DNA of 64,000 bases, taken from positions 62,001 to 126,000 of the forward strand of contig JABXII010000009.1 in assembly GCA_013373175.1 (NCBI GenBank), given 5' to 3'. A model generated the notes under the pieces. That model saw only the letters and a list, made by a program, of their open reading frames with translations, searched no databases and was not told the DNA's origin. This document shows positions 1 to 64,000 of the stretch, piece by piece (the stretch's first letter is position 1; the number at the start of each line of letters is the position of its first letter). The DNA comes from Campylobacteraceae bacterium. Its GTDB lineage: Bacteria; Campylobacterota; Campylobacteria; Campylobacterales; Arcobacteraceae. The position numbers and the translations under genes are program-made.

Positions 1-194
1 TTAGAGATACAATGGAAACAGAAAAATTTAATATTGGACTTTTTGCCCTTGGTACTTGTCCTTTAAGAAATTTTGATAAAACACCATCTCAAGTAGGAAT
101 TGATTTATACTTTGGAAATGTCTCTTTCAAAGAAGATGATTATATATATTGTGATGAAGATGGAATTATTGTTTCAAATGAAAGGCTTATGTAA
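1..194 (+). CDS. RraA-like protein (regulator of ribonuclease activity A family), C-terminal end
   Basis: The open frame enters from the left edge (codons in phase from base 3) and ends at 194, so only about 64 C-terminal residues are visible. The pattern RDT near the edge, then GLFALGTCPL and finally YIYCDEDGIIVS matches the end of the RraA/DlpA demethylmenaquinone-methyltransferase-like fold, where the aspartates near DEDG close the beta barrel. RraA of E. coli inhibits RNase E, while other family members are aldolases. Which activity applies here cannot be judged from the tail. The in-frame ATG at 12 is internal, not a start. About 130 bp of AT-rich DNA separates it from the next gene. Confidence 0.75.
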   Translation, partial: RDTMETEKFNIGLFALGTCPLRNFDKTPSQVGIDLYFGNVSFKEDDYIYCDEDGIIVSNERLM

Positions 195-322
195 AAATAT
201 TTTTTGCTATTTAATATTAAAAAATAAAATAAAAATATAAATCTTATATCAGGTAAGGTAATAGAAAAGCTAATTTAAATACAATACATTTTTAAATCAC
301 TATAAAATTAAATAGGATAGAA

Positions 323-628
323 ATGGAAGAATTAGATGTTTTAGTATTACTTGATGTAGCAGGGCTTGAAGATAAAGAAAAGTTTGAAAAACATATAAAA
401 AGAGAAGGCTTTTCTACTGTTGAAGGTGAAAACTTTGTTTATACCGCAAAATCGACAACAACAACATTTTCTACAAAAGCGTACATCTTAGAAGTATTTA
501 GAAAAGGGCTTCAAAAAAACAACTTCACAGATGCAAACTTGATTTTCTTGCTTAATGAGACACCATATCCTGCTTACTACTATGATAAGCAAACAAATGA
601 CTTTGAAGAAGCAAAAGAAGAAAAATAG
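323..628 (+). CDS. hypothetical protein upstream of mfd
   Basis: A 101-residue acidic, soluble protein without signal peptide or membrane segment. I do not recognise a family. It starts MEELDVLVLLDVAG and ends in a charged EEAKEEK tail. The ATG at 323 follows AAATAGGATAGAA, which contains a reasonable Shine-Dalgarno GGAT. Its stop codon TAG shares its last base with the GTG start of mfd (TAGTG), so the two are co-transcribed and probably translationally coupled. That suggests, but does not show, a role linked to the repair factor. The short hydrophobic strand pattern at the N-terminus could be a small alpha/beta (ferredoxin-like) fold. Confidence 0.7.
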   Translation: MEELDVLVLLDVAGLEDKEKFEKHIKREGFSTVEGENFVYTAKSTTTTFSTKAYILEVFRKGLQKNNFTDANLIFLLNETPYPAYYYDKQTNDFEEAKEEK

Positions 629-3621
629 TGAAAAATATATATGAATATCTGAAAAACTTAAAGGATGAAAAAAGATTAAAAGAGTGTCAACTTTTAATTG
701 TAAATGATGATAAACAAGCTCAAATAGCAAGTGATATTGTCTCTTTCTTAGGTTTTAAACCTTTTTGCTTAGCAGATTTTAGAGCAAATTATGGAGATGA
801 CTTACTATCTTTTTCTACAGAACTTCAAGATATTACAAAAGTTTTAAATGAGTATTACTCATATAAAAAACAAGATAAAATATTAATTTCTCCAATTAGA
901 ACAGTATCTTATCCAATGCCAAAAGATAAGTGCTTTGATTCTTTTGAAATAAATTTTGCAGATACTTTAAATTTAGAAGAGTTAAAAACAAAACTTTATA
1001 ACTGGGGATACTATTTTGTAGATATTGTTACAAGTGAAGCAGAAGTTTCTATAAGAGGAGATATCTTAGATATCTGTCCTTTAGGAAGTGAAACAGGATA
1101 TAGAGTATCACTTTTTGATGATGAAGTAGAAAGTATCAGAGAGTTTGATATTGAAGACCAAAAATCATCAAAAGATGAGATTGAAAGTTTTAAGATTACT
1201 CCTGCTTTTTTAGCCCTTGATGAAGATTCAATAAGAGAAATAAATGAGCAAATAGAAAGTGTAGAAAGTGATGCTTTTATTAAAGATATTCACTCTTTAG
1301 GTTTTTGGTACTTAGGTGACTTAGGTGAATATTTACCTCAAAAACTAAACTCATATATAACACATGAAGCTTTAGATGAGTTGGAAGAGGTTTATGTTTT
1401 TGAAGACAAAAGAGTAAATAAAGATAAGTTTTTAACGCTACCGCAGATATTTAACTCAAAATCTTATCAAGAAATAGCACCAGCAAATATAAAAGAGTTT
1501 TTAACTTTCCATGAAGATAAAAAGGTAACTATTATTTCTTCTTCTGAAGCAAAAGTAAAATCCTTTGACTTAGAGCTTTCTAATTCAAATATAAATTATG
1601 TTTTTGAAAACTACATTATTAATCTTATTGGAAGTGATGAGATAATCATTTCACTTAATAAAGAGATTAAAAAAAGAAGAAAAAAGAAAGTAAAACTTGT
1701 ACTTGATGAACTTCAAGTAGGAGATTTTGTAGTTCATGAAACCCATGGAATAGGTCAATATAGAGGAATAGACCCAGTTGTAGTTATGGGAGCAAAAAGA
1801 GATTTTGTTGTTGTAACTTATGCAGGGGATGATAAGTTACTGATTCCTGTAGAAAATATTGATTTAATTGATAGATATGTTAGTGATGGAAGCTCTTATG
1901 CTGTAGTTGATAAACTAGGTAAGGGAAGCTTTGCAAAATTAAAAGAGAAAGTAAAAGATAAATTATTTGCTATTGCAAATGATATTATCAAAATTGCAGC
2001 TGCTAGAGAACTTATCAATGGTATAAAAATAAATACTGATAAGAAAGTCTTACAAGAGTTTCAAAACAGTGCAGGCTTTGAATATACAAAAGACCAAGCT
2101 AGAAGTGTAAGAGAAATATTTGAGGACTTAAGTTCTGGAAGAGTTATGGATAGACTTCTTTCAGGTGATGTTGGTTTTGGTAAAACAGAAGTAGCAATGA
2201 ATGCAATTTTAGCAACTGTTTTAGATGGACATCAAGCTATCTTTGTATGTCCAACTACTTTACTTGCAACACAACACTTCCATGGTATGCAAAAAAGATT
2301 TGAAGAGTTTGGTATAAGAATGGCTAAACTTGATGGAAAATCAACTACAAAAGAAAAAAATCAAGTTAAAAAAGCTCTTGAAGATGGAAGTTTAGACCTT
2401 GTTGTTGGAACACACTCTTTATTAAGTGTAAAAACAAATGATTTAGCTCTTGTAATTATTGATGAAGAACACAAATTTGGGGTAAAACAAAAAGAGAAGT
2501 TAAAAGAGCTTAGAGATGATGTTCATATTTTCTCAATGTCTGCAACACCAATTCCAAGAACTCTTAATTTAGCCCTTAGTAAACTAAAAGGTATGAGTTC
2601 ACTTCTTACTCCTCCAAGTGAGAGACTAGGAGTAAGAACTTACGTAAAAGAGTATAGTGACAAGCTTATAAAAGAGATTGTTTTAAGGGAAAAAAGACGT
2701 GGTGGTCAACTTTTCTACGTACACAATAATATTGCTTCAATTGAAGCTAAAAAAGCTGATATTGAAGAGATTGTTCCTAATATCAAAATAGAGATTATTC
2801 ACTCTAAAATCAAACCAAAAGAAGCAGAAGAAATAATCGAGAAATTTGATAATAAAGAGTTTGATATCTTACTTGCAACTTCAATTGTAGAATCAGGACT
2901 TCACTTACCAAATGCAAACTCAATTATTATTGATGGAGCAGATAGATTTGGTATTGCTGATTTACACCAACTTAGAGGTAGAGTTGGAAGAAGTGATAAA
3001 GAAGGTTTCTGTTACTACGTTGTTGAAGATAAAAAACAAATTACTAATGATGCTATAAAAAGATTAGTTGCTTTAGAATCTAACTCTTACTTAGGAAGTG
3101 GAACTGCTTTAGCTCACCAAGATTTAGAAATTAGAGGTGGTGGAAATATCATCGGTGAAGCACAAAGTGGACATATAAAACAAATTGGTTATGGACTATA
3201 TTTAAAGATGTTAGAAGATGCTCTTGCTAGTTTAAGTGGAGAGACAAAAGAAGAAGCTAAAACTGTTGATATCAAATTAGCTATTTCTGCATTTATCTCA
3301 AGTGATTATATTGTTGAAGATAGAGTAAGACTTGAACTATATAGAAGACTTTCTAAATGTCACAGTAAACAAGAGGTTTATGAAATAGAAGAAGAGATGG
3401 AAGATAGATTTGGGAAACCAGATATTCCAACAAAGCAATTCTTAGAATTAATTATTATAAAAATACTTGCATTAGAGCAGGGAATTAAAACTATTTCATC
3501 TTATGAGATGAATATAACATTTACAAAAAATGATGATACAAAAGAGACAATAAAAAGTTCAAGCAAAGATGACGACGATATTATTGAGGCTACATTAAAG
3601 TTTTTAAATAAGAAAAAGTAA
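628..3621 (+). CDS. mfd: transcription-repair coupling factor Mfd
   Basis: 997 residues. Mfd recognises RNA polymerase stalled at DNA damage, pushes it off and recruits UvrA. The N-terminal UvrB-like part is followed by the RNA-polymerase-interacting domain (around residues 360-430, with VGDFVVHETHGIGQYRG). Next come the two helicase lobes: Walker A SGDVGFGKTE near 511, DEEH box near 610, SATPIPRTL soon after, and the QLRGRVGRS motif VI. The C-terminal TRCF domain includes LEIRGGGNIIGEAQSGHI. Length is near the Campylobacter protein and shorter than E. coli (about 1150). It starts with GTG overlapping the stop of the previous gene. A bulged hairpin over its stop codon probably terminates it. 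Confidence 0.97.
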   Translation: MKNIYEYLKNLKDEKRLKECQLLIVNDDKQAQIASDIVSFLGFKPFCLADFRANYGDDLLSFSTELQDITKVLNEYYSYKKQDKILISPIRTVSYPMPKDKCFDSFEINFADTLNLEELKTKLYNWGYYFVDIVTSEAEVSIRGDILDICPLGSETGYRVSLFDDEVESIREFDIEDQKSSKDEIESFKITPAFLALDEDSIREINEQIESVESDAFIKDIHSLGFWYLGDLGEYLPQKLNSYITHEALDELEEVYVFEDKRVNKDKFLTLPQIFNSKSYQEIAPANIKEFLTFHEDKKVTIISSSEAKVKSFDLELSNSNINYVFENYIINLIGSDEIIISLNKEIKKRRKKKVKLVLDELQVGDFVVHETHGIGQYRGIDPVVVMGAKRDFVVVTYAGDDKLLIPVENIDLIDRYVSDGSSYAVVDKLGKGSFAKLKEKVKDKLFAIANDIIKIAAARELINGIKINTDKKVLQEFQNSAGFEYTKDQARSVREIFEDLSSGRVMDRLLSGDVGFGKTEVAMNAILATVLDGHQAIFVCPTTLLATQHFHGMQKRFEEFGIRMAKLDGKSTTKEKNQVKKALEDGSLDLVVGTHSLLSVKTNDLALVIIDEEHKFGVKQKEKLKELRDDVHIFSMSATPIPRTLNLALSKLKGMSSLLTPPSERLGVRTYVKEYSDKLIKEIVLREKRRGGQLFYVHNNIASIEAKKADIEEIVPNIKIEIIHSKIKPKEAEEIIEKFDNKEFDILLATSIVESGLHLPNANSIIIDGADRFGIADLHQLRGRVGRSDKEGFCYYVVEDKKQITNDAIKRLVALESNSYLGSGTALAHQDLEIRGGGNIIGEAQSGHIKQIGYGLYLKMLEDALASLSGETKEEAKTVDIKLAISAFISSDYIVEDRVRLELYRRLSKCHSKQEVYEIEEEMEDRFGKPDIPTKQFLELIIIKILALEQGIKTISSYEMNITFTKNDDTKETIKSSSKDDDDIIEATLKFLNKKK

Positions 3622-3641
3622 GGAGAACCTTATCTTTTTCT
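3611..3641. terminator. bidirectional terminator between mfd and the convergent membrane-protein gene
   Basis: AGAAAAAG and TAAGG (3611-3623) pair with CCTTA and CTTTTTCT (3628-3641) around an AGAA loop with one bulged T. The hairpin overlaps the last codons of both convergent genes. An A-run on one side and a T-run on the other make it usable on both strands. Confidence 0.6.
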
Positions 3642-3929
3642 ATTTGGAAGATAGCTAAATAGCACAAAAATCACAAACACCATTACAAATACAATTGCAA
3701 TAGAGTTGAAACTTAATTCAACTTCTGGACCCGCACCTCTTTGGTAGTTTTTAGGCATAAATAAAAACATTGTAGATAGTAACATGAATGAAGAAGTTAC
3801 AATAGCAATTAAGTGTGCAAAAATCATATGAAAACGTTGTTTATAGAAATCCTTGATTATTTTCCAAGTTATAAACGAAGCTGTAAATACGATTATTAGT
3901 ACAATGATCTTATCATAGTTTGGTTCCAT
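3630..3929 (-). CDS. small three-helix membrane protein, unknown function
   Basis: 99 residues with three hydrophobic helices (about 8-25, 38-58 and 75-93), separated by a basic loop (KDFYKQRFH) and a short NYQRGAGPEVE loop. No signal-peptidase site and no catalytic motif is visible, and I do not recognise the family. It is transcribed on the minus strand, convergent with mfd, with a shared terminator. The next gene on its strand lies downstream of its start and is a diguanylate cyclase ending at 3982, 53 bp away, so co-transcription is possible. Confidence 0.7.
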   Translation of the reverse strand: MEPNYDKIIVLIIVFTASFITWKIIKDFYKQRFHMIFAHLIAIVTSSFMLLSTMFLFMPKNYQRGAGPEVELSFNSIAIVFVMVFVIFVLFSYLPNRKR

Positions 3930-3981
3930 AAAAGTCCTTAAAATAATTTATGAATATTGTATGTATATATTACTTAAACCC

Positions 3982-6654
3982 TTATGATATAACTATTTTA
4001 TTTCGTCCAGTTTCCTTTGCTGTGTATAGATTTATATCAGCTCTTTTGATTGTATCTTTAATATCTTCGTCTTTTCTATAACTTGTTGCTCCAAAACTAC
4101 AAGTTAGTTTTCCTATTATTTCAAATTCATGTTTTACAATTTCACTTCTAATATGTTCTAGTGAATTTTTTAAAGTTTCATCTGTAACATTTTTTATAAG
4201 TAAAATGAATTCTTCACCACCCCATCTAACTAAAATGTCCTCTCTTCTAATTGAAGAGTTGATAACTTTTACTAAGTCTATTAAAGTGATATCCCCAACA
4301 TCATGTCCATAAGTGTCATTTACTTTTTTGAAAAAATCAATATCAACAAGGGCTAATGCAAAACTAGTAGTTGGGTTTTTACTTGCATCGTCAATAAATT
4401 TCTTATTAATAAGCTCAAAATACTCTCTGTTATAAGCACTTGTTAGTTTATCATGGATAGTTTTTTGTTGTAACTCTTGGTTCATCAAAATGGTTTCTGT
4501 AATATCTGTAAAACTAACTATACATAAAGGGTTTTCAAAACTATTAATAGTTACAGAAAAAGATTTTTTTCTTCCATTATTATCATTAATTGCAACAATT
4601 CTACTTGTTTGTGGAAGCTTTTGCAGTTCTTTAACCCAATCATTGTGATTTTCTATTTTTGTTAAATTAAAGTAGTTATTATCTTCTAAGAATAGTTGGC
4701 AAATACAATTATAGTCTTGTAAAAAGTGAGATAAATTTCTATAGTTAAAAAACTTAAAGAAGCTTTTATTTGCAAACTGAAGTTTGTCTCCATCGGTAAG
4801 TATTACTATGTTTTGTTGTAAATCAATAAATTTATAAAGTTTGTCATAGGCATTTTTTTGTGAATTTATATCACTAATAATACCTTCAAGATATTTTTTA
4901 TTATCTTTTTTCATAATTTTAAATCTATCGCTTACCCAAATTAAGTCACCAGATTTTTGTTTTAATCTATATTTTAAAGTAATAGGTTTTGTAGTATTAC
5001 TTTTAGCAAGGTTTTTTAAAGAATACTCTACGTGAGGTAAGTCTTCTTCATCAACTATTTGACTAAATGAGATTTTATTATTAAAAAGTAAATCTTCATT
5101 TTCATAGCCTAGTATGCTTTTTAAACTATTGTTTAAGTATGTAATAGTTTGTTGTTTATCAATCTCTCTTTTATAAACAATATCAGGTATATTTGATACT
5201 AAAATTTCAAACTCTTTTTTTGAATGTTCTGCTTCAATTTGGAATTTTTTTACTTCTGTTACATCTCTTAAGGTACCAATTGAACGGATTGCTTTACCTT
5301 CATCATTTATTATGTGATGGGCTTCTTGTTCTATAAACTTTACTTTCCCAGTTGTTGTTGTGATTTTGAATTCAGTTTTATAATCAATTAAATTCTTTAA
5401 AAACTCTTTATAAATGGTATTTATTCTTTTTAAATCATCTTTGTGAATAAACTTCATAAAGTTTTTATATGAAGGATTTATGTCATCTTTTTTTATTTCA
5501 AGAATTTTATATAATTCTTCACTCCAAATTAATTTCTTATTTATATTGTCTCTTTCCCAATAACCAATATGTCCCATTATTTGAAGCTCACCTAAAATCT
5601 CATCTTTATGTTTTAATTGTATTTTTCTCTTTTCTGATTTAAATAAAAAGTAGAAAAATAAAAAGTTTAAAATAATAAAAAATACCAACGATGATTCAAG
5701 TTTATTTATTGAACTTTCTAAATTAGGGTGTTCCCTTGTTATAATTAAGTATGCAACTTTCTCTTTAGAAATTGCATTATTAATAGGCAAGTATGTTGTT
5801 ATATATCTTTTGCCTTCATATGTTGAAGTAAAATTAAATGTCTTATTACTATTTTTTTTAGCTAAAAAATCTTTTTTATTTGTATTTATGTAGTTTGCAA
5901 TGATATCTTCTATTACAATATTTTTCTTTTTGCTAACAGTTTTTTCATGGTAATAGTCACTATTTGTTTCGCAAACTCTATAGTTAGATTTTTCAGAATC
6001 AAATACCTTCTTATCCACTACATCTCTTTTTATAATAAAGTCAATATCTGCTTTAAGTTCTTTATTTAAAGAGTTAATAATAGCATTCATTGAAACTGAA
6101 ATCTCTACACTTCCTAGATATTTCAATTTATAACTTAGTGGATAGACAAATCTATATCCGTTAAAGATTCTTCCTTCTTCAAAACCTTGAATAGCTCGTC
6201 TATTTTCATTTGCATATTTAACAGTTGCTCTAATATTTGATAAGTTATCTCCAAATTTCAAAGGACGATGAAATCTTAAAAAACTATCATTATTTTTTAA
6301 ATGGAAGTGAAGTTGTTTTATTTTAAAACTATACATATTGTTATACATATATAGAAGTTTATTGTAAAGTTCTTTTCTTATCTTACTTCTTTGTAAATCA
6401 TTACTTTCGTAAGCATTAAATATAATCTCTTTAACTTCTTTAGTATCAAGCTTATTAAAGTAAATAATATTTGCATTAGTTTTATAAGAATCTATAATAG
6501 TTTTATAGGTTACATCTAGAATTTCTTTTTCTGATTCAAGTTGTTGTTCAATTTTATTATTTGTTAAGTAAAGAATAATCGTCACAAATGTGACGGTAGT
6601 CAAAACAAAGGCTATAAAAAGTATCTTCAAATTATTATTCATATTTAATAACAT
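3982..6654 (-). CDS. membrane diguanylate cyclase with PAS domains
   Basis: 890 residues. An N-terminal membrane helix (about 10-28) and a second near residue 320 (LVFFIILNFLFFYFLF) bracket an extracytoplasmic sensor of about 290 residues. Two or three PAS units follow (roughly 360-460, 480-600 and 610-725), with PAC-like tails such as SIGTLRDVTEV. The C-terminal GGDEF domain carries RWGGEEF near residue 810, preceded five residues upstream by RRED, an RxxD inhibitory I-site. It should therefore make c-di-GMP with product inhibition. No EAL domain is present. The start could be the ATG at 6654 or at 6642, and neither has a strong ribosome site. Confidence 0.93.
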   Translation of the reverse strand: MLLNMNNNLKILFIAFVLTTVTFVTIILYLTNNKIEQQLESEKEILDVTYKTIIDSYKTNANIIYFNKLDTKEVKEIIFNAYESNDLQRSKIRKELYNKLLYMYNNMYSFKIKQLHFHLKNNDSFLRFHRPLKFGDNLSNIRATVKYANENRRAIQGFEEGRIFNGYRFVYPLSYKLKYLGSVEISVSMNAIINSLNKELKADIDFIIKRDVVDKKVFDSEKSNYRVCETNSDYYHEKTVSKKKNIVIEDIIANYINTNKKDFLAKKNSNKTFNFTSTYEGKRYITTYLPINNAISKEKVAYLIITREHPNLESSINKLESSLVFFIILNFLFFYFLFKSEKRKIQLKHKDEILGELQIMGHIGYWERDNINKKLIWSEELYKILEIKKDDINPSYKNFMKFIHKDDLKRINTIYKEFLKNLIDYKTEFKITTTTGKVKFIEQEAHHIINDEGKAIRSIGTLRDVTEVKKFQIEAEHSKKEFEILVSNIPDIVYKREIDKQQTITYLNNSLKSILGYENEDLLFNNKISFSQIVDEEDLPHVEYSLKNLAKSNTTKPITLKYRLKQKSGDLIWVSDRFKIMKKDNKKYLEGIISDINSQKNAYDKLYKFIDLQQNIVILTDGDKLQFANKSFFKFFNYRNLSHFLQDYNCICQLFLEDNNYFNLTKIENHNDWVKELQKLPQTSRIVAINDNNGRKKSFSVTINSFENPLCIVSFTDITETILMNQELQQKTIHDKLTSAYNREYFELINKKFIDDASKNPTTSFALALVDIDFFKKVNDTYGHDVGDITLIDLVKVINSSIRREDILVRWGGEEFILLIKNVTDETLKNSLEHIRSEIVKHEFEIIGKLTCSFGATSYRKDEDIKDTIKRADINLYTAKETGRNKIVIS

Positions 6655-6718
6655 TTCTTTTTATTTAATTATAACAAGAAAATACTTTTTGTTTCTTGAA
6701 AAGTATAATAAAAACTTA

Positions 6719-7135
6719 TTAAAAAGTCTTTCCTAAAGAGTAGCCTTTATTTGAATGATTTACTATAATTCCATAATATGTTAGATCTCTAATTCTTTTC
6801 ACAATGTTTCTCATTGTAAATATTGACATTTTCTTATTTTTCCAAACTTCTTTATGGATTGTTTCAAAATCTATAATTTCACCTTTATTTTGTAAAAGTA
6901 GGTTAAATAGACCATGTTGTAGTTTTGTAAATTGAATTGCTTTACCATTTTTATCAAAAAGACAATTTTTTAATTTGTCATAATAAAAACCTTCTTCAAA
7001 CATAACTTTACTATTTATTTGTTCATTAATTAGTTGTTCAATAGTCTCTTCTAGTGGAAGTTCAATCTCTTGTGATTTTTCAGTTAAAAACTCTTCCATC
7101 TCTTTAGATAACTTTATAGTTATATCTTTGCTCAT
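6719..7135 (-). CDS. winged-helix DNA-binding regulator with RHH-like N-terminus
   Basis: 138 residues from the preferred ATG at 7135, which has GAGGA six bases upstream. An ATG at 7147 would place that ribosome site inside the gene. The C-terminal 85 residues resemble the OmpR/PhoB output domain: KLQHGLFNLLLQNKGEIIDFE, then the recognition region FTMRNIVKRIRDL and the wing HSNKGYSLG. There is no receiver domain. The first 45 residues (ITIKLSKEMEEFL, then an amphipathic helix) look like a ribbon-helix-helix or coiled dimerisation segment. It lies just upstream of the diguanylate cyclase on the same strand, about 65 bp away, and could regulate it. Targets are unknown. Confidence 0.75.
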   Translation of the reverse strand: MSKDITIKLSKEMEEFLTEKSQEIELPLEETIEQLINEQINSKVMFEEGFYYDKLKNCLFDKNGKAIQFTKLQHGLFNLLLQNKGEIIDFETIHKEVWKNKKMSIFTMRNIVKRIRDLTYYGIIVNHSNKGYSLGKTF

Positions 7136-7340
7136 CTTTTTCCTCATATTACGATTAAAATATAATTATTATTGTAACATAAATCAATATTTAAAAGTTT
7201 AAAATTACAATAAATTTTGAAAATTTGTCACAAATATCACAGAAATGATAAAGTTCACTTATTGATTATTTTTGTCACTGGATAGTAATTATTCATTTGT
7301 ACAATAAATATTGAAAAAAAAGATGTTAAAATTAACTATT

Positions 7341-8147
7341 ATGAAAAAAATTATATTTACAGACTTAGATGGCACATTTTTAAATCACCATGACTATTCT
7401 TATGAAGAGTCTTTATCTTCATTAAATAGTCTAGTTAAATACAATATTCCTGTAATCTTTACTACAAGTAAAACAAGAAGCGAAGTTGAAGAATTACACA
7501 AACAATTAAAAATAAATGAACCTTTTATTGTAGAGAATGGAGCTTCAATATTTATACCAAAAGGGTATAAAAATAAAGATTTTTCTTTTTTAGAAAGCTT
7601 CAATGAAAAATATTATCATTGTAAGATTGGGGAAGATTATACTCATATATTAGAATTTTATAAAAAATATAAAAATGAGTTCAATATTAATGGTTTTTCA
7701 TCTATGTCTATAGAAGAAATTCAAAATTTAACCTCACTTGAGTATAAAAAAGCACAACTTTCAGCAAAAAGAGATTTCACTGAACCTTTTATCATAGAAG
7801 ATGAAAATAAAATAGAAACTCTAAAAAAAGAAGCTTTATCATATGGGCTAACTCTTACAAAAGGTGGTAGGTTTTATCATATAATTGGAGCTAAACAAGA
7901 TAAGGGAAAAGCAGTAAAAAAAACAATTGAGATTTTTGAAAAACTTTTTAATGAAAAATTCTTTTCTATAGCTTTAGGTGATGGGGAAAATGATTTACCA
8001 ATGCTTGAAGTTGTTGATTTGCCAATTGCTATTAAAAATCACAAAGGTTTATTTGTAGAAACTAAAAGCAAAGAGATACTAAAATCTACATATAAAGGCG
8101 CAAAAGGTTTTAAGGAGATGATTACAAAATGTCTAGAAAACTACTAA
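7341..8147 (+). CDS. HAD phosphatase, mannosyl-/glucosyl-3-phosphoglycerate phosphatase
   Basis: 268 residues from the ATG at 7341. In-frame TTG and ATG codons at 7311 and 7323 exist, but HAD proteins of this type begin right before the nucleophile motif. The motif FTDLDGT (Asp8, Asp10) is motif I, TTSKT near 43 is motif II, and GDGENDLPML near 213 is the metal-binding motif IV. Together with VENGASIFIP this is the MpgP subfamily (Cof-type cap), which removes phosphate from mannosyl- or glucosyl-3-phosphoglycerate. The adjacent GpgS-like gene favours the glucosyl substrate. It opens the six-gene sugar operon and overlaps the next gene by 19 bp. Confidence 0.88.
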   Translation: MKKIIFTDLDGTFLNHHDYSYEESLSSLNSLVKYNIPVIFTTSKTRSEVEELHKQLKINEPFIVENGASIFIPKGYKNKDFSFLESFNEKYYHCKIGEDYTHILEFYKKYKNEFNINGFSSMSIEEIQNLTSLEYKKAQLSAKRDFTEPFIIEDENKIETLKKEALSYGLTLTKGGRFYHIIGAKQDKGKAVKKTIEIFEKLFNEKFFSIALGDGENDLPMLEVVDLPIAIKNHKGLFVETKSKEILKSTYKGAKGFKEMITKCLENY

Positions 8148-9289
8148 AAGAACTATATTTCACAAGTGTAAATGAAGTTAAAGCAAAAGCTTTGATAAAT
8201 AAAAATATCAAGTTATTAGATAACAGTATTGAAATAGTTGATAAAAACTATAATTTTAATAAGTATAAAGGCATATATATCTTTTCTGTTGGAAAAGCCT
8301 CTTATCTTATGGCAAAAGAGTGTGAGAGAATCTTAAAAGATAAAATCTCAGGTGGTTTGACAATTTGTCTAGAAGATAAGAAATTAAAACATATAGAAAC
8401 TTTTAAATCAACTCATCCAATAGTCTCAAGAAAAAGTTTTAAAGCAGCAAACAAACTAATTGAAAAATTTGAGAGTTTAAATAAAGATGATTTAGTGATT
8501 TTTTTACTCTCTGGTGGTGCTTCAGCTATGATTGAAAAACCAATTGAAGGATTAAACTTTCAAGATTTTGAAAGAGTTTCAACAGCAGTTTTAAAAAGTG
8601 GTGTTGATATAAAAGCTTTAAACTCTGTAAGAAAATCAATTTCACAAATAAAAGGTGGAAAGCTAGCAAACTATACTAAAGCAAAATGTGTAAACCTTGT
8701 ACTTAGTGATGTAGTTGGAAATGACTTATCAACTATTGGTTCAGGTCTAATGTATAATGAAAAAGTAGCTAACTATATTATTGGAAGTAATAAAATAGCT
8801 TTACAAAAAGCAAAAAAAAGTATTGAAAGTAAAGTGAAAAAAACAAAAATAGTAACTACTGTTCTAAATAAAGATACAAGCAAAGCCGCTCAATTTATAA
8901 AAGAGACAATTGAAAAATATGATAAAAAATTTGATTCTTATGCTCTTTTTTTTGGTGGAGAAACTACTACAGAAGTAAAAGCAAATGGAGTAGGTGGACG
9001 GAATCAAGAGTTAGCATTGAAACTTTTATTAAATGAAGCAATAAAAGATAAAACAACTATTCTTTGTGCAGGAAGTGATGGAATAGATGGAAATAGTAAC
9101 TCAACGGGAGCTTTTTTAGATAGTAGAATTTATAAAAAAATTGAAAAACAAGAACTCAAACCACAAGAGTATTTAGAAAATTGTGATAGCAACAGTTTTT
9201 TCAAAAAACTAAATTATGATTTTACTATAGGAAAAACTGGAACAAACGTGATGGATTTTATTATTGTACTAAAAAATGGAGGTGCATAA
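8129..9289 (+). CDS. glycerate kinase (MOFRL/GckA type)
   Basis: 386 residues. A D-glycerate kinase of the GK-II class, which phosphorylates glycerate with ATP, usually to 2-phosphoglycerate. Visible landmarks are SVGKASYLMA near 50, the glycine-rich LLSGGASAM near 127, VVGNDLSTIGSG near 195, and the C-terminal MOFRL domain with GGRNQELAL near 288 and AGSDGIDGNSNSTGAF near 313. In this operon it would recapture the glycerate freed when glucosylglycerate is phosphorolysed. It overlaps the phosphatase gene by 19 bp and its TAA shares a base with the next ATG (TAATG), implying coupled translation. Confidence 0.9.
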   Translation: MSRKLLKELYFTSVNEVKAKALINKNIKLLDNSIEIVDKNYNFNKYKGIYIFSVGKASYLMAKECERILKDKISGGLTICLEDKKLKHIETFKSTHPIVSRKSFKAANKLIEKFESLNKDDLVIFLLSGGASAMIEKPIEGLNFQDFERVSTAVLKSGVDIKALNSVRKSISQIKGGKLANYTKAKCVNLVLSDVVGNDLSTIGSGLMYNEKVANYIIGSNKIALQKAKKSIESKVKKTKIVTTVLNKDTSKAAQFIKETIEKYDKKFDSYALFFGGETTTEVKANGVGGRNQELALKLLLNEAIKDKTTILCAGSDGIDGNSNSTGAFLDSRIYKKIEKQELKPQEYLENCDSNSFFKKLNYDFTIGKTGTNVMDFIIVLKNGGA

Positions 9290-10500
9290 TGGCAGATTTT
9301 TTTCAAAATGGAGCAATAACTACTTTACAAAACTTAGGTAACAGAAGTTTAGAAAGTATAGAAAGTGAACTTGAAGAGTTTAGTAAAAGAAGAAGAATGG
9401 TATTGCTTTTGCCTGCACTTTATTCTGAGTTTGAAACTCCAGCGATGGCAAAGATTATTGAAGAGTTAAAAAGTGTCAAATATCTTTATAAAATCATATT
9501 AGGTTTAGATAGGGCAACTAAAGAACAGTTTGAAGAAGTAAAAGAGTTGATGTCTGTTTTACCTTGTAAAGTTGATGTTTTATGGAATGATGGACCAAAT
9601 ATTCAAAACCTTTATAAGAAACTAGAAGAAGAGGGATTTTTAGGACTACAAGACCCAGGAAAAGGAAGGAACGTTTGGACTATGATGGGCTATGGACTTA
9701 CAGACAAAGATGCCTACGCCTTTGCTTTACATGATTGTGATATTGTAAATTATAGTAAAGAAATACCCGCAAGACTTTTTTATCCTATTGTTCACCCAGC
9801 ATTAGACTTTGAATTTAACAAAGGTTTTTATTCAAGGGTAACAACAAAGCTTCATGGACGAGCTACTAGACTTCTTTTTACTCCTTTAATAAACTCCCTT
9901 GTAAAAGTCTCAGGAAGTAATAGATACTTAGAGTACATGGAGAGTTTTAGATATTCACTTTCAGGAGAGTTTTCATTTATAAGGTCACTTGGTAGAGGTA
10001 TTGGTATTTCTCCTACTTGGGGATTAGAGGTTTCAACTTTAAGTGAGGTTTACAAAAATACTTCAAATAAAAGAATCTGCCAAACAGAAATTATGGAAAC
10101 CTATGAACATAAACATCAAGAATTGGGAAGTTCACAAAGTGGTGGTGGAATATATAAAATGGCAAATGATATAGCAAAAACTTTATTTAGAGTTTTAGCT
10201 CAAGAAGGAGTAGTATTTTCAGAAGCTTCATTTAAAACACTTCTTGCTACATATTTTCAAGAATCAAGATTTGAAATTTCAAAATACAATGCCTTAAGTA
10301 AAATCAATGGACTTGAATACAATAGGGAAAAAGAGATTAAAGCAGTTGAAGCTTTTCAGGAGGCTATTAAACAAGCTTCTTTAGAGTTTTATGAAGATCC
10401 AATGGGGGTGCCATCTCTTCCACCGTGGATTACTGTTAGGTCTGTGTTACCAGACTTCTCTGATAAGTTTTATTTTGCTGTACAAGAAGATAATAAATAA
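9289..10500 (+). CDS. glucosyl-3-phosphoglycerate synthase-like glycosyltransferase
   Basis: 403 residues, soluble, with a GT-A fold. It starts MADFFQNGAITTLQNLG, a pattern I associate with archaeal and bacterial glucosyl-3-phosphoglycerate synthases (GT81 group). The metal-binding DxD equivalent is DCD in ALHDCDIVNY near residue 148, and PGKGRNVWTMMGYG near 120 resembles the donor/acceptor loop of that family. The expected reaction is NDP-glucose + 3-phosphoglycerate to glucosyl-3-phosphoglycerate. A mannosyl-transferring version is possible. The neighbours (phosphatase, GH13 phosphorylase, galU) support the glucosyl reading. It is coupled by TAATG overlaps on both sides. Confidence 0.8.
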   Translation: MADFFQNGAITTLQNLGNRSLESIESELEEFSKRRRMVLLLPALYSEFETPAMAKIIEELKSVKYLYKIILGLDRATKEQFEEVKELMSVLPCKVDVLWNDGPNIQNLYKKLEEEGFLGLQDPGKGRNVWTMMGYGLTDKDAYAFALHDCDIVNYSKEIPARLFYPIVHPALDFEFNKGFYSRVTTKLHGRATRLLFTPLINSLVKVSGSNRYLEYMESFRYSLSGEFSFIRSLGRGIGISPTWGLEVSTLSEVYKNTSNKRICQTEIMETYEHKHQELGSSQSGGGIYKMANDIAKTLFRVLAQEGVVFSEASFKTLLATYFQESRFEISKYNALSKINGLEYNREKEIKAVEAFQEAIKQASLEFYEDPMGVPSLPPWITVRSVLPDFSDKFYFAVQEDNK

Positions 10501-12224
10501 TGCATATATCAAAAGAAGAACATACTATTAATAAAAGGCTAAATAGACTTTATCCTCCTGAAGTTGCCCAAAAAGCAGTAAATAGTATTATAGATTTAAT
10601 ATTCAAATATAAATCAAGGGTTGATTCAAAAGAGTATAAACTTAGTCAAAAAGATGTCATCTTGATAACTTATGGAAATCAAGTTACAAGGGAGGGGGAA
10701 CCTTCACTTCAAGTTTTAAAGGAGTTTATGGATAAACATTTAAAAGGCATAATTAATTCAATACACATTTTACCTTTTTATCCCTACTCTTCTGATGATG
10801 GCTTTTCAGTTGTAAACTATAATACCGTTGATCCTCATATGGGATCATGGAGAGAGATTGAGCAAATAAGTAATGATTACAGACTTATGGTTGATGGAGT
10901 TATAAATCATGTATCACAGTTTTCTGATTGGTTTAAAGCTTATTTAGAAAATGATGAGTATTTTAAAGACTTTTTTATAGAAGTTGACCCAAGTGAAGAT
11001 TTAAGAAAAGTAGTAAGACCAAGGTCAACACCACTTTTAAGTGAATTTATTGATGTAAATGGAAGAGTAAAAAATATTTGGACTACTTTTAGTAGAGACC
11101 AAGTTGATTTAAACTATAGAAGTCATAGGGTTTTAAGAAATGTACTTGATTCACTTTTTTATTATATAGAAAAAGGTGCAAGAATAATAAGACTAGATGC
11201 CATCGCTTTTATTTGGAAAGAGATTGGAACTTCTTGCGTACACCTTCCACAAACTCATGAGTTAATACAACTAATAAGAGAAGTTTTACATGAAGTAGCA
11301 CCAGAAGTTATAATAATCACTGAAACAAATGTGCCCCATGATGAAAATGTCTCATATTTTGGAAGTGGAGATGATGAAGCACAGATGGTATATAACTTTG
11401 CCTTACCACCTTTATTAATCCACTCTATTTTAAATCAAGATACTAAAAAGCTTACTTCTTGGGCAAAAACTTTGACTTTGCCTAGTGATAAGGTTTGTTT
11501 TTTTAATTTCACAGCAAGTCATGATGGAATAGGGCTAAGGCCTGTAAATGGGATATTAAGTGAGGAAGAAATTGAAAACTTAGTCTCAACTGTAAAAGAG
11601 CATAAAGGCTTAGTTTCATATAGGATGGATGAAAATGCAGTTGAGAGTCCATATGAGTTAAACTGTTCTTATATAGATGCATTAACACATCCAGATGAAG
11701 ATAGCAATATAAGATTAAAAAGAATGTTAGTTGCACAAGCTACAGCTTTAGTTATGCCTGGAGTTCCAGGGATTTATTTCCATTCACTTGTAGGTTCAAG
11801 AAACTATCATGATGGGGTGAAACATAGTGGACAAAATAGAACAATAAATAGAGAAAAGCTAAATATTGATTGGCTTGAAAAAAAGCTTGCAAAACAAGGA
11901 AGTTCTGTAAAAACTATGTTTGATAGCTATAAAAGATTGATATCCATTAGAATTAGTGAAAAAGCCTTTGACCCATTTGGTTCTTTTAGATTTTTGGATT
12001 TAGGTTCAAAACTTTTTGCACTGGAGCAGACCTGTAAAGAGTGTGAGCAAAGAGTCTTAGCAATTCATAACTTTTCAAATGAAAGGGTTAAGTGTACTAT
12101 TCCTGAAGATATATCATTGCCTTTATATGATATACTTTCATCAAATTTTGCAGTCACAATTAAAGATAATAAAGATATATGTCTTGAGCCTTATCAAATA
12201 GTATGGCTTAAGGGAAATGTATAA
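10500..12224 (+). CDS. GH13_18 sugar phosphorylase, probably glucosylglycerate phosphorylase
   Basis: 574 residues of an alpha-amylase-fold phosphorylase related to sucrose phosphorylase. Conserved regions are LPFYPYSSDDGFSV near 95, DGVINH near 132, RLDAIAFIWK near 230 (catalytic nucleophile Asp), ITETNVPHDEN near 273 (acid/base Glu), and ASHDGIGLRP near 338 (stabilising Asp). In known enzymes of this clade the acceptor can be sucrose, sucrose 6-phosphate or glucosylglycerate. The operon contains glucosylglycerate synthesis genes and glycerate kinase and no sucrose genes, so glucosylglycerate + Pi to glucose-1-phosphate + glycerate is the best inference. The stop lies 15 bp before galU. Confidence 0.82.
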   Translation: MHISKEEHTINKRLNRLYPPEVAQKAVNSIIDLIFKYKSRVDSKEYKLSQKDVILITYGNQVTREGEPSLQVLKEFMDKHLKGIINSIHILPFYPYSSDDGFSVVNYNTVDPHMGSWREIEQISNDYRLMVDGVINHVSQFSDWFKAYLENDEYFKDFFIEVDPSEDLRKVVRPRSTPLLSEFIDVNGRVKNIWTTFSRDQVDLNYRSHRVLRNVLDSLFYYIEKGARIIRLDAIAFIWKEIGTSCVHLPQTHELIQLIREVLHEVAPEVIIITETNVPHDENVSYFGSGDDEAQMVYNFALPPLLIHSILNQDTKKLTSWAKTLTLPSDKVCFFNFTASHDGIGLRPVNGILSEEEIENLVSTVKEHKGLVSYRMDENAVESPYELNCSYIDALTHPDEDSNIRLKRMLVAQATALVMPGVPGIYFHSLVGSRNYHDGVKHSGQNRTINREKLNIDWLEKKLAKQGSSVKTMFDSYKRLISIRISEKAFDPFGSFRFLDLGSKLFALEQTCKECEQRVLAIHNFSNERVKCTIPEDISLPLYDILSSNFAVTIKDNKDICLEPYQIVWLKGNV

Positions 12225-12239
12225 AAGGAGAAAAGAAAA

Positions 12240-13073
12240 GTGATAAAGAAGTGTTTATTTCCAGCAGCAGGATATGGAACTAGGTTTTTACCAGCAACAA
12301 AAGCGATGCCAAAAGAGATGTTACCAATTTTAACTAAACCCTTAATTCAATATGGTGTAGAAGAGGCTATGGATGCTGGATGTGATGTTATGGCTATTAT
12401 CACAGGACGTGGTAAAAGAGCTATCACTGACCACTTTGATATTTCATATGAGTTAGAACATCAAATTCAAGGTTCATCAAAAGAAAAAATGCTTGCAGAT
12501 ATCAGACATATTATTGACAAGTGTACTTTTACATATACAAGACAAAATGAGATGAAAGGTTTAGGAGATGCAATCTACAAAGGAAGTGCACTTTTAAGTG
12601 AGCTAGACCCATTTGCAGTAATCTTAGCAGATGACCTTTGTGTAAATCCTGATGGTGATGGAATCTTAGGTCAAATGGTAAAACTATATGAAAAATATAA
12701 GTGTTGTATAGTAGCTTGTATGGAAGTTCCTCAAGATGAGGTACATAAGTATGGAGTTATCGAAGGAAACGAGATTGAAGATGGAGTATTTATGGTTTCA
12801 AATATGGTTGAAAAACCAGATAATGATAAAGCTCCTTCAAACTTAGCTGTTATTGGAAGATATATTTTAACTCCTGATATCTTTGATATTATCAAAAATA
12901 CAAAGCCTGGAAAAAATGGTGAGCTACAAATTACTGATGCACTTTGTACACAAGCTAAAAAGGGCATGGTAATGGCATATAAGTTTAAGGGAAAAAGATT
13001 TGATTGTGGTAGTGTAGATGGTTTTGTTGAGGCTACTAACTATTTTTATAATTTAGAGAAAAATCAAAAATAG
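12240..13073 (+). CDS. galU: UTP-glucose-1-phosphate uridylyltransferase
   Basis: 277 residues. It makes UDP-glucose from UTP and glucose-1-phosphate. The nucleotide-binding start FPAAGYGTRFLPATKAMPKE is complete, and MVEKPD near 190, IGRYILTPDIF and the C-terminal RFDCGSVDGFVEATNYF fit GalU. Translation starts with GTG at 12240 behind AAAGGAG. In the operon it links glucose-1-phosphate from the phosphorylase to the sugar nucleotide that the glycosyltransferase would use. It also feeds surface polysaccharide synthesis generally. Confidence 0.95.
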   Translation: MIKKCLFPAAGYGTRFLPATKAMPKEMLPILTKPLIQYGVEEAMDAGCDVMAIITGRGKRAITDHFDISYELEHQIQGSSKEKMLADIRHIIDKCTFTYTRQNEMKGLGDAIYKGSALLSELDPFAVILADDLCVNPDGDGILGQMVKLYEKYKCCIVACMEVPQDEVHKYGVIEGNEIEDGVFMVSNMVEKPDNDKAPSNLAVIGRYILTPDIFDIIKNTKPGKNGELQITDALCTQAKKGMVMAYKFKGKRFDCGSVDGFVEATNYFYNLEKNQK

Positions 13074-13125
13074 TTAAACTCTCAAAACCCTTTATTTAGT
13101 CAAAAACTTGAATAAAGGTAAAAAG

Positions 13126-14397
13126 ATGGTAAGTTTTGAGCAAAATTTTTATCCAAAGATTTCTAAAGTAGGAAAAGAGACTTTAAAAAAAAGTTTTGAA
13201 GCTTTAAAAAAAGAAAAAGAGTCTAAAAAAGTAGGCTATTATGAGCTTCCAAAAAATGGTTTAAAAACTATAAAAGAGGTCAAAACTTACCAAGAAGAGA
13301 ATCCTTATTTTAAAAAGGATTCTATAAAAAATATCATAGTAGTTGGAATTGGTGGTTCTAGTTTAGGGACAAAAGCTGTTTATGAGTTTTTGAAATATAA
13401 AACTAAAAGCAAAAGAAAACTACACTTTCTAGAAAATGTTGACCCAATAATTATTGGAGAAACTCTACAAAAAATCAATAAAGAAGACACTCTGTTTTTA
13501 ATCATCTCAAAATCTGGAACTACTATTGAGACAACATCTATTTTCAAGTATATTATTGAGAAGTACAACTTTGATTTATCACTAAAAAAAGATGCAAATA
13601 GATTTGCTTTTATTACAGATAAGAACTCTTCTTTATCTAAACTTGCAAAAGAGTATTCAATAAAACAGTTTAATATTCCTTCAAATGTTGGTGGAAGATT
13701 CTCTGTTCTATCTGCTGTAGGGATAGTTCCTTTAGCTTTAATGGGAATTGATGTAAAAGAGCTTTTAAATGGAGCAAAAGGTTTAATTGATTCTTTCTTT
13801 GAATTTAAAGAGAAAAAAATACTAAAAAAAGCCTATTTTTATTCAAAACTTGCAAAAAAATATCCTATTAATGTACTATTTTCTTATTCATCTTTATTTA
13901 CATATTTTAATCAATGGTATGTGCAACTTTGGGGTGAATCTTTAGGAAAGCATGATATGTTAGGAAATAGTGTAGGGCTAACACCTGTACATCTTGTAGG
14001 TTCAGTTGACCAACACTCTTTTTTACAACTTATTTTACAAGGACCAAAAGATAAAACAGTAACAGTTATTAAAGTAGATGACTTTAAAAAAAGAGCAAAG
14101 ATACCAGATATAAAACTAAAATACTTAGAAAAAACAGACTACATAAATAATCACTCTTTTAATGAACTATTAAATGAAGAGTGCAATGCAACTTATGAGA
14201 CAATCTTAGAAAATGATATTCCTGTGGATATGATAGTTTTAGATAGAATAACAGCTCAAAATATAGGAATACTTATAGCTTATTATGAACTTCTAACTTC
14301 AAGTGTTGGACAAATGCTTATGATAAATACCTATAACCAACCAGGTGTAGAGTTTGGAAAACAAAAATTAGTTCAAAAGTTTGAAGAGGAAGCTTAG
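13126..14397 (+). CDS. pgi: glucose-6-phosphate isomerase
   Basis: About 423 residues from the ATG at 13126, which has AAAGG upstream; a TTG at 13108 in frame is less likely. It interconverts glucose-6-phosphate and fructose-6-phosphate, here needed gluconeogenically to supply hexose phosphate. Motifs are VVGIGGSSLGTKAV near 72, SKSGTTIETTS near 130, GGRFSVLSAVG near 188, GESLGKHD near 270 and DQHSFLQL near 295. Shorter than the E. coli enzyme (549), as in other compact bacterial forms. It ends the sugar operon and overlaps by 4 bp the end of the convergent transporter gene. The ribosome site lies in a possible hairpin (13089-13118). Confidence 0.95.
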   Translation: MVSFEQNFYPKISKVGKETLKKSFEALKKEKESKKVGYYELPKNGLKTIKEVKTYQEENPYFKKDSIKNIIVVGIGGSSLGTKAVYEFLKYKTKSKRKLHFLENVDPIIIGETLQKINKEDTLFLIISKSGTTIETTSIFKYIIEKYNFDLSLKKDANRFAFITDKNSSLSKLAKEYSIKQFNIPSNVGGRFSVLSAVGIVPLALMGIDVKELLNGAKGLIDSFFEFKEKKILKKAYFYSKLAKKYPINVLFSYSSLFTYFNQWYVQLWGESLGKHDMLGNSVGLTPVHLVGSVDQHSFLQLILQGPKDKTVTVIKVDDFKKRAKIPDIKLKYLEKTDYINNHSFNELLNEECNATYETILENDIPVDMIVLDRITAQNIGILIAYYELLTSSVGQMLMINTYNQPGVEFGKQKLVQKFEEEA

Positions 14398-15314
14398 ATT
14401 TTCTTTTCTTTATGAAGAATATATTGAAGTAATACAGTTACTAAACAAGAGATTATAATAAAGAACCAAACTTTAAAACCAAGATTAACATCTTTTAAAA
14501 CAGAAACTAAAATAGCAACTACTGCAGGGTTGATATATGTATAAGACATTATAATTTTAGGGTTTAAAACTATTGTTGCTTTTTGGTAAAGGTACAGAGT
14601 AAATAGTGTTGTCATAACTATTAAGTAAGCAATATTTATGGCAAACTCTCCTTTTACTAAGTGCCAGTTTAAAGGTATATCAAAAGCAAGTAAAATAATA
14701 GCCATCCAAAATGAACCACCAAGTAAAATAGAAAATACCATAACAATAGGTTTTTCATCTTTTTGTAAAATCTTTAAGAATATTGAATAAAAAGCCATTA
14801 AAAACATACTTCCAAAAAATACTAGGTCTCCATTGTTTAAAGAAAAAGATAGAAGTAAATCTAAACTACCTTTGAAAATAACTCCACAAGTACTAATAAC
14901 AGCTAAAAAGAAAATAGCATATTGCCTTAGGCTAATTTTATCTTTAAAGAAAAAGATACTAAGCAAAGCTGTTAATAAAGGCATAAGCGTGTACAAAGTA
15001 CCTGTATTTAAAGCTGTGGTTGTTTCTAAAGCAACAAGCTGTAAAACAAAGAAGCCTGCATAAAAAAAGCTTAATATAGCTCCTTTACCTAAACTTGGTA
15101 TTATCATAGCTCTATTTTCTTTGCTTATTAAAACAAAAGGAGCCAAGATGATAAAAGATATTATAAATCTAAGTAAAATAAGTGAAAAAGGGTCAATAAG
15201 ACCTGCAAGATTTTCCACTGCTATAAAAGAACCACCAATTAAAATAGTGGCTAAAAGTATATAGAAGTGACCTTGTAAAATTGAATTATTCAACTTCAAT
15301 AGCTTTTTGTACAC
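14394..15314 (-). CDS. EamA/DMT-family transporter
   Basis: 306 residues with about ten hydrophobic helices arranged as two EamA repeats. The first contains GGSFIAVENLAGLIDPFSLILLRF-type positions (near 25-50) and the second ends with the loop ILNPKIIMSYTYINP and a C-terminal KKI. Drug/metabolite exporters of this fold move amino acids, nucleosides or small metabolites, and the substrate cannot be read from sequence. The likely GTG start at 15314 overlaps the 3' end of hemD by 29 bp, so it is probably co-transcribed with hemD. Alternative TTG starts just downstream (15299, 15293) would remove the overlap or nearly so. Confidence 0.88.
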   Translation of the reverse strand: MYKKLLKLNNSILQGHFYILLATILIGGSFIAVENLAGLIDPFSLILLRFIISFIILAPFVLISKENRAMIIPSLGKGAILSFFYAGFFVLQLVALETTTALNTGTLYTLMPLLTALLSIFFFKDKISLRQYAIFFLAVISTCGVIFKGSLDLLLSFSLNNGDLVFFGSMFLMAFYSIFLKILQKDEKPIVMVFSILLGGSFWMAIILLAFDIPLNWHLVKGEFAINIAYLIVMTTLFTLYLYQKATIVLNPKIIMSYTYINPAVVAILVSVLKDVNLGFKVWFFIIISCLVTVLLQYILHKEKKI

Positions 15315-16188
15315 AAGCCTCTAATGATGTGTCATCTGCAATAAGTGGTTTTATATCTTTTGGGAAATGTTTTGCAGTTGTTTGACCAATAGAAATAGCA
15401 TAAAAACTACTATCCCATTCAAAGTTTTTGAAAAAGTATTCAATAGTTGAAGGTGAAGAAAAAATTATCTTTGAACCTTTAGGAATAGTTACTTTCTTGT
15501 CTATTTTTTTATAATTATTTTCATAAATAGTCTCTTCATCACAGTTAATACCTTTTTCTCTTAAGATATCAACTAGGTTTGAAATAGTTTTTTCTCCCCT
15601 TAGGTATAAAACTTTTTTGTCTTTTAAATCTTCGGCAATCTCTTCGGCAAACATATCACCATGTTTTTCTTTTCCAATAAACTCTAATCTACCATTTAAA
15701 TTTCTAATAAGTTTTGCACTTTGTGGTGAAATTACATATGAAGGAATCTTTTTCCATGATTTGTTAAATGAGTTTATTGATTCAATTGCATTTTTAGAAG
15801 TAAAAATTAAAGCATCATACTTTTCTAAATCTATATCTTTTTTAATAAATTTGATTTCAAATAATGGAATATTTTTAGCCCACTTTACTTTTTTGTTGCT
15901 AAGTACAAAAATGTTTTTTCTACTATTTTTAATATCTTCAGATATGGAATTATAGGCTCTTTTTATTCTAGACATGATTGAATTCTTTCCGTTTACTATG
16001 ATAGCTTTATCAGGTAAAACATCAAATTGAATGTGCTTCTTTGATAAATAAAATGTGATTTTTGTAAATTCTCTTTGTGTGTATTGGTTGCAGTATTTAT
16101 GGTCAGGTTTGATTATATTTGTTTTAGGGTCATATTCATAATATATTAAGTCTAATGAGTCAATTAGCTTTTTAATTTTCATAATCAA
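15286..16188 (-). CDS. hemD: uroporphyrinogen-III synthase, N-terminally extended
   Basis: 300 residues. The C-terminal 205 residues are HemD-like, the cyclase that closes hydroxymethylbilane into uroporphyrinogen III for haem and sirohaem: ALIFTSKNAIESI near 125, VISPQSAKLIRN near 155, VLYLRGEKTISNL near 195, FSSPSTIEYFFKNF near 245 and SIGQTTAKHF near 270. The first 95 residues (MKIKKLIDSLDLIYYEYDP onward) are not part of a normal HemD of about 210-250 residues and I do not recognise them. Translation might start later, for example at the ATG of MSRIKRAYN, giving about 230 residues. The gene is followed by an overlapping EamA transporter. Confidence 0.85.
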   Translation of the reverse strand: MIMKIKKLIDSLDLIYYEYDPKTNIIKPDHKYCNQYTQREFTKITFYLSKKHIQFDVLPDKAIIVNGKNSIMSRIKRAYNSISEDIKNSRKNIFVLSNKKVKWAKNIPLFEIKFIKKDIDLEKYDALIFTSKNAIESINSFNKSWKKIPSYVISPQSAKLIRNLNGRLEFIGKEKHGDMFAEEIAEDLKDKKVLYLRGEKTISNLVDILREKGINCDEETIYENNYKKIDKKVTIPKGSKIIFSSPSTIEYFFKNFEWDSSFYAISIGQTTAKHFPKDIKPLIADDTSLEACVQKAIEVE

Positions 16189-16317
16189 TTTTACTCCTAC
16201 ACACTAAATGTAATATATGTTTTTTCAGTTTAAGATACTCTTAAACAGTTTATATTTAGGTTAGTTTAGCACTTAAGAAGTAGAAAAAATGATAAAAATT
16301 TAATAAAAAAGAAATAA

Positions 16318-17268
16318 TTATTTAAAATTGTAATCAAAATTTTGAAAAGATTTATCTACTGAATCTTTAATACTATTACTTGAAATACCTTTTGTAATAG
16401 AAGTGTAAGATTTTATAGTTCTATTTCTATATATAAAACCTATAGTAATACTATTTTCAGCAATAAAAATTCCTCTTGCATCTTTCGTTTGCAAAAATGA
16501 ATCAATCTTTATTTTATAGTTTCCATTCTTTTTAAATATAAACCCTTCTTTTGTTAGAAAAGATTTTATTTTTGATGAAATTAGTGGGTAAGAGCCTTCA
16601 TTTTCAATATAAAAACTTGTTTTATTTTTAAATTCCTCTTGTTTTATTTTTGATTCTTTCAATATTTTATAAAAGGTTTCCTCTTTATATGAAGAGTCAA
16701 GAGTTTTTAGAATTTGAACTTTATTTATATATTTTGTTAAGTTTTTGTTTGCTTTTTTGTAACTAAGATATTTTGAGTAAGGATCTTTATTTTTTAAAGA
16801 ACTCTTTTTTATATAGTAGTTACTTATAAGCTGTTTTATCTGTGTTTTTAGTGTTTCAATTAAGTTTGACTTTTTTATTTCTACTTCCACAAAGACATTT
16901 TTATAGTTATTATAAATATTCTTAACTTTATAATCTTGAAAAATTAATTCTTGTGTTGAACTATTAATATTTTCAATATACTCTTTTGAAATATATTCTC
17001 TGTATTTGAAGGTAGATTTTTTTTCAAGTGTAGAGTTACTTTTTATTGATAAAGATAGTTTAGATGAGATAGATATTAGTGCTGATTTTATAGCTTTATC
17101 TAAATTTTCACCTTCTGCTACTCCATAAAGGTACAATGAATTATTTGCAGAAGGTTTAACATACCAAGAAGGAAGGTTATTATTTGTTTTTAACTCTATA
17201 TTTTCTTTAGAAGAACAAGCAATAAAAAGAAATGATGCAAATATAATAAATAAAAAGTTTTTTTTCAT
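16318..17268 (-). CDS. LPP20-family lipoprotein, long form
   Basis: 316 residues. The signal peptide ends in lipobox FIAC with Cys about residue 18, so it is a lipoprotein. Residues about 30-140 match the LPP20 pattern: LPSWYVKP, then YLYGVAEGENLDKAIKSAL, then a long run of amphipathic strands. The rest is lysine-rich and predicted soluble. LPP20 proteins include the Helicobacter antigen and the flagellar FlgP of Campylobacter/Vibrio. It is the last of three contiguous lipoprotein genes (1 bp spacing to the one upstream). The long C-terminal extension is unusual for LPP20 and has no family I recognise. Confidence 0.8.
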   Translation of the reverse strand: MKKNFLFIIFASFLFIACSSKENIELKTNNNLPSWYVKPSANNSLYLYGVAEGENLDKAIKSALISISSKLSLSIKSNSTLEKKSTFKYREYISKEYIENINSSTQELIFQDYKVKNIYNNYKNVFVEVEIKKSNLIETLKTQIKQLISNYYIKKSSLKNKDPYSKYLSYKKANKNLTKYINKVQILKTLDSSYKEETFYKILKESKIKQEEFKNKTSFYIENEGSYPLISSKIKSFLTKEGFIFKKNGNYKIKIDSFLQTKDARGIFIAENSITIGFIYRNRTIKSYTSITKGISSNSIKDSVDKSFQNFDYNFK

Positions 17269-18264
17269 CTAATTTTGCACTTGCTCTTTAACTATTTTAT
17301 TGTTTGTGATTTGTTCTTTAATTCTTAAAATAGCTTTGTCAATAGCTTCATTTGGTTCAAGAACTAAATCATCTGCTTGCTCATATAATTGTTTGGCTAA
17401 GGAGTATTCTCCTTGGGCTTCTTTTACAAGTCCTAAATTATAAGCAGCAACAAAACATTTGTCTTTTGTACTTGTAAGTAAGTTACTTAAGAGTTCTTCT
17501 GCTTTATCTAATCTTCCATTTTTAATGTATTGCAGGGAATATTCAAGTAATTTTTCTTGTTCATCAGTATAATCTATTTCTGGACTATCTAGTAATTCAA
17601 TACTTACATATCTTTTGTTTGGCGAAATCTTTGAGATAAATCTTTGAACAATTGTATCTGATAACTTATCTAGAACATATCCTTTTGTAGGAATATTATT
17701 AAGTCTATCAACACAGTTTGAGTAAGTTCTATCTTGCGAAATTGAATCAGCATAAATAATATCTCCAAATTGTACATCTGTAAGTTTTATATTTACACTT
17801 AAGTTATAGTTTGTTCTTGTACAAGAAACATAATATGTTCTACTTCTTTTACACTCTTTATCTATACATTTACTTCTTAAGGTTCTGTAATAGTTTCTAT
17901 TCATACTTGAATCAGCAACTGTTCCTGAAATAATCCCTTGAACTCCAATTAGTTTACCAACTTTTACAGCAGTTTTTTCATCTACTAATCCAGAATATTG
18001 CAGTTTTTGTTCATCAATGATTTTATCAATTTCTTCTCTATTCATAACAGTAAAATATTGAGAGCCTAAAACGGTTTTTTTAGATAATTGGGTTTCAAGT
18101 TTACTTGCAAAACCAATTGAATCATTCTTGAATCTAAGTACTGCAATCTTTTTAACATCTGCTGCTCTTTGGATATTTGCAGGTTCAATCATCTTCACGT
18201 TTACTTTTTGTGCACAACCTATAAAAAAAGTACTGATAAAAATAAGTATAAATATATTTTTCAT
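17269..18264 (-). CDS. CsgG/HfaB-like lipoprotein with C-terminal TPR
   Basis: 331 residues. The lipobox is FIGC (Cys about 17). The segment KKIAVLRFKNDSIGFASKLETQLSK through FTVMNREEIDKIIDEQKLQYSGLVDEKTAVKVGKLIGVQGIISG is the CsgG-type fold; CsgG itself forms the curli export pore, and related proteins include HfaB, LpoB and FlgT/FlgO-like factors. Residues about 230-320 contain one or two TPR helices (LLEYSLQYIKNGRLDKAEELL, YNLGLVKEAQGEYSLAKQLYEQ). Four to five cysteines around 130-150 (SKCIDKECKRS, YVSCTR) could form disulfides. It lies between two LPP20 lipoproteins, so it is probably part of an outer-membrane complex. Confidence 0.82.
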   Translation of the reverse strand: MKNIFILIFISTFFIGCAQKVNVKMIEPANIQRAADVKKIAVLRFKNDSIGFASKLETQLSKKTVLGSQYFTVMNREEIDKIIDEQKLQYSGLVDEKTAVKVGKLIGVQGIISGTVADSSMNRNYYRTLRSKCIDKECKRSRTYYVSCTRTNYNLSVNIKLTDVQFGDIIYADSISQDRTYSNCVDRLNNIPTKGYVLDKLSDTIVQRFISKISPNKRYVSIELLDSPEIDYTDEQEKLLEYSLQYIKNGRLDKAEELLSNLLTSTKDKCFVAAYNLGLVKEAQGEYSLAKQLYEQADDLVLEPNEAIDKAILRIKEQITNNKIVKEQVQN

Positions 18265-18265
18265 T

Positions 18266-18826
18266 TTATTGAATATTATTTAAAGCATCTTCTGAGTTTT
18301 TTATTTGAATCTCATTGTCTACTGCTTTTTTAAAACTATTCGCTACATAACTATTTACACTTTCTTTATCAATTGCTACTAATACAAAAATAGAATTGTC
18401 TTTTTCACTTTGCCAATAGCTTATTTGTTTAGAATCTGAAAGTGTCATATTCGAAGTTTGTTTAGCAACAGTTGTTACAACTTTTTCAACTTCTTCTTGC
18501 TCTTTTAGTCCTGCTGATCTCATATATGAATCTGCATTTGTTTGTAAATTAGCTTTTATTTTATTTACAAGATTGGCTTTTGCATTTAAAACTGCTTCAT
18601 TTCTAGTAAAATTATGACCTAGCTTTGAAAAAGGTGCTGAACCAACTGCTACAAATCTGTCTTTTTCTTCATATGAACCACAAACCCAAGCAGGAGCTTT
18701 TTCTCCTTGAATAGTACATTCAACTTCTAGTTTCTTAGGAGTATAAGCCTCTTTTTTTGAAGAGCAAGCTGTGAAACTAAGTATTGCTAATATTGCAAGT
18801 GAATTTAAAAATATTTTTTTATTCAT
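18266..18826 (-). CDS. LPP20-family lipoprotein, short form
   Basis: 186 residues. The signal peptide has lipobox FTAC (Cys about 21). The LPP20 domain follows: PAWVCGSYEEKDRFVAVGSAPFSKLGHNFTRNEAVLNAKANLVNK with a C-terminal VLVAIDKESVNSYV. It is first in the three-lipoprotein operon, with 1 bp between it and the CsgG-like gene. The layout (LPP20, CsgG-like, LPP20) recalls the flagellar FlgO/FlgP/FlgT outer-membrane set of vibrios, but no flagellar gene is next to it here, so the role is inferred only as an outer-membrane assembly factor. Confidence 0.85.
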   Translation of the reverse strand: MNKKIFLNSLAILAILSFTACSSKKEAYTPKKLEVECTIQGEKAPAWVCGSYEEKDRFVAVGSAPFSKLGHNFTRNEAVLNAKANLVNKIKANLQTNADSYMRSAGLKEQEEVEKVVTTVAKQTSNMTLSDSKQISYWQSEKDNSIFVLVAIDKESVNSYVANSFKKAVDNEIQIKNSEDALNNIQ

Positions 18827-18906
18827 AATATATCTTTCTTTTTTATTTTTTTTATTTTATCAAAATTTTGTGAAGATATAGTGAAATGACTTTATATAAC
18901 TATTAT

Positions 18907-21219
18907 TTAATTTTCAATTTCAAGCTCTTCTTTTAAATCATTTTCATCATGAAACCTTTTTTTATCTACTGTTAAAACAATCTTTTTGGCAATACTATCT
19001 GTTTCAATTGCAATTTCATTTGTTTTATTTGAAATAGCTGCATTTTGTTGGGTTTGCTGGTCTAAAGTATTTATTGCATCATTAATCTGCTCAATTCCAA
19101 TATTTTGTTCTTTACTTGCAGTTTCAACACTAGAAATAAGTGACAATGTTCTTTCAATATTTTCATTTAACCCACTATATCCATCTATCATTTTTGAAGC
19201 AATTTGTTTCCCTTCGTCTGCTTTTTGTGTTGCATTTTCTACTATTATTTTTATTTCATTTGCAGCTGTTGCACTTCTACTTGCAAGATTTCTTACTTCT
19301 TGTGCAACCACTGCAAAACCTTTTCCTGCTTCACCGGCAGTTGCTGCTTCAACTGCCGCATTTAATGAAAGAATATTTGTTTGAAATGCGATTTGATCAA
19401 TAATTCCTATAGCATTAGTAATCTCAGTAACTTGCTCATTTATTTCACTCATGGCAAGAGTAGTTTTATTAGCTAAGTTTTCTCCTTCTTTTACAGAAGA
19501 AGTTAACTCTTTTGCATTTAATGACATTTGAATAATATTCTCTGAACTATTAGAAATATTACTTCTTATTTCATCAATTGCAGCAGCTGTTTCTTCTAAA
19601 GCAACTGCAGATTGGTTAGAGTTAGTATTTAAAATTGATACATTTTCTATTAAAATATTGCTACTTTTATCTAATGTCATTCCATTGTGTTTATTTTCAA
19701 GCAAAGTTTCTGTTATAGAATCTCTTACAGAGTTTATTCCATTTGCAAGTCTTAGTAAATGCTCTTTTATTCCTTTTGTATCAACTTTATCTAGATAATT
19801 ATAGTTTGTGTATTCATCTAATACATGTAAGATATTATCGATATTAAAGCTTAGATTTTTCGCCATATTATTTAAAAGCTTTGTTAATTCTTTTAATTCT
19901 GGGTTTTGTGTTGTTAAGGTTACCCTTTGATTTAAGTCTCCTTTTTCAAACTCTTTTAACACCGTAATTGTTTCATCTATTACTTTTCTATCTTCTTGCA
20001 TTTTTTGGTTAACACTTTTAATATTTTCATTAACAACTTTTGACATCTTTCCAATTTCATCATTGCTTTTTTCACTTAATAATTCTATTTCTGAATTTTC
20101 TCTATTTAAATATTTAAAAAACTGTAATAATCCATTTTGGAAAGCATTTAGTGGAGCAATAATTCCTTTATTGATTACTATATAAATAATAAAAGAGATA
20201 AGCAGTAGTAAAACGAAAGATATCATTAGAATTTTGTTTCTTAATAAAGTAGGAGTTTCTAAAACTTCAGCTTCATCTATTTCAGAAACTATTGCCCATG
20301 TTATATTTTTTGAAATTTTTATTGTAGTATAAGATACTAACTTTTTATCTATAAGCTCAGTTTTTGAAAGATTAGAAAAAGCATTTTTAACAGCTTTGGT
20401 TTTTTTATTATTTGAATTAGGATTTGAAAAAGATGCTTTTACACTATGTGTTTTTGGATTAAGAAAACTGTCATTTCTCATAAGGTAATCAGCTCCAACT
20501 AAATAATCTTCTTGTGAAGAACCATAGCCCTGTCTTGATTGCATAATTTTATTAATATCTTCAATTTTTATTTGTACAACTAAAACCGATAGCATTGTTC
20601 CATCTTCATATCCATCTTCATATATTGGAATTCCTAAAAACATTGTAGGTTTGTTGTCGCTTGGAGCATAAGTTTTCATATCAACAAAGGTTGTACTTTT
20701 ATTTTCAATAGTATTTTCCCAAACTAAAGCTAAGGCACTATCTTTTAACTTACCACTTTTAAGATTTTCACCAAAGTCAGATTTCTTTGTAACACTATAA
20801 TATACATGTCCTTCTTTTGCATCTATTAAATATATGTCTTCATAATTATATCCTTTGATATAGTTTTTAAAAAATCTTTCAGATGAGGAAATTGTATCAA
20901 GAAACATAGAATCATCAATAGGAAAGTTGTCATCTTTTTTAATATCTATTTGATAATAAAGACTCTTTAACTCATATGCTAATTGATCGACATTTTTACT
21001 TTTAGATAAAACTTTAATATCATTAGAAGCTCTTACAAAAAACTTTCGAATCTGTTGAAGTTTATTATCTCTTGAAAAAGTCAAGCTATCATGACTTTTT
21101 TGCATTAACGCATCTTTTGCTTCATTTACAGAAATAAAACCAAGTATTGTTGACATTATTAACAAACCAACAACAGAAATCATTATGATTTTTGTTTTAA
21201 TATTAATACTATTGAACAT
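18907..21219 (-). CDS. methyl-accepting chemotaxis protein with Cache sensor
   Basis: 770 residues. Transmembrane helices at about 12-30 and 328-350 flank a double-Cache-like periplasmic sensor, with DIYLIDAKEGHVYYSVTKKSDFGENL and DYLMRNDSF typical of Cache folds. A HAMP-like region follows, then a long methyl-accepting domain whose tip reads IIDQIAFQTNILSLNAAVEAATAGEAGKGFAVVAQEVRNLASRSA. It would control CheA and flagellar rotation. The ligand is unknown. The short C-terminal tail (ENDLKEELEIEN) has no CheR-docking pentapeptide. It is a single-gene unit, the last clearly chromosomal gene before the accessory patch. Confidence 0.95.
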   Translation of the reverse strand: MFNSINIKTKIIMISVVGLLIMSTILGFISVNEAKDALMQKSHDSLTFSRDNKLQQIRKFFVRASNDIKVLSKSKNVDQLAYELKSLYYQIDIKKDDNFPIDDSMFLDTISSSERFFKNYIKGYNYEDIYLIDAKEGHVYYSVTKKSDFGENLKSGKLKDSALALVWENTIENKSTTFVDMKTYAPSDNKPTMFLGIPIYEDGYEDGTMLSVLVVQIKIEDINKIMQSRQGYGSSQEDYLVGADYLMRNDSFLNPKTHSVKASFSNPNSNNKKTKAVKNAFSNLSKTELIDKKLVSYTTIKISKNITWAIVSEIDEAEVLETPTLLRNKILMISFVLLLLISFIIYIVINKGIIAPLNAFQNGLLQFFKYLNRENSEIELLSEKSNDEIGKMSKVVNENIKSVNQKMQEDRKVIDETITVLKEFEKGDLNQRVTLTTQNPELKELTKLLNNMAKNLSFNIDNILHVLDEYTNYNYLDKVDTKGIKEHLLRLANGINSVRDSITETLLENKHNGMTLDKSSNILIENVSILNTNSNQSAVALEETAAAIDEIRSNISNSSENIIQMSLNAKELTSSVKEGENLANKTTLAMSEINEQVTEITNAIGIIDQIAFQTNILSLNAAVEAATAGEAGKGFAVVAQEVRNLASRSATAANEIKIIVENATQKADEGKQIASKMIDGYSGLNENIERTLSLISSVETASKEQNIGIEQINDAINTLDQQTQQNAAISNKTNEIAIETDSIAKKIVLTVDKKRFHDENDLKEELEIEN

Positions 21220-21501
21220 TACTTATCCCTTGTAGACATTTTTGATTATCATAACTAAGAAGTCTGGCTTAAAACTTGCAGAATTTAAAATTGTTTTTAA
21301 GTAGTTTGGATGGGTTAATTATTATTGTATTCTATATAGAGACTTATAAAAATATCAAAAAAAGTAACTATAAAATAACTTTTTATAAAATTATATTTAG
21401 TAAAAAAAAGATATACTTTTAAAAATTTAATAATATAGAAAAAGATTTTATAATTGTATTGATATTGAAGTAAATATATAAGTCCTCAAAGTAGTGACCT
21501 T

Positions 21502-21756
21502 GTGAAAAAAGCGAATAAAAATATTTGGCAAACGATAAGTTATAATGATTGTAAGTTCTATTTAAAAAAGAAAGTGATTAAACCTAAGTTTAGTATGGTT
21601 TTTTCAAATTTATATTTTGAAAATGAAATAGAATTATGCAAAGAATTTGTTCATGCAGATAACAAAAGAATTTGGTTTGATTGTTTTTTACTAGCAAATG
21701 ATGCAAATTTGGGTGAAATAAAGATTACAGAGGATAGGCATCATCCTAAAGGATAG
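21502..21756 (+). CDS. orphan 84-residue ORF, unknown
   Basis: A GTG-initiated ORF of 84 residues, basic at the N-terminus (MKKANKNIWQTI) and ending EDRHHPKG. There is no recognised domain, no signal peptide and no good Shine-Dalgarno (CAAAGTAGTGACC lies upstream). It stands alone in a 690-bp stretch between the chemoreceptor and the helicase. It may be a true small island gene or a remnant of a longer broken gene: a second frame downstream (about 21757-21800) continues to look weakly coding. The call is low confidence. Apart from this ORF, 21220-21911 contains only AT-rich DNA. Confidence 0.35.
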   Translation: MKKANKNIWQTISYNDCKFYLKKKVIKPKFSMVFSNLYFENEIELCKEFVHADNKRIWFDCFLLANDANLGEIKITEDRHHPKG

Positions 21757-21911
21757 AGGTTTAAGTTTGGAAATAGTGGCACATATTATGGAAAATAGAA
21801 ATAGATAATATCAATAGTTATAAAATTAGTAATGAACGATTAATCACAAAAAAAAGAACAGCTAATATTCAGTAGAATATAATAAAATTTACTAGAACAA
21901 TAAGGTTAATA

Positions 21912-24026
21912 ATGGAAAAAACAATTGCAACAGAACTTTCACCTGAAGGTATAGATGATAATATATTTAATTATTTAGAAGAAGAAGAAATTAATTTGGA
22001 ACTTGATGATGCTATCCTTTACTTTGGTTTTCCAGTATTTAAAGATTATGAACAAAACTCAGTAAAACCTAAATTTGTTTTGTTATCTCCTAATCATGGT
22101 ATAGTATTAATTTATACATCAGATAAACATACAATTAAAGAAGATGATGAAATATTAGAACAGCTATATAGTTTTGTAGAATCATCATTTAGAAAAAGTA
22201 AAATATTACGAAAAAACAAGAGAGAGTTAGCTATACCTATAAATAGTTATTTATATGCTTCTAATATAGATGAAAATAAAGATGAATATGATTTAGAAAA
22301 TGATATTTTGACATCATTGTCAGCAATATTTCAAACAATTGTAGAAATCCATACTGATGAGATATTAAGTGAAGAAATAATTAAAGAAGCTAGATCAATT
22401 ATTGAAGGAGCAAAAGTTGTTGCAAGTACTAGTAAAAGAATCAAAGTATCTGAAGACCCTCATAATAAATCTAATATATTAATTGCATTAGAAAAAGAAA
22501 TTACAAATTTTGATGAAGAACAAAGGAAAATTGCAATAAATCTTATTAATGGTCCACAAAGAATAAGGGGTTTAGCAGGTTCTGGTAAAACAATAGTTTT
22601 AGCTATGAAAGTTGCAAATATACATCTTCAGCATCCTAAAAAAAGAATATTATTTACTTTTTATACAAAAAGTTTATATGGATTAATCAAAGAGTTAATT
22701 ACAAAATTTTATTGGCATTATGCAGGGACAGAACCCAATTGGGATTTAATTGATATATTACATTCTTGGGGTGGGCGAAGAATAGATGGTGTTGCCTTTA
22801 ATGTTAGTATCGATAATAACTTTCATATATTATCTTTTAAAGAAGCTCAAACGATTAATCCTATGGATCCATTTAAAACTGTTTGTCAAAGACTTCTTAA
22901 AAATCGTATTGAAGCGAAGTATGATTATATTTTGATCGATGAAGCTCAGGATTTACCTAATGAATTTTTTCAAATATGTTTTAAACTTGCATATGGAGAA
23001 AGTGGTGAACAAAAAAATATTGTATGGGCATATGATGAACTTCAATCAATATTTCAGGTTTATCAACGTACACCACAAGAATTATTTGGACAAAATTCTA
23101 GTGGAATAGCAAATATTGATTTAAATAAATTTAGATTAAAATTACATCATACTCAAAAAAATGATTTAGTTTTATTTAAATGTTATAGAAATCCCCTTGA
23201 AGTTTTAATCACTGCTCATGCATTAGGTTTTGGTCTTTATTCAGATAATCATGTACAAAGATTAGAGAATGCAGAGCATTGGAGAGATGTAGGATATACA
23301 GTTCAAGAAGATCAAAATTTTAATATAGGTAGTACTGTTAAAATAAAGAGAGAACATAAAAATAGTCCTTTATCAATATATCAATATCAGAGTCCTTCCG
23401 ATCTTATTGAAACTTTTGCTGCTGAAAATGCAATTGAAGAATGTGAGTGGATATGTAATAAAATAAAGGGATCAATAGAAGAAGGTCTTAATCCTCATGA
23501 TATTTTAGTAATTGGTTTAGATGATAAATATGCAAATAAATATTTTGCCAAAATATCATCATTATTACTTGAATATGGAATAAGGTCAAATAACCTTTTA
23601 GCTTCAAGAGTGGCAGCACCTCCCTTTTGTTTGAAGGATATGGTTACTTTATCAACTGTTCATAGGGCAAAAGGAAATGAAGCAGCATTAGTTTTTGCAG
23701 CAGGAATTGATGCTTTATATCATCAAAGAAATACTATTAAAGGTAGAAACAAACTTTTTACTGCTTTTACAAGAACAAAAGCCTGGTTAAAAATTAGTGG
23801 AATTAAAAAAAATTCAATACCATTTTTTAAAGAAATTGAAATGAGTCTTACAAACTCACCTGAACTCAAATTCACAGTACAAGAAATATCATCTATTCAA
23901 AGAGATTTTGATTCTAGTCCAGATGAAATTGCAAAACTATATTCAGTTGTAGACGAGTTTAAAGAAAAAGGATATACTCAAGAGCAATTAAAGATTCTTT
24001 TTAATGAGACAATTGATGGACAATAG
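21912..24026 (+). CDS. SF1 (UvrD/Rep-like) helicase, candidate defence protein
   Basis: 704 residues. Helicase motifs are GLAGSGKTIVL near 220 (Walker A), YILIDEAQDLPNEF near 340 (Walker B, DEAQD as in UvrD-type enzymes), VWAYDELQSIF near 370 (motif III), FKCYRNPLEV near 420 (motif IV), STVHRAKGNEA near 580 (motif V) and LFTAFTRTKAWL near 615 (motif VI). The first 200 residues are not helicase: they include AILYFGFPVFKDYEQNS and VLLSPNHGIVLIYTSDK, reminiscent of a NERD or restriction-nuclease-like beta sheet, but I cannot identify catalytic residues. It overlaps the DUF2290-like gene by 23 bp and sits beside a broken integrase, a typical defence-island position. Confidence 0.9.
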   Translation: MEKTIATELSPEGIDDNIFNYLEEEEINLELDDAILYFGFPVFKDYEQNSVKPKFVLLSPNHGIVLIYTSDKHTIKEDDEILEQLYSFVESSFRKSKILRKNKRELAIPINSYLYASNIDENKDEYDLENDILTSLSAIFQTIVEIHTDEILSEEIIKEARSIIEGAKVVASTSKRIKVSEDPHNKSNILIALEKEITNFDEEQRKIAINLINGPQRIRGLAGSGKTIVLAMKVANIHLQHPKKRILFTFYTKSLYGLIKELITKFYWHYAGTEPNWDLIDILHSWGGRRIDGVAFNVSIDNNFHILSFKEAQTINPMDPFKTVCQRLLKNRIEAKYDYILIDEAQDLPNEFFQICFKLAYGESGEQKNIVWAYDELQSIFQVYQRTPQELFGQNSSGIANIDLNKFRLKLHHTQKNDLVLFKCYRNPLEVLITAHALGFGLYSDNHVQRLENAEHWRDVGYTVQEDQNFNIGSTVKIKREHKNSPLSIYQYQSPSDLIETFAAENAIEECEWICNKIKGSIEEGLNPHDILVIGLDDKYANKYFAKISSLLLEYGIRSNNLLASRVAAPPFCLKDMVTLSTVHRAKGNEAALVFAAGIDALYHQRNTIKGRNKLFTAFTRTKAWLKISGIKKNSIPFFKEIEMSLTNSPELKFTVQEISSIQRDFDSSPDEIAKLYSVVDEFKEKGYTQEQLKILFNETIDGQ

Positions 24027-24702
24027 AGATTTTAATAAAAATATAAAAAAATGTATTACTCTTTTAGAAAATAATAATTTTTTATTTCAAGCAGGTTGTA
24101 TTACTTCTTTAGAAGCAAGTGATGTATTTAAAAAGGCTTCAAGAAGTTCTTTATCGTACAGAGAACTCTATGATATTGGAGCATCAAGACAAGATTTTAA
24201 TATTATGCTTAAAGATCAGTCTTTTTTTCAATTTACCAAAGAATTAAATGATAATCTAAGATTAGTATATTATCCTAATCCATATAATTTTTCAGAATAT
24301 CAGGAAACATTACGTGAATATGAAGACTTATTAATTAATGGAGATTTATCAAATGAAGAATATGAACAATTTTTATCAGAAGAATTTTTTACAAGTGATA
24401 TACCTTTAATTAGATATGATTATGCACCAAATCAATATTGTGAGAACTATCATCCTGCTGCACATTTACATATTGGTTTTGAAGCTGAAAATAGATGGCC
24501 AGTAAAAAGAGTTTTATCACCATATGCTTTCCTTCTAAAAATATTAATGATCTACTATTCTAAATTATGGAAAGAATGGGGAAATAATGGTGATGCTGCT
24601 AATAGCTTAGATGAACTCTATAGAGAAGAATTAATTAGTTGTAAGCATTTAGATACAGAATTATTTAGTAGTATAGAAGAAAAAAGACTTTATTTTCATT
24701 AA
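24004..24702 (+). CDS. DUF2290-like protein, helicase partner
   Basis: 232 residues (or 228 if started at the in-frame ATG at 24016, MDNRDFNKNI). Soluble, acidic. The segment YDYAPNQYCENYHPAAHLHIGFE around residues 140-165 carries a His-rich HPAAHLHIG pattern that I associate with the uncharacterised DUF2290 family. The clustered histidines and acidic residues could bind metal, which would suggest a nuclease or hydrolase, but this is inference. The C-terminus (SPYAFLLKILMIYYSKLW) is helical. The start lies inside the helicase gene in another frame, so the pair is translated together and likely acts as a two-component system. Confidence 0.75.
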   Translation: MRQLMDNRDFNKNIKKCITLLENNNFLFQAGCITSLEASDVFKKASRSSLSYRELYDIGASRQDFNIMLKDQSFFQFTKELNDNLRLVYYPNPYNFSEYQETLREYEDLLINGDLSNEEYEQFLSEEFFTSDIPLIRYDYAPNQYCENYHPAAHLHIGFEAENRWPVKRVLSPYAFLLKILMIYYSKLWKEWGNNGDAANSLDELYREELISCKHLDTELFSSIEEKRLYFH

Positions 24703-24716
24703 TTTAGTATTAATTT

Positions 24717-25176
24717 ATTTAACCAATCAGCCTACCATTGTATTAGTTCTTTTTTCTCTTCAAAATACTTCATTTTGAAGCTCTATTATATGCCGCTTTA
24801 ATTTTATTTTTTTCTTCATGGGCTAAATATGATTCAATAATATCACTATTAAATCTATATTCTTTCATGTGTTATTGTTGAGAATGTACTTCTAAATCCA
24901 TGAGTAGTATGTCTATTTTGATATCCTAGTTTTTTTAATGCATGTCCTAGTGTTGCATCACTTAATTTTCTTGCTTCATTAAACTCCAAAGCTCATAGAT
25001 TTTCTTTTATTTTCAAATTTAAAATCAAATCTAAAAAATTTAGTTCCATTAGGTTTAATAATTAAATATAAACTTTGTCCATCACTTAATTTATATTGTT
25101 TTTCTTTAGGTTTAGCAGCTTTAATTTCTTTATCTGTTAGAGGTTTTACAATTTTTGGCATTTTTACGGTATCCAT
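24717..25176 (-). pseudogene. degenerate P4-type tyrosine integrase
   Basis: The 5' part (25176 to 24979) reads 65 residues of an intact integrase N-terminal domain: PLTDKEIKAAKPKEKQYKLSDGQSLYLII, then KPNGTKFFRFDF, as in DUF4102/P4 integrases, then a stop after KSMSFGV. Below it, in shifted frames, come remnants of the C-terminal catalytic domain: ARKLSDATLGHALKKLGYQ, RHTTHGFRSTFSTITHER (the RxxH region of the active site), ESYLAHEEKNKIKAAYNRAS (with the nucleophile tyrosine) and a final WADWLN-like tail broken by stops. About 200 central residues are deleted. The gene is dead. Its position beside the 3' end of ssrA marks a classic island insertion site. Confidence 0.88.
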
Positions 25177-25230
25177 TTTTGAACTTTTGCTATTACCGTA
25201 ATAAATCTTAGAAATTATTAAAAACTAAAA

Positions 25231-25255
25231 GAATGAGATAGAATGATTTAGAATG
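25231..25255. repeat. three 10-bp-phased AGAATG direct repeats
   Basis: GAATG occurs at 25231, 25241 and 25251, exactly ten bases apart, each preceded by A (AGAATG with four variable bases between). The repeats lie between the integrase start and the ssrA 3' end and immediately left of a perfect palindrome. One helical turn of spacing is what arm-type integrase binding sites or iterons show. Function is inferred from position only. Confidence 0.5.
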
Positions 25256-25257
25256 TT

Positions 25258-25280
25258 AAAGTTCGATTATATCGAACTTT
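25258..25280. repeat. perfect 10-bp inverted repeat downstream of ssrA
   Basis: AAAGTTCGAT, TAT, ATCGAACTTT. Arms of ten bases match exactly. On the plus strand it is followed by TT, extending a run of five T, so it could terminate rightward transcription. For ssrA, which runs leftward, the following sequence is AACATT, a poor U-tract, so its role as the ssrA terminator is uncertain. It could equally be part of an integrase attachment region. Confidence 0.5.
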
Positions 25281-25313
25281 TTAGAACAAATAATAAAGTA
25301 TAATTATTAATAT

Positions 25314-25714
25314 TGGTGGAGATGTGGAGAATCGAACTCCAGTCTTAAAACAGCTACTACCAGCGTCTACATGCTTAGAAGGGTTGAAAAATTTCACTTC
25401 ACAACAGCTCAACCCGCAAAAACAATTGCGAAGCTAAGATTTAAAAGTGTCTCAAATTAGCCAAATCAACTCTAAGATGATAATCTATCTTGGGTGAACC
25501 CACGAAATCTACCTAGATAGAATCAGTAGTGTGAGCCTCCGAGGTCTCAAGCCCTAAGGCGAGTCCTATAAGTTTGTTAAAACTTACGCAGCTTTTGCGT
25601 AAGCTGGAGCGTAATCAGTATTGTTTGCGTCTAAAAAAAATGAACCGCGTAACGGCATGTTCAGGCCGACATGCAACTGATCCTCACTGCTCTAATCGAT
25701 ACCAAGTCATCCCC
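25314..25714 (-). ncRNA. ssrA: transfer-messenger RNA (tmRNA)
   Basis: 401 nt on the minus strand. The 5' end GGGGATG (25714 leftwards) pairs with CATCTCC before the ACCA end at 25314, forming the 7-bp tRNA-Ala-like acceptor stem. The T arm reads GGAGTTCGATTCTCC. The tag frame (25628-25584) encodes ANNTDYAPAYAKAA followed by TAA, ending in the usual AA-type degron recognised by ClpXP. tmRNA with SmpB rescues stalled ribosomes and tags the nascent chain. The gene is intact through CCA, so the island insertion at its 3' side kept or restored the end. It is divergent from bioA. Confidence 0.97.
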
Positions 25715-25760
25715 AGTAAATAAAGTGGAATCATAGCACTTTTTATATATAATATTACTT

Positions 25761-27014
25761 ATGAATTATATAGAATTAGATAAAAAGCATGCTTGGCACC
25801 CTTACAACTCATTGCCAACGAAAACAAAAATACTGCCAGTAAAGAAAACTTTTGGACAAACTATTGTCTTAGAAGATGATACTGAACTTATAGATGCCAT
25901 GAGCTCATGGTGGAGTGCGATACATGGATACAATCATCCAAAACTAGTAGAAGCTTTACAAAAACAAGCAAATATTATGCCCCATGTTATGTTTGGAGGA
26001 CTTACTCATGAACCAGCAGCCCTTCTTTGTGAAAAGTTAGCAAAACTTACAGGTCTTCCTAGTGTATTTTTAGCTGATAGTGGAAGTGTTAGTATTGAAG
26101 TAGCATTAAAAACAGCTATTTTATACCAAAAAGCAAAAGGGAAAAATGTAGATAAATTTATCTCTTTAGAAAATGCCTACCATGGAGACACTTTAGGTTG
26201 CATGGGAGTTTGTGACCCAAACAATAGTATGCACTCATTGTATGGAAACTATTTACCAAATAATATCTTTACAAGTATAGAAGATATAGAAAAGACAATT
26301 GAAAAACATCATCATGAAGTTGCGGGTATAGTATTAGAACCTATAGTTCAAGGTGCAGGAGGTATGAGAATTCATAAGCCTGATTATCTAAAAAAAGTGC
26401 GTGAATTATGTACGAAATATGATATAATTTTCATCGCTGATGAGATAGCAACAGGCTTTGGTCACACTGGTAAAATGTGGGCTTGTGAACATGCAGATGT
26501 AGTACCCGATATTATAACAATTGGAAAATGCCTAACAGGTGGTATGATAACACTTGCTGCAATGTGTACAACAAAACACATAAGTGATACTATTTCAAAC
26601 TCTGAAATAGGTGTACTTATGCACGGTCCGACATTTATGGGAAATCCTTTAGCTTGTAGTGTGGCAAATGCTAGTATTGATTTACTTTTAGAGTCAAACT
26701 GGCAAGAAAAAGTTTCAAATATCAATAAAATATTTACTCAAAAGCTAAACACTTTAAAAGAAGTAGAAATAGTAAAAGATATTAGAACAATTGGTGCAAT
26801 TGGTGTTGTAGAACTTCATAATCCTGATTTTGCTCAGTTCATACAAGATGAGTGTCAAAAAGAGGGTGTATGGATAAGACCATTTGGAAAACTAATTTAT
26901 TCAATCGTTGCTTATACAATTACTAATGAAGAATTAAATAAGATTTGTGATGCAATGATAAACGCAATTAAAAAAACAGATATTCAATTTAAAAATATGG
27001 AGCAAAATAGATGA
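25761..27014 (+). CDS. bioA: adenosylmethionine-8-amino-7-oxononanoate aminotransferase
   Basis: 417 residues. A PLP-dependent class III aminotransferase that makes 7,8-diaminopelargonate in biotin synthesis with S-adenosylmethionine as amino donor. BioA landmarks are the start DKKHAWHPYNSLP, the MSSWWSAIHGYNHP motif near 50, LADSGSVSIEVALK near 95, FIADEIATGFGHTGKMWACEHA near 220, and the PLP lysine in IGKCLTGG near 257. HGPTFMGNPLACSVANASI follows. The last 4 bp (ATGA) overlap the next gene. No other bio gene is in the window, and the downstream operon is polyamine synthesis. Confidence 0.95.
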   Translation: MNYIELDKKHAWHPYNSLPTKTKILPVKKTFGQTIVLEDDTELIDAMSSWWSAIHGYNHPKLVEALQKQANIMPHVMFGGLTHEPAALLCEKLAKLTGLPSVFLADSGSVSIEVALKTAILYQKAKGKNVDKFISLENAYHGDTLGCMGVCDPNNSMHSLYGNYLPNNIFTSIEDIEKTIEKHHHEVAGIVLEPIVQGAGGMRIHKPDYLKKVRELCTKYDIIFIADEIATGFGHTGKMWACEHADVVPDIITIGKCLTGGMITLAAMCTTKHISDTISNSEIGVLMHGPTFMGNPLACSVANASIDLLLESNWQEKVSNINKIFTQKLNTLKEVEIVKDIRTIGAIGVVELHNPDFAQFIQDECQKEGVWIRPFGKLIYSIVAYTITNEELNKICDAMINAIKKTDIQFKNMEQNR

Positions 27015-28204
27015 AAAAAGGTATTTTAATCATTGGTGCAGGTGGAGTAAGTAGAGTTGCCACAGTTAAGTGTGCTATGAATATTGATACATTTGAAAAA
27101 ATTACACTAGCGTCAAGAACGATTAAAAAGTGTGATTCAATCGCAATGGATATTAAAGAAAAACTAGGTGTTGAGATTCAAACAGCCCAAGTAGATGCTG
27201 ATAATATTCCTCAATTAGTGGATTTAATCAAAGAAGTTAATCCAAAGGTTGTTTTAAATGTAGCATTACCTTATCAAGATTTAACAATTATGGATGCTTG
27301 TACACAAGCAGGTGTTGATTATGTAGATACTGCAAATTATGAGCACCCAGATGAAGCTAAGTTTGAGTACAAAGAACAATGGGCTAGACATGAACAGTTC
27401 GAAAAAGCAGGTGTAAAAGCTTTACTTGGAAGTGGTTTTGACCCAGGTGTTACAGGTGTATTTTGTGCCTATGCCCAACAAAATCTATTTGATGAAATAA
27501 ACTATATTGATATCATGGATTGTAATGCAGGTGACCATGGATATCCTTTTGCTACAAACTTTAACCCAGAAATCAACTTAAGAGAAGTATCTGCAAATGG
27601 AAGATATTGGGAAGATGGTAAATGGATTGAAACAAAACCTTTAGAAATCAGAGTTGACCATGATTATCCAGAAGTTGGAGTTAAACCTTCATATCTTTTA
27701 TACCATGAAGAGTTAGAGTCATTATCTAAAAATATCAAAGGTTTAAAAAGAATTAGATTCTTTATGACATTTGGTGATTCTTATATCCAACATATGAACT
27801 GCTTACAAAATGTAGGAATGTTAGGTATTGAACCAGTAATACACAAAGGTGTAGAAATCACTCCAATAGAGTTTTTAACTACATTATTACCAGACCCTGC
27901 TTCTTTAGGACCAAGAACAGTTGGTAAAACAAATATTGGTTGTATTATTGAAGGTATTAAAGATGGAAAGAAAAAGAAAGTTTATATCTACAATGTTTGT
28001 GACCACCAAGAGTGCTACAAAGAGACAGGAGCACAAGCAGTTTCATATACAACAGGAGTTCCAGCGATGATTGGAACAAAAATGTTATATAAAGGTATCT
28101 GGGATGGAAAAGGTGTGTTCAACATTGAAGAGTTTGACGCGAAGCCATTTATGGATGAACTAATGACTCAAGGACTTCCTTGGAAAATTCTTGAATTAGA
28201 GTAG
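27011..28204 (+). CDS. carboxynorspermidine synthase (saccharopine dehydrogenase family)
   Basis: 397 residues. The N-terminal Rossmann fold reads LIIGAGGVSRVA with the following acidic strand. It resembles carboxynorspermidine/carboxyspermidine dehydrogenase, which condenses aspartate semialdehyde with a diamine, rather than a lysine-degrading saccharopine enzyme. Characteristic stretches are YVDTANYEHPDEAKFEYKEQW near 110, GSGFDPGVTGVFCAYAQQ near 145 and DCNAGDHGYPFATNFNPEINLREV near 175. The following nspC gene completes the route to (nor)spermidine used by Campylobacterota in place of SpeE. It overlaps bioA by 4 bp and precedes nspC by 2 bp. Confidence 0.9.
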   Translation: MKKGILIIGAGGVSRVATVKCAMNIDTFEKITLASRTIKKCDSIAMDIKEKLGVEIQTAQVDADNIPQLVDLIKEVNPKVVLNVALPYQDLTIMDACTQAGVDYVDTANYEHPDEAKFEYKEQWARHEQFEKAGVKALLGSGFDPGVTGVFCAYAQQNLFDEINYIDIMDCNAGDHGYPFATNFNPEINLREVSANGRYWEDGKWIETKPLEIRVDHDYPEVGVKPSYLLYHEELESLSKNIKGLKRIRFFMTFGDSYIQHMNCLQNVGMLGIEPVIHKGVEITPIEFLTTLLPDPASLGPRTVGKTNIGCIIEGIKDGKKKKVYIYNVCDHQECYKETGAQAVSYTTGVPAMIGTKMLYKGIWDGKGVFNIEEFDAKPFMDELMTQGLPWKILELE

Positions 28205-28206
28205 AT

Positions 28207-29346
28207 ATGGAAAACCAAATTTTTAACTCACTAGAAGAGTTACCAAGTCCAGCATTTATATGTGAAGAAGAGCTTTTAGAAAACAATTTGAAGTTGCTAA
28301 AAAAAGTTCAAGATGAAGCAGATGTAAAAATTTTACTTGCCCTAAAAGGTTTTGCATTTAAAGCTAGTTTTGAACTTTGTAAAAAGTATCTTCACGGTTG
28401 CTGTGCAAGTGGATTACATGAAGCACTTTTAGCAAAAGAAGAGTTTAAAAAAGAAGTTCATACCTATAGTCCTGCTTTTAAAGATGAAGAGATAGATGAG
28501 ATTATAGATATTTCTAATCACTTAGTATTTAACTCATTTTCTCAACTTGAAAGATATGGCAAAAAGGCATATGGAAAAACTTCTATTGGGCTTAGAGTAA
28601 ATCCTGAATACTCTTCTGTAGAAGTAGATTTATACAATCCTTGTGGAGCCTTTTCTAGACTTGGAATTACAAAGAAAAACTTCCAAGAAGATAAACTTGA
28701 TTTAGTAGAAGGTCTACATTTTCATGCTCTTTGTGAGCAAAATGTAGATGCCCTACAAGGGGCTTTATCAAATTTTGAAGAAAACTTTGGTGAATATTTA
28801 GCACAAATGAAATGGGTAAACTTTGGTGGAGGACATCATATTACAAGAGCTGACTATGATGTTGAAGGTTTAATAAAATTATTAAAAGAGTTTAAGCAAA
28901 GATACCCTCATTTGGATGTTTATTTAGAACCAGGTGAAGCAGTAGGTTGGCAAACAGGTTACCTTATGGCAACTGTTTTAGATATCGTAGATAATCAAAT
29001 GCAAATAGCCATTTTAGATACTTCAGCTGAAGCTCATATGCCTGATACTTTAGCTATGCCATACCGAGCAGATATTAGAAATTCTGGAAAAATTGATGAA
29101 AAAAAATATACATATCGTCTTGGAGGTAATACTTGCTTAGCAGGTGATATTATCGGAGACTATTCCTTTGATAAGCCCCTAAAAGTAGGCGATAAAATTA
29201 TTTTAGAGGATATGATTCATTATACTATGGTGAAGACTACAACCTTCAATGGAATTAAGTTACCATCTCAAGTAATAAAAAATAAAAAGGGCTGTTACCA
29301 AATTGTAAATAATTTTGGGTATAATGCATACAAATCAAGATTATAA
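28207..29346 (+). CDS. nspC: carboxynorspermidine decarboxylase
   Basis: 379 residues, a fold-type III PLP decarboxylase of the alanine racemase/ornithine decarboxylase type. The PLP lysine is in LLALKGFAFKA near 48, LHFHALCEQNVDAL lies near 175, and VNFGGGHHITRADYD near 202 is the glycine-rich phosphate-binding loop. The C-terminal RLGGNTCLAGDIIGDYSF near 305 carries the family cysteine-aspartate. It removes CO2 from carboxynorspermidine or carboxyspermidine. It follows the synthase gene directly and is followed 18 bp later by the PPK2 genes. Confidence 0.94.
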   Translation: MENQIFNSLEELPSPAFICEEELLENNLKLLKKVQDEADVKILLALKGFAFKASFELCKKYLHGCCASGLHEALLAKEEFKKEVHTYSPAFKDEEIDEIIDISNHLVFNSFSQLERYGKKAYGKTSIGLRVNPEYSSVEVDLYNPCGAFSRLGITKKNFQEDKLDLVEGLHFHALCEQNVDALQGALSNFEENFGEYLAQMKWVNFGGGHHITRADYDVEGLIKLLKEFKQRYPHLDVYLEPGEAVGWQTGYLMATVLDIVDNQMQIAILDTSAEAHMPDTLAMPYRADIRNSGKIDEKKYTYRLGGNTCLAGDIIGDYSFDKPLKVGDKIILEDMIHYTMVKTTTFNGIKLPSQVIKNKKGCYQIVNNFGYNAYKSRL

Positions 29347-29364
29347 TTATAAGTTGGAAAATTA

Positions 29365-30288
29365 ATGGGGCAAAATAAAACTATCATAAATGAAGAGTTA
29401 AAAGACGAAGAAAAAATAGATACGCACAATGATGACAAGCTTGTTTTAAACAATGATTCTAGTAAAAAAGAAGAGTTAAAATCAAAGGCTAAAAAAGTTC
29501 AGATTTGGGTTAAAAAAGAGACTTTAGAGTATGAAAAGGAGTTAACAAAACTTCAAATTGAGCTTCTAAAGTTCCAAAACCACGTAAAAGACCAAGGATT
29601 AAAAGTTCTTATGATTTTTGAAGGTAGAGATGCTGCTGGAAAAGGTGGTACTATCAAAAGAATCACAGAGCATTTAAATCCAAGGGGTGCAAGAGTAGTT
29701 GCCCTAGAAAAACCAAGTGATGTTGAAAAAACACAGTGGTATTTTCAAAGATATACTAAGCATTTACCAAGTGCTGGTGAAATTGTACTTTTTGATAGGT
29801 CTTGGTACAACAGAGCTGGTGTTGAACCAGTTATGGGATTTTGTACATCTGAAGAGCATCACGAGTTTTTAAGAGAGGTTCCAGAGTTTGAGCAAATGCT
29901 TGTGAAATCTGGAATTATTCTTCTAAAATTTTATTTCTCAGTTTCAAAAAAAGAACAAGCAAGAAGATTCAAAAAAAGGGAAGTTGACCCTTTAAAACAA
30001 TATAAACTTTCTCCTGTAGATAAAGAGTCTCAAAAATATTGGGATAAATATACAGTTGCTAAATTTTCAATGCTTATGTCTTCAAATTCAGATTTTGCAC
30101 CATGGACAATAATAAGAAGTGATAACAAAAAAAGTGCAAGAATCAACTGTATTAAGCACATTTTATCCCAAGTTGAGTATCCAAATAAAATAGATAAAAA
30201 AGAGTTTAAAACTGATAATAATATCCTAGTTTCAGGTAAGAAGGAACTAGAAGATATGGAAAAACAAAATAAATTTGCAAAGGCGTAG
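29365..30288 (+). CDS. polyphosphate kinase 2 (first of two)
   Basis: 307 residues. PPK2 uses polyphosphate to phosphorylate nucleoside di- or monophosphates. Walker A is FEGRDAAGKGGTIKRI near 85, the Walker B/lid sequence is VLFDRSWYNRAGVEPVMGFC near 140, and FSVSKKEQARRFKKRE near 195 is the lid arginine region. A charged leader of about 50 residues (KDEEKIDTHNDDK) precedes the kinase core. Followed after 5 bp by a second PPK2. Substrate class (ADP/GDP versus AMP) cannot be decided by eye. Confidence 0.92.
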   Translation: MGQNKTIINEELKDEEKIDTHNDDKLVLNNDSSKKEELKSKAKKVQIWVKKETLEYEKELTKLQIELLKFQNHVKDQGLKVLMIFEGRDAAGKGGTIKRITEHLNPRGARVVALEKPSDVEKTQWYFQRYTKHLPSAGEIVLFDRSWYNRAGVEPVMGFCTSEEHHEFLREVPEFEQMLVKSGIILLKFYFSVSKKEQARRFKKREVDPLKQYKLSPVDKESQKYWDKYTVAKFSMLMSSNSDFAPWTIIRSDNKKSARINCIKHILSQVEYPNKIDKKEFKTDNNILVSGKKELEDMEKQNKFAKA

Positions 30289-30293
30289 TTGTA

Positions 30294-31409
30294 ATGAATT
30301 TAAGTGATTTTGATAAAACAGAGTATAGTGGTTTATATATTTCAAAGGCTGCACACCCAACTTTTGGAAAAAAATATATCGCTAGATTTCAATATAATAA
30401 AAAAAGATATGTAAAAGTATTAGGTTATACAAAAAAAGATAATCTTACAAAGAAAACTGCACTTACATTAATGCAAAAATTTAAAGATTCAATTGTTGTT
30501 GAAAAAGAAGAAGAGACTGTAAAAGCACCAATTACAGAAAAGAACTTTGACAAAAAGTATCAAGAACTATTAGAAGAAAATAAAAATTTAAAAGCAATTT
30601 TAGGAAACTTTAAAGACTTAGATCCAGAAACATTAAAAGATGGTGTCCAAAAGATTTATGATTTAGAAGAGTTAAAAAAATATCAAATTGAATTAATTAA
30701 ACTACAAAATTACCTTGAAGCAGAAAATAAAAGAATGATTATTCTTTTTGAAGGAAGAGATGCATCAGGTAAAGGTGGGGCGATTAGACGAATCACTAGA
30801 TATATGAATAACAAACACTATAGAGTTGTTGCTTTAGGTAAACCAACTGAAACACAAAGAAACCAATGGTTTTTACAAAGGTATATTCAAAACTTCCCAA
30901 CTGGTGGAGAGATGGTACTATTTGATAGGTCTTGGTACAATAGAGCTATGGTTGAACCTATTTTTGGATTTTGCACAAAAGAAGAGTATGAGATTTTTAT
31001 GGAAGATGTAGTAAATTTTGAGCAAGATTTAGTAAGACAAGGAATGATTTTAATTAAACTTTATTTCTCTGTTTCTAAAGATGAACAAAAAAGAAGATTT
31101 GATAGAAGAATTAATGATCCTCTTAGACAATGGAAATTCTCAGAAGTAGATATGCAAGCTCAAGATTTATGGTCTGAATTCTCAGAGAAAAAATATGAGA
31201 TGCTTAGACGTACATCATCAAGAGCTGCTCCATGGCATATTGTTAGAAGTGATGATAAACATAAAGCAAGACTTGAAGCTATGAAAATCATCTTAAATTC
31301 TGTTGATTATGATGGAAGAAACTATGCATTAAACTTTGATGCTGATGAAAATATTAATATATCAGTACAAAGAGAATTAATGCAAATGAGAAAAACAGCT
31401 AACTACTAA
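30294..31409 (+). CDS. polyphosphate kinase 2 with integrase-arm-like N-terminal domain
   Basis: 371 residues. The kinase core is complete: FEGRDASGKGGAIRRI near 152 (Walker A), VLFDRSWYNRAMVEPIFGFC near 208, YFSVSKDEQKRRFDRR near 260, and APWHIVRSDDKHKARL near 310. In front of it, residues about 10-70 (GLYISKAAHPTFGKKY, then IARFQYNKKRYVKVLGYTKK) look like the three-stranded arm-binding domain found at the start of tyrosine recombinases. A coiled linker (YQELLEENKNLKAIL) connects the two parts. The extra domain is absent from the first PPK2. Tandem PPK2 genes suggest complementary nucleotide or direction preference. Confidence 0.9.
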   Translation: MNLSDFDKTEYSGLYISKAAHPTFGKKYIARFQYNKKRYVKVLGYTKKDNLTKKTALTLMQKFKDSIVVEKEEETVKAPITEKNFDKKYQELLEENKNLKAILGNFKDLDPETLKDGVQKIYDLEELKKYQIELIKLQNYLEAENKRMIILFEGRDASGKGGAIRRITRYMNNKHYRVVALGKPTETQRNQWFLQRYIQNFPTGGEMVLFDRSWYNRAMVEPIFGFCTKEEYEIFMEDVVNFEQDLVRQGMILIKLYFSVSKDEQKRRFDRRINDPLRQWKFSEVDMQAQDLWSEFSEKKYEMLRRTSSRAAPWHIVRSDDKHKARLEAMKIILNSVDYDGRNYALNFDADENINISVQRELMQMRKTANY

Positions 31410-31417
31410 ACAAACTC

Positions 31418-33172
31418 TTACCAAGGAGTTGAGTTACTATCACTTTGCTCCTTGGAATCAAACTTTTTAAGCATAACAGGTACTTCTTTTGATTGTTCTA
31501 ATCTCTTAAGCCATTTTTTTTCTTCTGCATCACTTAATTGATTTTGTTTTATTTGTTGTTGGTTTTGTTTAGAAGTGTTTTCTTGTTTGTCTTTTTTATT
31601 CTTTTGTTTATTTTTATCTTTGTTTTTTTCTTGACTATCTTTTGAGTCTTTACTTTTTTTATCTTTATCTTGATTCTCATTTGAGTTTTTGTTTTTTTGT
31701 TTTTTGTCTTGAGATTTGTTTTTCTCATTTTTATTTTGATTGTCTTTATTATTTTGCTTATCTTGGTTTTTATTCTTATTTTTGTTTTCAAGGGCTTTTA
31801 AAACTGCTTCTAGATTTTCTTTTGTATCTTTATCATTTTTGATTTCTAAAGCTTTTTCATAAACTCTTTTTGCATTTTGTAACTCATTTAACTTTACATA
31901 AGAGTTCCCCATATTATGAAGTTTTTTGTATTCTAATTCTTGATTAGAAGTAACTACATTTTTATAGTGCATTAAAGCTTTTTTATATTCGCCTTGTTTG
32001 TATAAAGCATTTCCCAAATTGTAATGAGACTCAGGTGTTTTAGCTACTTTTCTAAACTCTTTTGAGGCTTGTTTAAACTCTTTGTTTTGATAATGTTCAT
32101 TTGCTTTATTAATTGTTTGAAAATCAAACTCAAGGGCTTTTGAAGAAGTGTTTGAAAAAATTAGAAGAAAAGCTATAATTGCAAAATGTTTATCTTTTCT
32201 AAATATTTCTGATAACTTTGGTCTTGATGAAAAAGCTATTAGAAGTATAAAAAGAGCTAAACCTAAAGGATAATAAAAAAGTTCAGTATATGTTTTAAAG
32301 TTTCTAGATTCTTGCTTTTGTTTTTTTGAACTTGTATTTATTTCATCAACTAATTGTTTAATATCATCATTACTATTTGAGTATTGAATATATCCAGCAT
32401 CAGTATTTAAACTTAAGTTCTTTATATCTTCATTTAGTTTAACTGTTACGATTGAACCATCATCTTTAGTAAGAAAGTTTCCATCTTGAAGTTTAATAGG
32501 AGTAGGTTTATTAGTAGCTAGTCCTAAGGTGTAGATTCTTATATTATTCTCTTTTGCATATTCAATCTCTTTTTCATAGTCTGATTTATTTCCCCCATCA
32601 GTTATCAAAATAAGGTTTTTGTCTTTTACATTTTTTAAAAGTTTTTTACTAACTTCTAAAGTTGAGAAAATATTTGAACCATTGTCAAAGTTAATTCCAG
32701 TATCAAGTCTATTTACAAGTATTTTTAAAGAGTTGTAATCTTTTGTTATAGGCGAAAGTATGAAAGAAGACTTTGCAAACAAAACTACTGCAATTGAGTT
32801 TTGCTTTGCATAATCAATGATTTCTAAAATCTTTTTTTTGCCAAGGCTTAATCTATTTGGATAAATATCAGTTGCTAACATAGATTTTGAAACATCTAAA
32901 GCAATTACAAAAGAGACTGTTTCTTGGTCTATTTTATGTTCTTTTTCATTTATTACAGGTCTTGCAAGTGCAAATGTCATTAAAATAAGAACCATAAAAA
33001 ATAGAATATTTCTAGTTGTTTTTGTCATATATCTATTTTTAATAGATAATTTTGCTAATGCTTCTTTATCAAAAAACTTTTGAAATTTATCTTTGTTTGT
33101 TGTTATTAGAAACATTAAAATTATAATTGGAATTAACATAAAAAAAAGTACATTTGGATAAAGAAATTGCAA
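31418..33172 (-). CDS. VWA-TPR membrane protein (BatB/BatC-like fusion)
   Basis: 584 residues. Two membrane helices at the N-terminus (about 7-24 and 56-73) precede a von Willebrand A domain with an intact MIDAS motif: DVSKS near 96, with LITDGGNKSD near 190. A third helix follows near 300. After it, residues about 355-470 contain TPR repeats (NEHYQNKEFKQASKEFRKVAK, YNLGNALYKQGEYKKALMHYKN, NMGNSYVKLNELQNAKRVYEKAL). The tail (about 475-550) is almost entirely Lys, Asn, Gln, Asp and Glu and is low complexity. Bat proteins are linked to aerotolerance/stress and MoxR chaperones, and no moxR is in this window. It diverges from tig. Confidence 0.88.
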   Translation of the reverse strand: MQFLYPNVLFFMLIPIIILMFLITTNKDKFQKFFDKEALAKLSIKNRYMTKTTRNILFFMVLILMTFALARPVINEKEHKIDQETVSFVIALDVSKSMLATDIYPNRLSLGKKKILEIIDYAKQNSIAVVLFAKSSFILSPITKDYNSLKILVNRLDTGINFDNGSNIFSTLEVSKKLLKNVKDKNLILITDGGNKSDYEKEIEYAKENNIRIYTLGLATNKPTPIKLQDGNFLTKDDGSIVTVKLNEDIKNLSLNTDAGYIQYSNSNDDIKQLVDEINTSSKKQKQESRNFKTYTELFYYPLGLALFILLIAFSSRPKLSEIFRKDKHFAIIAFLLIFSNTSSKALEFDFQTINKANEHYQNKEFKQASKEFRKVAKTPESHYNLGNALYKQGEYKKALMHYKNVVTSNQELEYKKLHNMGNSYVKLNELQNAKRVYEKALEIKNDKDTKENLEAVLKALENKNKNKNQDKQNNKDNQNKNEKNKSQDKKQKNKNSNENQDKDKKSKDSKDSQEKNKDKNKQKNKKDKQENTSKQNQQQIKQNQLSDAEEKKWLKRLEQSKEVPVMLKKFDSKEQSDSNSTPW

Positions 33173-33272
33173 TTGTGAGTCCTCATAAAATCTTAGTTTT
33201 CATATTTTATATTATCCCAAGTAACTTTTAGATAAAATCACGACTAAAATTAAAATAATCGGAGTAGATTTA

Positions 33273-34574
33273 ATGGAATTTAACGCACAAAGAGTTGACG
33301 AAGCTAATGCAGTTATCACTTCAACAATCTCTAAAGAAACAATTGAAAAAAACGTAGATAAAGTAGCTAAACAAGCTGCTAAAACTATGGATATTCAAGG
33401 TTTTAGAAAAGGTAAAGTACCAGTTTCTGTTGTAAAACAAAGATATGCTGATAAATTAACAGAAGATGCAGAGGGTGAAGCAGTAAGAGCTGTTTTAACT
33501 GATGCTTTAGCAGAGTTAAAAATCGAAAATGCAGATTTAATTGGTGAGCCAACTTTTGGTAAATATGACAAAAAAGAAGATGGTTCTATTGAAGTAGAAA
33601 TCAAAGTTGCTTGCAAACCAGAAGTTGAATTAGGTGATTATAAATCATTAATTCCAGCAGTAGAGAAAAAAGAAGCAGATGCAAAAGAAGTTGAAGCAAG
33701 ATTAGAAGAGATTGCTAAACAATCTGCACCATTAGAAAAAATCAAGAGAAAAAGAATGGTTAGAGAAGGTGACTTCGCAGTTATCGATTTTGAAGGTTTT
33801 GTAGATGGTGTAGCATTTGAAGGTGGAAAAGCTGAAAAGTATCCATTAGAAATTGGTTCAGGTGCATTTATTCCAGGATTTGAAGAGCAAATTATTGGTA
33901 TGAAATATGAAGAGCAAAAAGATGTTGTTGTAACTTTCCCAGAATCTTACCAACAAAAAGATTTAGCTGGTAAAGAAGCTACATTTAAAGTAACTTTACA
34001 TGAGATTCAAGAAAAAGTTGCTCCTGAGTTAAATGACGAATTAGCTAAGAAAATGTTACCAGGTGAAGAAGATGCAACAATTGAAACTTTAAAAGAAAAA
34101 ATTGCTGAGCAAATTACTGGTGAAGCAAAAGCTATTTATTATAGAGATGAGTTAAAACCTGTATTCTTAGATAAATTAGTTGAAGAAATCAAATTTGCAT
34201 TACCTTCTTCTGTTGTTGACCAAGAAGTAAATTACTCTTTAAACAACAAAGTAAGAACTATGTCTGAAGATGAAATCAAAGAATTACAAGAAGATGCTTC
34301 TAAAGTTGAAGCTATCAGAGATGAATTAAAAGCAGATGCTGAAAAATCTGTTAAAGCTACTTTCATTGTTGATGCATTAGCAAAAGCTGAAGAAGTAGAT
34401 GTAACTGATCAAGATGTTACACAAGTAATTTATTATGAAGCAATGCAAACTGGTCAAAACCCACAAGAAGTATTAAAACAATACCAAGATGCAGGTTACT
34501 TACCAGCAATTAAAATGTCTATGATTGAAGAAAAAGTAATTACTAAATTATTAGACGAAAAAGCAGGAAACTAA
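33273..34574 (+). CDS. tig: trigger factor
   Basis: 433 residues. Ribosome-associated chaperone. The N-terminal ribosome-binding signature is GFRKGKVP near residue 41. The FKBP-type PPIase domain spans about 155-245 (GDFAVIDFEGFVDGVAFEGG, IPGFEEQIIGMKYEEQKDVVVTFPE). The C-terminal chaperone arms are long helices ending VITKLLDEKAG. It begins the classic tig-clpP-def unit of Campylobacterota, with 19 bp to clpP. Codons are those of a highly expressed gene. Confidence 0.97.
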   Translation: MEFNAQRVDEANAVITSTISKETIEKNVDKVAKQAAKTMDIQGFRKGKVPVSVVKQRYADKLTEDAEGEAVRAVLTDALAELKIENADLIGEPTFGKYDKKEDGSIEVEIKVACKPEVELGDYKSLIPAVEKKEADAKEVEARLEEIAKQSAPLEKIKRKRMVREGDFAVIDFEGFVDGVAFEGGKAEKYPLEIGSGAFIPGFEEQIIGMKYEEQKDVVVTFPESYQQKDLAGKEATFKVTLHEIQEKVAPELNDELAKKMLPGEEDATIETLKEKIAEQITGEAKAIYYRDELKPVFLDKLVEEIKFALPSSVVDQEVNYSLNNKVRTMSEDEIKELQEDASKVEAIRDELKADAEKSVKATFIVDALAKAEEVDVTDQDVTQVIYYEAMQTGQNPQEVLKQYQDAGYLPAIKMSMIEEKVITKLLDEKAGN

Positions 34575-34593
34575 AACCTAAATAGGATAGAAA

Positions 34594-35178
34594 ATGAGTT
34601 ATATACCATATGTAGTTGAAAAAAGTGGAAGAGGCGAAAGAAGTTACGATATTTATTCTAGACTTCTAAAAGATAGAATTATTATGTTAAGTGGTGAGAT
34701 TAATGACCAAGTAGCATCTACAGTTGTTGCTCAGCTTTTATTCTTAGAAGCTGAGGATCCAGATAAAGATATCTATTTATATATCAACTCTCCAGGTGGA
34801 GTAATTACAAGTGGTATGTCTATTTATGATACTATGAACTATATTAAGCCTGATGTTTGTACTATTTGTGTAGGTCAAGCTGCTTCTATGGGTGCGTTTT
34901 TATTATCTTCTGGAGTAAAAGGTAAGAGATACTCTTTACCTAACTCTAGAATTATGATTCACCAACCATTAGGTGGAGCTCAAGGTCAAGCAACTGATAT
35001 TCAGATTCAAGCTAAAGAAATCCAAAGAATGAAAGATGATTTAAATAGAATGATCTCAGAACAAACTGGACAACCTTTAGACGTAGTTGAAAAAGATACA
35101 GATAGAGATAACTTTATGAGTGCAACTGAAGCTTGCAAATATGGTTTAGTTGATGAAGTGATTTCAAGTCATAAGTAA
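34594..35178 (+). CDS. clpP: ATP-dependent Clp protease proteolytic subunit
   Basis: 194 residues, the usual length. Serine protease subunit for ClpX/ClpA. Catalytic Ser is in [11 protein letters not shown] near 98, His in MIHQPLGG near 123 and Asp follows near 172 in [10 protein letters not shown]. The hydrophobic N-terminal strand and [12 protein letters not shown] near 65 are typical. It lies between tig and def with short gaps (19 and 5 bp), so the three genes form one operon acting on nascent chains and misfolded protein. It would also degrade products tagged by the tmRNA at 25314. Confidence 0.98.
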
Positions 35179-35183
35179 ATAAT

Positions 35184-35699
35184 ATGATTAGAGAAGTTTT
35201 AACATATCCAAATAAACTACTTAGAACAAAGTCAAGTGATGTAGAGAAGTTCGATGATGAACTTCTTACACTGCTTGATGATATGTACGATACAATGATT
35301 GCAGAAAATGGTGTAGGCCTTGCTGCAATACAAGTAGGTATTCCTTTAAATGTTTTAATTATTAATCTTCCCAATGAAGAAGATATTCAAGATAAAGAAG
35401 ATTTGATTGAAGCAATTAATCCCGTGATTACTCACAAAGATGGAGAACAAGTTTTTGTTGAAGGTTGCTTAAGTGTACCTGGATTTAATGAAGAAGTAAA
35501 AAGAGCACAACATATTATTGTAGAGTATTACAATAGAGATGGTGAAAAACAGACAATGGAGTGTGAAGATTTCTTAGCTGTTGCATGGCAACATGAAATG
35601 GAACATTTAACTGGGCATTTATTTATTGAAAACTTATCAATTACAAAACGAAAAAAATTTGAAAAAGAGTGGAAAAAGAAACTCAAATCAAAAAAATAA
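35184..35699 (+). CDS. def: peptide deformylase
   Basis: 171 residues. It removes the formyl group from nascent N-terminal methionine. The three motifs are GVGLAAIQVG near 45, EGCLSVPG near 93 (metal-ligand Cys) and QHEMEHLTG near 135 (HExxH metal ligands). It is 5 bp downstream of clpP with its own ATG at 35184. The C-terminal basic tail (KKLKSKK) is common in this group. Confidence 0.97.
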   Translation: MIREVLTYPNKLLRTKSSDVEKFDDELLTLLDDMYDTMIAENGVGLAAIQVGIPLNVLIINLPNEEDIQDKEDLIEAINPVITHKDGEQVFVEGCLSVPGFNEEVKRAQHIIVEYYNRDGEKQTMECEDFLAVAWQHEMEHLTGHLFIENLSITKRKKFEKEWKKKLKSKK

Positions 35700-35719
35700 G
35701 AATATTATGTATTTCATAA

Positions 35720-35740
35720 TATAATACTCCTTTAAGGAGT
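35720..35740 (+). promoter_or_regulatory. promoter -10 and palindrome before the PAS gene
   Basis: TATAAT at 35720-35725 is followed directly by ACTCCTTTAAGGAGT (35726-35740), a perfect 7-base inverted repeat. The right arm is the Shine-Dalgarno AAGGAG, six bases before the ATG at 35746. If transcription starts about seven bases after the -10, only the right half is in the RNA, so the palindrome would be a DNA operator or chance rather than an RNA hairpin. Confidence 0.45.
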
Positions 35741-35745
35741 ATATT

Positions 35746-36249
35746 ATGAATCCTGACAAAAGACAAACTGAAAATTTAAATCTTCAAGAACAAATAGAAA
35801 AACTTACAAAAGAGAATGATTCTTTAAAAGAACAACTTTTTAGACTAGACTATGTTTATAGTTTCTTTAATAAATATGCAATCACCTCTGAAACAGATAT
35901 AAATGGAAATATTACTTACGTAAGCAAGCCTTTTGTAGATATCTCTGGATATACTGAAAGTGAATTATTAGGTCAAAACCATAGAATAGTAAAGCATGCA
36001 AATATGGATGATAATATATTCAAAGAGATGTGGAAAACTATTAAATCAAAAAAAGTTTGGAGAGGAGAAATAAAAAATGAAAAAAAAGGTGGTGGACACT
36101 ACTGGATAGATAGTATTATTTTTCCTATTTTAAACCAAGATGATGAAATTGAAGGTTTTAAATCTATTAGGTTCGATATAACTGATTCAAAAAAGACAAA
36201 TGATATTCTAGGTGAAATCTTAGAAAATGAAGAGAATATATATTTTTAA
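35746..36249 (+). CDS. single PAS-domain protein
   Basis: 167 residues. A short coiled-coil start (LQEQIEKLTKENDSLKEQLF) leads into one PAS domain: TDINGNITYVSKPFVDISGYTESELLGQNHRIVKH near 45-80, then MWKTIKSKKVWRGEIKNEKKGGGHYW near 95-120 and a PAC tail with FKSIRFDITDSKK. This Aer-like PAS subtype often binds FAD or haem. No membrane segment and no output domain is attached, so it probably signals by protein contact, perhaps to a chemoreceptor or kinase. It has its own promoter after def. Confidence 0.88.
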   Translation: MNPDKRQTENLNLQEQIEKLTKENDSLKEQLFRLDYVYSFFNKYAITSETDINGNITYVSKPFVDISGYTESELLGQNHRIVKHANMDDNIFKEMWKTIKSKKVWRGEIKNEKKGGGHYWIDSIIFPILNQDDEIEGFKSIRFDITDSKKTNDILGEILENEENIYF

Positions 36250-36313
36250 TAATATTTGATTTTATTTTATATTACTTTTTATATAATTAAATAAATTATT
36301 TTAAAGAGTATAT

Positions 36314-37816
36314 ATGAAGATAATAAAATCTGCAAGTTTGTCAAATATTGATGCAAGTGAAGTGAGTGTTGAATCAACTTTTACAAAAGGGCTTCCTAGT
36401 TTTACAATAGTTGGTTTACCCTCTGATCAAATAAAAGAGTCAAAGGATAGAGTAAAATCAGCACTTCTTACAAATGACTATAAATTTCCTCCGAAAAAAA
36501 TCACTATTAATTTATCTCCTAGTGAAATCAAAAAAACAGGAACACATTTTGATTTACCAATTGCTCTTCTAATATCTCTTTATGAAGAGAAGAAAATAGA
36601 TTTTAAAGATATTCATGTATTTGGAGAATTATCTTTAAATGGTGAGATAAAAGACAGTAATAATATATTTCCTATAATTTTATCCCTTGCAAAACAAAGT
36701 AAAGTAACTAATGTATTAGTTTGTAATAATAGTGCAAAAAAGATAAGTAAAATTCCAAATATTAATATTTATTGTGTCAAAAATCTTTTAGAAGCGATTG
36801 AATTTTTTCATGAAGAAAATAAAAACAAATTTCTATATAAAAAAGAGATGTTAGAGTATGAAAAAATAAATATAAATGGAAAAGAGTTCTATTTTGAAAA
36901 CTATTATGAAAATGATTTTGTAGATATAAAAGGACAAGAAAATGCAAAAAGAGCTGCACTTATAGCAGCAGCTGGAAATCATAATATCTTACTTGAAGGA
37001 AGTCCTGGTTGTGGAAAATCAATGATTGCAAAGAGGTTGCCATATATAATGGCTCCTATGAGTTTAGATGAAATTCTTGAAATTGCTAAACTTCAAGCCT
37101 TAGATTTGAAAGAACCAAATTTTAAACCTGTACGTGTATCAAGGTCACCACATTGTTCTTCAACTAAAGCTTCAATTGTAGGAAGTAGTAATAGTTTAGG
37201 AGAAATTGCACTTGCCAATGCAGGAGCACTTTTTTTTGACGAGTTGCCACATTTTCCTAGTTCTATCTTAGAGTCATTAAGAGAGCCATTAGAAGATAAT
37301 TGTTTATTAATAAGTCGTGCAAATTCAAAAGTAAAGTACAACACTAAATTTTTATTTATAGGTGCAATGAATCCTTGTCCTTGTGGGAACTTGTTATCTA
37401 CAAATAAATCTTGTAGATGTAATGAGTTAGAGATAAAAAGATATAAAAACCGTCTAAGTGAACCTTTCTTAGATAGGATTGATTTGTATGTTATTATGAA
37501 TGAAACAAATATAAATGATAAACCAAGTGTAGATTCAAAAAGTTTACATGAAAATGTTATAAATGCATTTAAAATGCAAGTTTTAAGAGGTCAAGATGAA
37601 TTAAATGGCAAACTTAGTGATAAACAAGTAAATAAATTCTGCTCCTTAGATGAAGAGTCAAAAGATATTTTGCATAGGGCAACAAACAATTTTAATCTTT
37701 CATTTAGAAGTATTAACAAAGTTTTAAAAGTTGCAAGAACCATTGCAGATTTGGAAAGTTCATCAAGTATAAAAAAACATCATATTTTAGAAAGCTTAAA
37801 TTATAGAAGAAGATAA
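36314..37816 (+). CDS. ComM/YifB-family AAA+ (Mg-chelatase-like) ATPase
   Basis: 500 residues. The N-terminal Lon-like fold carries the ComM start SASLSNIDASEVSVE, FTIVGLPSDQIKESKDRVKSAL and a KKITINLSPSEIKKTGTHFDLPIAL segment. Walker A is GSPGCGKSMIAKRLP near 230, Walker B GALFFDELPHFP near 303, sensor region FIGAMNPCPCG near 345 with cysteines, and LSEPFLDRIDLY near 385. ComM is a hexameric helicase promoting branch migration in natural transformation. It lies between a PAS gene and era without close coupling. Confidence 0.92.
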   Translation: MKIIKSASLSNIDASEVSVESTFTKGLPSFTIVGLPSDQIKESKDRVKSALLTNDYKFPPKKITINLSPSEIKKTGTHFDLPIALLISLYEEKKIDFKDIHVFGELSLNGEIKDSNNIFPIILSLAKQSKVTNVLVCNNSAKKISKIPNINIYCVKNLLEAIEFFHEENKNKFLYKKEMLEYEKININGKEFYFENYYENDFVDIKGQENAKRAALIAAAGNHNILLEGSPGCGKSMIAKRLPYIMAPMSLDEILEIAKLQALDLKEPNFKPVRVSRSPHCSSTKASIVGSSNSLGEIALANAGALFFDELPHFPSSILESLREPLEDNCLLISRANSKVKYNTKFLFIGAMNPCPCGNLLSTNKSCRCNELEIKRYKNRLSEPFLDRIDLYVIMNETNINDKPSVDSKSLHENVINAFKMQVLRGQDELNGKLSDKQVNKFCSLDEESKDILHRATNNFNLSFRSINKVLKVARTIADLESSSSIKKHHILESLNYRRR

Positions 37817-37831
37817 GTAGCTTAGATATGT

Positions 37832-37837
37832 TATAAT
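37832..37837 (+). promoter_or_regulatory. putative -10 of era
   Basis: TATAAT in GATATGTTATAATCCC, 25 bp before the era ATG at 37862. The upstream sequence is AT-rich with no clear -35, as is usual for sigma-70 promoters in this phylum. Confidence 0.4.
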
Positions 37838-37861
37838 CCCAAAAAAACAGTAAGGATTTAT

Positions 37862-38746
37862 ATGACTAAATGTGGTTATGTATCTGTAGTTGGAAGACCA
37901 AATGCAGGAAAGAGCTCACTTTTAAACTGGCTTGTTGGTGAAAAAATCGCAATGGTTTCACATAAAGCAAATGCAACAAGAAAAAGGTCAAACATAATTG
38001 TAATGCATGAAGATGACCAAATAGTATTTGTAGATACTCCAGGTATTCATGAAACAGAAAAATTATTAAACCAGTTTATGCTTGATGAAGCATTAAAGGC
38101 AATCGGGGATTGTGATTTAATTCTATTCTTAGCTCCAGTTACAGATAAACTTACTCACTATGAAAACTTTTTAGAAAAAAATAAAAAGAATACAAAACAT
38201 ATCTTACTTCTAACAAAAATTGATAATGTTTCAAATAATGAAGTATTAGAAAAAATGAAAGAGTATGAGCAATATGCCAATAAATATGAAGCAGTAATCC
38301 CTGTTTCAATCAAAAAGCAAACAAGACATGAAGATATCTTGGATGTAGTAACAAAACATTTACCAGAACATCCATATTTATTCGACCCAGAAATAATGAC
38401 AACTGAACATTTAAGAGATATCTTTAAAGAGTTTATTAGAGAATCAATTTTTGATAATATTTCAGATGAAATTCCTTATGAAACAGATGTAATTGTAAAT
38501 AGAGTAGAAGAGAAAAAAGATATTGATGTTGTAAAAGCTACAATAATTGTTCAAAAATCAACTCAAAAGGGAATGATTATTGGAAAAGGTGCTAGTGCTA
38601 TTAAAAGAATAGGTAAAGATGCAAGAATCAAAATCGAAAAACTAACAGGAAGAAAGTGTTATTTAGAACTTTTTGTTTCTATTCGAAAAGGGTGGACTAA
38701 AGACAAAAAAGGTCTTAAAGAGTTAGGATACGACGTAACTTTTTAA
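37862..38746 (+). CDS. era: GTPase Era
   Basis: 294 residues. A GTPase that binds 16S rRNA during small-subunit maturation. G1 GRPNAGKSS near residue 11, G3 DTPGIHE near 60, G4 TKID near 119, then a C-terminal KH domain with GMIIGKGASAIKRIGKDARI near 236. Era's characteristic FVSIRKGW end is present. Transcribed from its own promoter, and 86 bp precede the next gene. Confidence 0.96.
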   Translation: MTKCGYVSVVGRPNAGKSSLLNWLVGEKIAMVSHKANATRKRSNIIVMHEDDQIVFVDTPGIHETEKLLNQFMLDEALKAIGDCDLILFLAPVTDKLTHYENFLEKNKKNTKHILLLTKIDNVSNNEVLEKMKEYEQYANKYEAVIPVSIKKQTRHEDILDVVTKHLPEHPYLFDPEIMTTEHLRDIFKEFIRESIFDNISDEIPYETDVIVNRVEEKKDIDVVKATIIVQKSTQKGMIIGKGASAIKRIGKDARIKIEKLTGRKCYLELFVSIRKGWTKDKKGLKELGYDVTF

Positions 38747-38832
38747 AAAATAATTAAAAATAACATTTAATTAAACTTTATTAAATCTTTTTAATAATAA
38801 AATATATTATATTTTATTGTAAAAGGTTTAAT

Positions 38833-39639
38833 ATGGAAACTTATGAAATAAAATCTACTGAAGAAATATCCCAATCTTATTTAAAAAACTTTATACTTAC
38901 AAATCTTGAAAAAGAAGAGATTTATCTTTCATCTAGTTCTTATATTTATACTTCTTATTTAAAACAGTTAAAGCGTTACCAACTAATAGTTTTTGAAAAA
39001 ACTAATAATCTAATACCTCAAATATTTTTACATAAATGTGAAAGTAATAATGAACTTTTTATTTCTGAAAAATATTTCTGTTTATACAAAGAGAAGAAAG
39101 TCTATTTTTATCAAGAGTTAAAGCAAATGCTAGATGAAAAGCAGGTTTTGGAGTTTGTAAAAAATAGTTTTGATATTGAAAAGCCTTTTATAATAAATGA
39201 AATAAATAAAGACAAAAAACAAGAAAAACAATATCGTTTTATTAAATATAAAAAGAGTCATTTATTTAAATTTTTCCTTTTATATATTTTGATTTTATTT
39301 CTTGTTTTACTTTGCTATTTTTCTTCAAATAATAAAAAAGAAGACAAACTTTCAATAGAAAACCTAAAAAAAAGAATTGAAAGACAAAAACAAAATAGTG
39401 CCTATTCTTTTGTTTCTTCAAAGATAGTAGATTTATTCTATATTGCAAAGCAAAAAGATATAAAAATCATCTCTATACAACTACAAGATGAATCCTTTTT
39501 AGTAGAACTATCTTCATTAGATAAAAAGAGTATTTATGAGTTTTTTAATAACTATAAAACTTCTATAAATAGTTTAAAATATGATGAATTAATAGGAGGT
39601 TACAAAGTAAATGCAAATATTAGCTTTATTGGAAAGTAG
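38833..39639 (+). CDS. bitopic membrane protein of a pilus/type II secretion-like cluster
   Basis: 268 residues. A cytoplasmic part of about 145 residues (begins METYEIKSTEEISQ) precedes one strong membrane helix (about 146-165, FKFFLLYILILFLVLLCYF). A periplasmic part follows with a coiled coil (LSIENLKKRIERQKQNSAY) and a small alpha/beta unit. The layout recalls GspL or PilN-type assembly-platform proteins, but the sequence is too divergent for certainty. It overlaps the next gene by 29 bp, and the next genes encode a GspE ATPase and GspF, which gives it its context. Confidence 0.7.
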   Translation: METYEIKSTEEISQSYLKNFILTNLEKEEIYLSSSSYIYTSYLKQLKRYQLIVFEKTNNLIPQIFLHKCESNNELFISEKYFCLYKEKKVYFYQELKQMLDEKQVLEFVKNSFDIEKPFIINEINKDKKQEKQYRFIKYKKSHLFKFFLLYILILFLVLLCYFSSNNKKEDKLSIENLKKRIERQKQNSAYSFVSSKIVDLFYIAKQKDIKIISIQLQDESFLVELSSLDKKSIYEFFNNYKTSINSLKYDELIGGYKVNANISFIGK

Positions 39640-40273
39640 TTTTGAAAAAGCACCAACAAGAATAAAAATAGAACTATTTATTTTTCCTCTTATTATAATA
39701 AGTAGTATCTTGTATCTTTTGGAGCAGACAAAAGTAGAAAATTCTAGATTAAATCTTTTTAGTGGAAGTGTTTTCATACAAGAAAAATCTATGGAAAAAT
39801 CCTTAATTGAGATAATTAAAGATATTGAATCTTATCTTTCAAAAAATTCTATAAAGTTAATAGATATCTCAAATATAAATGAAAAGATTCAAATTAAAGT
39901 AAATGCAAATACCAATGAAAGTTTAAAATTAATAAAGTTTATTGAAGAGTATAACAGTTTTTCTTCTATTGAGTCGTTAAAAATAGAGAAAAATACTCTT
40001 TTTTTAACAATAAGTTTTGATAAATTGTATATTAAAACTATCAATAAAAAAATAGAATCTGAACTTGAGTATTTAGCAAAACATGAGAGTGAAAAGAAAA
40101 GATATAGTTTAAAAGCAATAGTTGGAGATGATGTTTTAATAAATGATAAATGGGTAAGTATAGGAGAACGTATCAACAATGAGTTTAAAGTCTCAAAGAT
40201 AAATAAAGACTCAGTATTAATAAAAGGTAAAAATATACAAATTGAGTTAAGGCTTTACAATGAAGCTATATAA
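39611..40273 (+). CDS. GspM/PilO-like membrane protein
   Basis: 220 residues. One helix (about 22-40, IELFIFPLIIISSILYLLEQ), then a periplasmic part of two ferredoxin-like units, with a C-terminal VGDDVLINDKWVSIGERINNEFKVSKINKDSVLIKGK that looks like the beta domain of PilP/GspC-type proteins. The ATG at 39611 has AGGAGG eleven bases upstream, inside the previous gene, so overlap of 29 bp is genuine. It overlaps gspE by 14 bp. Function inferred from context: assembly platform or alignment of a type IV pilus-like machine. Confidence 0.65.
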   Translation: MQILALLESSFEKAPTRIKIELFIFPLIIISSILYLLEQTKVENSRLNLFSGSVFIQEKSMEKSLIEIIKDIESYLSKNSIKLIDISNINEKIQIKVNANTNESLKLIKFIEEYNSFSSIESLKIEKNTLFLTISFDKLYIKTINKKIESELEYLAKHESEKKRYSLKAIVGDDVLINDKWVSIGERINNEFKVSKINKDSVLIKGKNIQIELRLYNEAI

Positions 40274-41597
40274 GTATCTAGTTGATTATAACTATGTAAA
40301 TAGTTTTGATTTAAGTGTTTTAAAAAAAGCCTTGGTCTTACCTATTAAAGCAGATGGAATATATTGTAAATTTTTTGTTTGCAAAGAATCAAATCTTAAG
40401 CTACTTGATTTGAGTTTAATTATTGAAGAAATAGAACTTCCAAGAAATAAGATAGAGTTTTTTTTAAGTGATTTTAATCTAAGACTTGATTTATATAACA
40501 GTAGTGAAAGTCTACTAAAACAAAAAGAAATCAATCCAAAACTTATGGAAGAGTTTTTTAATAAACTTTTAGACAAAGCTTTGACTTCAAGAGCAAGTGA
40601 TTTGCACTTTGAATCTTTAGAAAACTCAATGGTAATAAGATTTAGAATAGATGGGCAACTTAACTCTTTTTATATTTTTAAAAAGGAGTTCTTTAAAACA
40701 ATTAGTTCTTATATAAAAATGCTTTCAAAACTTGATGTAACTAAAATCAGAAATCCTCAAGATGGAAGGTTCTCTTTTGTAAATGTTGACTTTAGAGTTT
40801 CTACTATGCCTACAATACATGGGGAATCAATAGTAATTAGAGTTTTAGATAACTTAAATGTAAAAGATGATTTAGAAAGCATGAGTTTCTCTTCTCATAT
40901 AATAGACTCCTTTGAAAATATAACTTCACTAAAGGAAGGCTTGGTTTTAATAACAGGTCCAACAGGAAGTGGAAAAAGTACAACCTTATACTCTTTAATT
41001 AAACAGTTAAATAGTGAAGATAAAAAAGTAATAACAATTGAAGACCCAGTAGAGTATAAAATAGAACAAGTTCAACAAGTAAACATAAATGAAGATATAG
41101 AACTAGGTTTTAATAGTGTACTAAAAAATATTTTACGTCAAGACCCAGATGTTATTCTCATAGGAGAAATAAGAGATGCATTCTCTTTATCTATTGCATT
41201 ACAAGCTTCTTTGACTGGACATTTAGTATTAGCTTCGATTCATGCAAATTCAAGCATTGATACTATTTCAAGGCTTATTGATTTAAAAGCAGATAGATTT
41301 TTATTAGCTAGTACTTTAAAATATATAGTTTCACAAAGATTAGTATTAAAACTTTGTGCTTGTAAAAGTGGTTGTGTACTTTGTAATTATAAAGGTTTTT
41401 TAGGAAGAGTTTGTATTGCAGAGAGTTTAGTTTGTGATAATAAAATAAAAAGTTTTTTAATGAAAGAAGATTTTCTAATTGAGATTGAAAACTATTTAAA
41501 ACAAAATAATTATAAAACGATTTTAGATGATGGTTTAAATAAAGTAGAAGAGAATAAAACCACATTAAAAGAACTCTATAAAGTAGTGAGTTCTTAA
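40260..41597 (+). CDS. GspE/PilB-family secretion ATPase
   Basis: 445 residues. The hexameric ATPase that drives pilus extension or type II secretion. Walker A is GPTGSGKSTTLYSL near 233, with the Asp box IEDPVEYKIEQ near 262, Walker B LRQDPDVILIGEIRD near 295 and the His box LTGHLVLASIHAN near 320. A cysteine cluster CACKSGCVLCNY near 365 matches the zinc-binding loop of GspE. The N-terminal domain is shorter than E. coli GspE, so the overall length is a little low. Overlaps upstream and has 1 bp to gspF, so the four genes form one unit. Confidence 0.92.
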   Translation: MKLYKYLVDYNYVNSFDLSVLKKALVLPIKADGIYCKFFVCKESNLKLLDLSLIIEEIELPRNKIEFFLSDFNLRLDLYNSSESLLKQKEINPKLMEEFFNKLLDKALTSRASDLHFESLENSMVIRFRIDGQLNSFYIFKKEFFKTISSYIKMLSKLDVTKIRNPQDGRFSFVNVDFRVSTMPTIHGESIVIRVLDNLNVKDDLESMSFSSHIIDSFENITSLKEGLVLITGPTGSGKSTTLYSLIKQLNSEDKKVITIEDPVEYKIEQVQQVNINEDIELGFNSVLKNILRQDPDVILIGEIRDAFSLSIALQASLTGHLVLASIHANSSIDTISRLIDLKADRFLLASTLKYIVSQRLVLKLCACKSGCVLCNYKGFLGRVCIAESLVCDNKIKSFLMKEDFLIEIENYLKQNNYKTILDDGLNKVEENKTTLKELYKVVSS

Positions 41598-41598
41598 A

Positions 41599-42783
41599 AT
41601 GAAGTATAAAGTAAAATATCAAAAAGATAAAAAAATTAAAACTCTTATTTTAAATGAAAGTGAATATTTAAAAGCTAATTTCCCTGAAAATGTAATCAGC
41701 ATAAAAAAGTCTATTGATTTAACAAATCTATTTAAATCAAAAAAAACTATTTCTAAGAAAGTTTTATTAAATATTTTAAATGAATTAAATCTAATGCTTG
41801 ATGCAAATATTTTGTTTGATGAGGCTTTTGATATTTTAATAAACTCTAATACAGACAAAAATACAAAAGAGTTTTTACAAAAACTTAAATACTCTTTTTC
41901 TAATCATTTAAATTTAAAACAAAGCCTAAAAGAGTTTAGAGTTGATAGTTTTGTTATCTCTTTATTTGAAATTATACAAACTAGTGGAGAACCCAAAAGG
42001 CATATTAAAACTTTGTATGAGATTTTAAAAGAAGAAGATGAAGTAAAAAAACAGATTAAAAAAGTGTTTGCTTATCCTTTGATATTAGTAAGCTCTTTTT
42101 TATTTGCACTTATTGGGATTTTCAATTTTGTGGTTCCAAAATTTGAGAATATATTTTTACAAAATGATATGAAATTAAGCCTTGCTACAAAGTCATTATT
42201 TTTTGTAAAGAATATATTTGAAAATTACCTTTTTTTGATTTTATCATTGACAGCTATTGGAATCTTCTTTATATATTTACTTTATTCAAAAAGTGAAAAA
42301 ATAAAAATCATTGTTCACATGATACTTTTTGAGAAACTATTTTTAATAAGTAAAATTTATAGATATAGATTGATGTATAGATTCTTTAATATAGTAAATA
42401 GTTTATTGCAAGGAAGATATGAGTTTCATGAAACTATTATTAAGAGTAAAACTTTAATAAACAACAAATACTTTTTAGATAAAATTACACGAATTGATAG
42501 TTCACTAAAAAGTGGTAAGTCTATTTACCATAGTTTTAAGAAGAGTGATATCTTTGATGAGCTTGTTTTAAATATAATAAGAACAGCCGAAATATCAAAC
42601 TCTTTAGAGAAAACAAGTTATGAAATAAGAACTATCTATAAAAAAAGATTTAATGAAAAAGTAGATATCTTTTCTATACTAATTGAGCCAATATTTTTTA
42701 TATTGATTATGTTATTAATTGTTTGGATAATTATGGCTATATTTGTTCCTTTGTGGAGTATAGGAGATATTTTAAAAATATAA
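41599..42783 (+). CDS. GspF/PilC-like inner membrane platform protein
   Basis: 394 residues. Two cytoplasmic helical domains alternate with three membrane helices (about 155-180, 205-230 and 355-385). The first domain has [22 protein letters not shown], the second [15 protein letters not shown], and a C-terminal [23 protein letters not shown] typical of GspF/PilC. It would recruit the pseudopilin-building ATPase. The cluster ends here: no pseudopilin, prepilin peptidase or secretin gene is in this window. Confidence 0.9.
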
Positions 42784-42794
42784 GAGGATTTTTT

Positions 42795-43367
42795 ATGAGC
42801 AAAGAGCTAGAGTTTGAAAACTCAGTTAAAAATATTTTAGAGTATATAGGTGAAGATACAAGTAGAGAAGGACTTGAAAAAACTCCAAGTAGAGTTAGAA
42901 AAGCTTTTGAATTTATGTGTGGTGGATATAAACAAAACCCAGAAGAGATTATAAATTCTGCACTTTTTACAAGTACAAATGATGAAATGGTTGTTATAAA
43001 AGATATTGAGTTTTATTCAATGTGTGAACACCATATGTTACCAATTATAGGGAAAGCTCATATTGCATATATTCCAAATGGAAAAGTAGTAGGGCTTTCA
43101 AAAATTCCTAGAGTTGTAGATGTTTTTGCTAGAAGATTACAAATTCAAGAGCAAATGACTGAGCAAATCTGTGATGCACTTCATGAATCATTAAATCCAA
43201 AAGGTGTTGCAGTTATGATTGATGCAAGACACATGTGTATGGAGATGAGAGGAGTTGAAAAGATTTGTTCAACAACTGTTACTTCTGCATTAAGAGGATT
43301 ATTTAAAAAAGATAAAAAAACTAAAGATGAGTTTCTTTCAATAGTTGCTCAATCTTTACACAAATAA
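42795..43367 (+). CDS. folE: GTP cyclohydrolase I
   Basis: 190 residues from the ATG at 42795, preceded by AAGAGGA. A longer in-frame start at 42723 would overlap gspF and add a leader with no family match, so it is rejected. FolE converts GTP to dihydroneopterin triphosphate for folate. Motifs: TPSRVRKAF near 27, [15 protein letters not shown] near 75 (zinc ligands Cys and His), [21 protein letters not shown] near 105, and [14 protein letters not shown] near 142 with the third zinc cysteine. Terminated by a strong hairpin shared with mgtE. Confidence 0.96.
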
Positions 43368-43391
43368 AAGTAAGCTTTAATGCTTACTTTT
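43366..43391. terminator. bidirectional terminator folE / mgtE
   Basis: AAAAGTAAGC, loop TTTAAT, GCTTACTTTT: a perfect 10-bp stem over both stop codons. A-run on one side and T-run on the other serve both convergent genes. Confidence 0.75.
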
Positions 43392-44742
43392 AAAGTAAGA
43401 TAACTTTTGCAAGCATTAAGAAACTAAAGAAACCAACTATATCTGTTACAGTTGTAAGTAATACGGTACTTCCTATAGCTGGGTCAACATCAAGTTTTTT
43501 AAGAAATAATGGAATAGAAGCTCCAAAGAAACCTGCACTAAATAGGTTTATTACCATTGCCATAGCAATAACAACTCCAAGCATAGCTTTATCAAACCAA
43601 ACCCAAGCAATCAATCCTATAACTACAGCAAAAACAATACCATTAAAAATAGAGATAAAAACTTCTTTTTTAATAGCTGTTTTACTATTATCAAAGTCAA
43701 TATCACCTAACGCAAGCTGTCTAACCATTACGGCTAAAGTTTGAGTTCCTGCATTTCCACCCATAGATGCAACTATTGGCATTAAAATAGCTAGTGCAAC
43801 ATAAGATTGAATTGTTTCATCAAATAAACCAATTACAAGTGAAGCTAAGATGGCAGTTCCTAGGTTTAAAAATAGCCAAAAACCTCTTTTCTTAGCAACT
43901 GTTAATAGATTATCATCTTGCTCGAAATCATCATCAACCCCTGCTAATTGGTACATTTGCTCTGTTGCACTTACTTCGATTACATCTAAAATATCATCAG
44001 ATGTAATCCTACCAATTAGCATACCTTGATATCCAGTAACAGCAACAACAGATAAGTCATATTTCTCAAACTGTTTTGCTACATCATCAATATCATCTTT
44101 ATCTTGTACAACAAAAGGTTTAAATTTATTCTCTTCATGTGAAGATAAAATCTCTTCATATGTTTTTGAAAAATCAAAAATAATTAAATCTTCAAGAAGT
44201 ATTGAAGCTAGAAGTTTTTTGTCATCATTAATAATAAAAACCTGATGAATATTTTCTAGTTCAGCACTCTCTTTGCCTTCTTTTAACCTATCAATAGAGT
44301 TTTGAATAGTATCTTTGATATTTGCAGAGAAAAGCTCAGTCTGCATGTATGAACCAGCTTCATCTTGGTTATACCTTTTAAGCCAAGTAATTTCTTCTTG
44401 GTCTTCTTCTTCAAGGCCATCAAAAACCTCTCTAGCTTTGTCTTCATCTATTCCTTCAATTTCTTGAATAATATCTGTAGCATCATCTGATTCTAGTTCA
44501 TCTACGGCTTCTGTTAATTTTTTTGTTGAAAGCTCTTCATAAACATCTTCTCTAAGATATTCAGGAAGTTCAAGAATTACTTCCCCTAAATAATCTTCAG
44601 GGATTTTTTTTACAGTATCAAAAAAATCTTGATTGTTTTCTGCGTGTATTTTTTTTAAAGAGTAAGCTATATCACTTGGGTGAAGCTCTTCAATTCTTTT
44701 TAGAAGCTCTTCTGAGTTTGTTATAACTATCTCTTCTGCCAT
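43390..44742 (-). CDS. mgtE: magnesium transporter MgtE
   Basis: 450 residues. The N-terminal MgtE domain (acidic helical repeats such as PEYLREDVYEELSTKKLTEAVDELESDDATDIIQEI) occupies about 1-130. Two CBS domains follow (about 135-255), then five membrane helices from about 285. The pore motif includes ILMPIVASMGGNAGTQTLAVMVRQLALGDI near 325, and IGSTVLLTTVTDIVGFFSF closes the last helix. MgtE gates by Mg2+ bound to the N and CBS domains. Its start overlaps by one base the end of the M23 peptidase gene, so the two are co-transcribed. Confidence 0.95.
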   Translation of the reverse strand: MAEEIVITNSEELLKRIEELHPSDIAYSLKKIHAENNQDFFDTVKKIPEDYLGEVILELPEYLREDVYEELSTKKLTEAVDELESDDATDIIQEIEGIDEDKAREVFDGLEEEDQEEITWLKRYNQDEAGSYMQTELFSANIKDTIQNSIDRLKEGKESAELENIHQVFIINDDKKLLASILLEDLIIFDFSKTYEEILSSHEENKFKPFVVQDKDDIDDVAKQFEKYDLSVVAVTGYQGMLIGRITSDDILDVIEVSATEQMYQLAGVDDDFEQDDNLLTVAKKRGFWLFLNLGTAILASLVIGLFDETIQSYVALAILMPIVASMGGNAGTQTLAVMVRQLALGDIDFDNSKTAIKKEVFISIFNGIVFAVVIGLIAWVWFDKAMLGVVIAMAMVINLFSAGFFGASIPLFLKKLDVDPAIGSTVLLTTVTDIVGFFSFLMLAKVILL

Positions 44743-45932
44743 TAAATATTCCTAATTGTAATTGGTGTACTTGATAGTGAGTCTTCAAGTTTAGTTGGAA
44801 TTAACACATTTAAATCTTTTGTACTATTTTTAAGTCTATTTGACATAGTTTTGGCGTAGTCAATGAATACTCTTTTTTCTTTACCTCTTAGTTTACTCTT
44901 AGTTACCTTTATAATTTTTAAAGGATCAATTGCTCTACCGTTTCTATATAAACCTAAGTGTAAGTGAGGTCCAGAACTAAGTCCTGTACTTCCTACATAT
45001 CCAATGTGTTGACCTTTTCTAACTTTACTTCCACGTCTAAGACCACCTTTAAACTTGTATTGGTGTGCATAAAGAGTTCTTAGTCCATTTTTATGTTGGA
45101 TAATAATAGTATTTCCATAACCACCTTTTCTACCTCTAAAAACAATTCTTCCATCTGCTGCTGCATAGATTTTTCTTCCCCTTGGAGCTGCGTAATCTAC
45201 TCCTAAGTGAGCTCTATATCTTTTTAAAACTGGATGGTATCTTCTTTTTTGGAATCTACTAGAAATTCTTGTATATCTAACTGGTGTTTTAAATGTAAAG
45301 TTTGTTAAGCTCTTCCCATGAATATCATAATATTGACCATCTCTTTCATGTCTAAATATAAAGTTATTGTCTCCATTTACTTCAACCATTGCTGCAATGA
45401 TTTCTGGCTGACCAAAATATTTACCTAGTCTAATTTTTTGTTTATATTTAATAACTACAAAATCACCTTTTTGCATTCCTCTAAAGTTTACACTTGATTT
45501 AAATGCACGAATTAGTTCATTTGCAAGATTTTTATTATTTGTTTTATTCATAATATCAAGATATGGTGAGTGTGAAGTTTCTAATACTAATGTTTCTTCT
45601 ATTTCTTGATAAGAAATAGGAAGGGTTTGAAACTTATATGTTCCATCTTTTTGTTTTGCTATATGAAGTTGAATATCTTCTGATACAGGAATTAAAACTT
45701 GTTTTAATGAATCATCTTCATCAAGCATTAAATGAAAAGAAGTACCTTCATTTATTTCTGAACATAACTCTTTATCTTCTTTGGGCAAGGTATAGTATAA
45801 GGACTGTGAAATTCCATATTTTTCTAAAAATGTTAAAAATGTTTCACCTCTTGGCCAAGATAACTCTTGAACTTCTTTTGCAAATGCAAAAGTACTTAAA
45901 AATATAAAAACTAATAAAATGATTTTCTTCAC
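44742..45932 (-). CDS. M23 peptidoglycan endopeptidase, Csd3/HdpA/Pgp3-like
   Basis: 396 residues with signal peptide (about 1-18, ending FAFA). The N-terminal region starts ELSWPRGETFLTFLEKYGIS, as in Helicobacter Csd3/HdpA, and acts as an inhibitory or substrate domain. The LytM catalytic domain has HLGVDYAAPRG near 240 (His and Asp zinc ligands), NTIIIQHKNGLRTLYAHQ near 270 and SSGPHLHLGLYRNG near 318 (HxH). Csd3-type enzymes trim peptide crosslinks and set helical cell shape. The divergent neighbour is a Csd6-like YkuD protein, which supports the call. Confidence 0.9.
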   Translation of the reverse strand: MKKIILLVFIFLSTFAFAKEVQELSWPRGETFLTFLEKYGISQSLYYTLPKEDKELCSEINEGTSFHLMLDEDDSLKQVLIPVSEDIQLHIAKQKDGTYKFQTLPISYQEIEETLVLETSHSPYLDIMNKTNNKNLANELIRAFKSSVNFRGMQKGDFVVIKYKQKIRLGKYFGQPEIIAAMVEVNGDNNFIFRHERDGQYYDIHGKSLTNFTFKTPVRYTRISSRFQKRRYHPVLKRYRAHLGVDYAAPRGRKIYAAADGRIVFRGRKGGYGNTIIIQHKNGLRTLYAHQYKFKGGLRRGSKVRKGQHIGYVGSTGLSSGPHLHLGLYRNGRAIDPLKIIKVTKSKLRGKEKRVFIDYAKTMSNRLKNSTKDLNVLIPTKLEDSLSSTPITIRNI

Positions 45933-46012
45933 ATGACTTCTTTATACTAAAATTAGAAAAATTATTATACAATCCGCAACTTGAAGAGTTAATAAAATAT
46001 TTGGGGAATTGC

Positions 46013-46972
46013 ATGAAAAAACTATTACTTCTATTATTCTTTATGGCTACTTATTTATTTGCTGACTTAGTAGATGTTTATCGAAACCAAGGCTTAGAAG
46101 CTGTAAAAGCAGAGCTTGAAAAAGAACTCACAAAAAAAGAATATTGGGAAAATTATCTTAGTAATAAAAATGTTGAGTATGGTTATTATGAATCAAAAGA
46201 GTTTTTAATAATTGCAGAGAAGCAAAAAAAAGAATTAAAAGTATTTAAAGTAGAAAAAGATAGATATAATTTACTTTTAAAAGATGATATTATCGTTGGT
46301 GAGAAAGCTGGAGATAAGCAAGTTGAGGGTGACTTGAAGACACCAGAAGGTGCTTATATGCTAACTAAAAAACTTACAAATTTAGACGAATTTTATGGAC
46401 CACTTGCTTTAGTGACTTCTTATCCAAATACTTTTGATAAAACTTTAAATAAAAATGGTCATGGAATCTGGATTCATGGAATGCCTTTAAATGAAGAAAG
46501 AGAAAAGTTTACACAAGGGTGCATTGCTTTAGATAATGAACAATTACAAGAGATTGACAAAAATATTTCCCATGAAAAATCTATTTTACTTATAAGTGAT
46601 GAACATCTTCCTAAAACTTCAAAGGAAGAGATAAGTACAATTTTAGCAGCAATATACAAGTGGAGAGAAGCTTGGAAAAAATCAGACCTAGAAAAATATT
46701 TAAACTTTTATTCTGAATCATTTAAAAATGAAAGAGGAATGACTCTAGAAGAGTTTTCAAAATATAAAAAGAGAATTTTTTCAAAAAAAGAAGATAAAAA
46801 AATTGTATTTAAAAATATAAATATTGCACCTTATCCAAACTCACTAAATAAAAATATGTATAAAGTTCTTATGGATGAAGATTACAAAACAAAATATTAT
46901 ACTTTTGAAGGTAAGAAAGAACTATATATAGAACTTAAAGATAATAAAGTACAAATCTTAGCCGAGGGTTAA
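46013..46972 (+). CDS. YkuD-fold L,D-carboxypeptidase/transpeptidase, Csd6/Pgp2-like
   Basis: 319 residues from the ATG at 46013 behind TTGGGGA; a TTG at 46001 in frame is less likely. Signal peptide (about 1-18, ending YLFA). The middle YkuD domain carries IWIHGMPLN near 153 (His) and TQGCIALDN near 170 (catalytic Cys). The C-terminal 100 residues begin ILAAIYKWREAWKKSDLEKYLNFYS, an NTF2-like pocket as in Helicobacter Csd6. It trims muropeptides (L,D-carboxypeptidase), affecting cell curvature. Divergent from the Csd3-like gene with an 80-bp shared promoter region. Confidence 0.9.
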   Translation: MKKLLLLLFFMATYLFADLVDVYRNQGLEAVKAELEKELTKKEYWENYLSNKNVEYGYYESKEFLIIAEKQKKELKVFKVEKDRYNLLLKDDIIVGEKAGDKQVEGDLKTPEGAYMLTKKLTNLDEFYGPLALVTSYPNTFDKTLNKNGHGIWIHGMPLNEEREKFTQGCIALDNEQLQEIDKNISHEKSILLISDEHLPKTSKEEISTILAAIYKWREAWKKSDLEKYLNFYSESFKNERGMTLEEFSKYKKRIFSKKEDKKIVFKNINIAPYPNSLNKNMYKVLMDEDYKTKYYTFEGKKELYIELKDNKVQILAEG

Positions 46973-46996
46973 AACTAATACTAAGAGCTTTTTTTG

Positions 46997-47002
46997 TATA
47001 AT
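46997..47002 (+). promoter_or_regulatory. putative -10 of purL
   Basis: TATAAT within TTTTTTTGTATAATCGCC, 39 bp before the purL ATG at 47041, with a T-tract upstream. The -35 is not evident. Confidence 0.45.
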
Positions 47003-47040
47003 CGCCTTTAATTAAAACTACCATAAATTTAAGGGCGAAG

Positions 47041-49254
47041 ATGCAAAAAGAAGAGATGAATCTTGAAGAGATAGCACTTGCACACTCTTTAACACTTGAA
47101 GAATTAGAAAATATCAAAGAAATTTTAGGAAGAGAACCAAACTATGTTGAAATTGGTATTTTCTCTGCAATGTGGTCTGAACACTGTTCGTATAAATCAA
47201 GTACAAAATATTTAAAAGGTTTCCCAACTAAAGCACCATGGGTTATTCAAGGTCCAGGTGAAAATGCAGGAGTTATTGATATTGGTGATGGTTATGCAGC
47301 CGTATTCAAAATGGAATCTCACAATCACCCATCTTTTATTGAACCATATCAAGGAGCAGCAACAGGTGTTGGTGGAATTATGAGAGATGTATTTACAATG
47401 GGTGCTAGACCTGTTGCAAGTATGAATTTAATTCAATTTGCTGGAATTGAAGGTGACAGTGAAACTGCTAAAAAGCATAGATACCTTTTAAGAGGAGTTG
47501 TTGCTGGTATTGGTGGATATGGTAACTGTATGGGAGTTCCAACTATTGGTGGACAAACAAACTTCGAAGAGTGTTATGCAGGAAATAACCTTGTAAATGC
47601 ATTTAACTTAGGTATTGCAAAAGCAGATGAAATCTTCTACGGAAAAGCAGAAGGTATTGGAAACCCAGTAATGTATGTTGGGTCTAAAACTGGACGTGAT
47701 GGACTTGGTGGAGCTGTTATGAGTTCTGCTTCATTTGATGAAGATTCTGAATCAAAAAGACCAACTGTACAAGTTGGAGATCCATTTACTGAAAAATTAC
47801 TTTTAGAAGCTTGCTTAGAACTATTTAAAGAAGATTTAATTATTGGTATTCAAGATATGGGTGCTGCAGGACTTACTTCATCTTCATTTGAAATGGCAGG
47901 AAGATCTGACTCTGGTATGATTATGCATTTAGACAAAATCCCAGCAAGAGAAGAGGGAATGACTCCTTATGATTTCATGTTATCTGAATCACAAGAGAGA
48001 ATGCTTATTTGTGCTAAAAAAGGTAGTGAACAAAAGATTATTGATATCTTTGAAAAATGGGAACTAGATGTTGCTGTTGTTGGTGAAGTAACTGATACAG
48101 GAAATATGGAATTATTCTGGCATGGTGAAAAGTGCGCTGAAGTACCAGTTCAACCAGTTTCTGAACAATCACCAGTATTAGACAGACCAGTTGCAAAACC
48201 AGCATACTTAACTGATATTGAAAATATCTCTTTAGATAACGATATCTCAAATCAAGAAGCCTTTGATAAACTATTCTCTGATATGGAAGTAGTTGATAAA
48301 TCTTGGGTTTATGACCAATATGATTCAATGGTACAAACAAATACTGTAAAAGGACCAGGTAAAAATGATGGTTCTGTAATTAGAATCAAAGAGACTGGAA
48401 AAGCTTTAGCTATGTCTGCTGATTGTAATACAAGACAATGTTATGTTAACCCTGAACTTGGAGCTGCTGCTGCTGTTATGGAATCAGGAAGAAATGTTGC
48501 TATGACAGGAGCTACTCCTAAAGCAATTACAGATTGTCTAAACTTTGGTAACCCTCAAAACCCAGAAGTAATGTGGCAGTTTGCTCAAGCTTGCGAAGGT
48601 ATCAAATCTGCTTGTAAAGAGTTAAATACTCCAGTTATTGGTGGAAATGTATCTTTATACAATGAAACAAATGAAGTGGGTGTTTTCCCAACTCCTGCTA
48701 TTGCAATGGTTGGTGTAAATGATGATGCAAATAAAGTTTTACCTTCTTGCTTACAAGAAGATGGAAACACTTTATATCTTTTAGGAGATACTAAAGGAGA
48801 ATTTGGTGCTTCTTTATATCTTAAAAAACTATATGGAAAAGTTGCAGGAGCTCATCCAGAAGTTGACTTTGCAAAAGAACTTAACTTATGGAATACAGTA
48901 ATTGAAGCAAATAACCAAGGTTTATTAAAAGCTGCAAAAGATGTTAATGTTGGTGGTTTAGCTATTGCATTAGCAAAAATGGCAGTTGTTGGAAACAAAG
49001 GTTTAGAAGCAAACATTAAATTAGAAGCTGACAAAGATTTATTCTCTGAAACATTAAGTAGAGCTGTTGTTGAAGTAACTCCTGAAAATAAAGATGCATT
49101 TGAGAAATTATGTGCTTCTAAAGGAATGAAAGTTACTGAATTAGGATTAGTTGGTGGTGGAAGAATTGCTATCAATGATATCTATACAGAGTTAGCAGAT
49201 GCTAAAAATGTATACTTCAATAGATTTAAAGAAGTAATTGAGCAAGACTTATAA
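47041..49254 (+). CDS. purL: phosphoribosylformylglycinamidine synthase, large subunit
   Basis: 737 residues, the small PurL type that works with separate PurQ and PurS. Fourth step of purine synthesis, converting FGAR to FGAM. The start is [18 protein letters not shown] near 38, then [21 protein letters not shown] near 93, [19 protein letters not shown] near 160, [17 protein letters not shown] near 275 and [14 protein letters not shown] near 530. No purQ or purS lies next to it here. The next gene starts 13 bp downstream. Confidence 0.97.
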
Positions 49255-49267
49255 TAAAGGTTTTAAA

Positions 49268-49648
49268 ATGCAACAATATATTAAAGATTCTTCAAAAAGT
49301 GTTCAAGAAGTAGTAGATACAATTTGTGAAAAAGCATCAAACTATAAGTTTGGTGTTTTACATATTCATAATGTAAAAGAAACTCTTAACTCAAAGGGTG
49401 TAGAGTTTGAAGATGAGTGCCAAATTCTTGATGTATGTAACCCAGGTGTTGCAAAAGATTTTTTAACTGCAAATAGAAACTTAGCAGCAATAATGCCTTG
49501 TAAAATTTCAGTATATAGTAAAGAGGGACAAACAACAGTAGTTATGAATCCAGTTGAGGATTTAGTTAGCCCAATTGAAGAAACTGTATTACCAATAGCA
49601 AAAACTACACAAGAAACTTTATATAAATTAATAGATGAAGCTATTTAA
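49268..49648 (+). CDS. DUF302-family protein
   Basis: 126 residues from the ATG at 49268, which has AAAGG upstream. A TTG-type start at 49238 overlapping purL is unlikely. The fold is the small DUF302 alpha/beta unit: IKDSSKSVQEVVDTICEKASN, FGVLHIHNVKETLNSKG, DECQILDVCNPGVAKDFLTANRNLAAIMPCKISVY. The two cysteines in CNPG and MPCK are a familiar DUF302 pattern. Function is unknown in this family. It is followed by a convergent gene 11 bp away. Confidence 0.88.
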   Translation: MQQYIKDSSKSVQEVVDTICEKASNYKFGVLHIHNVKETLNSKGVEFEDECQILDVCNPGVAKDFLTANRNLAAIMPCKISVYSKEGQTTVVMNPVEDLVSPIEETVLPIAKTTQETLYKLIDEAI

Positions 49649-49658
49649 GCTTTATCTA

Positions 49659-50081
49659 TTAAATACTATACATAATCTGCGATAAAAATATAATCATAAT
49701 AACTAAGATAAATGGTAACCTGTGACCTTTAAATACAAAAGGTTGAATACCAAAAAATACTTGTAAAACTCCTCTTAATCCTAACCATAATCCTAAAACT
49801 GCTTTTATTGAAAGTAGGATTTGAAAAGATGAAAAACTATTATCTTCAGGAATACTTCCAAAGCTAATATGGAATAGATATATTCCAGATAATACTGCTA
49901 CAACCAAAGCTTTTGGAACTATAGTCCTTGTTAGTTTTGCAAAGTAGCCTCTAACTTCTTTATACTTTTCTTCACTTAGAGTTTTTTGCATTCTCATTAA
50001 AATAAGATTATCAGTAAATAAAAAACCAGCATAAATAAATACTGAAAAAATATGAATTAGTTTTACAAGTAAAAAGCTCAT
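49659..50081 (-). CDS. four-helix membrane protein, CopD/DUF2269-like
   Basis: 140 residues from the ATG at 50081 (MSFLLVKLIHIF). A longer start at 50147 would overlap the MIP18 gene by 66 bp and is rejected. Four hydrophobic helices are visible. LIHIFSVFIYAGFLFTDNL near 8 has a His on helix one, as in haem- or copper-binding CopD-like proteins. Function unknown. The start ATG overlaps the upstream stop (TAATG), so it is the last gene of the four-gene FNR-box operon. Confidence 0.7.
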   Translation of the reverse strand: MSFLLVKLIHIFSVFIYAGFLFTDNLILMRMQKTLSEEKYKEVRGYFAKLTRTIVPKALVVAVLSGIYLFHISFGSIPEDNSFSSFQILLSIKAVLGLWLGLRGVLQVFFGIQPFVFKGHRLPFILVIMIIFLSQIMYSI

Positions 50082-50386
50082 TAAAAGCCACCTAGTTTTT
50101 CTTTTACATGCTCTTGTGCCATAGATATATTCCAAACTGGTTCCCATACAAGTTCAATACTTGCAAGTTTTACTTCAGGTAGTTCTCTTAAAACAGCTTC
50201 TTCTACCCATTGAACAATCAATTGGTGTAAAGGACAAGCTTTTGTACTAAGTGTCATAGTTACAAGAACTTCCATTTTCTCATTGCAACTTGCATCATAA
50301 ATAAGACCCATTTCTACAAGATTAAATCCAACTTCTGGGTCAATTACTGTTGATACAGCTTTAAAAATTTCTTCTTTAGAATACAT
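50081..50386 (-). CDS. MIP18/PaaD-family iron-sulfur assembly protein
   Basis: 101 residues, the DUF59 fold. The start SKEEIFKAVSTVIDPEVGFNLVEMGLIYD and the tail STKACPLHQLIVQWVEEAV, then LVWEPVWNISMAQEHVKEKLGGF, match SufT/PaaD/MIP18 proteins that help insert [4Fe-4S] clusters. The cysteine in STKACPLHQ is the conserved one. Its neighbours are a 12-TM membrane protein upstream (overlap 11 bp) and a CopD-like protein downstream. The operon probably concerns haem or Fe-S chemistry. Confidence 0.9.
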   Translation of the reverse strand: MYSKEEIFKAVSTVIDPEVGFNLVEMGLIYDASCNEKMEVLVTMTLSTKACPLHQLIVQWVEEAVLRELPEVKLASIELVWEPVWNISMAQEHVKEKLGGF

Positions 50387-51626
50387 ATGATTCCTCCTTT
50401 ATTGTTGCCATATATAAGATATCTTTTAATAAAAAAATAACTCCAATAGTTAAAAAACATAGACCACTTTTATATATTTCATTTATATTTGTAAATAATC
50501 CTATTGTTACAATAATAGTTCCAATAGAAGACATTAAAATCTGAAAGTTGGAACTTCTTTTGGGTATTAAATCAGTTAACATAGGTACTTGTTTTTTTCC
50601 TACAAACATAGAAAATCTTTCATACCATACTAAAAAGGGAACGATTTTATATAAATGTCCTGCAATTAAAAAACTAATAAAACCTACAAAAATAAGCCAT
50701 GAAGCTGAAGTTAAAAGAGTGTCTTTTCCATAAAAAAAGTAAGCTATTAAAAGAATAAGTGATGCTATTAAACTAAGGTATGAAAAAATCATACTTTTAA
50801 AATAAATATCAACTTCTACTCTTACTCTTTTTTTGTATATCACAAATATTTGAATAAAATATAAAAATAATGAGATTATACAAAGTGTATAAGATATTAT
50901 TTCAAAGATGTTGATATCTAAAAAACTGAAAATAAGCATTGAAATAATACTTGAACATAAAATATAAAAAGCACTTTTAACATAAATCCATGAAAAACTA
51001 TGACTTAACCAAAACATTGGAAGTAGTATTAAACTCATACTCATAATAGTAATTCCTACATATCCAAAGAAGACTAAAAAAATATGTGATTTTAAAAGTT
51101 TAAATGAATTAAGGGATACTATACCAGAGTGATTAAGGGCTAGGGCAATACCTATAATTAAACCAAGTAATAAAAATATATTTGAGACTATAATTGTACT
51201 TATAATAAAGTTTATCTTTTTAACTTTTAAGATTGTTAAAAATGTTTCAAGCAAGAATATTGCCATTGCTATAAAAATAGCAGTTCCTCCAAAAGGAAGT
51301 AAAATAGGAAGGCTATAAAAGCCAAATGCCATTAAAATGGTACCTATAATAATTAAGGGATAAATTGCATAATATAAATCAACTGCACAATGACCAACTT
51401 CTAAAACTACTGGAACAAGTTGAGCCATTGCTCCTAAAATAATAAGCATTACAAATGAAAGTAAAAAGATATGAACCCAAGCTAAAGTGCTACTATTTAA
51501 GTAGTGTAGACTTTCAAGTTCAACTTTAAACATAAGTAAGATACTTATTACAAAAGTTATAACACCTAAAATAAAAAAAGGTGCCACAAGTTTAAATGGC
51601 GGTGCAAATGCAGTTGAGATATTCAT
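50376..51626 (-). CDS. 12-TM membrane protein, NnrS/haem-copper-oxidase-like
   Basis: 416 residues with about twelve hydrophobic helices. Histidines sit at helix starts: WVHIFLLSFVMLIILGAMAQ near 45, KSHIFLVFFGYVGITIMSMSLI near 185, SHSF near 210 and IAGHLYKIVPFLVWYERF near 320. This looks like the NnrS or oxidase-subunit-I-like group, which coordinates haem or senses NO, but I cannot place it exactly. Flanked by a DUF2249 gene and a MIP18 gene, with 1-bp and 11-bp overlaps. Confidence 0.75.
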   Translation of the reverse strand: MNISTAFAPPFKLVAPFFILGVITFVISILLMFKVELESLHYLNSSTLAWVHIFLLSFVMLIILGAMAQLVPVVLEVGHCAVDLYYAIYPLIIIGTILMAFGFYSLPILLPFGGTAIFIAMAIFLLETFLTILKVKKINFIISTIIVSNIFLLLGLIIGIALALNHSGIVSLNSFKLLKSHIFLVFFGYVGITIMSMSLILLPMFWLSHSFSWIYVKSAFYILCSSIISMLIFSFLDINIFEIISYTLCIISLFLYFIQIFVIYKKRVRVEVDIYFKSMIFSYLSLIASLILLIAYFFYGKDTLLTSASWLIFVGFISFLIAGHLYKIVPFLVWYERFSMFVGKKQVPMLTDLIPKRSSNFQILMSSIGTIIVTIGLFTNINEIYKSGLCFLTIGVIFLLKDILYMATIKEESYVF

Positions 51627-51964
51627 TAGTGGTTACACCCTGAGCCACTACAACTATTTTGAGTAAAATCAGTGGTATTTTCTGAATTTACTTTTTTTCT
51701 AAAAATGACTTTTGCAAAACCATTTTCTAACTCTTCAACATCAAAAGTAAACTCTTGTTCTATCTTAGGGAAAAGACCTGCAGGAGATTTGTGGTTTATC
51801 ATAATTAGTTGACTATTCTCATCTAATAACTGTAAACCTACCATTGCATTTACCATAGGTTCAGGTGGACCACATCTACTAGTATCAAAGTGATAAGTTG
51901 TTAAGCCATCTTCAATTGATTTAAAAAAGTCTACACTTGAACCTTGAACTTCTATTTTTTCCAT
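51626..51964 (-). CDS. DUF2249-like protein with C-terminal CSGSGCNH tail
   Basis: 112 residues. The core YHFDTSRCGPPEPMVNAMVGLQLL through INHKSPAGLFPKIEQEF and VEELENGFAKVIFRK is the DUF2249 (TusA-like) fold, with the Arg-Cys-Gly-Pro-Pro-Glu-Pro motif near 30. The end, SCSGSGCNH, carries closely spaced cysteines and a histidine that could bind metal. DUF2249 genes often accompany NO-reductase, NnrS or haemerythrin genes in denitrifiers. It is first in a four-gene operon with a perfect FNR-type palindrome 50 bp upstream and a good AAGGAT ribosome site. Confidence 0.85.
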   Translation of the reverse strand: MEKIEVQGSSVDFFKSIEDGLTTYHFDTSRCGPPEPMVNAMVGLQLLDENSQLIMINHKSPAGLFPKIEQEFTFDVEELENGFAKVIFRKKVNSENTTDFTQNSCSGSGCNH

Positions 51965-51983
51965 TTTTCATCCTTTGTTTTTT

Positions 51984-51996
51984 GAAGTTTAACTTC
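51984..51996. promoter_or_regulatory. second palindrome GAAGTTTAACTTC
   Basis: GAAGTT, T, AACTTC: perfect 6-bp arms, 18 bp closer to the gene than the FNR-type box, near where a -10 would be. It could be a second operator or a leader hairpin. No protein is known to me for this motif. Confidence 0.35.
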
Positions 51997-52010
51997 TTTA
52001 AGGATTTGAT

Positions 52011-52030
52011 TTATTGATGCCAATCAATAA
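52011..52030. promoter_or_regulatory. FNR/CRP-family binding box upstream of the DUF2249 operon
   Basis: TTATTGAT, GCCA, ATCAATAA: perfect 8-bp arms. The inner TTGAT-N4-ATCAA (52014-52027) equals the textbook FNR consensus. Its centre is about 56 bp upstream of the DUF2249 start, suitable for activation from around -40. It lies just left of the end of the Amt-GGDEF gene (stop near 52052), so it serves the leftward operon. An anaerobic or NO-responsive regulator is expected. Confidence 0.7.
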
Positions 52031-52051
52031 AGAAAAATGAATAATCTAAAT

Positions 52052-53866
52052 TTAGTAGCAGTAAACTCTATTTCTCCCTAGTTTTTTAGCTTGATAAAGT
52101 GCATCATCTGCATTTTTAAATACATCATCAAAAGAGTTATTTGAAGCTTTAAAACTACTTACTCCAAAAGAAGCAGTGACTTTTCCTACTTTAGTAAACT
52201 TTGTTTTTTCAATATCAAGTCGTATTTTTTCTGCAATATTTTGTACAGCATTTAAACTTGCAGTATTAACAACTAAGATGAACTCTTCTCCTCCCCATCT
52301 TGCAAAAATATCATCTAACCTAATCTTGTTTCCAATAACTTCTGCAAATTCACTTAAAATTATATCTCCTATATCATGGCCATAGGTGTCATTTATTGTT
52401 TTAAACTTATCAATATCTGCTATGACAATAGAGTACTTATCTCCATAGGGCCTATATTTCATTTTTTCTAAAAAACCTCTACGATTTAAAACTTTTGTTA
52501 AAGAATCAAAATAAGCTTTTTTGTGAAGAGAGCGATTTGATTTCTTAAGATTTTCATTCCTTTCTCTTAACATTTCTAAAAGATAATTGAAAAACTTAGC
52601 AACAATTCCTACTTCTGTATCTCTTTCTTCATGTATTTTTTTATTTAGATTTCCTGTTTTCATGATACTAACAATACTTTCAATAGTCTCTACCCATGGA
52701 AGTTTAGCATTGTGTTCGCTTGTATTTAAACCAATTACTTCATTTCTTTTTTTAACTCGTAAAAACTTAAATTTATAAAGAATTAAAAATAAAATTATCC
52801 CCAATGTAAATGAAAATATAAAAGCAACAACAACTCCTAAAGTTTGAACTATAAAAAACTCTACAAAAGATAAACCTTTTGGTGAAGCAGTGAATAAAGC
52901 AACTGCAATTGTTCCCCAAGCTCCTGCAAAACCATGTATTCCAATAACACTTAAAGGGTCATCAATTTTCAACTTCTTAGTTATGAATTCATTTGAAAAG
53001 TGCATAATCATAGTTGAAATAAAACCTACTACGGCAGCTTGATAAATATTAAATAAATGACAACCAGCTGTTATACCTACAAGTCCTGCAATAATACCAA
53101 AGCTAAACATTTCTACTTTAGTTTTTTCACTATTAATAAAGGTTAAAACCCAAGCTGCAAAGCCACCAAATATAGCGGCAATAAGGGTATTTAAAAGGAT
53201 TAAGGTGATTTTTAAATCAAACTTTAAAAGGCTTCCTGCATTAAAACCAAACCATGCAAGAAAAAGTATAAAAACACCAAAAACTATAAAGTTATGATTT
53301 GATGGTGCAAAATATTTGATTTTTCCTTTTCTAAACTTACCAAGTCTAGGACCTAAAACTATAGTTCCAGCTAAACCTATCCAAGCACCAACTGAGTGCA
53401 CTACTGTAGAGCCTGCAAAATCCACAAACCCTAATTCATTTAGCCAACCATTTTGATTCCAAGCCCAGTGACCAAATATAGGATAAATAAAAGCTGCTAC
53501 AAAAATAGCAACTATAATATAAGCATTGAATTTTATTCTCTCAGCAACTGCTCCTGAAACAATTGTAATTGCAGTAGCTGCAAACATTGATTGAAAAAAG
53601 AAGATAGCATTTTGTTCTAAATTTGTTCCATCTATTAAAAAGTCTGAAGTTCCAAGTATTCCAAGAAAAGTATTACCAAACATAAATCCAAAACCTAAGA
53701 ACCAAAAAAACATAACTCCAAATACTGTATCTATAAGATTTTTCATAGCTACATTTATTGTATTTTTTGTTCTAACAGTTCCTGTTTCGATTAAAGAAAA
53801 ACCAAATTGCATTAAAAAAACTAAAAAAGCACATAGTAATATCCATAATAAATCCAAACTACCCAT
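52052..53866 (-). CDS. ammonium transporter-GGDEF fusion
   Basis: 604 residues. Residues 1-375 are an Amt/Mep/Rh channel with eleven helices, including [18 protein letters not shown] near 28, the twin histidines [15 protein letters not shown] near 156 and [12 protein letters not shown] near 311. A HAMP-like coiled linker (about 395-440, [24 protein letters not shown]) joins a GGDEF domain with RLDD I-site and RWGGEEF near 524. It may pass ammonium or be a non-conducting sensor that drives c-di-GMP synthesis. The Amt domain lacks its usual PII-coupled C-terminal tail because the fusion replaces it. No glnK lies nearby. Confidence 0.93.
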
Positions 53867-53973
53867 AAACGCTCCTTTGGGAAAATTATAGCAATAAAAA
53901 TAACTTTATTTAGTATATTACTTATATAGAAAATAGACAATTTTACTCAAGCGACACATAATTACTTTTTTAG

Positions 53974-53979
53974 TATAAT
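53974..53979 (+). promoter_or_regulatory. putative -10 of purH
   Basis: TATAAT within TTTTTTAGTATAATCACG, 31 bp before the TTG start at 54010, matching the TTTTT-G-TATAAT-C pattern of the purL promoter. Two purine genes sharing such a promoter shape is of possible regulatory interest. Confidence 0.45.
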
Positions 53980-54009
53980 CACGTTTACAATTACGAGTGA
54001 GGAAATAAA

Positions 54010-55542
54010 TTGAGAGCATTAATTAGTGTAAGTGATAAGAGTGGTGTTGAAAATTTTGCAAAAGAACTTGTAGAATTAGGTTATGAAATCATCTCAACTG
54101 GTGGTACATATAAAAAACTTCAAGAAGCAGGAATTGCTGTAATTGAAGCAAATGAAGTTACAAAATTTCCAGAGTGTTTTGAAGGAAGAGTTAAAACTTT
54201 AAACCCATACATTCATGGTGGTATTTTACATAGACGAGATAAACAATCTCACCTTGACCAAGCAAAAGAATTAGGTGTAGAAGGTATTGATTTAGTATGT
54301 GTAAACCTATATCCTTTTAAAGCTACTATTGAAAAAACTGATGACTTTGAAGAAATCATTGAAAATATTGATATTGGTGGACCTGCTATGGTTAGATCTG
54401 CTGCTAAAAACTTTGATTCAGTAATTATTGTAACTGATGTTGCAGATTATGATACTGTATTAAATAATCTTAAAAATGATACAAATACAGTAGAGTTTAG
54501 AAGAGATATGATGATTAAAGCATATGAGCATACAGCTGCATATGATTCAATGATTGCAAATTATATGAACAAAAGATTTAATGGTGGAATGGGTGAAAAA
54601 CAATTCATTGTTGGCGAAAAAGTATTTGATACAAGATATGGAGAAAACCCACACCAAAAAGGTGCATTATATGAGTTTGATAAGCACTTATCTGAAAAAT
54701 TTATTCCAGTAAAAGGTGAAGCATCTTTTAATAACATGGGTGATATCTCTGGAGCTGCAAAAATTGCTGCTAACTTTGGTGATGATAATGCTGTATGTAT
54801 TGTAAAACATGGTAATCCTTGTGGTTTTGCTATTAAAGATAGTTTATTAGAATCTTATACTGAAGCTTTAAAATGTGACCCTGTATCTGCTTTTGGTGGA
54901 GTAGTTGCTGTTAATGGTATAGTTGATGGTGAACTAGCAGCTAAAATGAACGAAATCTTTTTAGAAGTTGTTTTTGCAGCAGATTTTACAGATGAAGCTA
55001 TTGAAGAGTTTAATAAGAAGAAAAGACTTAAACTATTCAAACAAGGTACACAAAAACTAGATTTAGCAAATGATGATTTCAACTTTAAAATTGTTGATGG
55101 TGGATTCGTTTACCAAGATTCTGACTCTGTTGGAGTTGATGAGGTTAAAAATGCTGAACTTAAAACTGAAAGAACTGCAAGTGAACAAGAGAAAAAAGAT
55201 ATGGAAATTGCTGTTAAAGTAGCAGCAGGAACTAAATCTAACTGTGTTGTTTATGTAAAAGATTCTGCAGTAGTTGCAATTGGTATGGGTATGACTTCTA
55301 GAGTTGATGCAGCTAAAGCAGCACTTAGAAAAGCGCAAGACATGGGAATTGATGTTAGTGGTTCAGTTCTTGCTTCTGAAGCATTCTTCCCATTTAGAGA
55401 CTCAATTGATGCAGCTGCCGAAGCTGGTGTTAAATGTGTAATAGAACCAGGTGGTTCAGTTAGAGATGATGAAGTTATTGAAGCTGCTAATGAGCATGGA
55501 ATGGCTTTATACTTTACTGGTGTTAGACACTTCTTACATTAA
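54010..55542 (+). CDS. purH: bifunctional AICAR transformylase / IMP cyclohydrolase
   Basis: 510 residues. It performs the last two steps of purine synthesis. The N-terminal MGS domain starts [19 protein letters not shown] and has [16 protein letters not shown] near 70. The AICARFT domain carries [23 protein letters not shown] near 266, [13 protein letters not shown] near 292 and [14 protein letters not shown] near 450, ending GVRHFLH. Translation starts with TTG at 54010 behind GAGGAAATAAA, and upstream there is no ATG in frame. Followed by a strong hairpin terminator. Confidence 0.96.
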
Positions 55543-55552
55543 TCGATATTAT

Positions 55553-55597
55553 AAAAGAAAGATTACTTTATAAGTAATTCTTTCTTTGTAATTTTGC
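55553..55597 (+). terminator. purH terminator
   Basis: AAAGAAAGATTACTT pairs with AAGTAATTCTTTCTTT with a small internal mismatch around a TAT loop, 14 bp after the purH stop, followed by GTAATTTT. A clear rho-independent shape. Confidence 0.6.
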
Positions 55598-55694
55598 ATT
55601 ATTTATCTTTCTTTATATATATTTTTCTTTTCAATATTACAGCTTTTAATGTAGTTTTCAATAAAATAATAATCATATAAATAAAGGAAAAGAA

Positions 55695-56135
55695 ATGAAA
55701 AAAAGTATTTTCGTACTTCTATGTCTACTTATCTCTTTTGTTAGTGCAGATGAACTTAAAAATAATAAAATAAAAGAGCTTCTTCAAACTACAAATACTA
55801 TTGATATTAGTAAACAGTATGCTGACCAAATTATAATTCAATATAAAAGGATGTTTCCTACTGTTCCAAATGAAATGTGGGATGAATTTGTAAAAGAGAT
55901 TACAAATAAAGATTTTGAAGAACTTCTAATTAAACTTTATGACCACAATTATACTGAAAAAGAAATAGATGCCTTACTTGCTTTTTATTCAAGTGAGGAG
56001 GGACAAAGTATTATTAAAAAGATGCCTGTTGTATTAAGTAAAAGTATGCAAATAGGTGCAATGTGGGGAAAACTTACAGCAAAAAAGATTTATGATAAAG
56101 TAATTGCAAAAGGGTATAAACCAATAGAAATTTAA
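55695..56135 (+). CDS. DUF2059-family secreted protein
   Basis: 146 residues with a signal peptide (about 1-18, ending VSADE). The mature part is helical and matches DUF2059: ELLQTTNTIDISKQYADQII near 28, FPTVPNEMWDEFVKEI near 52, LIKLYDHNYTEKEIDALLAFYSSEEGQSIIKKMPVV near 80-115. The function of this family is unknown. Located between purH and the convergent LysR gene (2 bp between stops). It has its own ribosome site AAAGGAAA before the ATG at 55695. Confidence 0.88.
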   Translation: MKKSIFVLLCLLISFVSADELKNNKIKELLQTTNTIDISKQYADQIIIQYKRMFPTVPNEMWDEFVKEITNKDFEELLIKLYDHNYTEKEIDALLAFYSSEEGQSIIKKMPVVLSKSMQIGAMWGKLTAKKIYDKVIAKGYKPIEI

Positions 56136-56137
56136 AG

Positions 56138-57022
56138 TTATTTCAAACCATCTACAAAGCATTTTTTCATATAAGAAGTAAATTCTAAAAAGAGTTTACT
56201 TTTATATTTGTCTTTATGATAAACCATAAAAAGTTCTCTATCAAATTTTAGATTTTTTATTTTTATTTCAAATAGTTTTTTATCTTCTAACTCTTTTTTT
56301 ACTGCAAGTTTAGAAATACAAGTTATTGTTTCTTTGTTATTTAATAATATATTTTTTATCTCTTCAAAGTTTGATATTTCCATTGATATATTCATTTCAT
56401 CTAGGTATTTTAATTTACTTAAAAATACTTCTCTTGTAGCAGAACCTTTTTCTCTTAAAAGCCAATTGTATTTATAGAGTTGGTCAATATAGTAAGCTTT
56501 TTTAGTAAGTTCTTTATTTGATGAAACAATTATAAGCGCATCATCTGCAACTTTTTCTTTTATAATATTTGCCTCATTGAAATCACTTTCTACAAAACCT
56601 ATATCAATATTTGAAGTTAAAATAGAGTCTAAAATCTCTTTGGTATTTATAGAATGTTTAGTAATATGAATCTCATGGTTTGAGATAAACTTATAGATGC
56701 ACTGTGATAGGTTTATACTATTAAAAGTTTTACTTGCAGCAATTTTTAAATCACCTTTTAATCTATCTGAACTAAAACTTTCCTTTGCATGAAGTAGCTC
56801 TAAAAAAGGCTTATATGATTTTTCTTTAAAGAGTCTTCCTCTCTCATTTAAAATAAGTTTTCTTCCTATTCTATCAAAGAGTTTTTCCTCAAGTTTTTTT
56901 TCAAGGGAATTAAGACTAATTGAAATAGCTGACTGTGTCATATTTATTTTTTTTGCCACATTTGAAAGATTTGTTTCTTCACAAAGTTTGAAAAATATAT
57001 CTAGCTCTTTAAAAGTAATCAA
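56138..57022 (-). CDS. LysR-family transcriptional regulator
   Basis: 294 residues. The winged helix at the N-terminus (LDIFFKLCEETNLSNVAKKINMTQSAISISLNSLEKKLEEKLFDRIGRKL) is the LysR HTH. Residues about 88-290 form the substrate-binding, effector-sensing fold. It is divergent from the YeiH-family exporter gene with a 94-bp intergenic region, where LysR proteins usually bind a T-N11-A site and regulate the neighbour. Nothing shows what the effector is, though sulfate or sulfite would fit the target. Confidence 0.93.
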   Translation of the reverse strand: MITFKELDIFFKLCEETNLSNVAKKINMTQSAISISLNSLEKKLEEKLFDRIGRKLILNERGRLFKEKSYKPFLELLHAKESFSSDRLKGDLKIAASKTFNSINLSQCIYKFISNHEIHITKHSINTKEILDSILTSNIDIGFVESDFNEANIIKEKVADDALIIVSSNKELTKKAYYIDQLYKYNWLLREKGSATREVFLSKLKYLDEMNISMEISNFEEIKNILLNNKETITCISKLAVKKELEDKKLFEIKIKNLKFDRELFMVYHKDKYKSKLFLEFTSYMKKCFVDGLK

Positions 57023-57116
57023 AGTGTTTCCTTATAAAAAATATTTATGATTATATCAAAAATAATTAATTTTACAAATATTGACTAAATTACTATAATT
57101 TCAAAAAGGAGATTAA

Positions 57117-58133
57117 ATGCAACGATTTAAAGATAAAAATTTCTATTTTGCACTAACTACTATATTCGTATTAACACTATTCGCAAGTTATATCGCTCAG
57201 TTTGAATTTTTTAATAAACTTGGATTATCTTTATTAATTATCTCTATTTTAATTGGAATGATAATAACTAATATATTTAAAATAAGCTTGCCTCAAACCT
57301 TTGAAAGTGCTATTGCTTTTTGTACAAAAGAGTTATTAAGGTTTGCAATTGTTTTTTATGGGTTTAGATTAACTTTTAATGAAATTCTTGATATTGGTTT
57401 TGATGGAATAATAGTTAGTTTTTTAATTGTTTTTACAACATTTACCTTAGGGTTTTTTATAGGAACAAAGATTTTAAAACTTGATAAAGAGATCACTATT
57501 TTAACAAGTGCAGGAAGTGCTATTTGCGGGGCAGCGGCAGTGTTAGCAACAGAAGGAGCTTTGAAAAACAAAGCTTATAAAAGTGCAATTGCTGTTTCAA
57601 CAGTTGTCTTATTTGGAACTATAGCAATGTTTTTGTATCCATATATGATTAAAACTGGTCTTGTATCATTAGATGAAAAACAAACTGCTTTATATATTGG
57701 TGGAACTTTACATGAAGTAGCTCATGTAGTAGGTGCTGCAAATGGTTTTGAGAGTGAACTTATACAAGAAAATGCAGTTGTTGTTAAGATGTTAAGAGTT
57801 ATGCTTTTAGCTCCTTTTTTAATTATAGTTTCACTATTTTTAATCAATAAAAAAGAAAAGAAAGAAAAAGCAAAAATTGTAATACCTTGGTTTGCAGTAT
57901 TTTTTATTTTAGCAGCAGTTTTCAACTCTTTTGACTTCTTAGCAAGTGAAGTAGTTTTATCTATAAATAAATTAGATACTTTTCTTTTAGCAATGGCTAT
58001 GATGGCTTTAGGATTAAAAACAGATTTAAAAAGTATAAAGCAAACTGGATATAAACCAATATTATTAGCAACTATACTTTTTATATGGTTAATTTTTGGA
58101 GGATTATTTATTATTAACACAATAACATTTTGA
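57117..58133 (+). CDS. YeiH/UPF0324-family membrane protein (putative sulfate/sulfonate exporter)
   Basis: 338 residues with about ten membrane helices. The conserved core TSAGSAICGAAAVLATEGALKNKAYKSAIAVSTVVLFGTIAMF near 128-170 and TLHEVAHVVGAANGFE near 193 are the signatures of the YeiH/PSE family. Annotated as putative sulfate exporters, without biochemical proof for most members. Regulated probably by the divergent LysR gene. The following 83 bp lead to the sensor kinase. Confidence 0.9.
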   Translation: MQRFKDKNFYFALTTIFVLTLFASYIAQFEFFNKLGLSLLIISILIGMIITNIFKISLPQTFESAIAFCTKELLRFAIVFYGFRLTFNEILDIGFDGIIVSFLIVFTTFTLGFFIGTKILKLDKEITILTSAGSAICGAAAVLATEGALKNKAYKSAIAVSTVVLFGTIAMFLYPYMIKTGLVSLDEKQTALYIGGTLHEVAHVVGAANGFESELIQENAVVVKMLRVMLLAPFLIIVSLFLINKKEKKEKAKIVIPWFAVFFILAAVFNSFDFLASEVVLSINKLDTFLLAMAMMALGLKTDLKSIKQTGYKPILLATILFIWLIFGGLFIINTITF

Positions 58134-58216
58134 ATAAAATAACGTCACAGTAGTACTTTTAAGTTAAATAAACTATTTGTTTTTATATAATATTTTAAAT
58201 TTTAAAAAGGGTTACT

Positions 58217-60820
58217 GTGAATATAAAGTTAAAAACTTTAATTATTTTATTTTTATTCTTTAATTCTTTAGTTTATGCAAAAGAGTTAAAAAAAGTAACC
58301 TTACAACTTTCTTGGTTTGACCAATTTCAATTTGCAGGTTATTATATAGCAAAAGAAGAAGGTTTCTATAAAGACTATGGCTTAGATGTAGAAATTAAAC
58401 CTTTTAATTTTGGAGTAAATGTTTCCCAAGAAGTTGATACTAAAAAAGCTGATTTTGGTGTTGATAGAGAAACTCTTATTTTAAAAAAAGTTAATGGACA
58501 AAACCTAGTAGCTTTATATGCACTTTTCCAAGATTCTCCTTTAATACTTATTTCTAAAAATGATGGAAAAATAAATTCTGTTGAAGATTTTGTTGGAAAA
58601 AAAGTAATGACTACAATAGATGACTCAAGTGAAGTATCTATTAAAGCAATGCTTCTTTCTAAAAATATTAGAATGGATCAAATAAATTTTATCGAACATT
58701 CTCATAATGTAGATGATTTAATTGAATCTAAAACAGATATTATGTCAGCATATTTATCTAAAGCTCCCTATGAACTTCAAAAGAAAAACGTTGACTACAA
58801 AGTTTTTAATCCAAGAGATTTTGGCTTTGATATGTATAGTGATTTTTTATTTACAAATAAAGATATGGTTGATTATGACTTGCCTACAGTATTGGCTTTT
58901 AAGCATGCTTCTTTAAAAGGTTGGCAATATGCATATTCCCATATTGATGAAACTGTAGATTTACTTTATGATAAATACAATAAACAGAAACTAACAAAAG
59001 AAGAACTGAAATTTGAAGCAGAAGTATTAAAAAGATTATCTTTTTTAAATACAGAAGAGTTAGGTTTAATAAGACCTGATAAAATGCAAAGAATATTTGA
59101 TTTATACAATGTTATGGGATTAGTCCCTAATAAAATAGATTTAAATGAGTTTGTTTTATATGATAATTTTAATGAAAAATTGGAACTAACAAAAACCGAG
59201 AGACATTATATAAAAAACAATAAATATGTAAATACTTGTATTTTAGAAGAATTAAAACCTTATAGTTTTTTAGAAAACAATGTTTTCGATGGATTTGTTG
59301 CTGACTATTTATCTTTAATTGAAGAAAAGGCAGGCTTAAAGTTTAACCTTGTAAGAACAAAAGATTTTGAAGAGTCTTTATCTTATGTAAAAAGTGGGAA
59401 ATGTGATATTTTAGCGTCCGCTCAAAATGTAAAAGAGAGACGGAAGTTTATGAATTTTACTGATCCTTTTTTAACTACTTCTTTAGTTTTAATTACTAAA
59501 AATGAAAAAAACTTTATAGATGATATTGATATTTTAAAGGATAAAAAAATCAGTATCTATAAAAGCTATTCTTTCAATAAATTACTAAGAAAAAAATATC
59601 CAGATATAAATTTTATAAATGTGAAAAACCTAGATGAAGGGATAGAAAAAATAGAAAATGGCGAAATCTTTGGTCATATTGATTTTTTATATACTGCTTG
59701 GAACAAAATTCATAGTTTAGATACTATGGGATTAAAAATTTCAGGTAAATTAGATGAAAATGTACCTTTATCTATTGCAATAAATAAAAATAAAACATAT
59801 CTAGATAGAATCCTTCAAAAATCAGTTAAAAGTATTAGTGAAGAAGAAAAAGAAAGACTTCTTAAAAAATGGGTTGCAATTGAGTATAAAAAGAAGTTTG
59901 ATTATAAAACATTGTATCAAATTGTAATTGCCTTTGCAATTGTACTTATAATATTTATTTATAGACAAATACTTTTAAAAAATATGAATAAGAAATTAAA
60001 AAAAGTTGTTGATGAGAAAACAAAAGAGCTAAAAGAAATAAATCAAGATTTAGAAAAAACTATTCAAGAAGAAGTTGAAAAAAACTTAAAAAAAGATGCC
60101 CTTTTAACAAAGCAGTCAAAAATGGCAGCAATAGGTGAAATGCTTCAAAATATAGCCCATCAGTGGAGACAACCTTTATCAGTAATAACTACAGGGGCAA
60201 GTGGACTAAAACTACAAAAAGAGATGAATAAAAAATTAGATGATAAGTTTTTAGAAGAGACTTTAACAAGTATAGTTGATACTTCAGTTCATTTATCTAC
60301 GACTATTGATGACTTTATGCATTTTTTCAGACCAAATGAAGAACAAAGAGTATTCAATATAAAAGATACAATAAATAAAACTTTAAATATTTTTGATTAT
60401 AACTTACATAGTGGAAAAATTTCTGTAGAAAAAGATATTGAAGATGTAAAATTAATAAATTATGAAAGTGAACTTATACAAGTTATTATGAATATCTTGA
60501 GTAATTCAAAGGATGCTTTTGTTGAAAGACAATTAGATACAAGAATTATATTTATAACAACAAGAGTTGAAAACGACACTTTAATTATCACTATAAAAGA
60601 TACAGCAGGCGGAATTCCAAACTCAATTGTTGATAAGATATTTAATCCTTATTTTACAACAAAACATCAGTATCAAGGTACAGGAATAGGGCTATTTATG
60701 TGTCAAGAGATTATTTCAAAACATATGAATGGAGAGATTTTTGTTTCCAATAAGAAGTTTACTTATGATGATAAAGAGTTTGTTGGCGCCCAGTTTATTT
60801 TAAAATTTAAACTTAAATAG
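58217..60820 (+). CDS. hybrid solute-binding sensor histidine kinase
   Basis: 867 residues. Signal peptide (about 1-21), then an NMT1/THI5-type binding domain (LSWFDQFQFAGYYIAKEEGFYKDYGLDVEI near 30-60), then a second SBP type 3 domain (about 330-555, with FDGFVADYLSLIEEKAGLKFN). A membrane helix (about 565-585, QIVIAFAIVLIIFIYRQIL) leads to a coiled coil and a kinase core: IAHQWRQPLS near 645 (phospho-His), NILSNSKDAF near 757, DTAGGIP near 796 and GTGIGLFMCQEIISKH near 820. No response-regulator gene is next to it, so it is an orphan kinase. It senses small molecules, perhaps a pyrimidine or amino acid. Confidence 0.92.
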   Translation: MNIKLKTLIILFLFFNSLVYAKELKKVTLQLSWFDQFQFAGYYIAKEEGFYKDYGLDVEIKPFNFGVNVSQEVDTKKADFGVDRETLILKKVNGQNLVALYALFQDSPLILISKNDGKINSVEDFVGKKVMTTIDDSSEVSIKAMLLSKNIRMDQINFIEHSHNVDDLIESKTDIMSAYLSKAPYELQKKNVDYKVFNPRDFGFDMYSDFLFTNKDMVDYDLPTVLAFKHASLKGWQYAYSHIDETVDLLYDKYNKQKLTKEELKFEAEVLKRLSFLNTEELGLIRPDKMQRIFDLYNVMGLVPNKIDLNEFVLYDNFNEKLELTKTERHYIKNNKYVNTCILEELKPYSFLENNVFDGFVADYLSLIEEKAGLKFNLVRTKDFEESLSYVKSGKCDILASAQNVKERRKFMNFTDPFLTTSLVLITKNEKNFIDDIDILKDKKISIYKSYSFNKLLRKKYPDINFINVKNLDEGIEKIENGEIFGHIDFLYTAWNKIHSLDTMGLKISGKLDENVPLSIAINKNKTYLDRILQKSVKSISEEEKERLLKKWVAIEYKKKFDYKTLYQIVIAFAIVLIIFIYRQILLKNMNKKLKKVVDEKTKELKEINQDLEKTIQEEVEKNLKKDALLTKQSKMAAIGEMLQNIAHQWRQPLSVITTGASGLKLQKEMNKKLDDKFLEETLTSIVDTSVHLSTTIDDFMHFFRPNEEQRVFNIKDTINKTLNIFDYNLHSGKISVEKDIEDVKLINYESELIQVIMNILSNSKDAFVERQLDTRIIFITTRVENDTLIITIKDTAGGIPNSIVDKIFNPYFTTKHQYQGTGIGLFMCQEIISKHMNGEIFVSNKKFTYDDKEFVGAQFILKFKLK

Positions 60821-60853
60821 TTTGACCTAAGAAAAGAAACGATAGAGTAAATT

Positions 60854-61507
60854 ATGAAAAAGAAAAAAATAAAGAAACTTTTAAAAAATTTACCCCAAGA
60901 ACCAGGAGTTATGGCAAGGGATAGATTTTTTAATTCAGCGGTATTAATTCCCTTAGTAAAAATCAAAAAAAAGTATTATATTCTTTTTCAAAAAAGAGCA
61001 GCTCATATTAGACAAGGTGGAGATATTTGTTTCCCTGGTGGAAGATATGAACCTGATGATATTTCATATATGCATACAGCTCTTAGAGAGACAAAAGAAG
61101 AGCTTGGAATTGAAGCAAAAGATATAAAAATAATGGGTCAATTAGATACTTATGTGGCACCAATTGGAGCAGTAGTTGAGCCTTTTGTTGCAAAAATAAA
61201 GAAAAAAGCTTTAAAAAATATGAAAATAGATAAAAATGAAGTAGAGAAAACTATTTTAATTCCTGTTTCATTTTTTAAGAAAAATAAACCAAAAGAATAC
61301 ACTTTAAGATATGAAGTTCATCCTTTTTCGATAGATGAAAAAGGGGATAAACAGATTCATTTTCCAGTAGAAGAGTTAAATCTTCCTAAAATGTATCATA
61401 AACCTTGGGGACATAAAAAGCATAAAGTGTGGGTTTATAAATATAAAAAAGATGTTATTTGGGGACTTACTTCTGTTATTTTAAATGATTTAATAAAAAG
61501 GTTTTAA
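60854..61507 (+). CDS. Nudix hydrolase, CoA-pyrophosphatase-like
   Basis: 217 residues. The Nudix box is GGRYEPDDISYMHTALRETKEELG near 61-85 (G-x5-E-x7-REx2EE). The preceding YILFQKRAAHIRQGGDICFPGG is the CoA-pyrophosphatase signature, so coenzyme A or a derivative is the likely substrate. Basic N-terminus (MKKKKIKKLLKN). The gene is 34 bp after the kinase gene and 10 bp before the FAH gene. Confidence 0.88.
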   Translation: MKKKKIKKLLKNLPQEPGVMARDRFFNSAVLIPLVKIKKKYYILFQKRAAHIRQGGDICFPGGRYEPDDISYMHTALRETKEELGIEAKDIKIMGQLDTYVAPIGAVVEPFVAKIKKKALKNMKIDKNEVEKTILIPVSFFKKNKPKEYTLRYEVHPFSIDEKGDKQIHFPVEELNLPKMYHKPWGHKKHKVWVYKYKKDVIWGLTSVILNDLIKRF

Positions 61508-61516
61508 AGGAAACAT

Positions 61517-62131
61517 ATGAATTCAATATTAATTAATCAAAAAGAGATTTTTCCTTCAAAAGTTGTTTGCATAGGAAGAAACTATGTTGACCACATAAAA
61601 GAGTTGAACAATGAAACTCCTGATTCAATGGTTTTTTTCTTTAAACCAAATTCTTCTATTTCAAATGAACTTATCTTTCCCAAAGGAAATGCAAGCTGTC
61701 ATTATGAAGCTGAAATATCTTTTTTAATTGAAGAAAATAAGATTTCTGCTGTAGCCTTTGGTTTAGATTTAACTTTAAGAGAAGTACAAAGTAAATTAAA
61801 GGAAAAAGGATTACCGTGGGAAAGGGCGAAAGCTTTTAATAATTCGGCAGTTTTTTCTGAGTTTAAAAGCTTCAATGGCAACTTAGAAGACTTAAGCGTT
61901 GAATTATATATTAATGATGAACTTAAGCAAAAAGGTGGTGTTGAATTAATGCTAAATAAACCACAAGAAATCATTAATGAGCTATTAGAGTTCTCTTCTT
62001 TTGAAGATGGAGATATACTTATGACGGGAACTCCAAAGGGTGTAGGTGAGTTTAAAATTGGAGATATTTTTTTAGGGAAAATATTATTTAAAGATGAACT
62101 GCTTCTTAAGAAAAGATTTGAAGTTCTTTAA
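61517..62131 (+). CDS. fumarylacetoacetate hydrolase-family protein
   Basis: 204 residues. A metal-dependent C-C hydrolase/decarboxylase fold: VVCIGRNYVDHIKEL near 17, MVFFFKPNSSIS near 36, CHYEAEISFLIE near 56 (metal-binding Glu pair), LTLREVQSKLKEKGLPWERAKAFNNSAV near 85-112 and DGDILMTGTPKGVG near 163. Likely acylpyruvase or oxaloacetate-decarboxylase-like activity; the precise substrate is not readable. Part of a short operon with the Nudix gene. Confidence 0.9.
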   Translation: MNSILINQKEIFPSKVVCIGRNYVDHIKELNNETPDSMVFFFKPNSSISNELIFPKGNASCHYEAEISFLIEENKISAVAFGLDLTLREVQSKLKEKGLPWERAKAFNNSAVFSEFKSFNGNLEDLSVELYINDELKQKGGVELMLNKPQEIINELLEFSSFEDGDILMTGTPKGVGEFKIGDIFLGKILFKDELLLKKRFEVL

Positions 62132-62214
62132 GAGATAAAATTATTTTGTTTTTTTATTAAAAGATTTTTTACATTTGGCTACAATCGTCAAATATTTAAG
62201 AAAGAGGTTCTAAA

Positions 62215-63072
62215 ATGAAATATAATGAACTAACTGAAGAAGAAGCATATGTAATTGAAAATAAAGGTACAGAAAGACCTTTTAGTGGAAAATATAATGA
62301 TTTTTATGAAGATGGTATTTACCGGTGTAAGAAGTGTAATGCCGCTTTATATAAATCTAGCGATAAGTTCTCTTCAGGTTGTGGTTGGCCAAGCTTTGAT
62401 GATGAAGTAAAAGGTGCAATAAAAAGAGTTTTAGACCCAGACGGAAGAAGAGTAGAAATTGTTTGTGCCTCTTGTGACGCACACTTAGGTCATGTTTTTG
62501 ATGGAGAAGGTTTTACTCCTAAAAATACAAGACACTGTGTCAATTCTATTTCTTTAAAGTTTGAAAGTAAGAACTGTGATTGTAAAGAACATGCCGTGGC
62601 ATATTTTGCAGCTGGTTGTTTCTGGGGAGTTGAGTATTACTTTGAAAAAGTAAAAGGTGTAAATAGTGCTGTTTCTGGATATATGGGTGGTCATTTTGAA
62701 AATCCAGATTATAGTGCAGTTTGTACAGGAACAACAGGGCATTTAGAAGTTGTAAAAGTAGAGTATGACGAGTGTCAAGTTCCTTTTAAAGAGTTAACAA
62801 AACTATTTTTTGAAATACATGATTTTACTCAAACTAATGGGCAAGGTCCAGATATTGGTCCACAATATTTATCTGCAATTTTTTATGTGGATGATAAACA
62901 AAAAAATACGGCTTTAGAGTTGATTGATGAATTAGAAGATATGAACTATAAAGTGGCAACATCTTTACATGAGGCTAGTAGATTTTATAAAGCTGAAGAT
63001 TATCATCAAGATTACTACGAGAAGACAGGAAAAGTTCCTTATTGTCATTCTCGTAGAGAAATATTTAAATAA
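62215..63072 (+). CDS. MsrB-MsrA fusion methionine sulfoxide reductase
   Basis: 285 residues. The N-terminal MsrB domain (1-115) has zinc-binding CKKC near 38 and CASCDAHLGHVFDG near 85, GCGWPSFDDEV near 55 and the catalytic RHCVNSISLKF near 106. The C-terminal MsrA domain (125-285) has FAAGCFWGVEYYF near 132 (catalytic Cys), GYMGGHFENPDYSAVCTGTTGHLEVV near 155 and SRFYKAEDYHQDYY near 260. It reduces both S- and R-sulfoxides with thioredoxin. Cytoplasmic (no signal). Order B-A. Terminated by a perfect shared hairpin. Confidence 0.95.
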   Translation: MKYNELTEEEAYVIENKGTERPFSGKYNDFYEDGIYRCKKCNAALYKSSDKFSSGCGWPSFDDEVKGAIKRVLDPDGRRVEIVCASCDAHLGHVFDGEGFTPKNTRHCVNSISLKFESKNCDCKEHAVAYFAAGCFWGVEYYFEKVKGVNSAVSGYMGGHFENPDYSAVCTGTTGHLEVVKVEYDECQVPFKELTKLFFEIHDFTQTNGQGPDIGPQYLSAIFYVDDKQKNTALELIDELEDMNYKVATSLHEASRFYKAEDYHQDYYEKTGKVPYCHSRREIFK

Positions 63073-63096
63073 AATAGAGATTTTCTCTATTTTATT
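63068..63096. terminator. bidirectional terminator after the MsrB-MsrA gene
   Basis: AATAAAATAGAGA, TTT, TCTCTATTTTATT: a perfect 13-bp stem over the two convergent stop codons, with T/A runs usable on both strands. Confidence 0.75.
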
Positions 63097-63430
63097 CAGT
63101 ACCTAAAATATAATAAACTTCTTTTCCCTCTAATTTTTTTAAGTTTACATTATATTTTTTTGCCCAATGGCTTACTTCTTCGTGAAACTCTTCTAATATT
63201 TCATCTGCATCGTTTTCATCACATTTGATTTTTAAATAACTTGTAGAGTTTGATAATGCAACATATGCGTTCATTTTTTTAAGATGATCATTTAAACTAA
63301 TTAAATGTTTTGAAAATTTATTGAAATCTTTTGTTTGAGACATAACCTCTTCAGCTTGTTTAAGAGATGTGTCACTTTTTGAGTAACCTAATTGTGAAAG
63401 TAAAACTTCAGGTGATACTTCTATTTGCAT
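63092..63430 (-). CDS. hypothetical protein, 112 residues
   Basis: Soluble, no signal peptide. Largely helical with charged patches: VLLSQLGYSKSDTSLKQAEEVMSQ near 9, then SYLKIKCDENDADEILEEFHEEVSHWAKKYNVNLKKL near 64-100. I do not recognise a family. It might be a small adaptor or regulator. The ATG at 63430 has a GGAAAAAA ribosome site. It converges with the MsrB-MsrA gene, with a perfect hairpin between, and diverges from nothing nearby. Confidence 0.7.
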   Translation of the reverse strand: MQIEVSPEVLLSQLGYSKSDTSLKQAEEVMSQTKDFNKFSKHLISLNDHLKKMNAYVALSNSTSYLKIKCDENDADEILEEFHEEVSHWAKKYNVNLKKLEGKEVYYILGTE

Positions 63431-63516
63431 GTTTTTTCCTTTTTATAGTATTAAAGTATATTAGCAAAAAAATTGTAAATTTGAATTAAAAAATATATAT
63501 TATATAGACGAATTAA

Positions 63517-64000
63517 TTATTGAATTAAAAACTCTTTTTTCATATTTTCACTAAGAAGTTTTAAATTCTTTTCATCTACTTTACTTTTGGAATATTTAAT
63601 AAGATCTTTTAAATTATTATGAAATTTTTTAAAAAAAGTTATCATTTTAGGGTCAATAAGATTTGTATTATTTATATGTGCATATTCATCAATCATTGTA
63701 ATTACTAAATCATATTTTCCCATAAAAACTGCATAATTAATAGGAAGTACACCATAATTATCTGCAATATTTACTACTTTTTGGTCATAAGAATTTACAA
63801 GCTTAAATGTTTTGCAACAATCTTTCCACACGATATTATGAACTATAGTTCTTCCTTTATTATCAACATTACTAAAGTTTGGTTTTGCTTCTAAAAGAAG
63901 TTTTATAGTGTACATACAGTTATTTAAAATTGCTTTATGTAATGCTGTTGCCCCTAAATCATCTTTTTCATTGATATTAACTCCAAGATTCAATAGACTC
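63517..64000 (-). CDS. ankyrin-repeat protein, truncated at the window edge
   Basis: The frame is open through 64000 (SLLNLGVNINEKDDLGATALHKAI), so the true start is outside the window; a TTG at 63993 only appears to be a start. About 160 residues are visible: repeats GATALHKAILNNCMYTIKLLLEA, then GRTIVHNIVWKDCCKTFKLV and YGVLPINYAVFMGKYDLVITMI. A charged helical tail (KYSKSKVDEKNLKLLSENMKKE) follows. Ankyrin repeats mediate protein contacts. Role unknown. Confidence 0.8.
   Translation of the reverse strand, partial: SLLNLGVNINEKDDLGATALHKAILNNCMYTIKLLLEAKPNFSNVDNKGRTIVHNIVWKDCCKTFKLVNSYDQKVVNIADNYGVLPINYAVFMGKYDLVITMIDEYAHINNTNLIDPKMITFFKKFHNNLKDLIKYSKSKVDEKNLKLLSENMKKEFLIQ

What the first reader, a model, noticed from the sequence alone, without database searches (positions are those of the whole stretch)
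21912..24702. SF1 helicase + DUF2290-like gene pair as a candidate undescribed defence system
Seen: two genes overlapping by 23 bp, a UvrD-type helicase with a divergent 200-residue N-terminus and a 232-residue partner with a HPAAHLHIG histidine cluster. They sit in a short accessory patch beside a dead integrase and the tmRNA. Known: tightly coupled helicase + small unknown pairs at integrase-linked tRNA/tmRNA sites are typical of antiviral modules. Inferred: the pair forms an anti-phage or anti-plasmid system, with the helicase N-terminus (NERD-like) or the partner supplying nuclease activity. I know of no named system with this exact pair.
Basis: partly seen in the sequence, partly recalled or inferred. 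Interest (0 to 1): 0.7.

Follow-up and report, generated by a model that had tools for sequence, protein, structure and literature searches.

The report
Known helicase-DUF2290 defence gene pair
Two overlapping bacterial genes, a DNA helicase and a small partner protein, form a new copy of an already described anti-phage system; comparison with relatives suggests that the helicase's nuclease-like front end is dead and that the partner may be a toxin-like effector.

Summary
The pair is real: helicase 21912-24026, partner 24004-24702. It is not undescribed. The helicase matches PADLOC 'Helicase' (E 3e-138) and the partner 'DUF2290' (5.7e-18): the Helicase+DUF2290 system that Rousset et al. 2022 reported to inhibit phage T7. 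It is accessory here: 1 of 16 genomes of the genus has it, and the tmRNA-linked slot holds other cargo in a sister genome. DUF2290 lies directly downstream in 89 of 100 loci; 7 of the 11 misses run into a contig end.

Two points go further. DUF2290 folds confidently (pLDDT 94), has no convincing PDB match, and shows weak colinear profile similarity to TumE, a translation-targeting toxin.

Likely mechanism: the helicase senses abnormal phage or plasmid replication and releases DUF2290 as a growth-arresting effector. Membership is near certain; mechanism is inferred.

The parts
21912..24026 (+). SF1 (UvrD-type) helicase gene, 704 aa
   Evidence: model pLDDT 91
21912..22445 (+). N-terminal domain (about residues 1-178) that aligns with the NERD nuclease domain of stand-alone relatives; catalytic positions are K54, Y68, S70 (boundaries approximate)
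22569..22592 (+). Walker A, GLAGSGKT (residues 220-227)
   Evidence: G225, K226 and T227 invariant in A5
22938..22952 (+). Walker B, DEAQD (residues 343-347)
   Evidence: D343, E344, Q346, D347 invariant in A5
24004..24702 (+). DUF2290 partner gene, 232 aa (alternative start 24016)
   Evidence: model pLDDT 94
24451..24477 (+). HPAAHLHIG cluster; H150 and H154 invariant in 77 DUF2290 proteins
24710..25176 (-). Integrase remnant: two pieces that match the two ends of a 408-aa integrase in a sister genome
25314..25714 (-). tmRNA gene, 3' end facing the pair
21318..25152 (.). Variable slot: this stretch is replaced by about 3.9 kb of other DNA in sister genome G402

Best explanation
The pair is a member of the described Helicase+DUF2290 anti-phage system (probability about 0.97). 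Proposed mechanism (about 0.5 as a whole): the SF1 helicase, with its motor and a NERD-derived but non-catalytic N-terminal domain, engages abnormal replication intermediates of phages or plasmids. It holds the co-translated DUF2290 protein and, on ATP-driven engagement, frees or activates it. DUF2290 is the effector: its conserved D71, R137, H150, H154 and R164 (with nearly invariant D139), on or next to strands of one predicted sheet, look like an active or nucleic-acid-binding site, and it stops growth, perhaps by blocking translation. Shown here: membership by sequence, co-occurrence, intact helicase motifs, loss of the NERD triad, accessory distribution. Reported by others for relatives: T7 inhibition; a helicase (PA1372) needed for the cost of a plasmid. 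Inferred: the complex, the gating and the effector activity.
For: PADLOC Helicase 3e-138 and DUF2290 5.7e-18. DUF2290 directly downstream in 89 of 100 loci, 87 of them at -50 to +43 bp. Phylum sample: the same 3 of 397 genomes (window's own included) carry both genes. T7 inhibition by the family (section 8 of PMC9122126). Loss of PA1372 removes the cost and SOS response linked to plasmid rep (passages of PMC4410645); PA1372/PA1371 are assigned to this system in PMC11637435. No D-E-K triad in 98 of 98 coupled helicases, so the N-terminus is not an obvious nuclease. Invariant polar residues in DUF2290. TumE-like profile signal.
Against: No experiment on this pair. Rousset et al. as read here give no mechanism. 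San Millan et al. interpret PA1372 otherwise (it raises rep expression; no role of its own) and saw no significant change in plasmid copy number. The TumE signal is weak without removing a helical insert: P 0.026 and 0.023, 0.075 with the 13-sequence alignment; an unrelated family (the helicase) scored 20.3 against 18.9 for TumE; reversed TumE scored 19.6. The window's DUF2290 itself has no TumE hit in Pfam.
Confidence: 0.5

Rival explanations
1. DUF2290 is a DNA nuclease of unfamiliar fold that the helicase directs or unleashes, as HamA/HamB in Hachiman or GajA/GajB in Gabija; invading or damaged DNA is cut.
For: Nuclease-helicase pairs are common in defence; Hachiman is described as effector nuclease plus sensor helicase (abstract in the search listing). 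Conserved D/H/R residues could bind metal. The NERD site is lost, so a nuclease in trans would replace it.
Against: No match of DUF2290 to a nuclease in Pfam, PDB sequences or PDB folds (a missing match is weak evidence).
Confidence: 0.3
2. The helicase is the active part and DUF2290 is a regulator or inhibitor that restrains it.
For: The two genes are coupled; helicase loss alone abolishes the plasmid phenotype of the relative PA1372.
Against: Six invariant residues, five of them polar, across 77 diverse DUF2290 proteins suggest catalysis or binding rather than a plain cap.
Confidence: 0.1
3. The helicase's NERD-like N-terminus cuts nucleic acid and DUF2290 is accessory.
For: The domain aligns with NERD of stand-alone relatives, 4 of 7 of which pass Pfam's NERD cut-off; two coupled members keep D-D-K.
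Against: Window has K54/Y68/S70; 0 of 98 coupled helicases have D-E-K.
Confidence: 0.03
4. A housekeeping DNA repair pair.
For: UvrD-type motor; best structural matches include UvrD.
Against: 1 of 16 genomes of the genus, 3 of 397 in the phylum sample; occurrence on plasmid and viral contigs; family inhibits T7.
Confidence: 0.04

Closest known systems
Helicase+DUF2290 (Rousset et al. 2022; PADLOC Helicase/DUF2290; NCBIfam STM2767/STM2766; PA1372/PA1371)
   Same: Same two families, same order, overlapping genes, mobile setting
   Different: Divergent: NCBIfam equivalog cut-offs are not reached (130.9 of 550 and 17.7 of 70 bits); the host branch is Campylobacterota by my inference; activity not tested
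Gabija (GajA/GajB)
   Same: UvrD-type helicase; GajB models hit at up to 7.8e-18
   Different: Partner is DUF2290, no GajA hit among the four ORFs scanned
Hachiman (HamA DUF1837 / HamB)
   Same: Helicase plus small partner; possible sensor-effector logic
   Different: SF1 UvrD-type helicase and DUF2290; no DUF1837 hit
TumE-TumA toxin-antitoxin (TumE = DUF6516, PF20126)
   Same: DUF2290 has colinear motifs L-x-D-x-S, R-Y-D, H-x-H-x-G and seven predicted strands with helices at both ends, as TumE is described
   Different: Larger (232 against about 130 aa), helical insert, coupled to a helicase instead of TumA; weak statistics
Stand-alone NERD-UvrD helicases
   Same: Same helicase core and N-terminal domain
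   Different: They keep D-E-K in 9 of 10 and lack DUF2290; core tree separates the groups at 100/99
Schlafen SLFN11/SLFN14 helicase domain
   Same: Foldseek's best hit for the whole helicase (7zep_A, E 7.1e-16); VIA-align Z 26.7, rmsd 3.4, 325 aligned
   Different: Match is mainly the SF1 motor (model 183-632); UvrD scores as high (4c2t_A Z 27.5, rmsd 3.1, 368 aligned); shared fold shows no function

Membership tests
Helicase+DUF2290 system | SF1 helicase of the PADLOC Helicase model | tested here: met
   PDLC03002, E 3e-138, residues 32-656
Helicase+DUF2290 system | DUF2290 partner | tested here: met
   PF10053 3.7e-15, over cut-off; PDLC02998 5.7e-18
Helicase+DUF2290 system | adjacent genes on one strand | tested here: met
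   23-bp overlap; 89 of 100 loci
Helicase+DUF2290 system | anti-phage activity | not testable with these tools
   Reported for other members against T7
Gabija | GajA ATPase-nuclease next to GajB | tested here: not met
   No GajA hit for the four ORFs scanned around the pair
Hachiman | HamA (DUF1837) next to the helicase | tested here: not met
   No DUF1837 hit for the partner; it is DUF2290
NERD nuclease | catalytic D...E-x-K | tested here: not met
   K54, Y68, S70; no Pfam NERD hit
TumE toxin | match to PF20126 | tested here: not met
   No hit for the window protein at E up to 5; 1 of 77 relatives at 0.032
TumE toxin | TumA antitoxin next door | tested here: not met
   Neighbour is a helicase
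TumE toxin | TumE core motifs in order (distant homology) | tested here: inconclusive
   P 0.026 unmodified, 0.0017 and 0.00039 with the helical insert left out; controls
TumE toxin | toxicity and block of translation | not testable with these tools
   Needs expression in a laboratory strain

The most novel reading that the evidence does not exclude
Helicase+DUF2290 is a helicase-gated toxin system: DUF2290 is a TumE-superfamily, translation-targeting effector held by an SF1 helicase whose own NERD nuclease domain has decayed into a non-catalytic sensor or docking module, so one lineage exchanged a built-in nuclease for a separate toxin.
Probability: 0.3. Interest if true: 0.7.

Novelty: new member of a known kind. 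Interest (0 to 1): 0.42.

Why it matters
The Helicase+DUF2290 family is widespread (bacterial and archaeal loci) and is listed in defence catalogues, and a relative is tied to plasmid cost, yet the passages read here offer no mechanism for the pair. Showing that the NERD site is lost in coupled helicases removes the obvious nuclease candidate and points to DUF2290. The TumE resemblance turns 'unknown function' into a specific prediction (toxicity and translation block, named residues) that one laboratory experiment can test.

Tried and rejected
Rejected: 'undescribed system'; nuclease in the helicase N-terminus; Gabija or Hachiman membership.

Led nowhere: the search for related loci with the single DUF2290 protein (25 stretches matched a pattern, none confirmed); tblastn of DUF2290 in phage records (no match); PDB sequences for DUF2290 (one hit, E 0.4); Foldseek of DUF2290 in PDB (225 matches at E up to 10, none at 0.001) and in BFVD (323 and none); VIA-align best Z 4.6, rmsd 3.3, 87 aligned, within the range of common arrangements; no exact repeat of 12 bp or more between the tmRNA end (25291-25420) and 14001-25285; base composition does not mark the island (GC 0.23-0.29, against 0.26-0.30 upstream and 0.32-0.34 downstream); promoter-like sites 21 against 31.4 expected and no terminator-like site.

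Of the 11 loci without DUF2290, 7 (L024, L049, L073, L106, L109, L113, L114) end within 250 bp of the helicase; 4 have more room (L051 860 bp; L068 with a short helicase frame; L080 with a split frame; L092). (b) The triad count used helicase frames over 600 aa; 98 of 99 coupled rows had letters at all three positions. Some rows are near-identical (for example L050 and L098), so they are not independent. Six frames without a detected DUF2290 (L024, L049, L051, L073, L106, L113) lack the triad too and were left out of both counts. (c) The 10 stand-alone helicases were partly chosen because their records say 'nuclease-related' or NERD, which favours intact NERD; seven (L119-L123, L125, L126) are called stand-alone from annotation tables only. 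L124, fetched for that set, proved coupled; L127 (helicase and NERD genes apart, an IS between) was dropped. The core tree (47 rows picked by me) makes the coupled/stand-alone split a single event. (d) A4 holds the window and 76 of the 80 size-selected DUF2290 proteins (L043, L098, L107, L108 left out); L015 (split frame) was also left out. (e) The tree used 60 of 64 loci L017-L080, the window and the Proteus record. (f) Leaving out residues 96-131 before the TumE comparison was my choice, guided by the helices of the model; varies it.

Full report
WHAT IS THERE. The partner may start at a second ATG, 24016, judging by where homologues begin, giving an 11-bp overlap. Pfam gives UvrD-helicase (2.3e-12), UvrD_C_2 (5.7e-11) and DUF2290 (3.7e-15). 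The tmRNA is at 25314-25714 on the minus strand, its 3' end facing the pair, with an integrase remnant between.

NAMED SYSTEM. PADLOC's 'Helicase' model (PDLC03002) covers residues 32-656 at E 3e-138 and 'DUF2290' (PDLC02998) matches the partner at 5.7e-18. NCBIfam names the families STM2767 and STM2766; both match below their cut-offs. A search for DUF2290 found 8 papers; I read passages of five. In Rousset et al. [quoted passage not shown] PMC11637435 (one passage) assigns P. aeruginosa PA1372/PA1371 to this system; I did not test that assignment. In PMC4410645 (12 passages) inactivation of PA1372 lowers plasmid rep expression 11.1-fold and restores host expression and fitness; its authors see the helicase as a gene without a clear role of its own that raises rep expression, and plasmid copy number did not change significantly. 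So 'no named system' is wrong, and 'defence' is right at family level.

CO-OCCURRENCE AND MOBILITY. Of 100 loci (80 genome, 19 viral-contig, the window), 89 have DUF2290 downstream on the same strand, 87 of them with a gap of -50 to +43 bp; 7 of the 11 misses run into a contig end within 250 bp. The loci are ranked by similarity to a coupled helicase and are not a random sample. In a phylum sample 3 of 397 genomes, the window's own included, carry DUF2290 and the same 3 carry the helicase; in the genus it is 1 of 16, the window's own. A tree of 62 helicases puts the window beside a Campylobacterales bin (100/99), then among Gammaproteobacteria and a Proteus record: compatible with transfer between phyla, not proof of it. 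Of the 11 coupled plasmid records fetched first, four show defence genes nearby: BREX, type I RM, SIR2 with an ATPase, an abortive infection protein; there is no random control for this.

THE SLOT. An 821-bp query over the tmRNA and the start of the next gene (an aminotransferase by my reading) matches nearly full length in 4 of 15 congeners; the other 11 match tmRNA and the gene apart or only tmRNA. I examined those four. In G402 the window matches at 93% up to 21317 and at 94% from 25153; the 3.8 kb between is replaced by about 3.9 kb with two ORFs without Pfam hit and a Fic protein (PADLOC SoFic 2.2e-29). In G401 a 408-aa integrase (Phage_integrase 8e-21) lies beside tmRNA, and the window retains its two ends. 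G399 and G391 match only at the tmRNA side and farther upstream. This is a tmRNA-linked cargo slot; I found no att-like exact repeat of 12 bp or more and no compositional mark.

THE HELICASE N-TERMINUS. Of seven stand-alone relatives scanned, four pass Pfam's NERD cut-off. At the positions of NERD's D...E-x-K the window has K54, Y68, S70. None of 98 DUF2290-coupled helicases has D-E-K (two, L087 and L102, have D-D-K, which a PD-(D/E)xK enzyme could tolerate), against 9 of 10 stand-alone ones. A tree of helicase cores (47 rows) separates coupled from stand-alone at 100/99, so the association counts as one evolutionary event, and the stand-alone set was partly picked by its nuclease annotation. 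For the window itself the triad is plainly absent. Walker A and B are present, with invariant residues. Structurally the motor resembles UvrD (4c2t_A, Z 27.5, rmsd 3.1, 368 aligned) and Schlafen 11 (7zep_A, Z 26.7, rmsd 3.4, 325 aligned).

THE PARTNER. An AlphaFold2 model from 77 sequences has mean pLDDT 94.1 with seven strands (27-30, 67-69, 74-79, 85-90, 136-140, 153-157, 165-167), helices at both ends, and a helical insert at 97-126. D71, R137, H150, H154, R164 and F176 are invariant in the 77. No PDB match reaches E 0.001; best VIA-align Z 4.6, rmsd 3.3, 87 aligned, which is uninformative. From recall I noticed that the order L-x-D-x-S, R-Y-D, H-x-H-x-G resembles TumE. A Pfam scan of the 77 members then listed TumE for one member at E 0.032, among 40 families that are mostly chance. 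TumE proteins were fetched and aligned. Unmodified, hhalign's best local match is R-Y-D...H-x-H-x-G, but weak: P 0.026, 0.075 with the 13-sequence DUF2290 alignment, 0.023 with 31 TumE proteins, where an unrelated family scored higher (20.3 against 18.9); 2 of 200 column shuffles reached 18.8. With the helical insert left out, both motif blocks align in register: P 0.0017 with 11 TumE proteins, 0.00039 with 31. Scores are then 25.2-30.5, against at most 20.6 in 200 shuffles, 19.8 among 16 unrelated families, 19.6 for reversed TumE, and 18.5 in 50 shuffles each maximised over 19 deletions; of the 19 deletions only those starting at 86 and 96 lift the real score to about 30. TumE is described as two helices on a seven-stranded antiparallel sheet without confident PDB match, and as a block of protein synthesis with an unproven RNase activity proposed (passages of PMC10584680). 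The link is suggestive, not shown.

MECHANISM. Best reading: the helicase is the sensor and DUF2290 the effector that it holds and releases or activates when phage or plasmid replication presents the wrong structure. T7 inhibition, the rep-linked plasmid cost and the gene coupling fit; gating and effector chemistry are inferred. The main rival is a DNA nuclease of unfamiliar fold with Hachiman-like logic.

NOVELTY. New member of a known kind. A search for papers with at least two of DUF2290, TumE, DUF6516 and 'NERD domain' gave two, neither containing DUF2290; a search for the system's names gave 8 (listing only apart from those read above). The library lacks most subscription papers. Interest 0.42, for the testable effector proposal rather than for the pair itself.

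Noticed in passing
L142 (G402) 1733-5067 and L140 (G401) 9255-11853: The same tmRNA slot in sister genomes carries a Fic protein (SoFic model of PADLOC), in G402 together with two ORFs of 372 and 191 aa without Pfam or PADLOC hit.
   Followed up: partly
L012 3890-10013: A Haloarcula plasmid has a stand-alone NERD helicase with intact D-E-K directly upstream of a DUF1837 gene and a second helicase, that is, beside a Hachiman-like pair (annotation).
   Followed up: no
L087 and L102, helicase N-terminus: Two DUF2290-coupled helicases keep D-D-K at the NERD positions; L087 also has a NERD hit below cut-off (E 0.0024). They could be intermediates of the loss.
   Followed up: partly
helicase model, residues 183-632: Foldseek's best solved match for the whole helicase is human Schlafen 11 (E 7.1e-16), and some relatives have sub-threshold hits to the Schlafen group 3 helicase family in Pfam.
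   Followed up: no
21502-21756 (+): An 84-aa ORF between the chemoreceptor-like gene and the helicase, without Pfam, PADLOC, NCBIfam or PHROG hit; possibly debris of earlier cargo.
   Followed up: no
L015 2950-3619: On an Acinetobacter pittii plasmid the DUF2290 gene is split into two overlapping frames while the helicase frame is whole.
   Followed up: no
window 25314-25345 against L140 about 12018-12050: The last bases of the tmRNA gene differ between the window and G401 although the surroundings are about 95% alike, as expected if integration replaces the gene's end.
   Followed up: no
records NZ_OL790811.1 and NZ_OL790812.1 (L004): Two Proteus mirabilis 'plasmid' records of about 4.1 Mb are probably chromosomes by size; the pair there is the closest in the plasmid collection (50.9% and 58.0% identity).
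   Followed up: no
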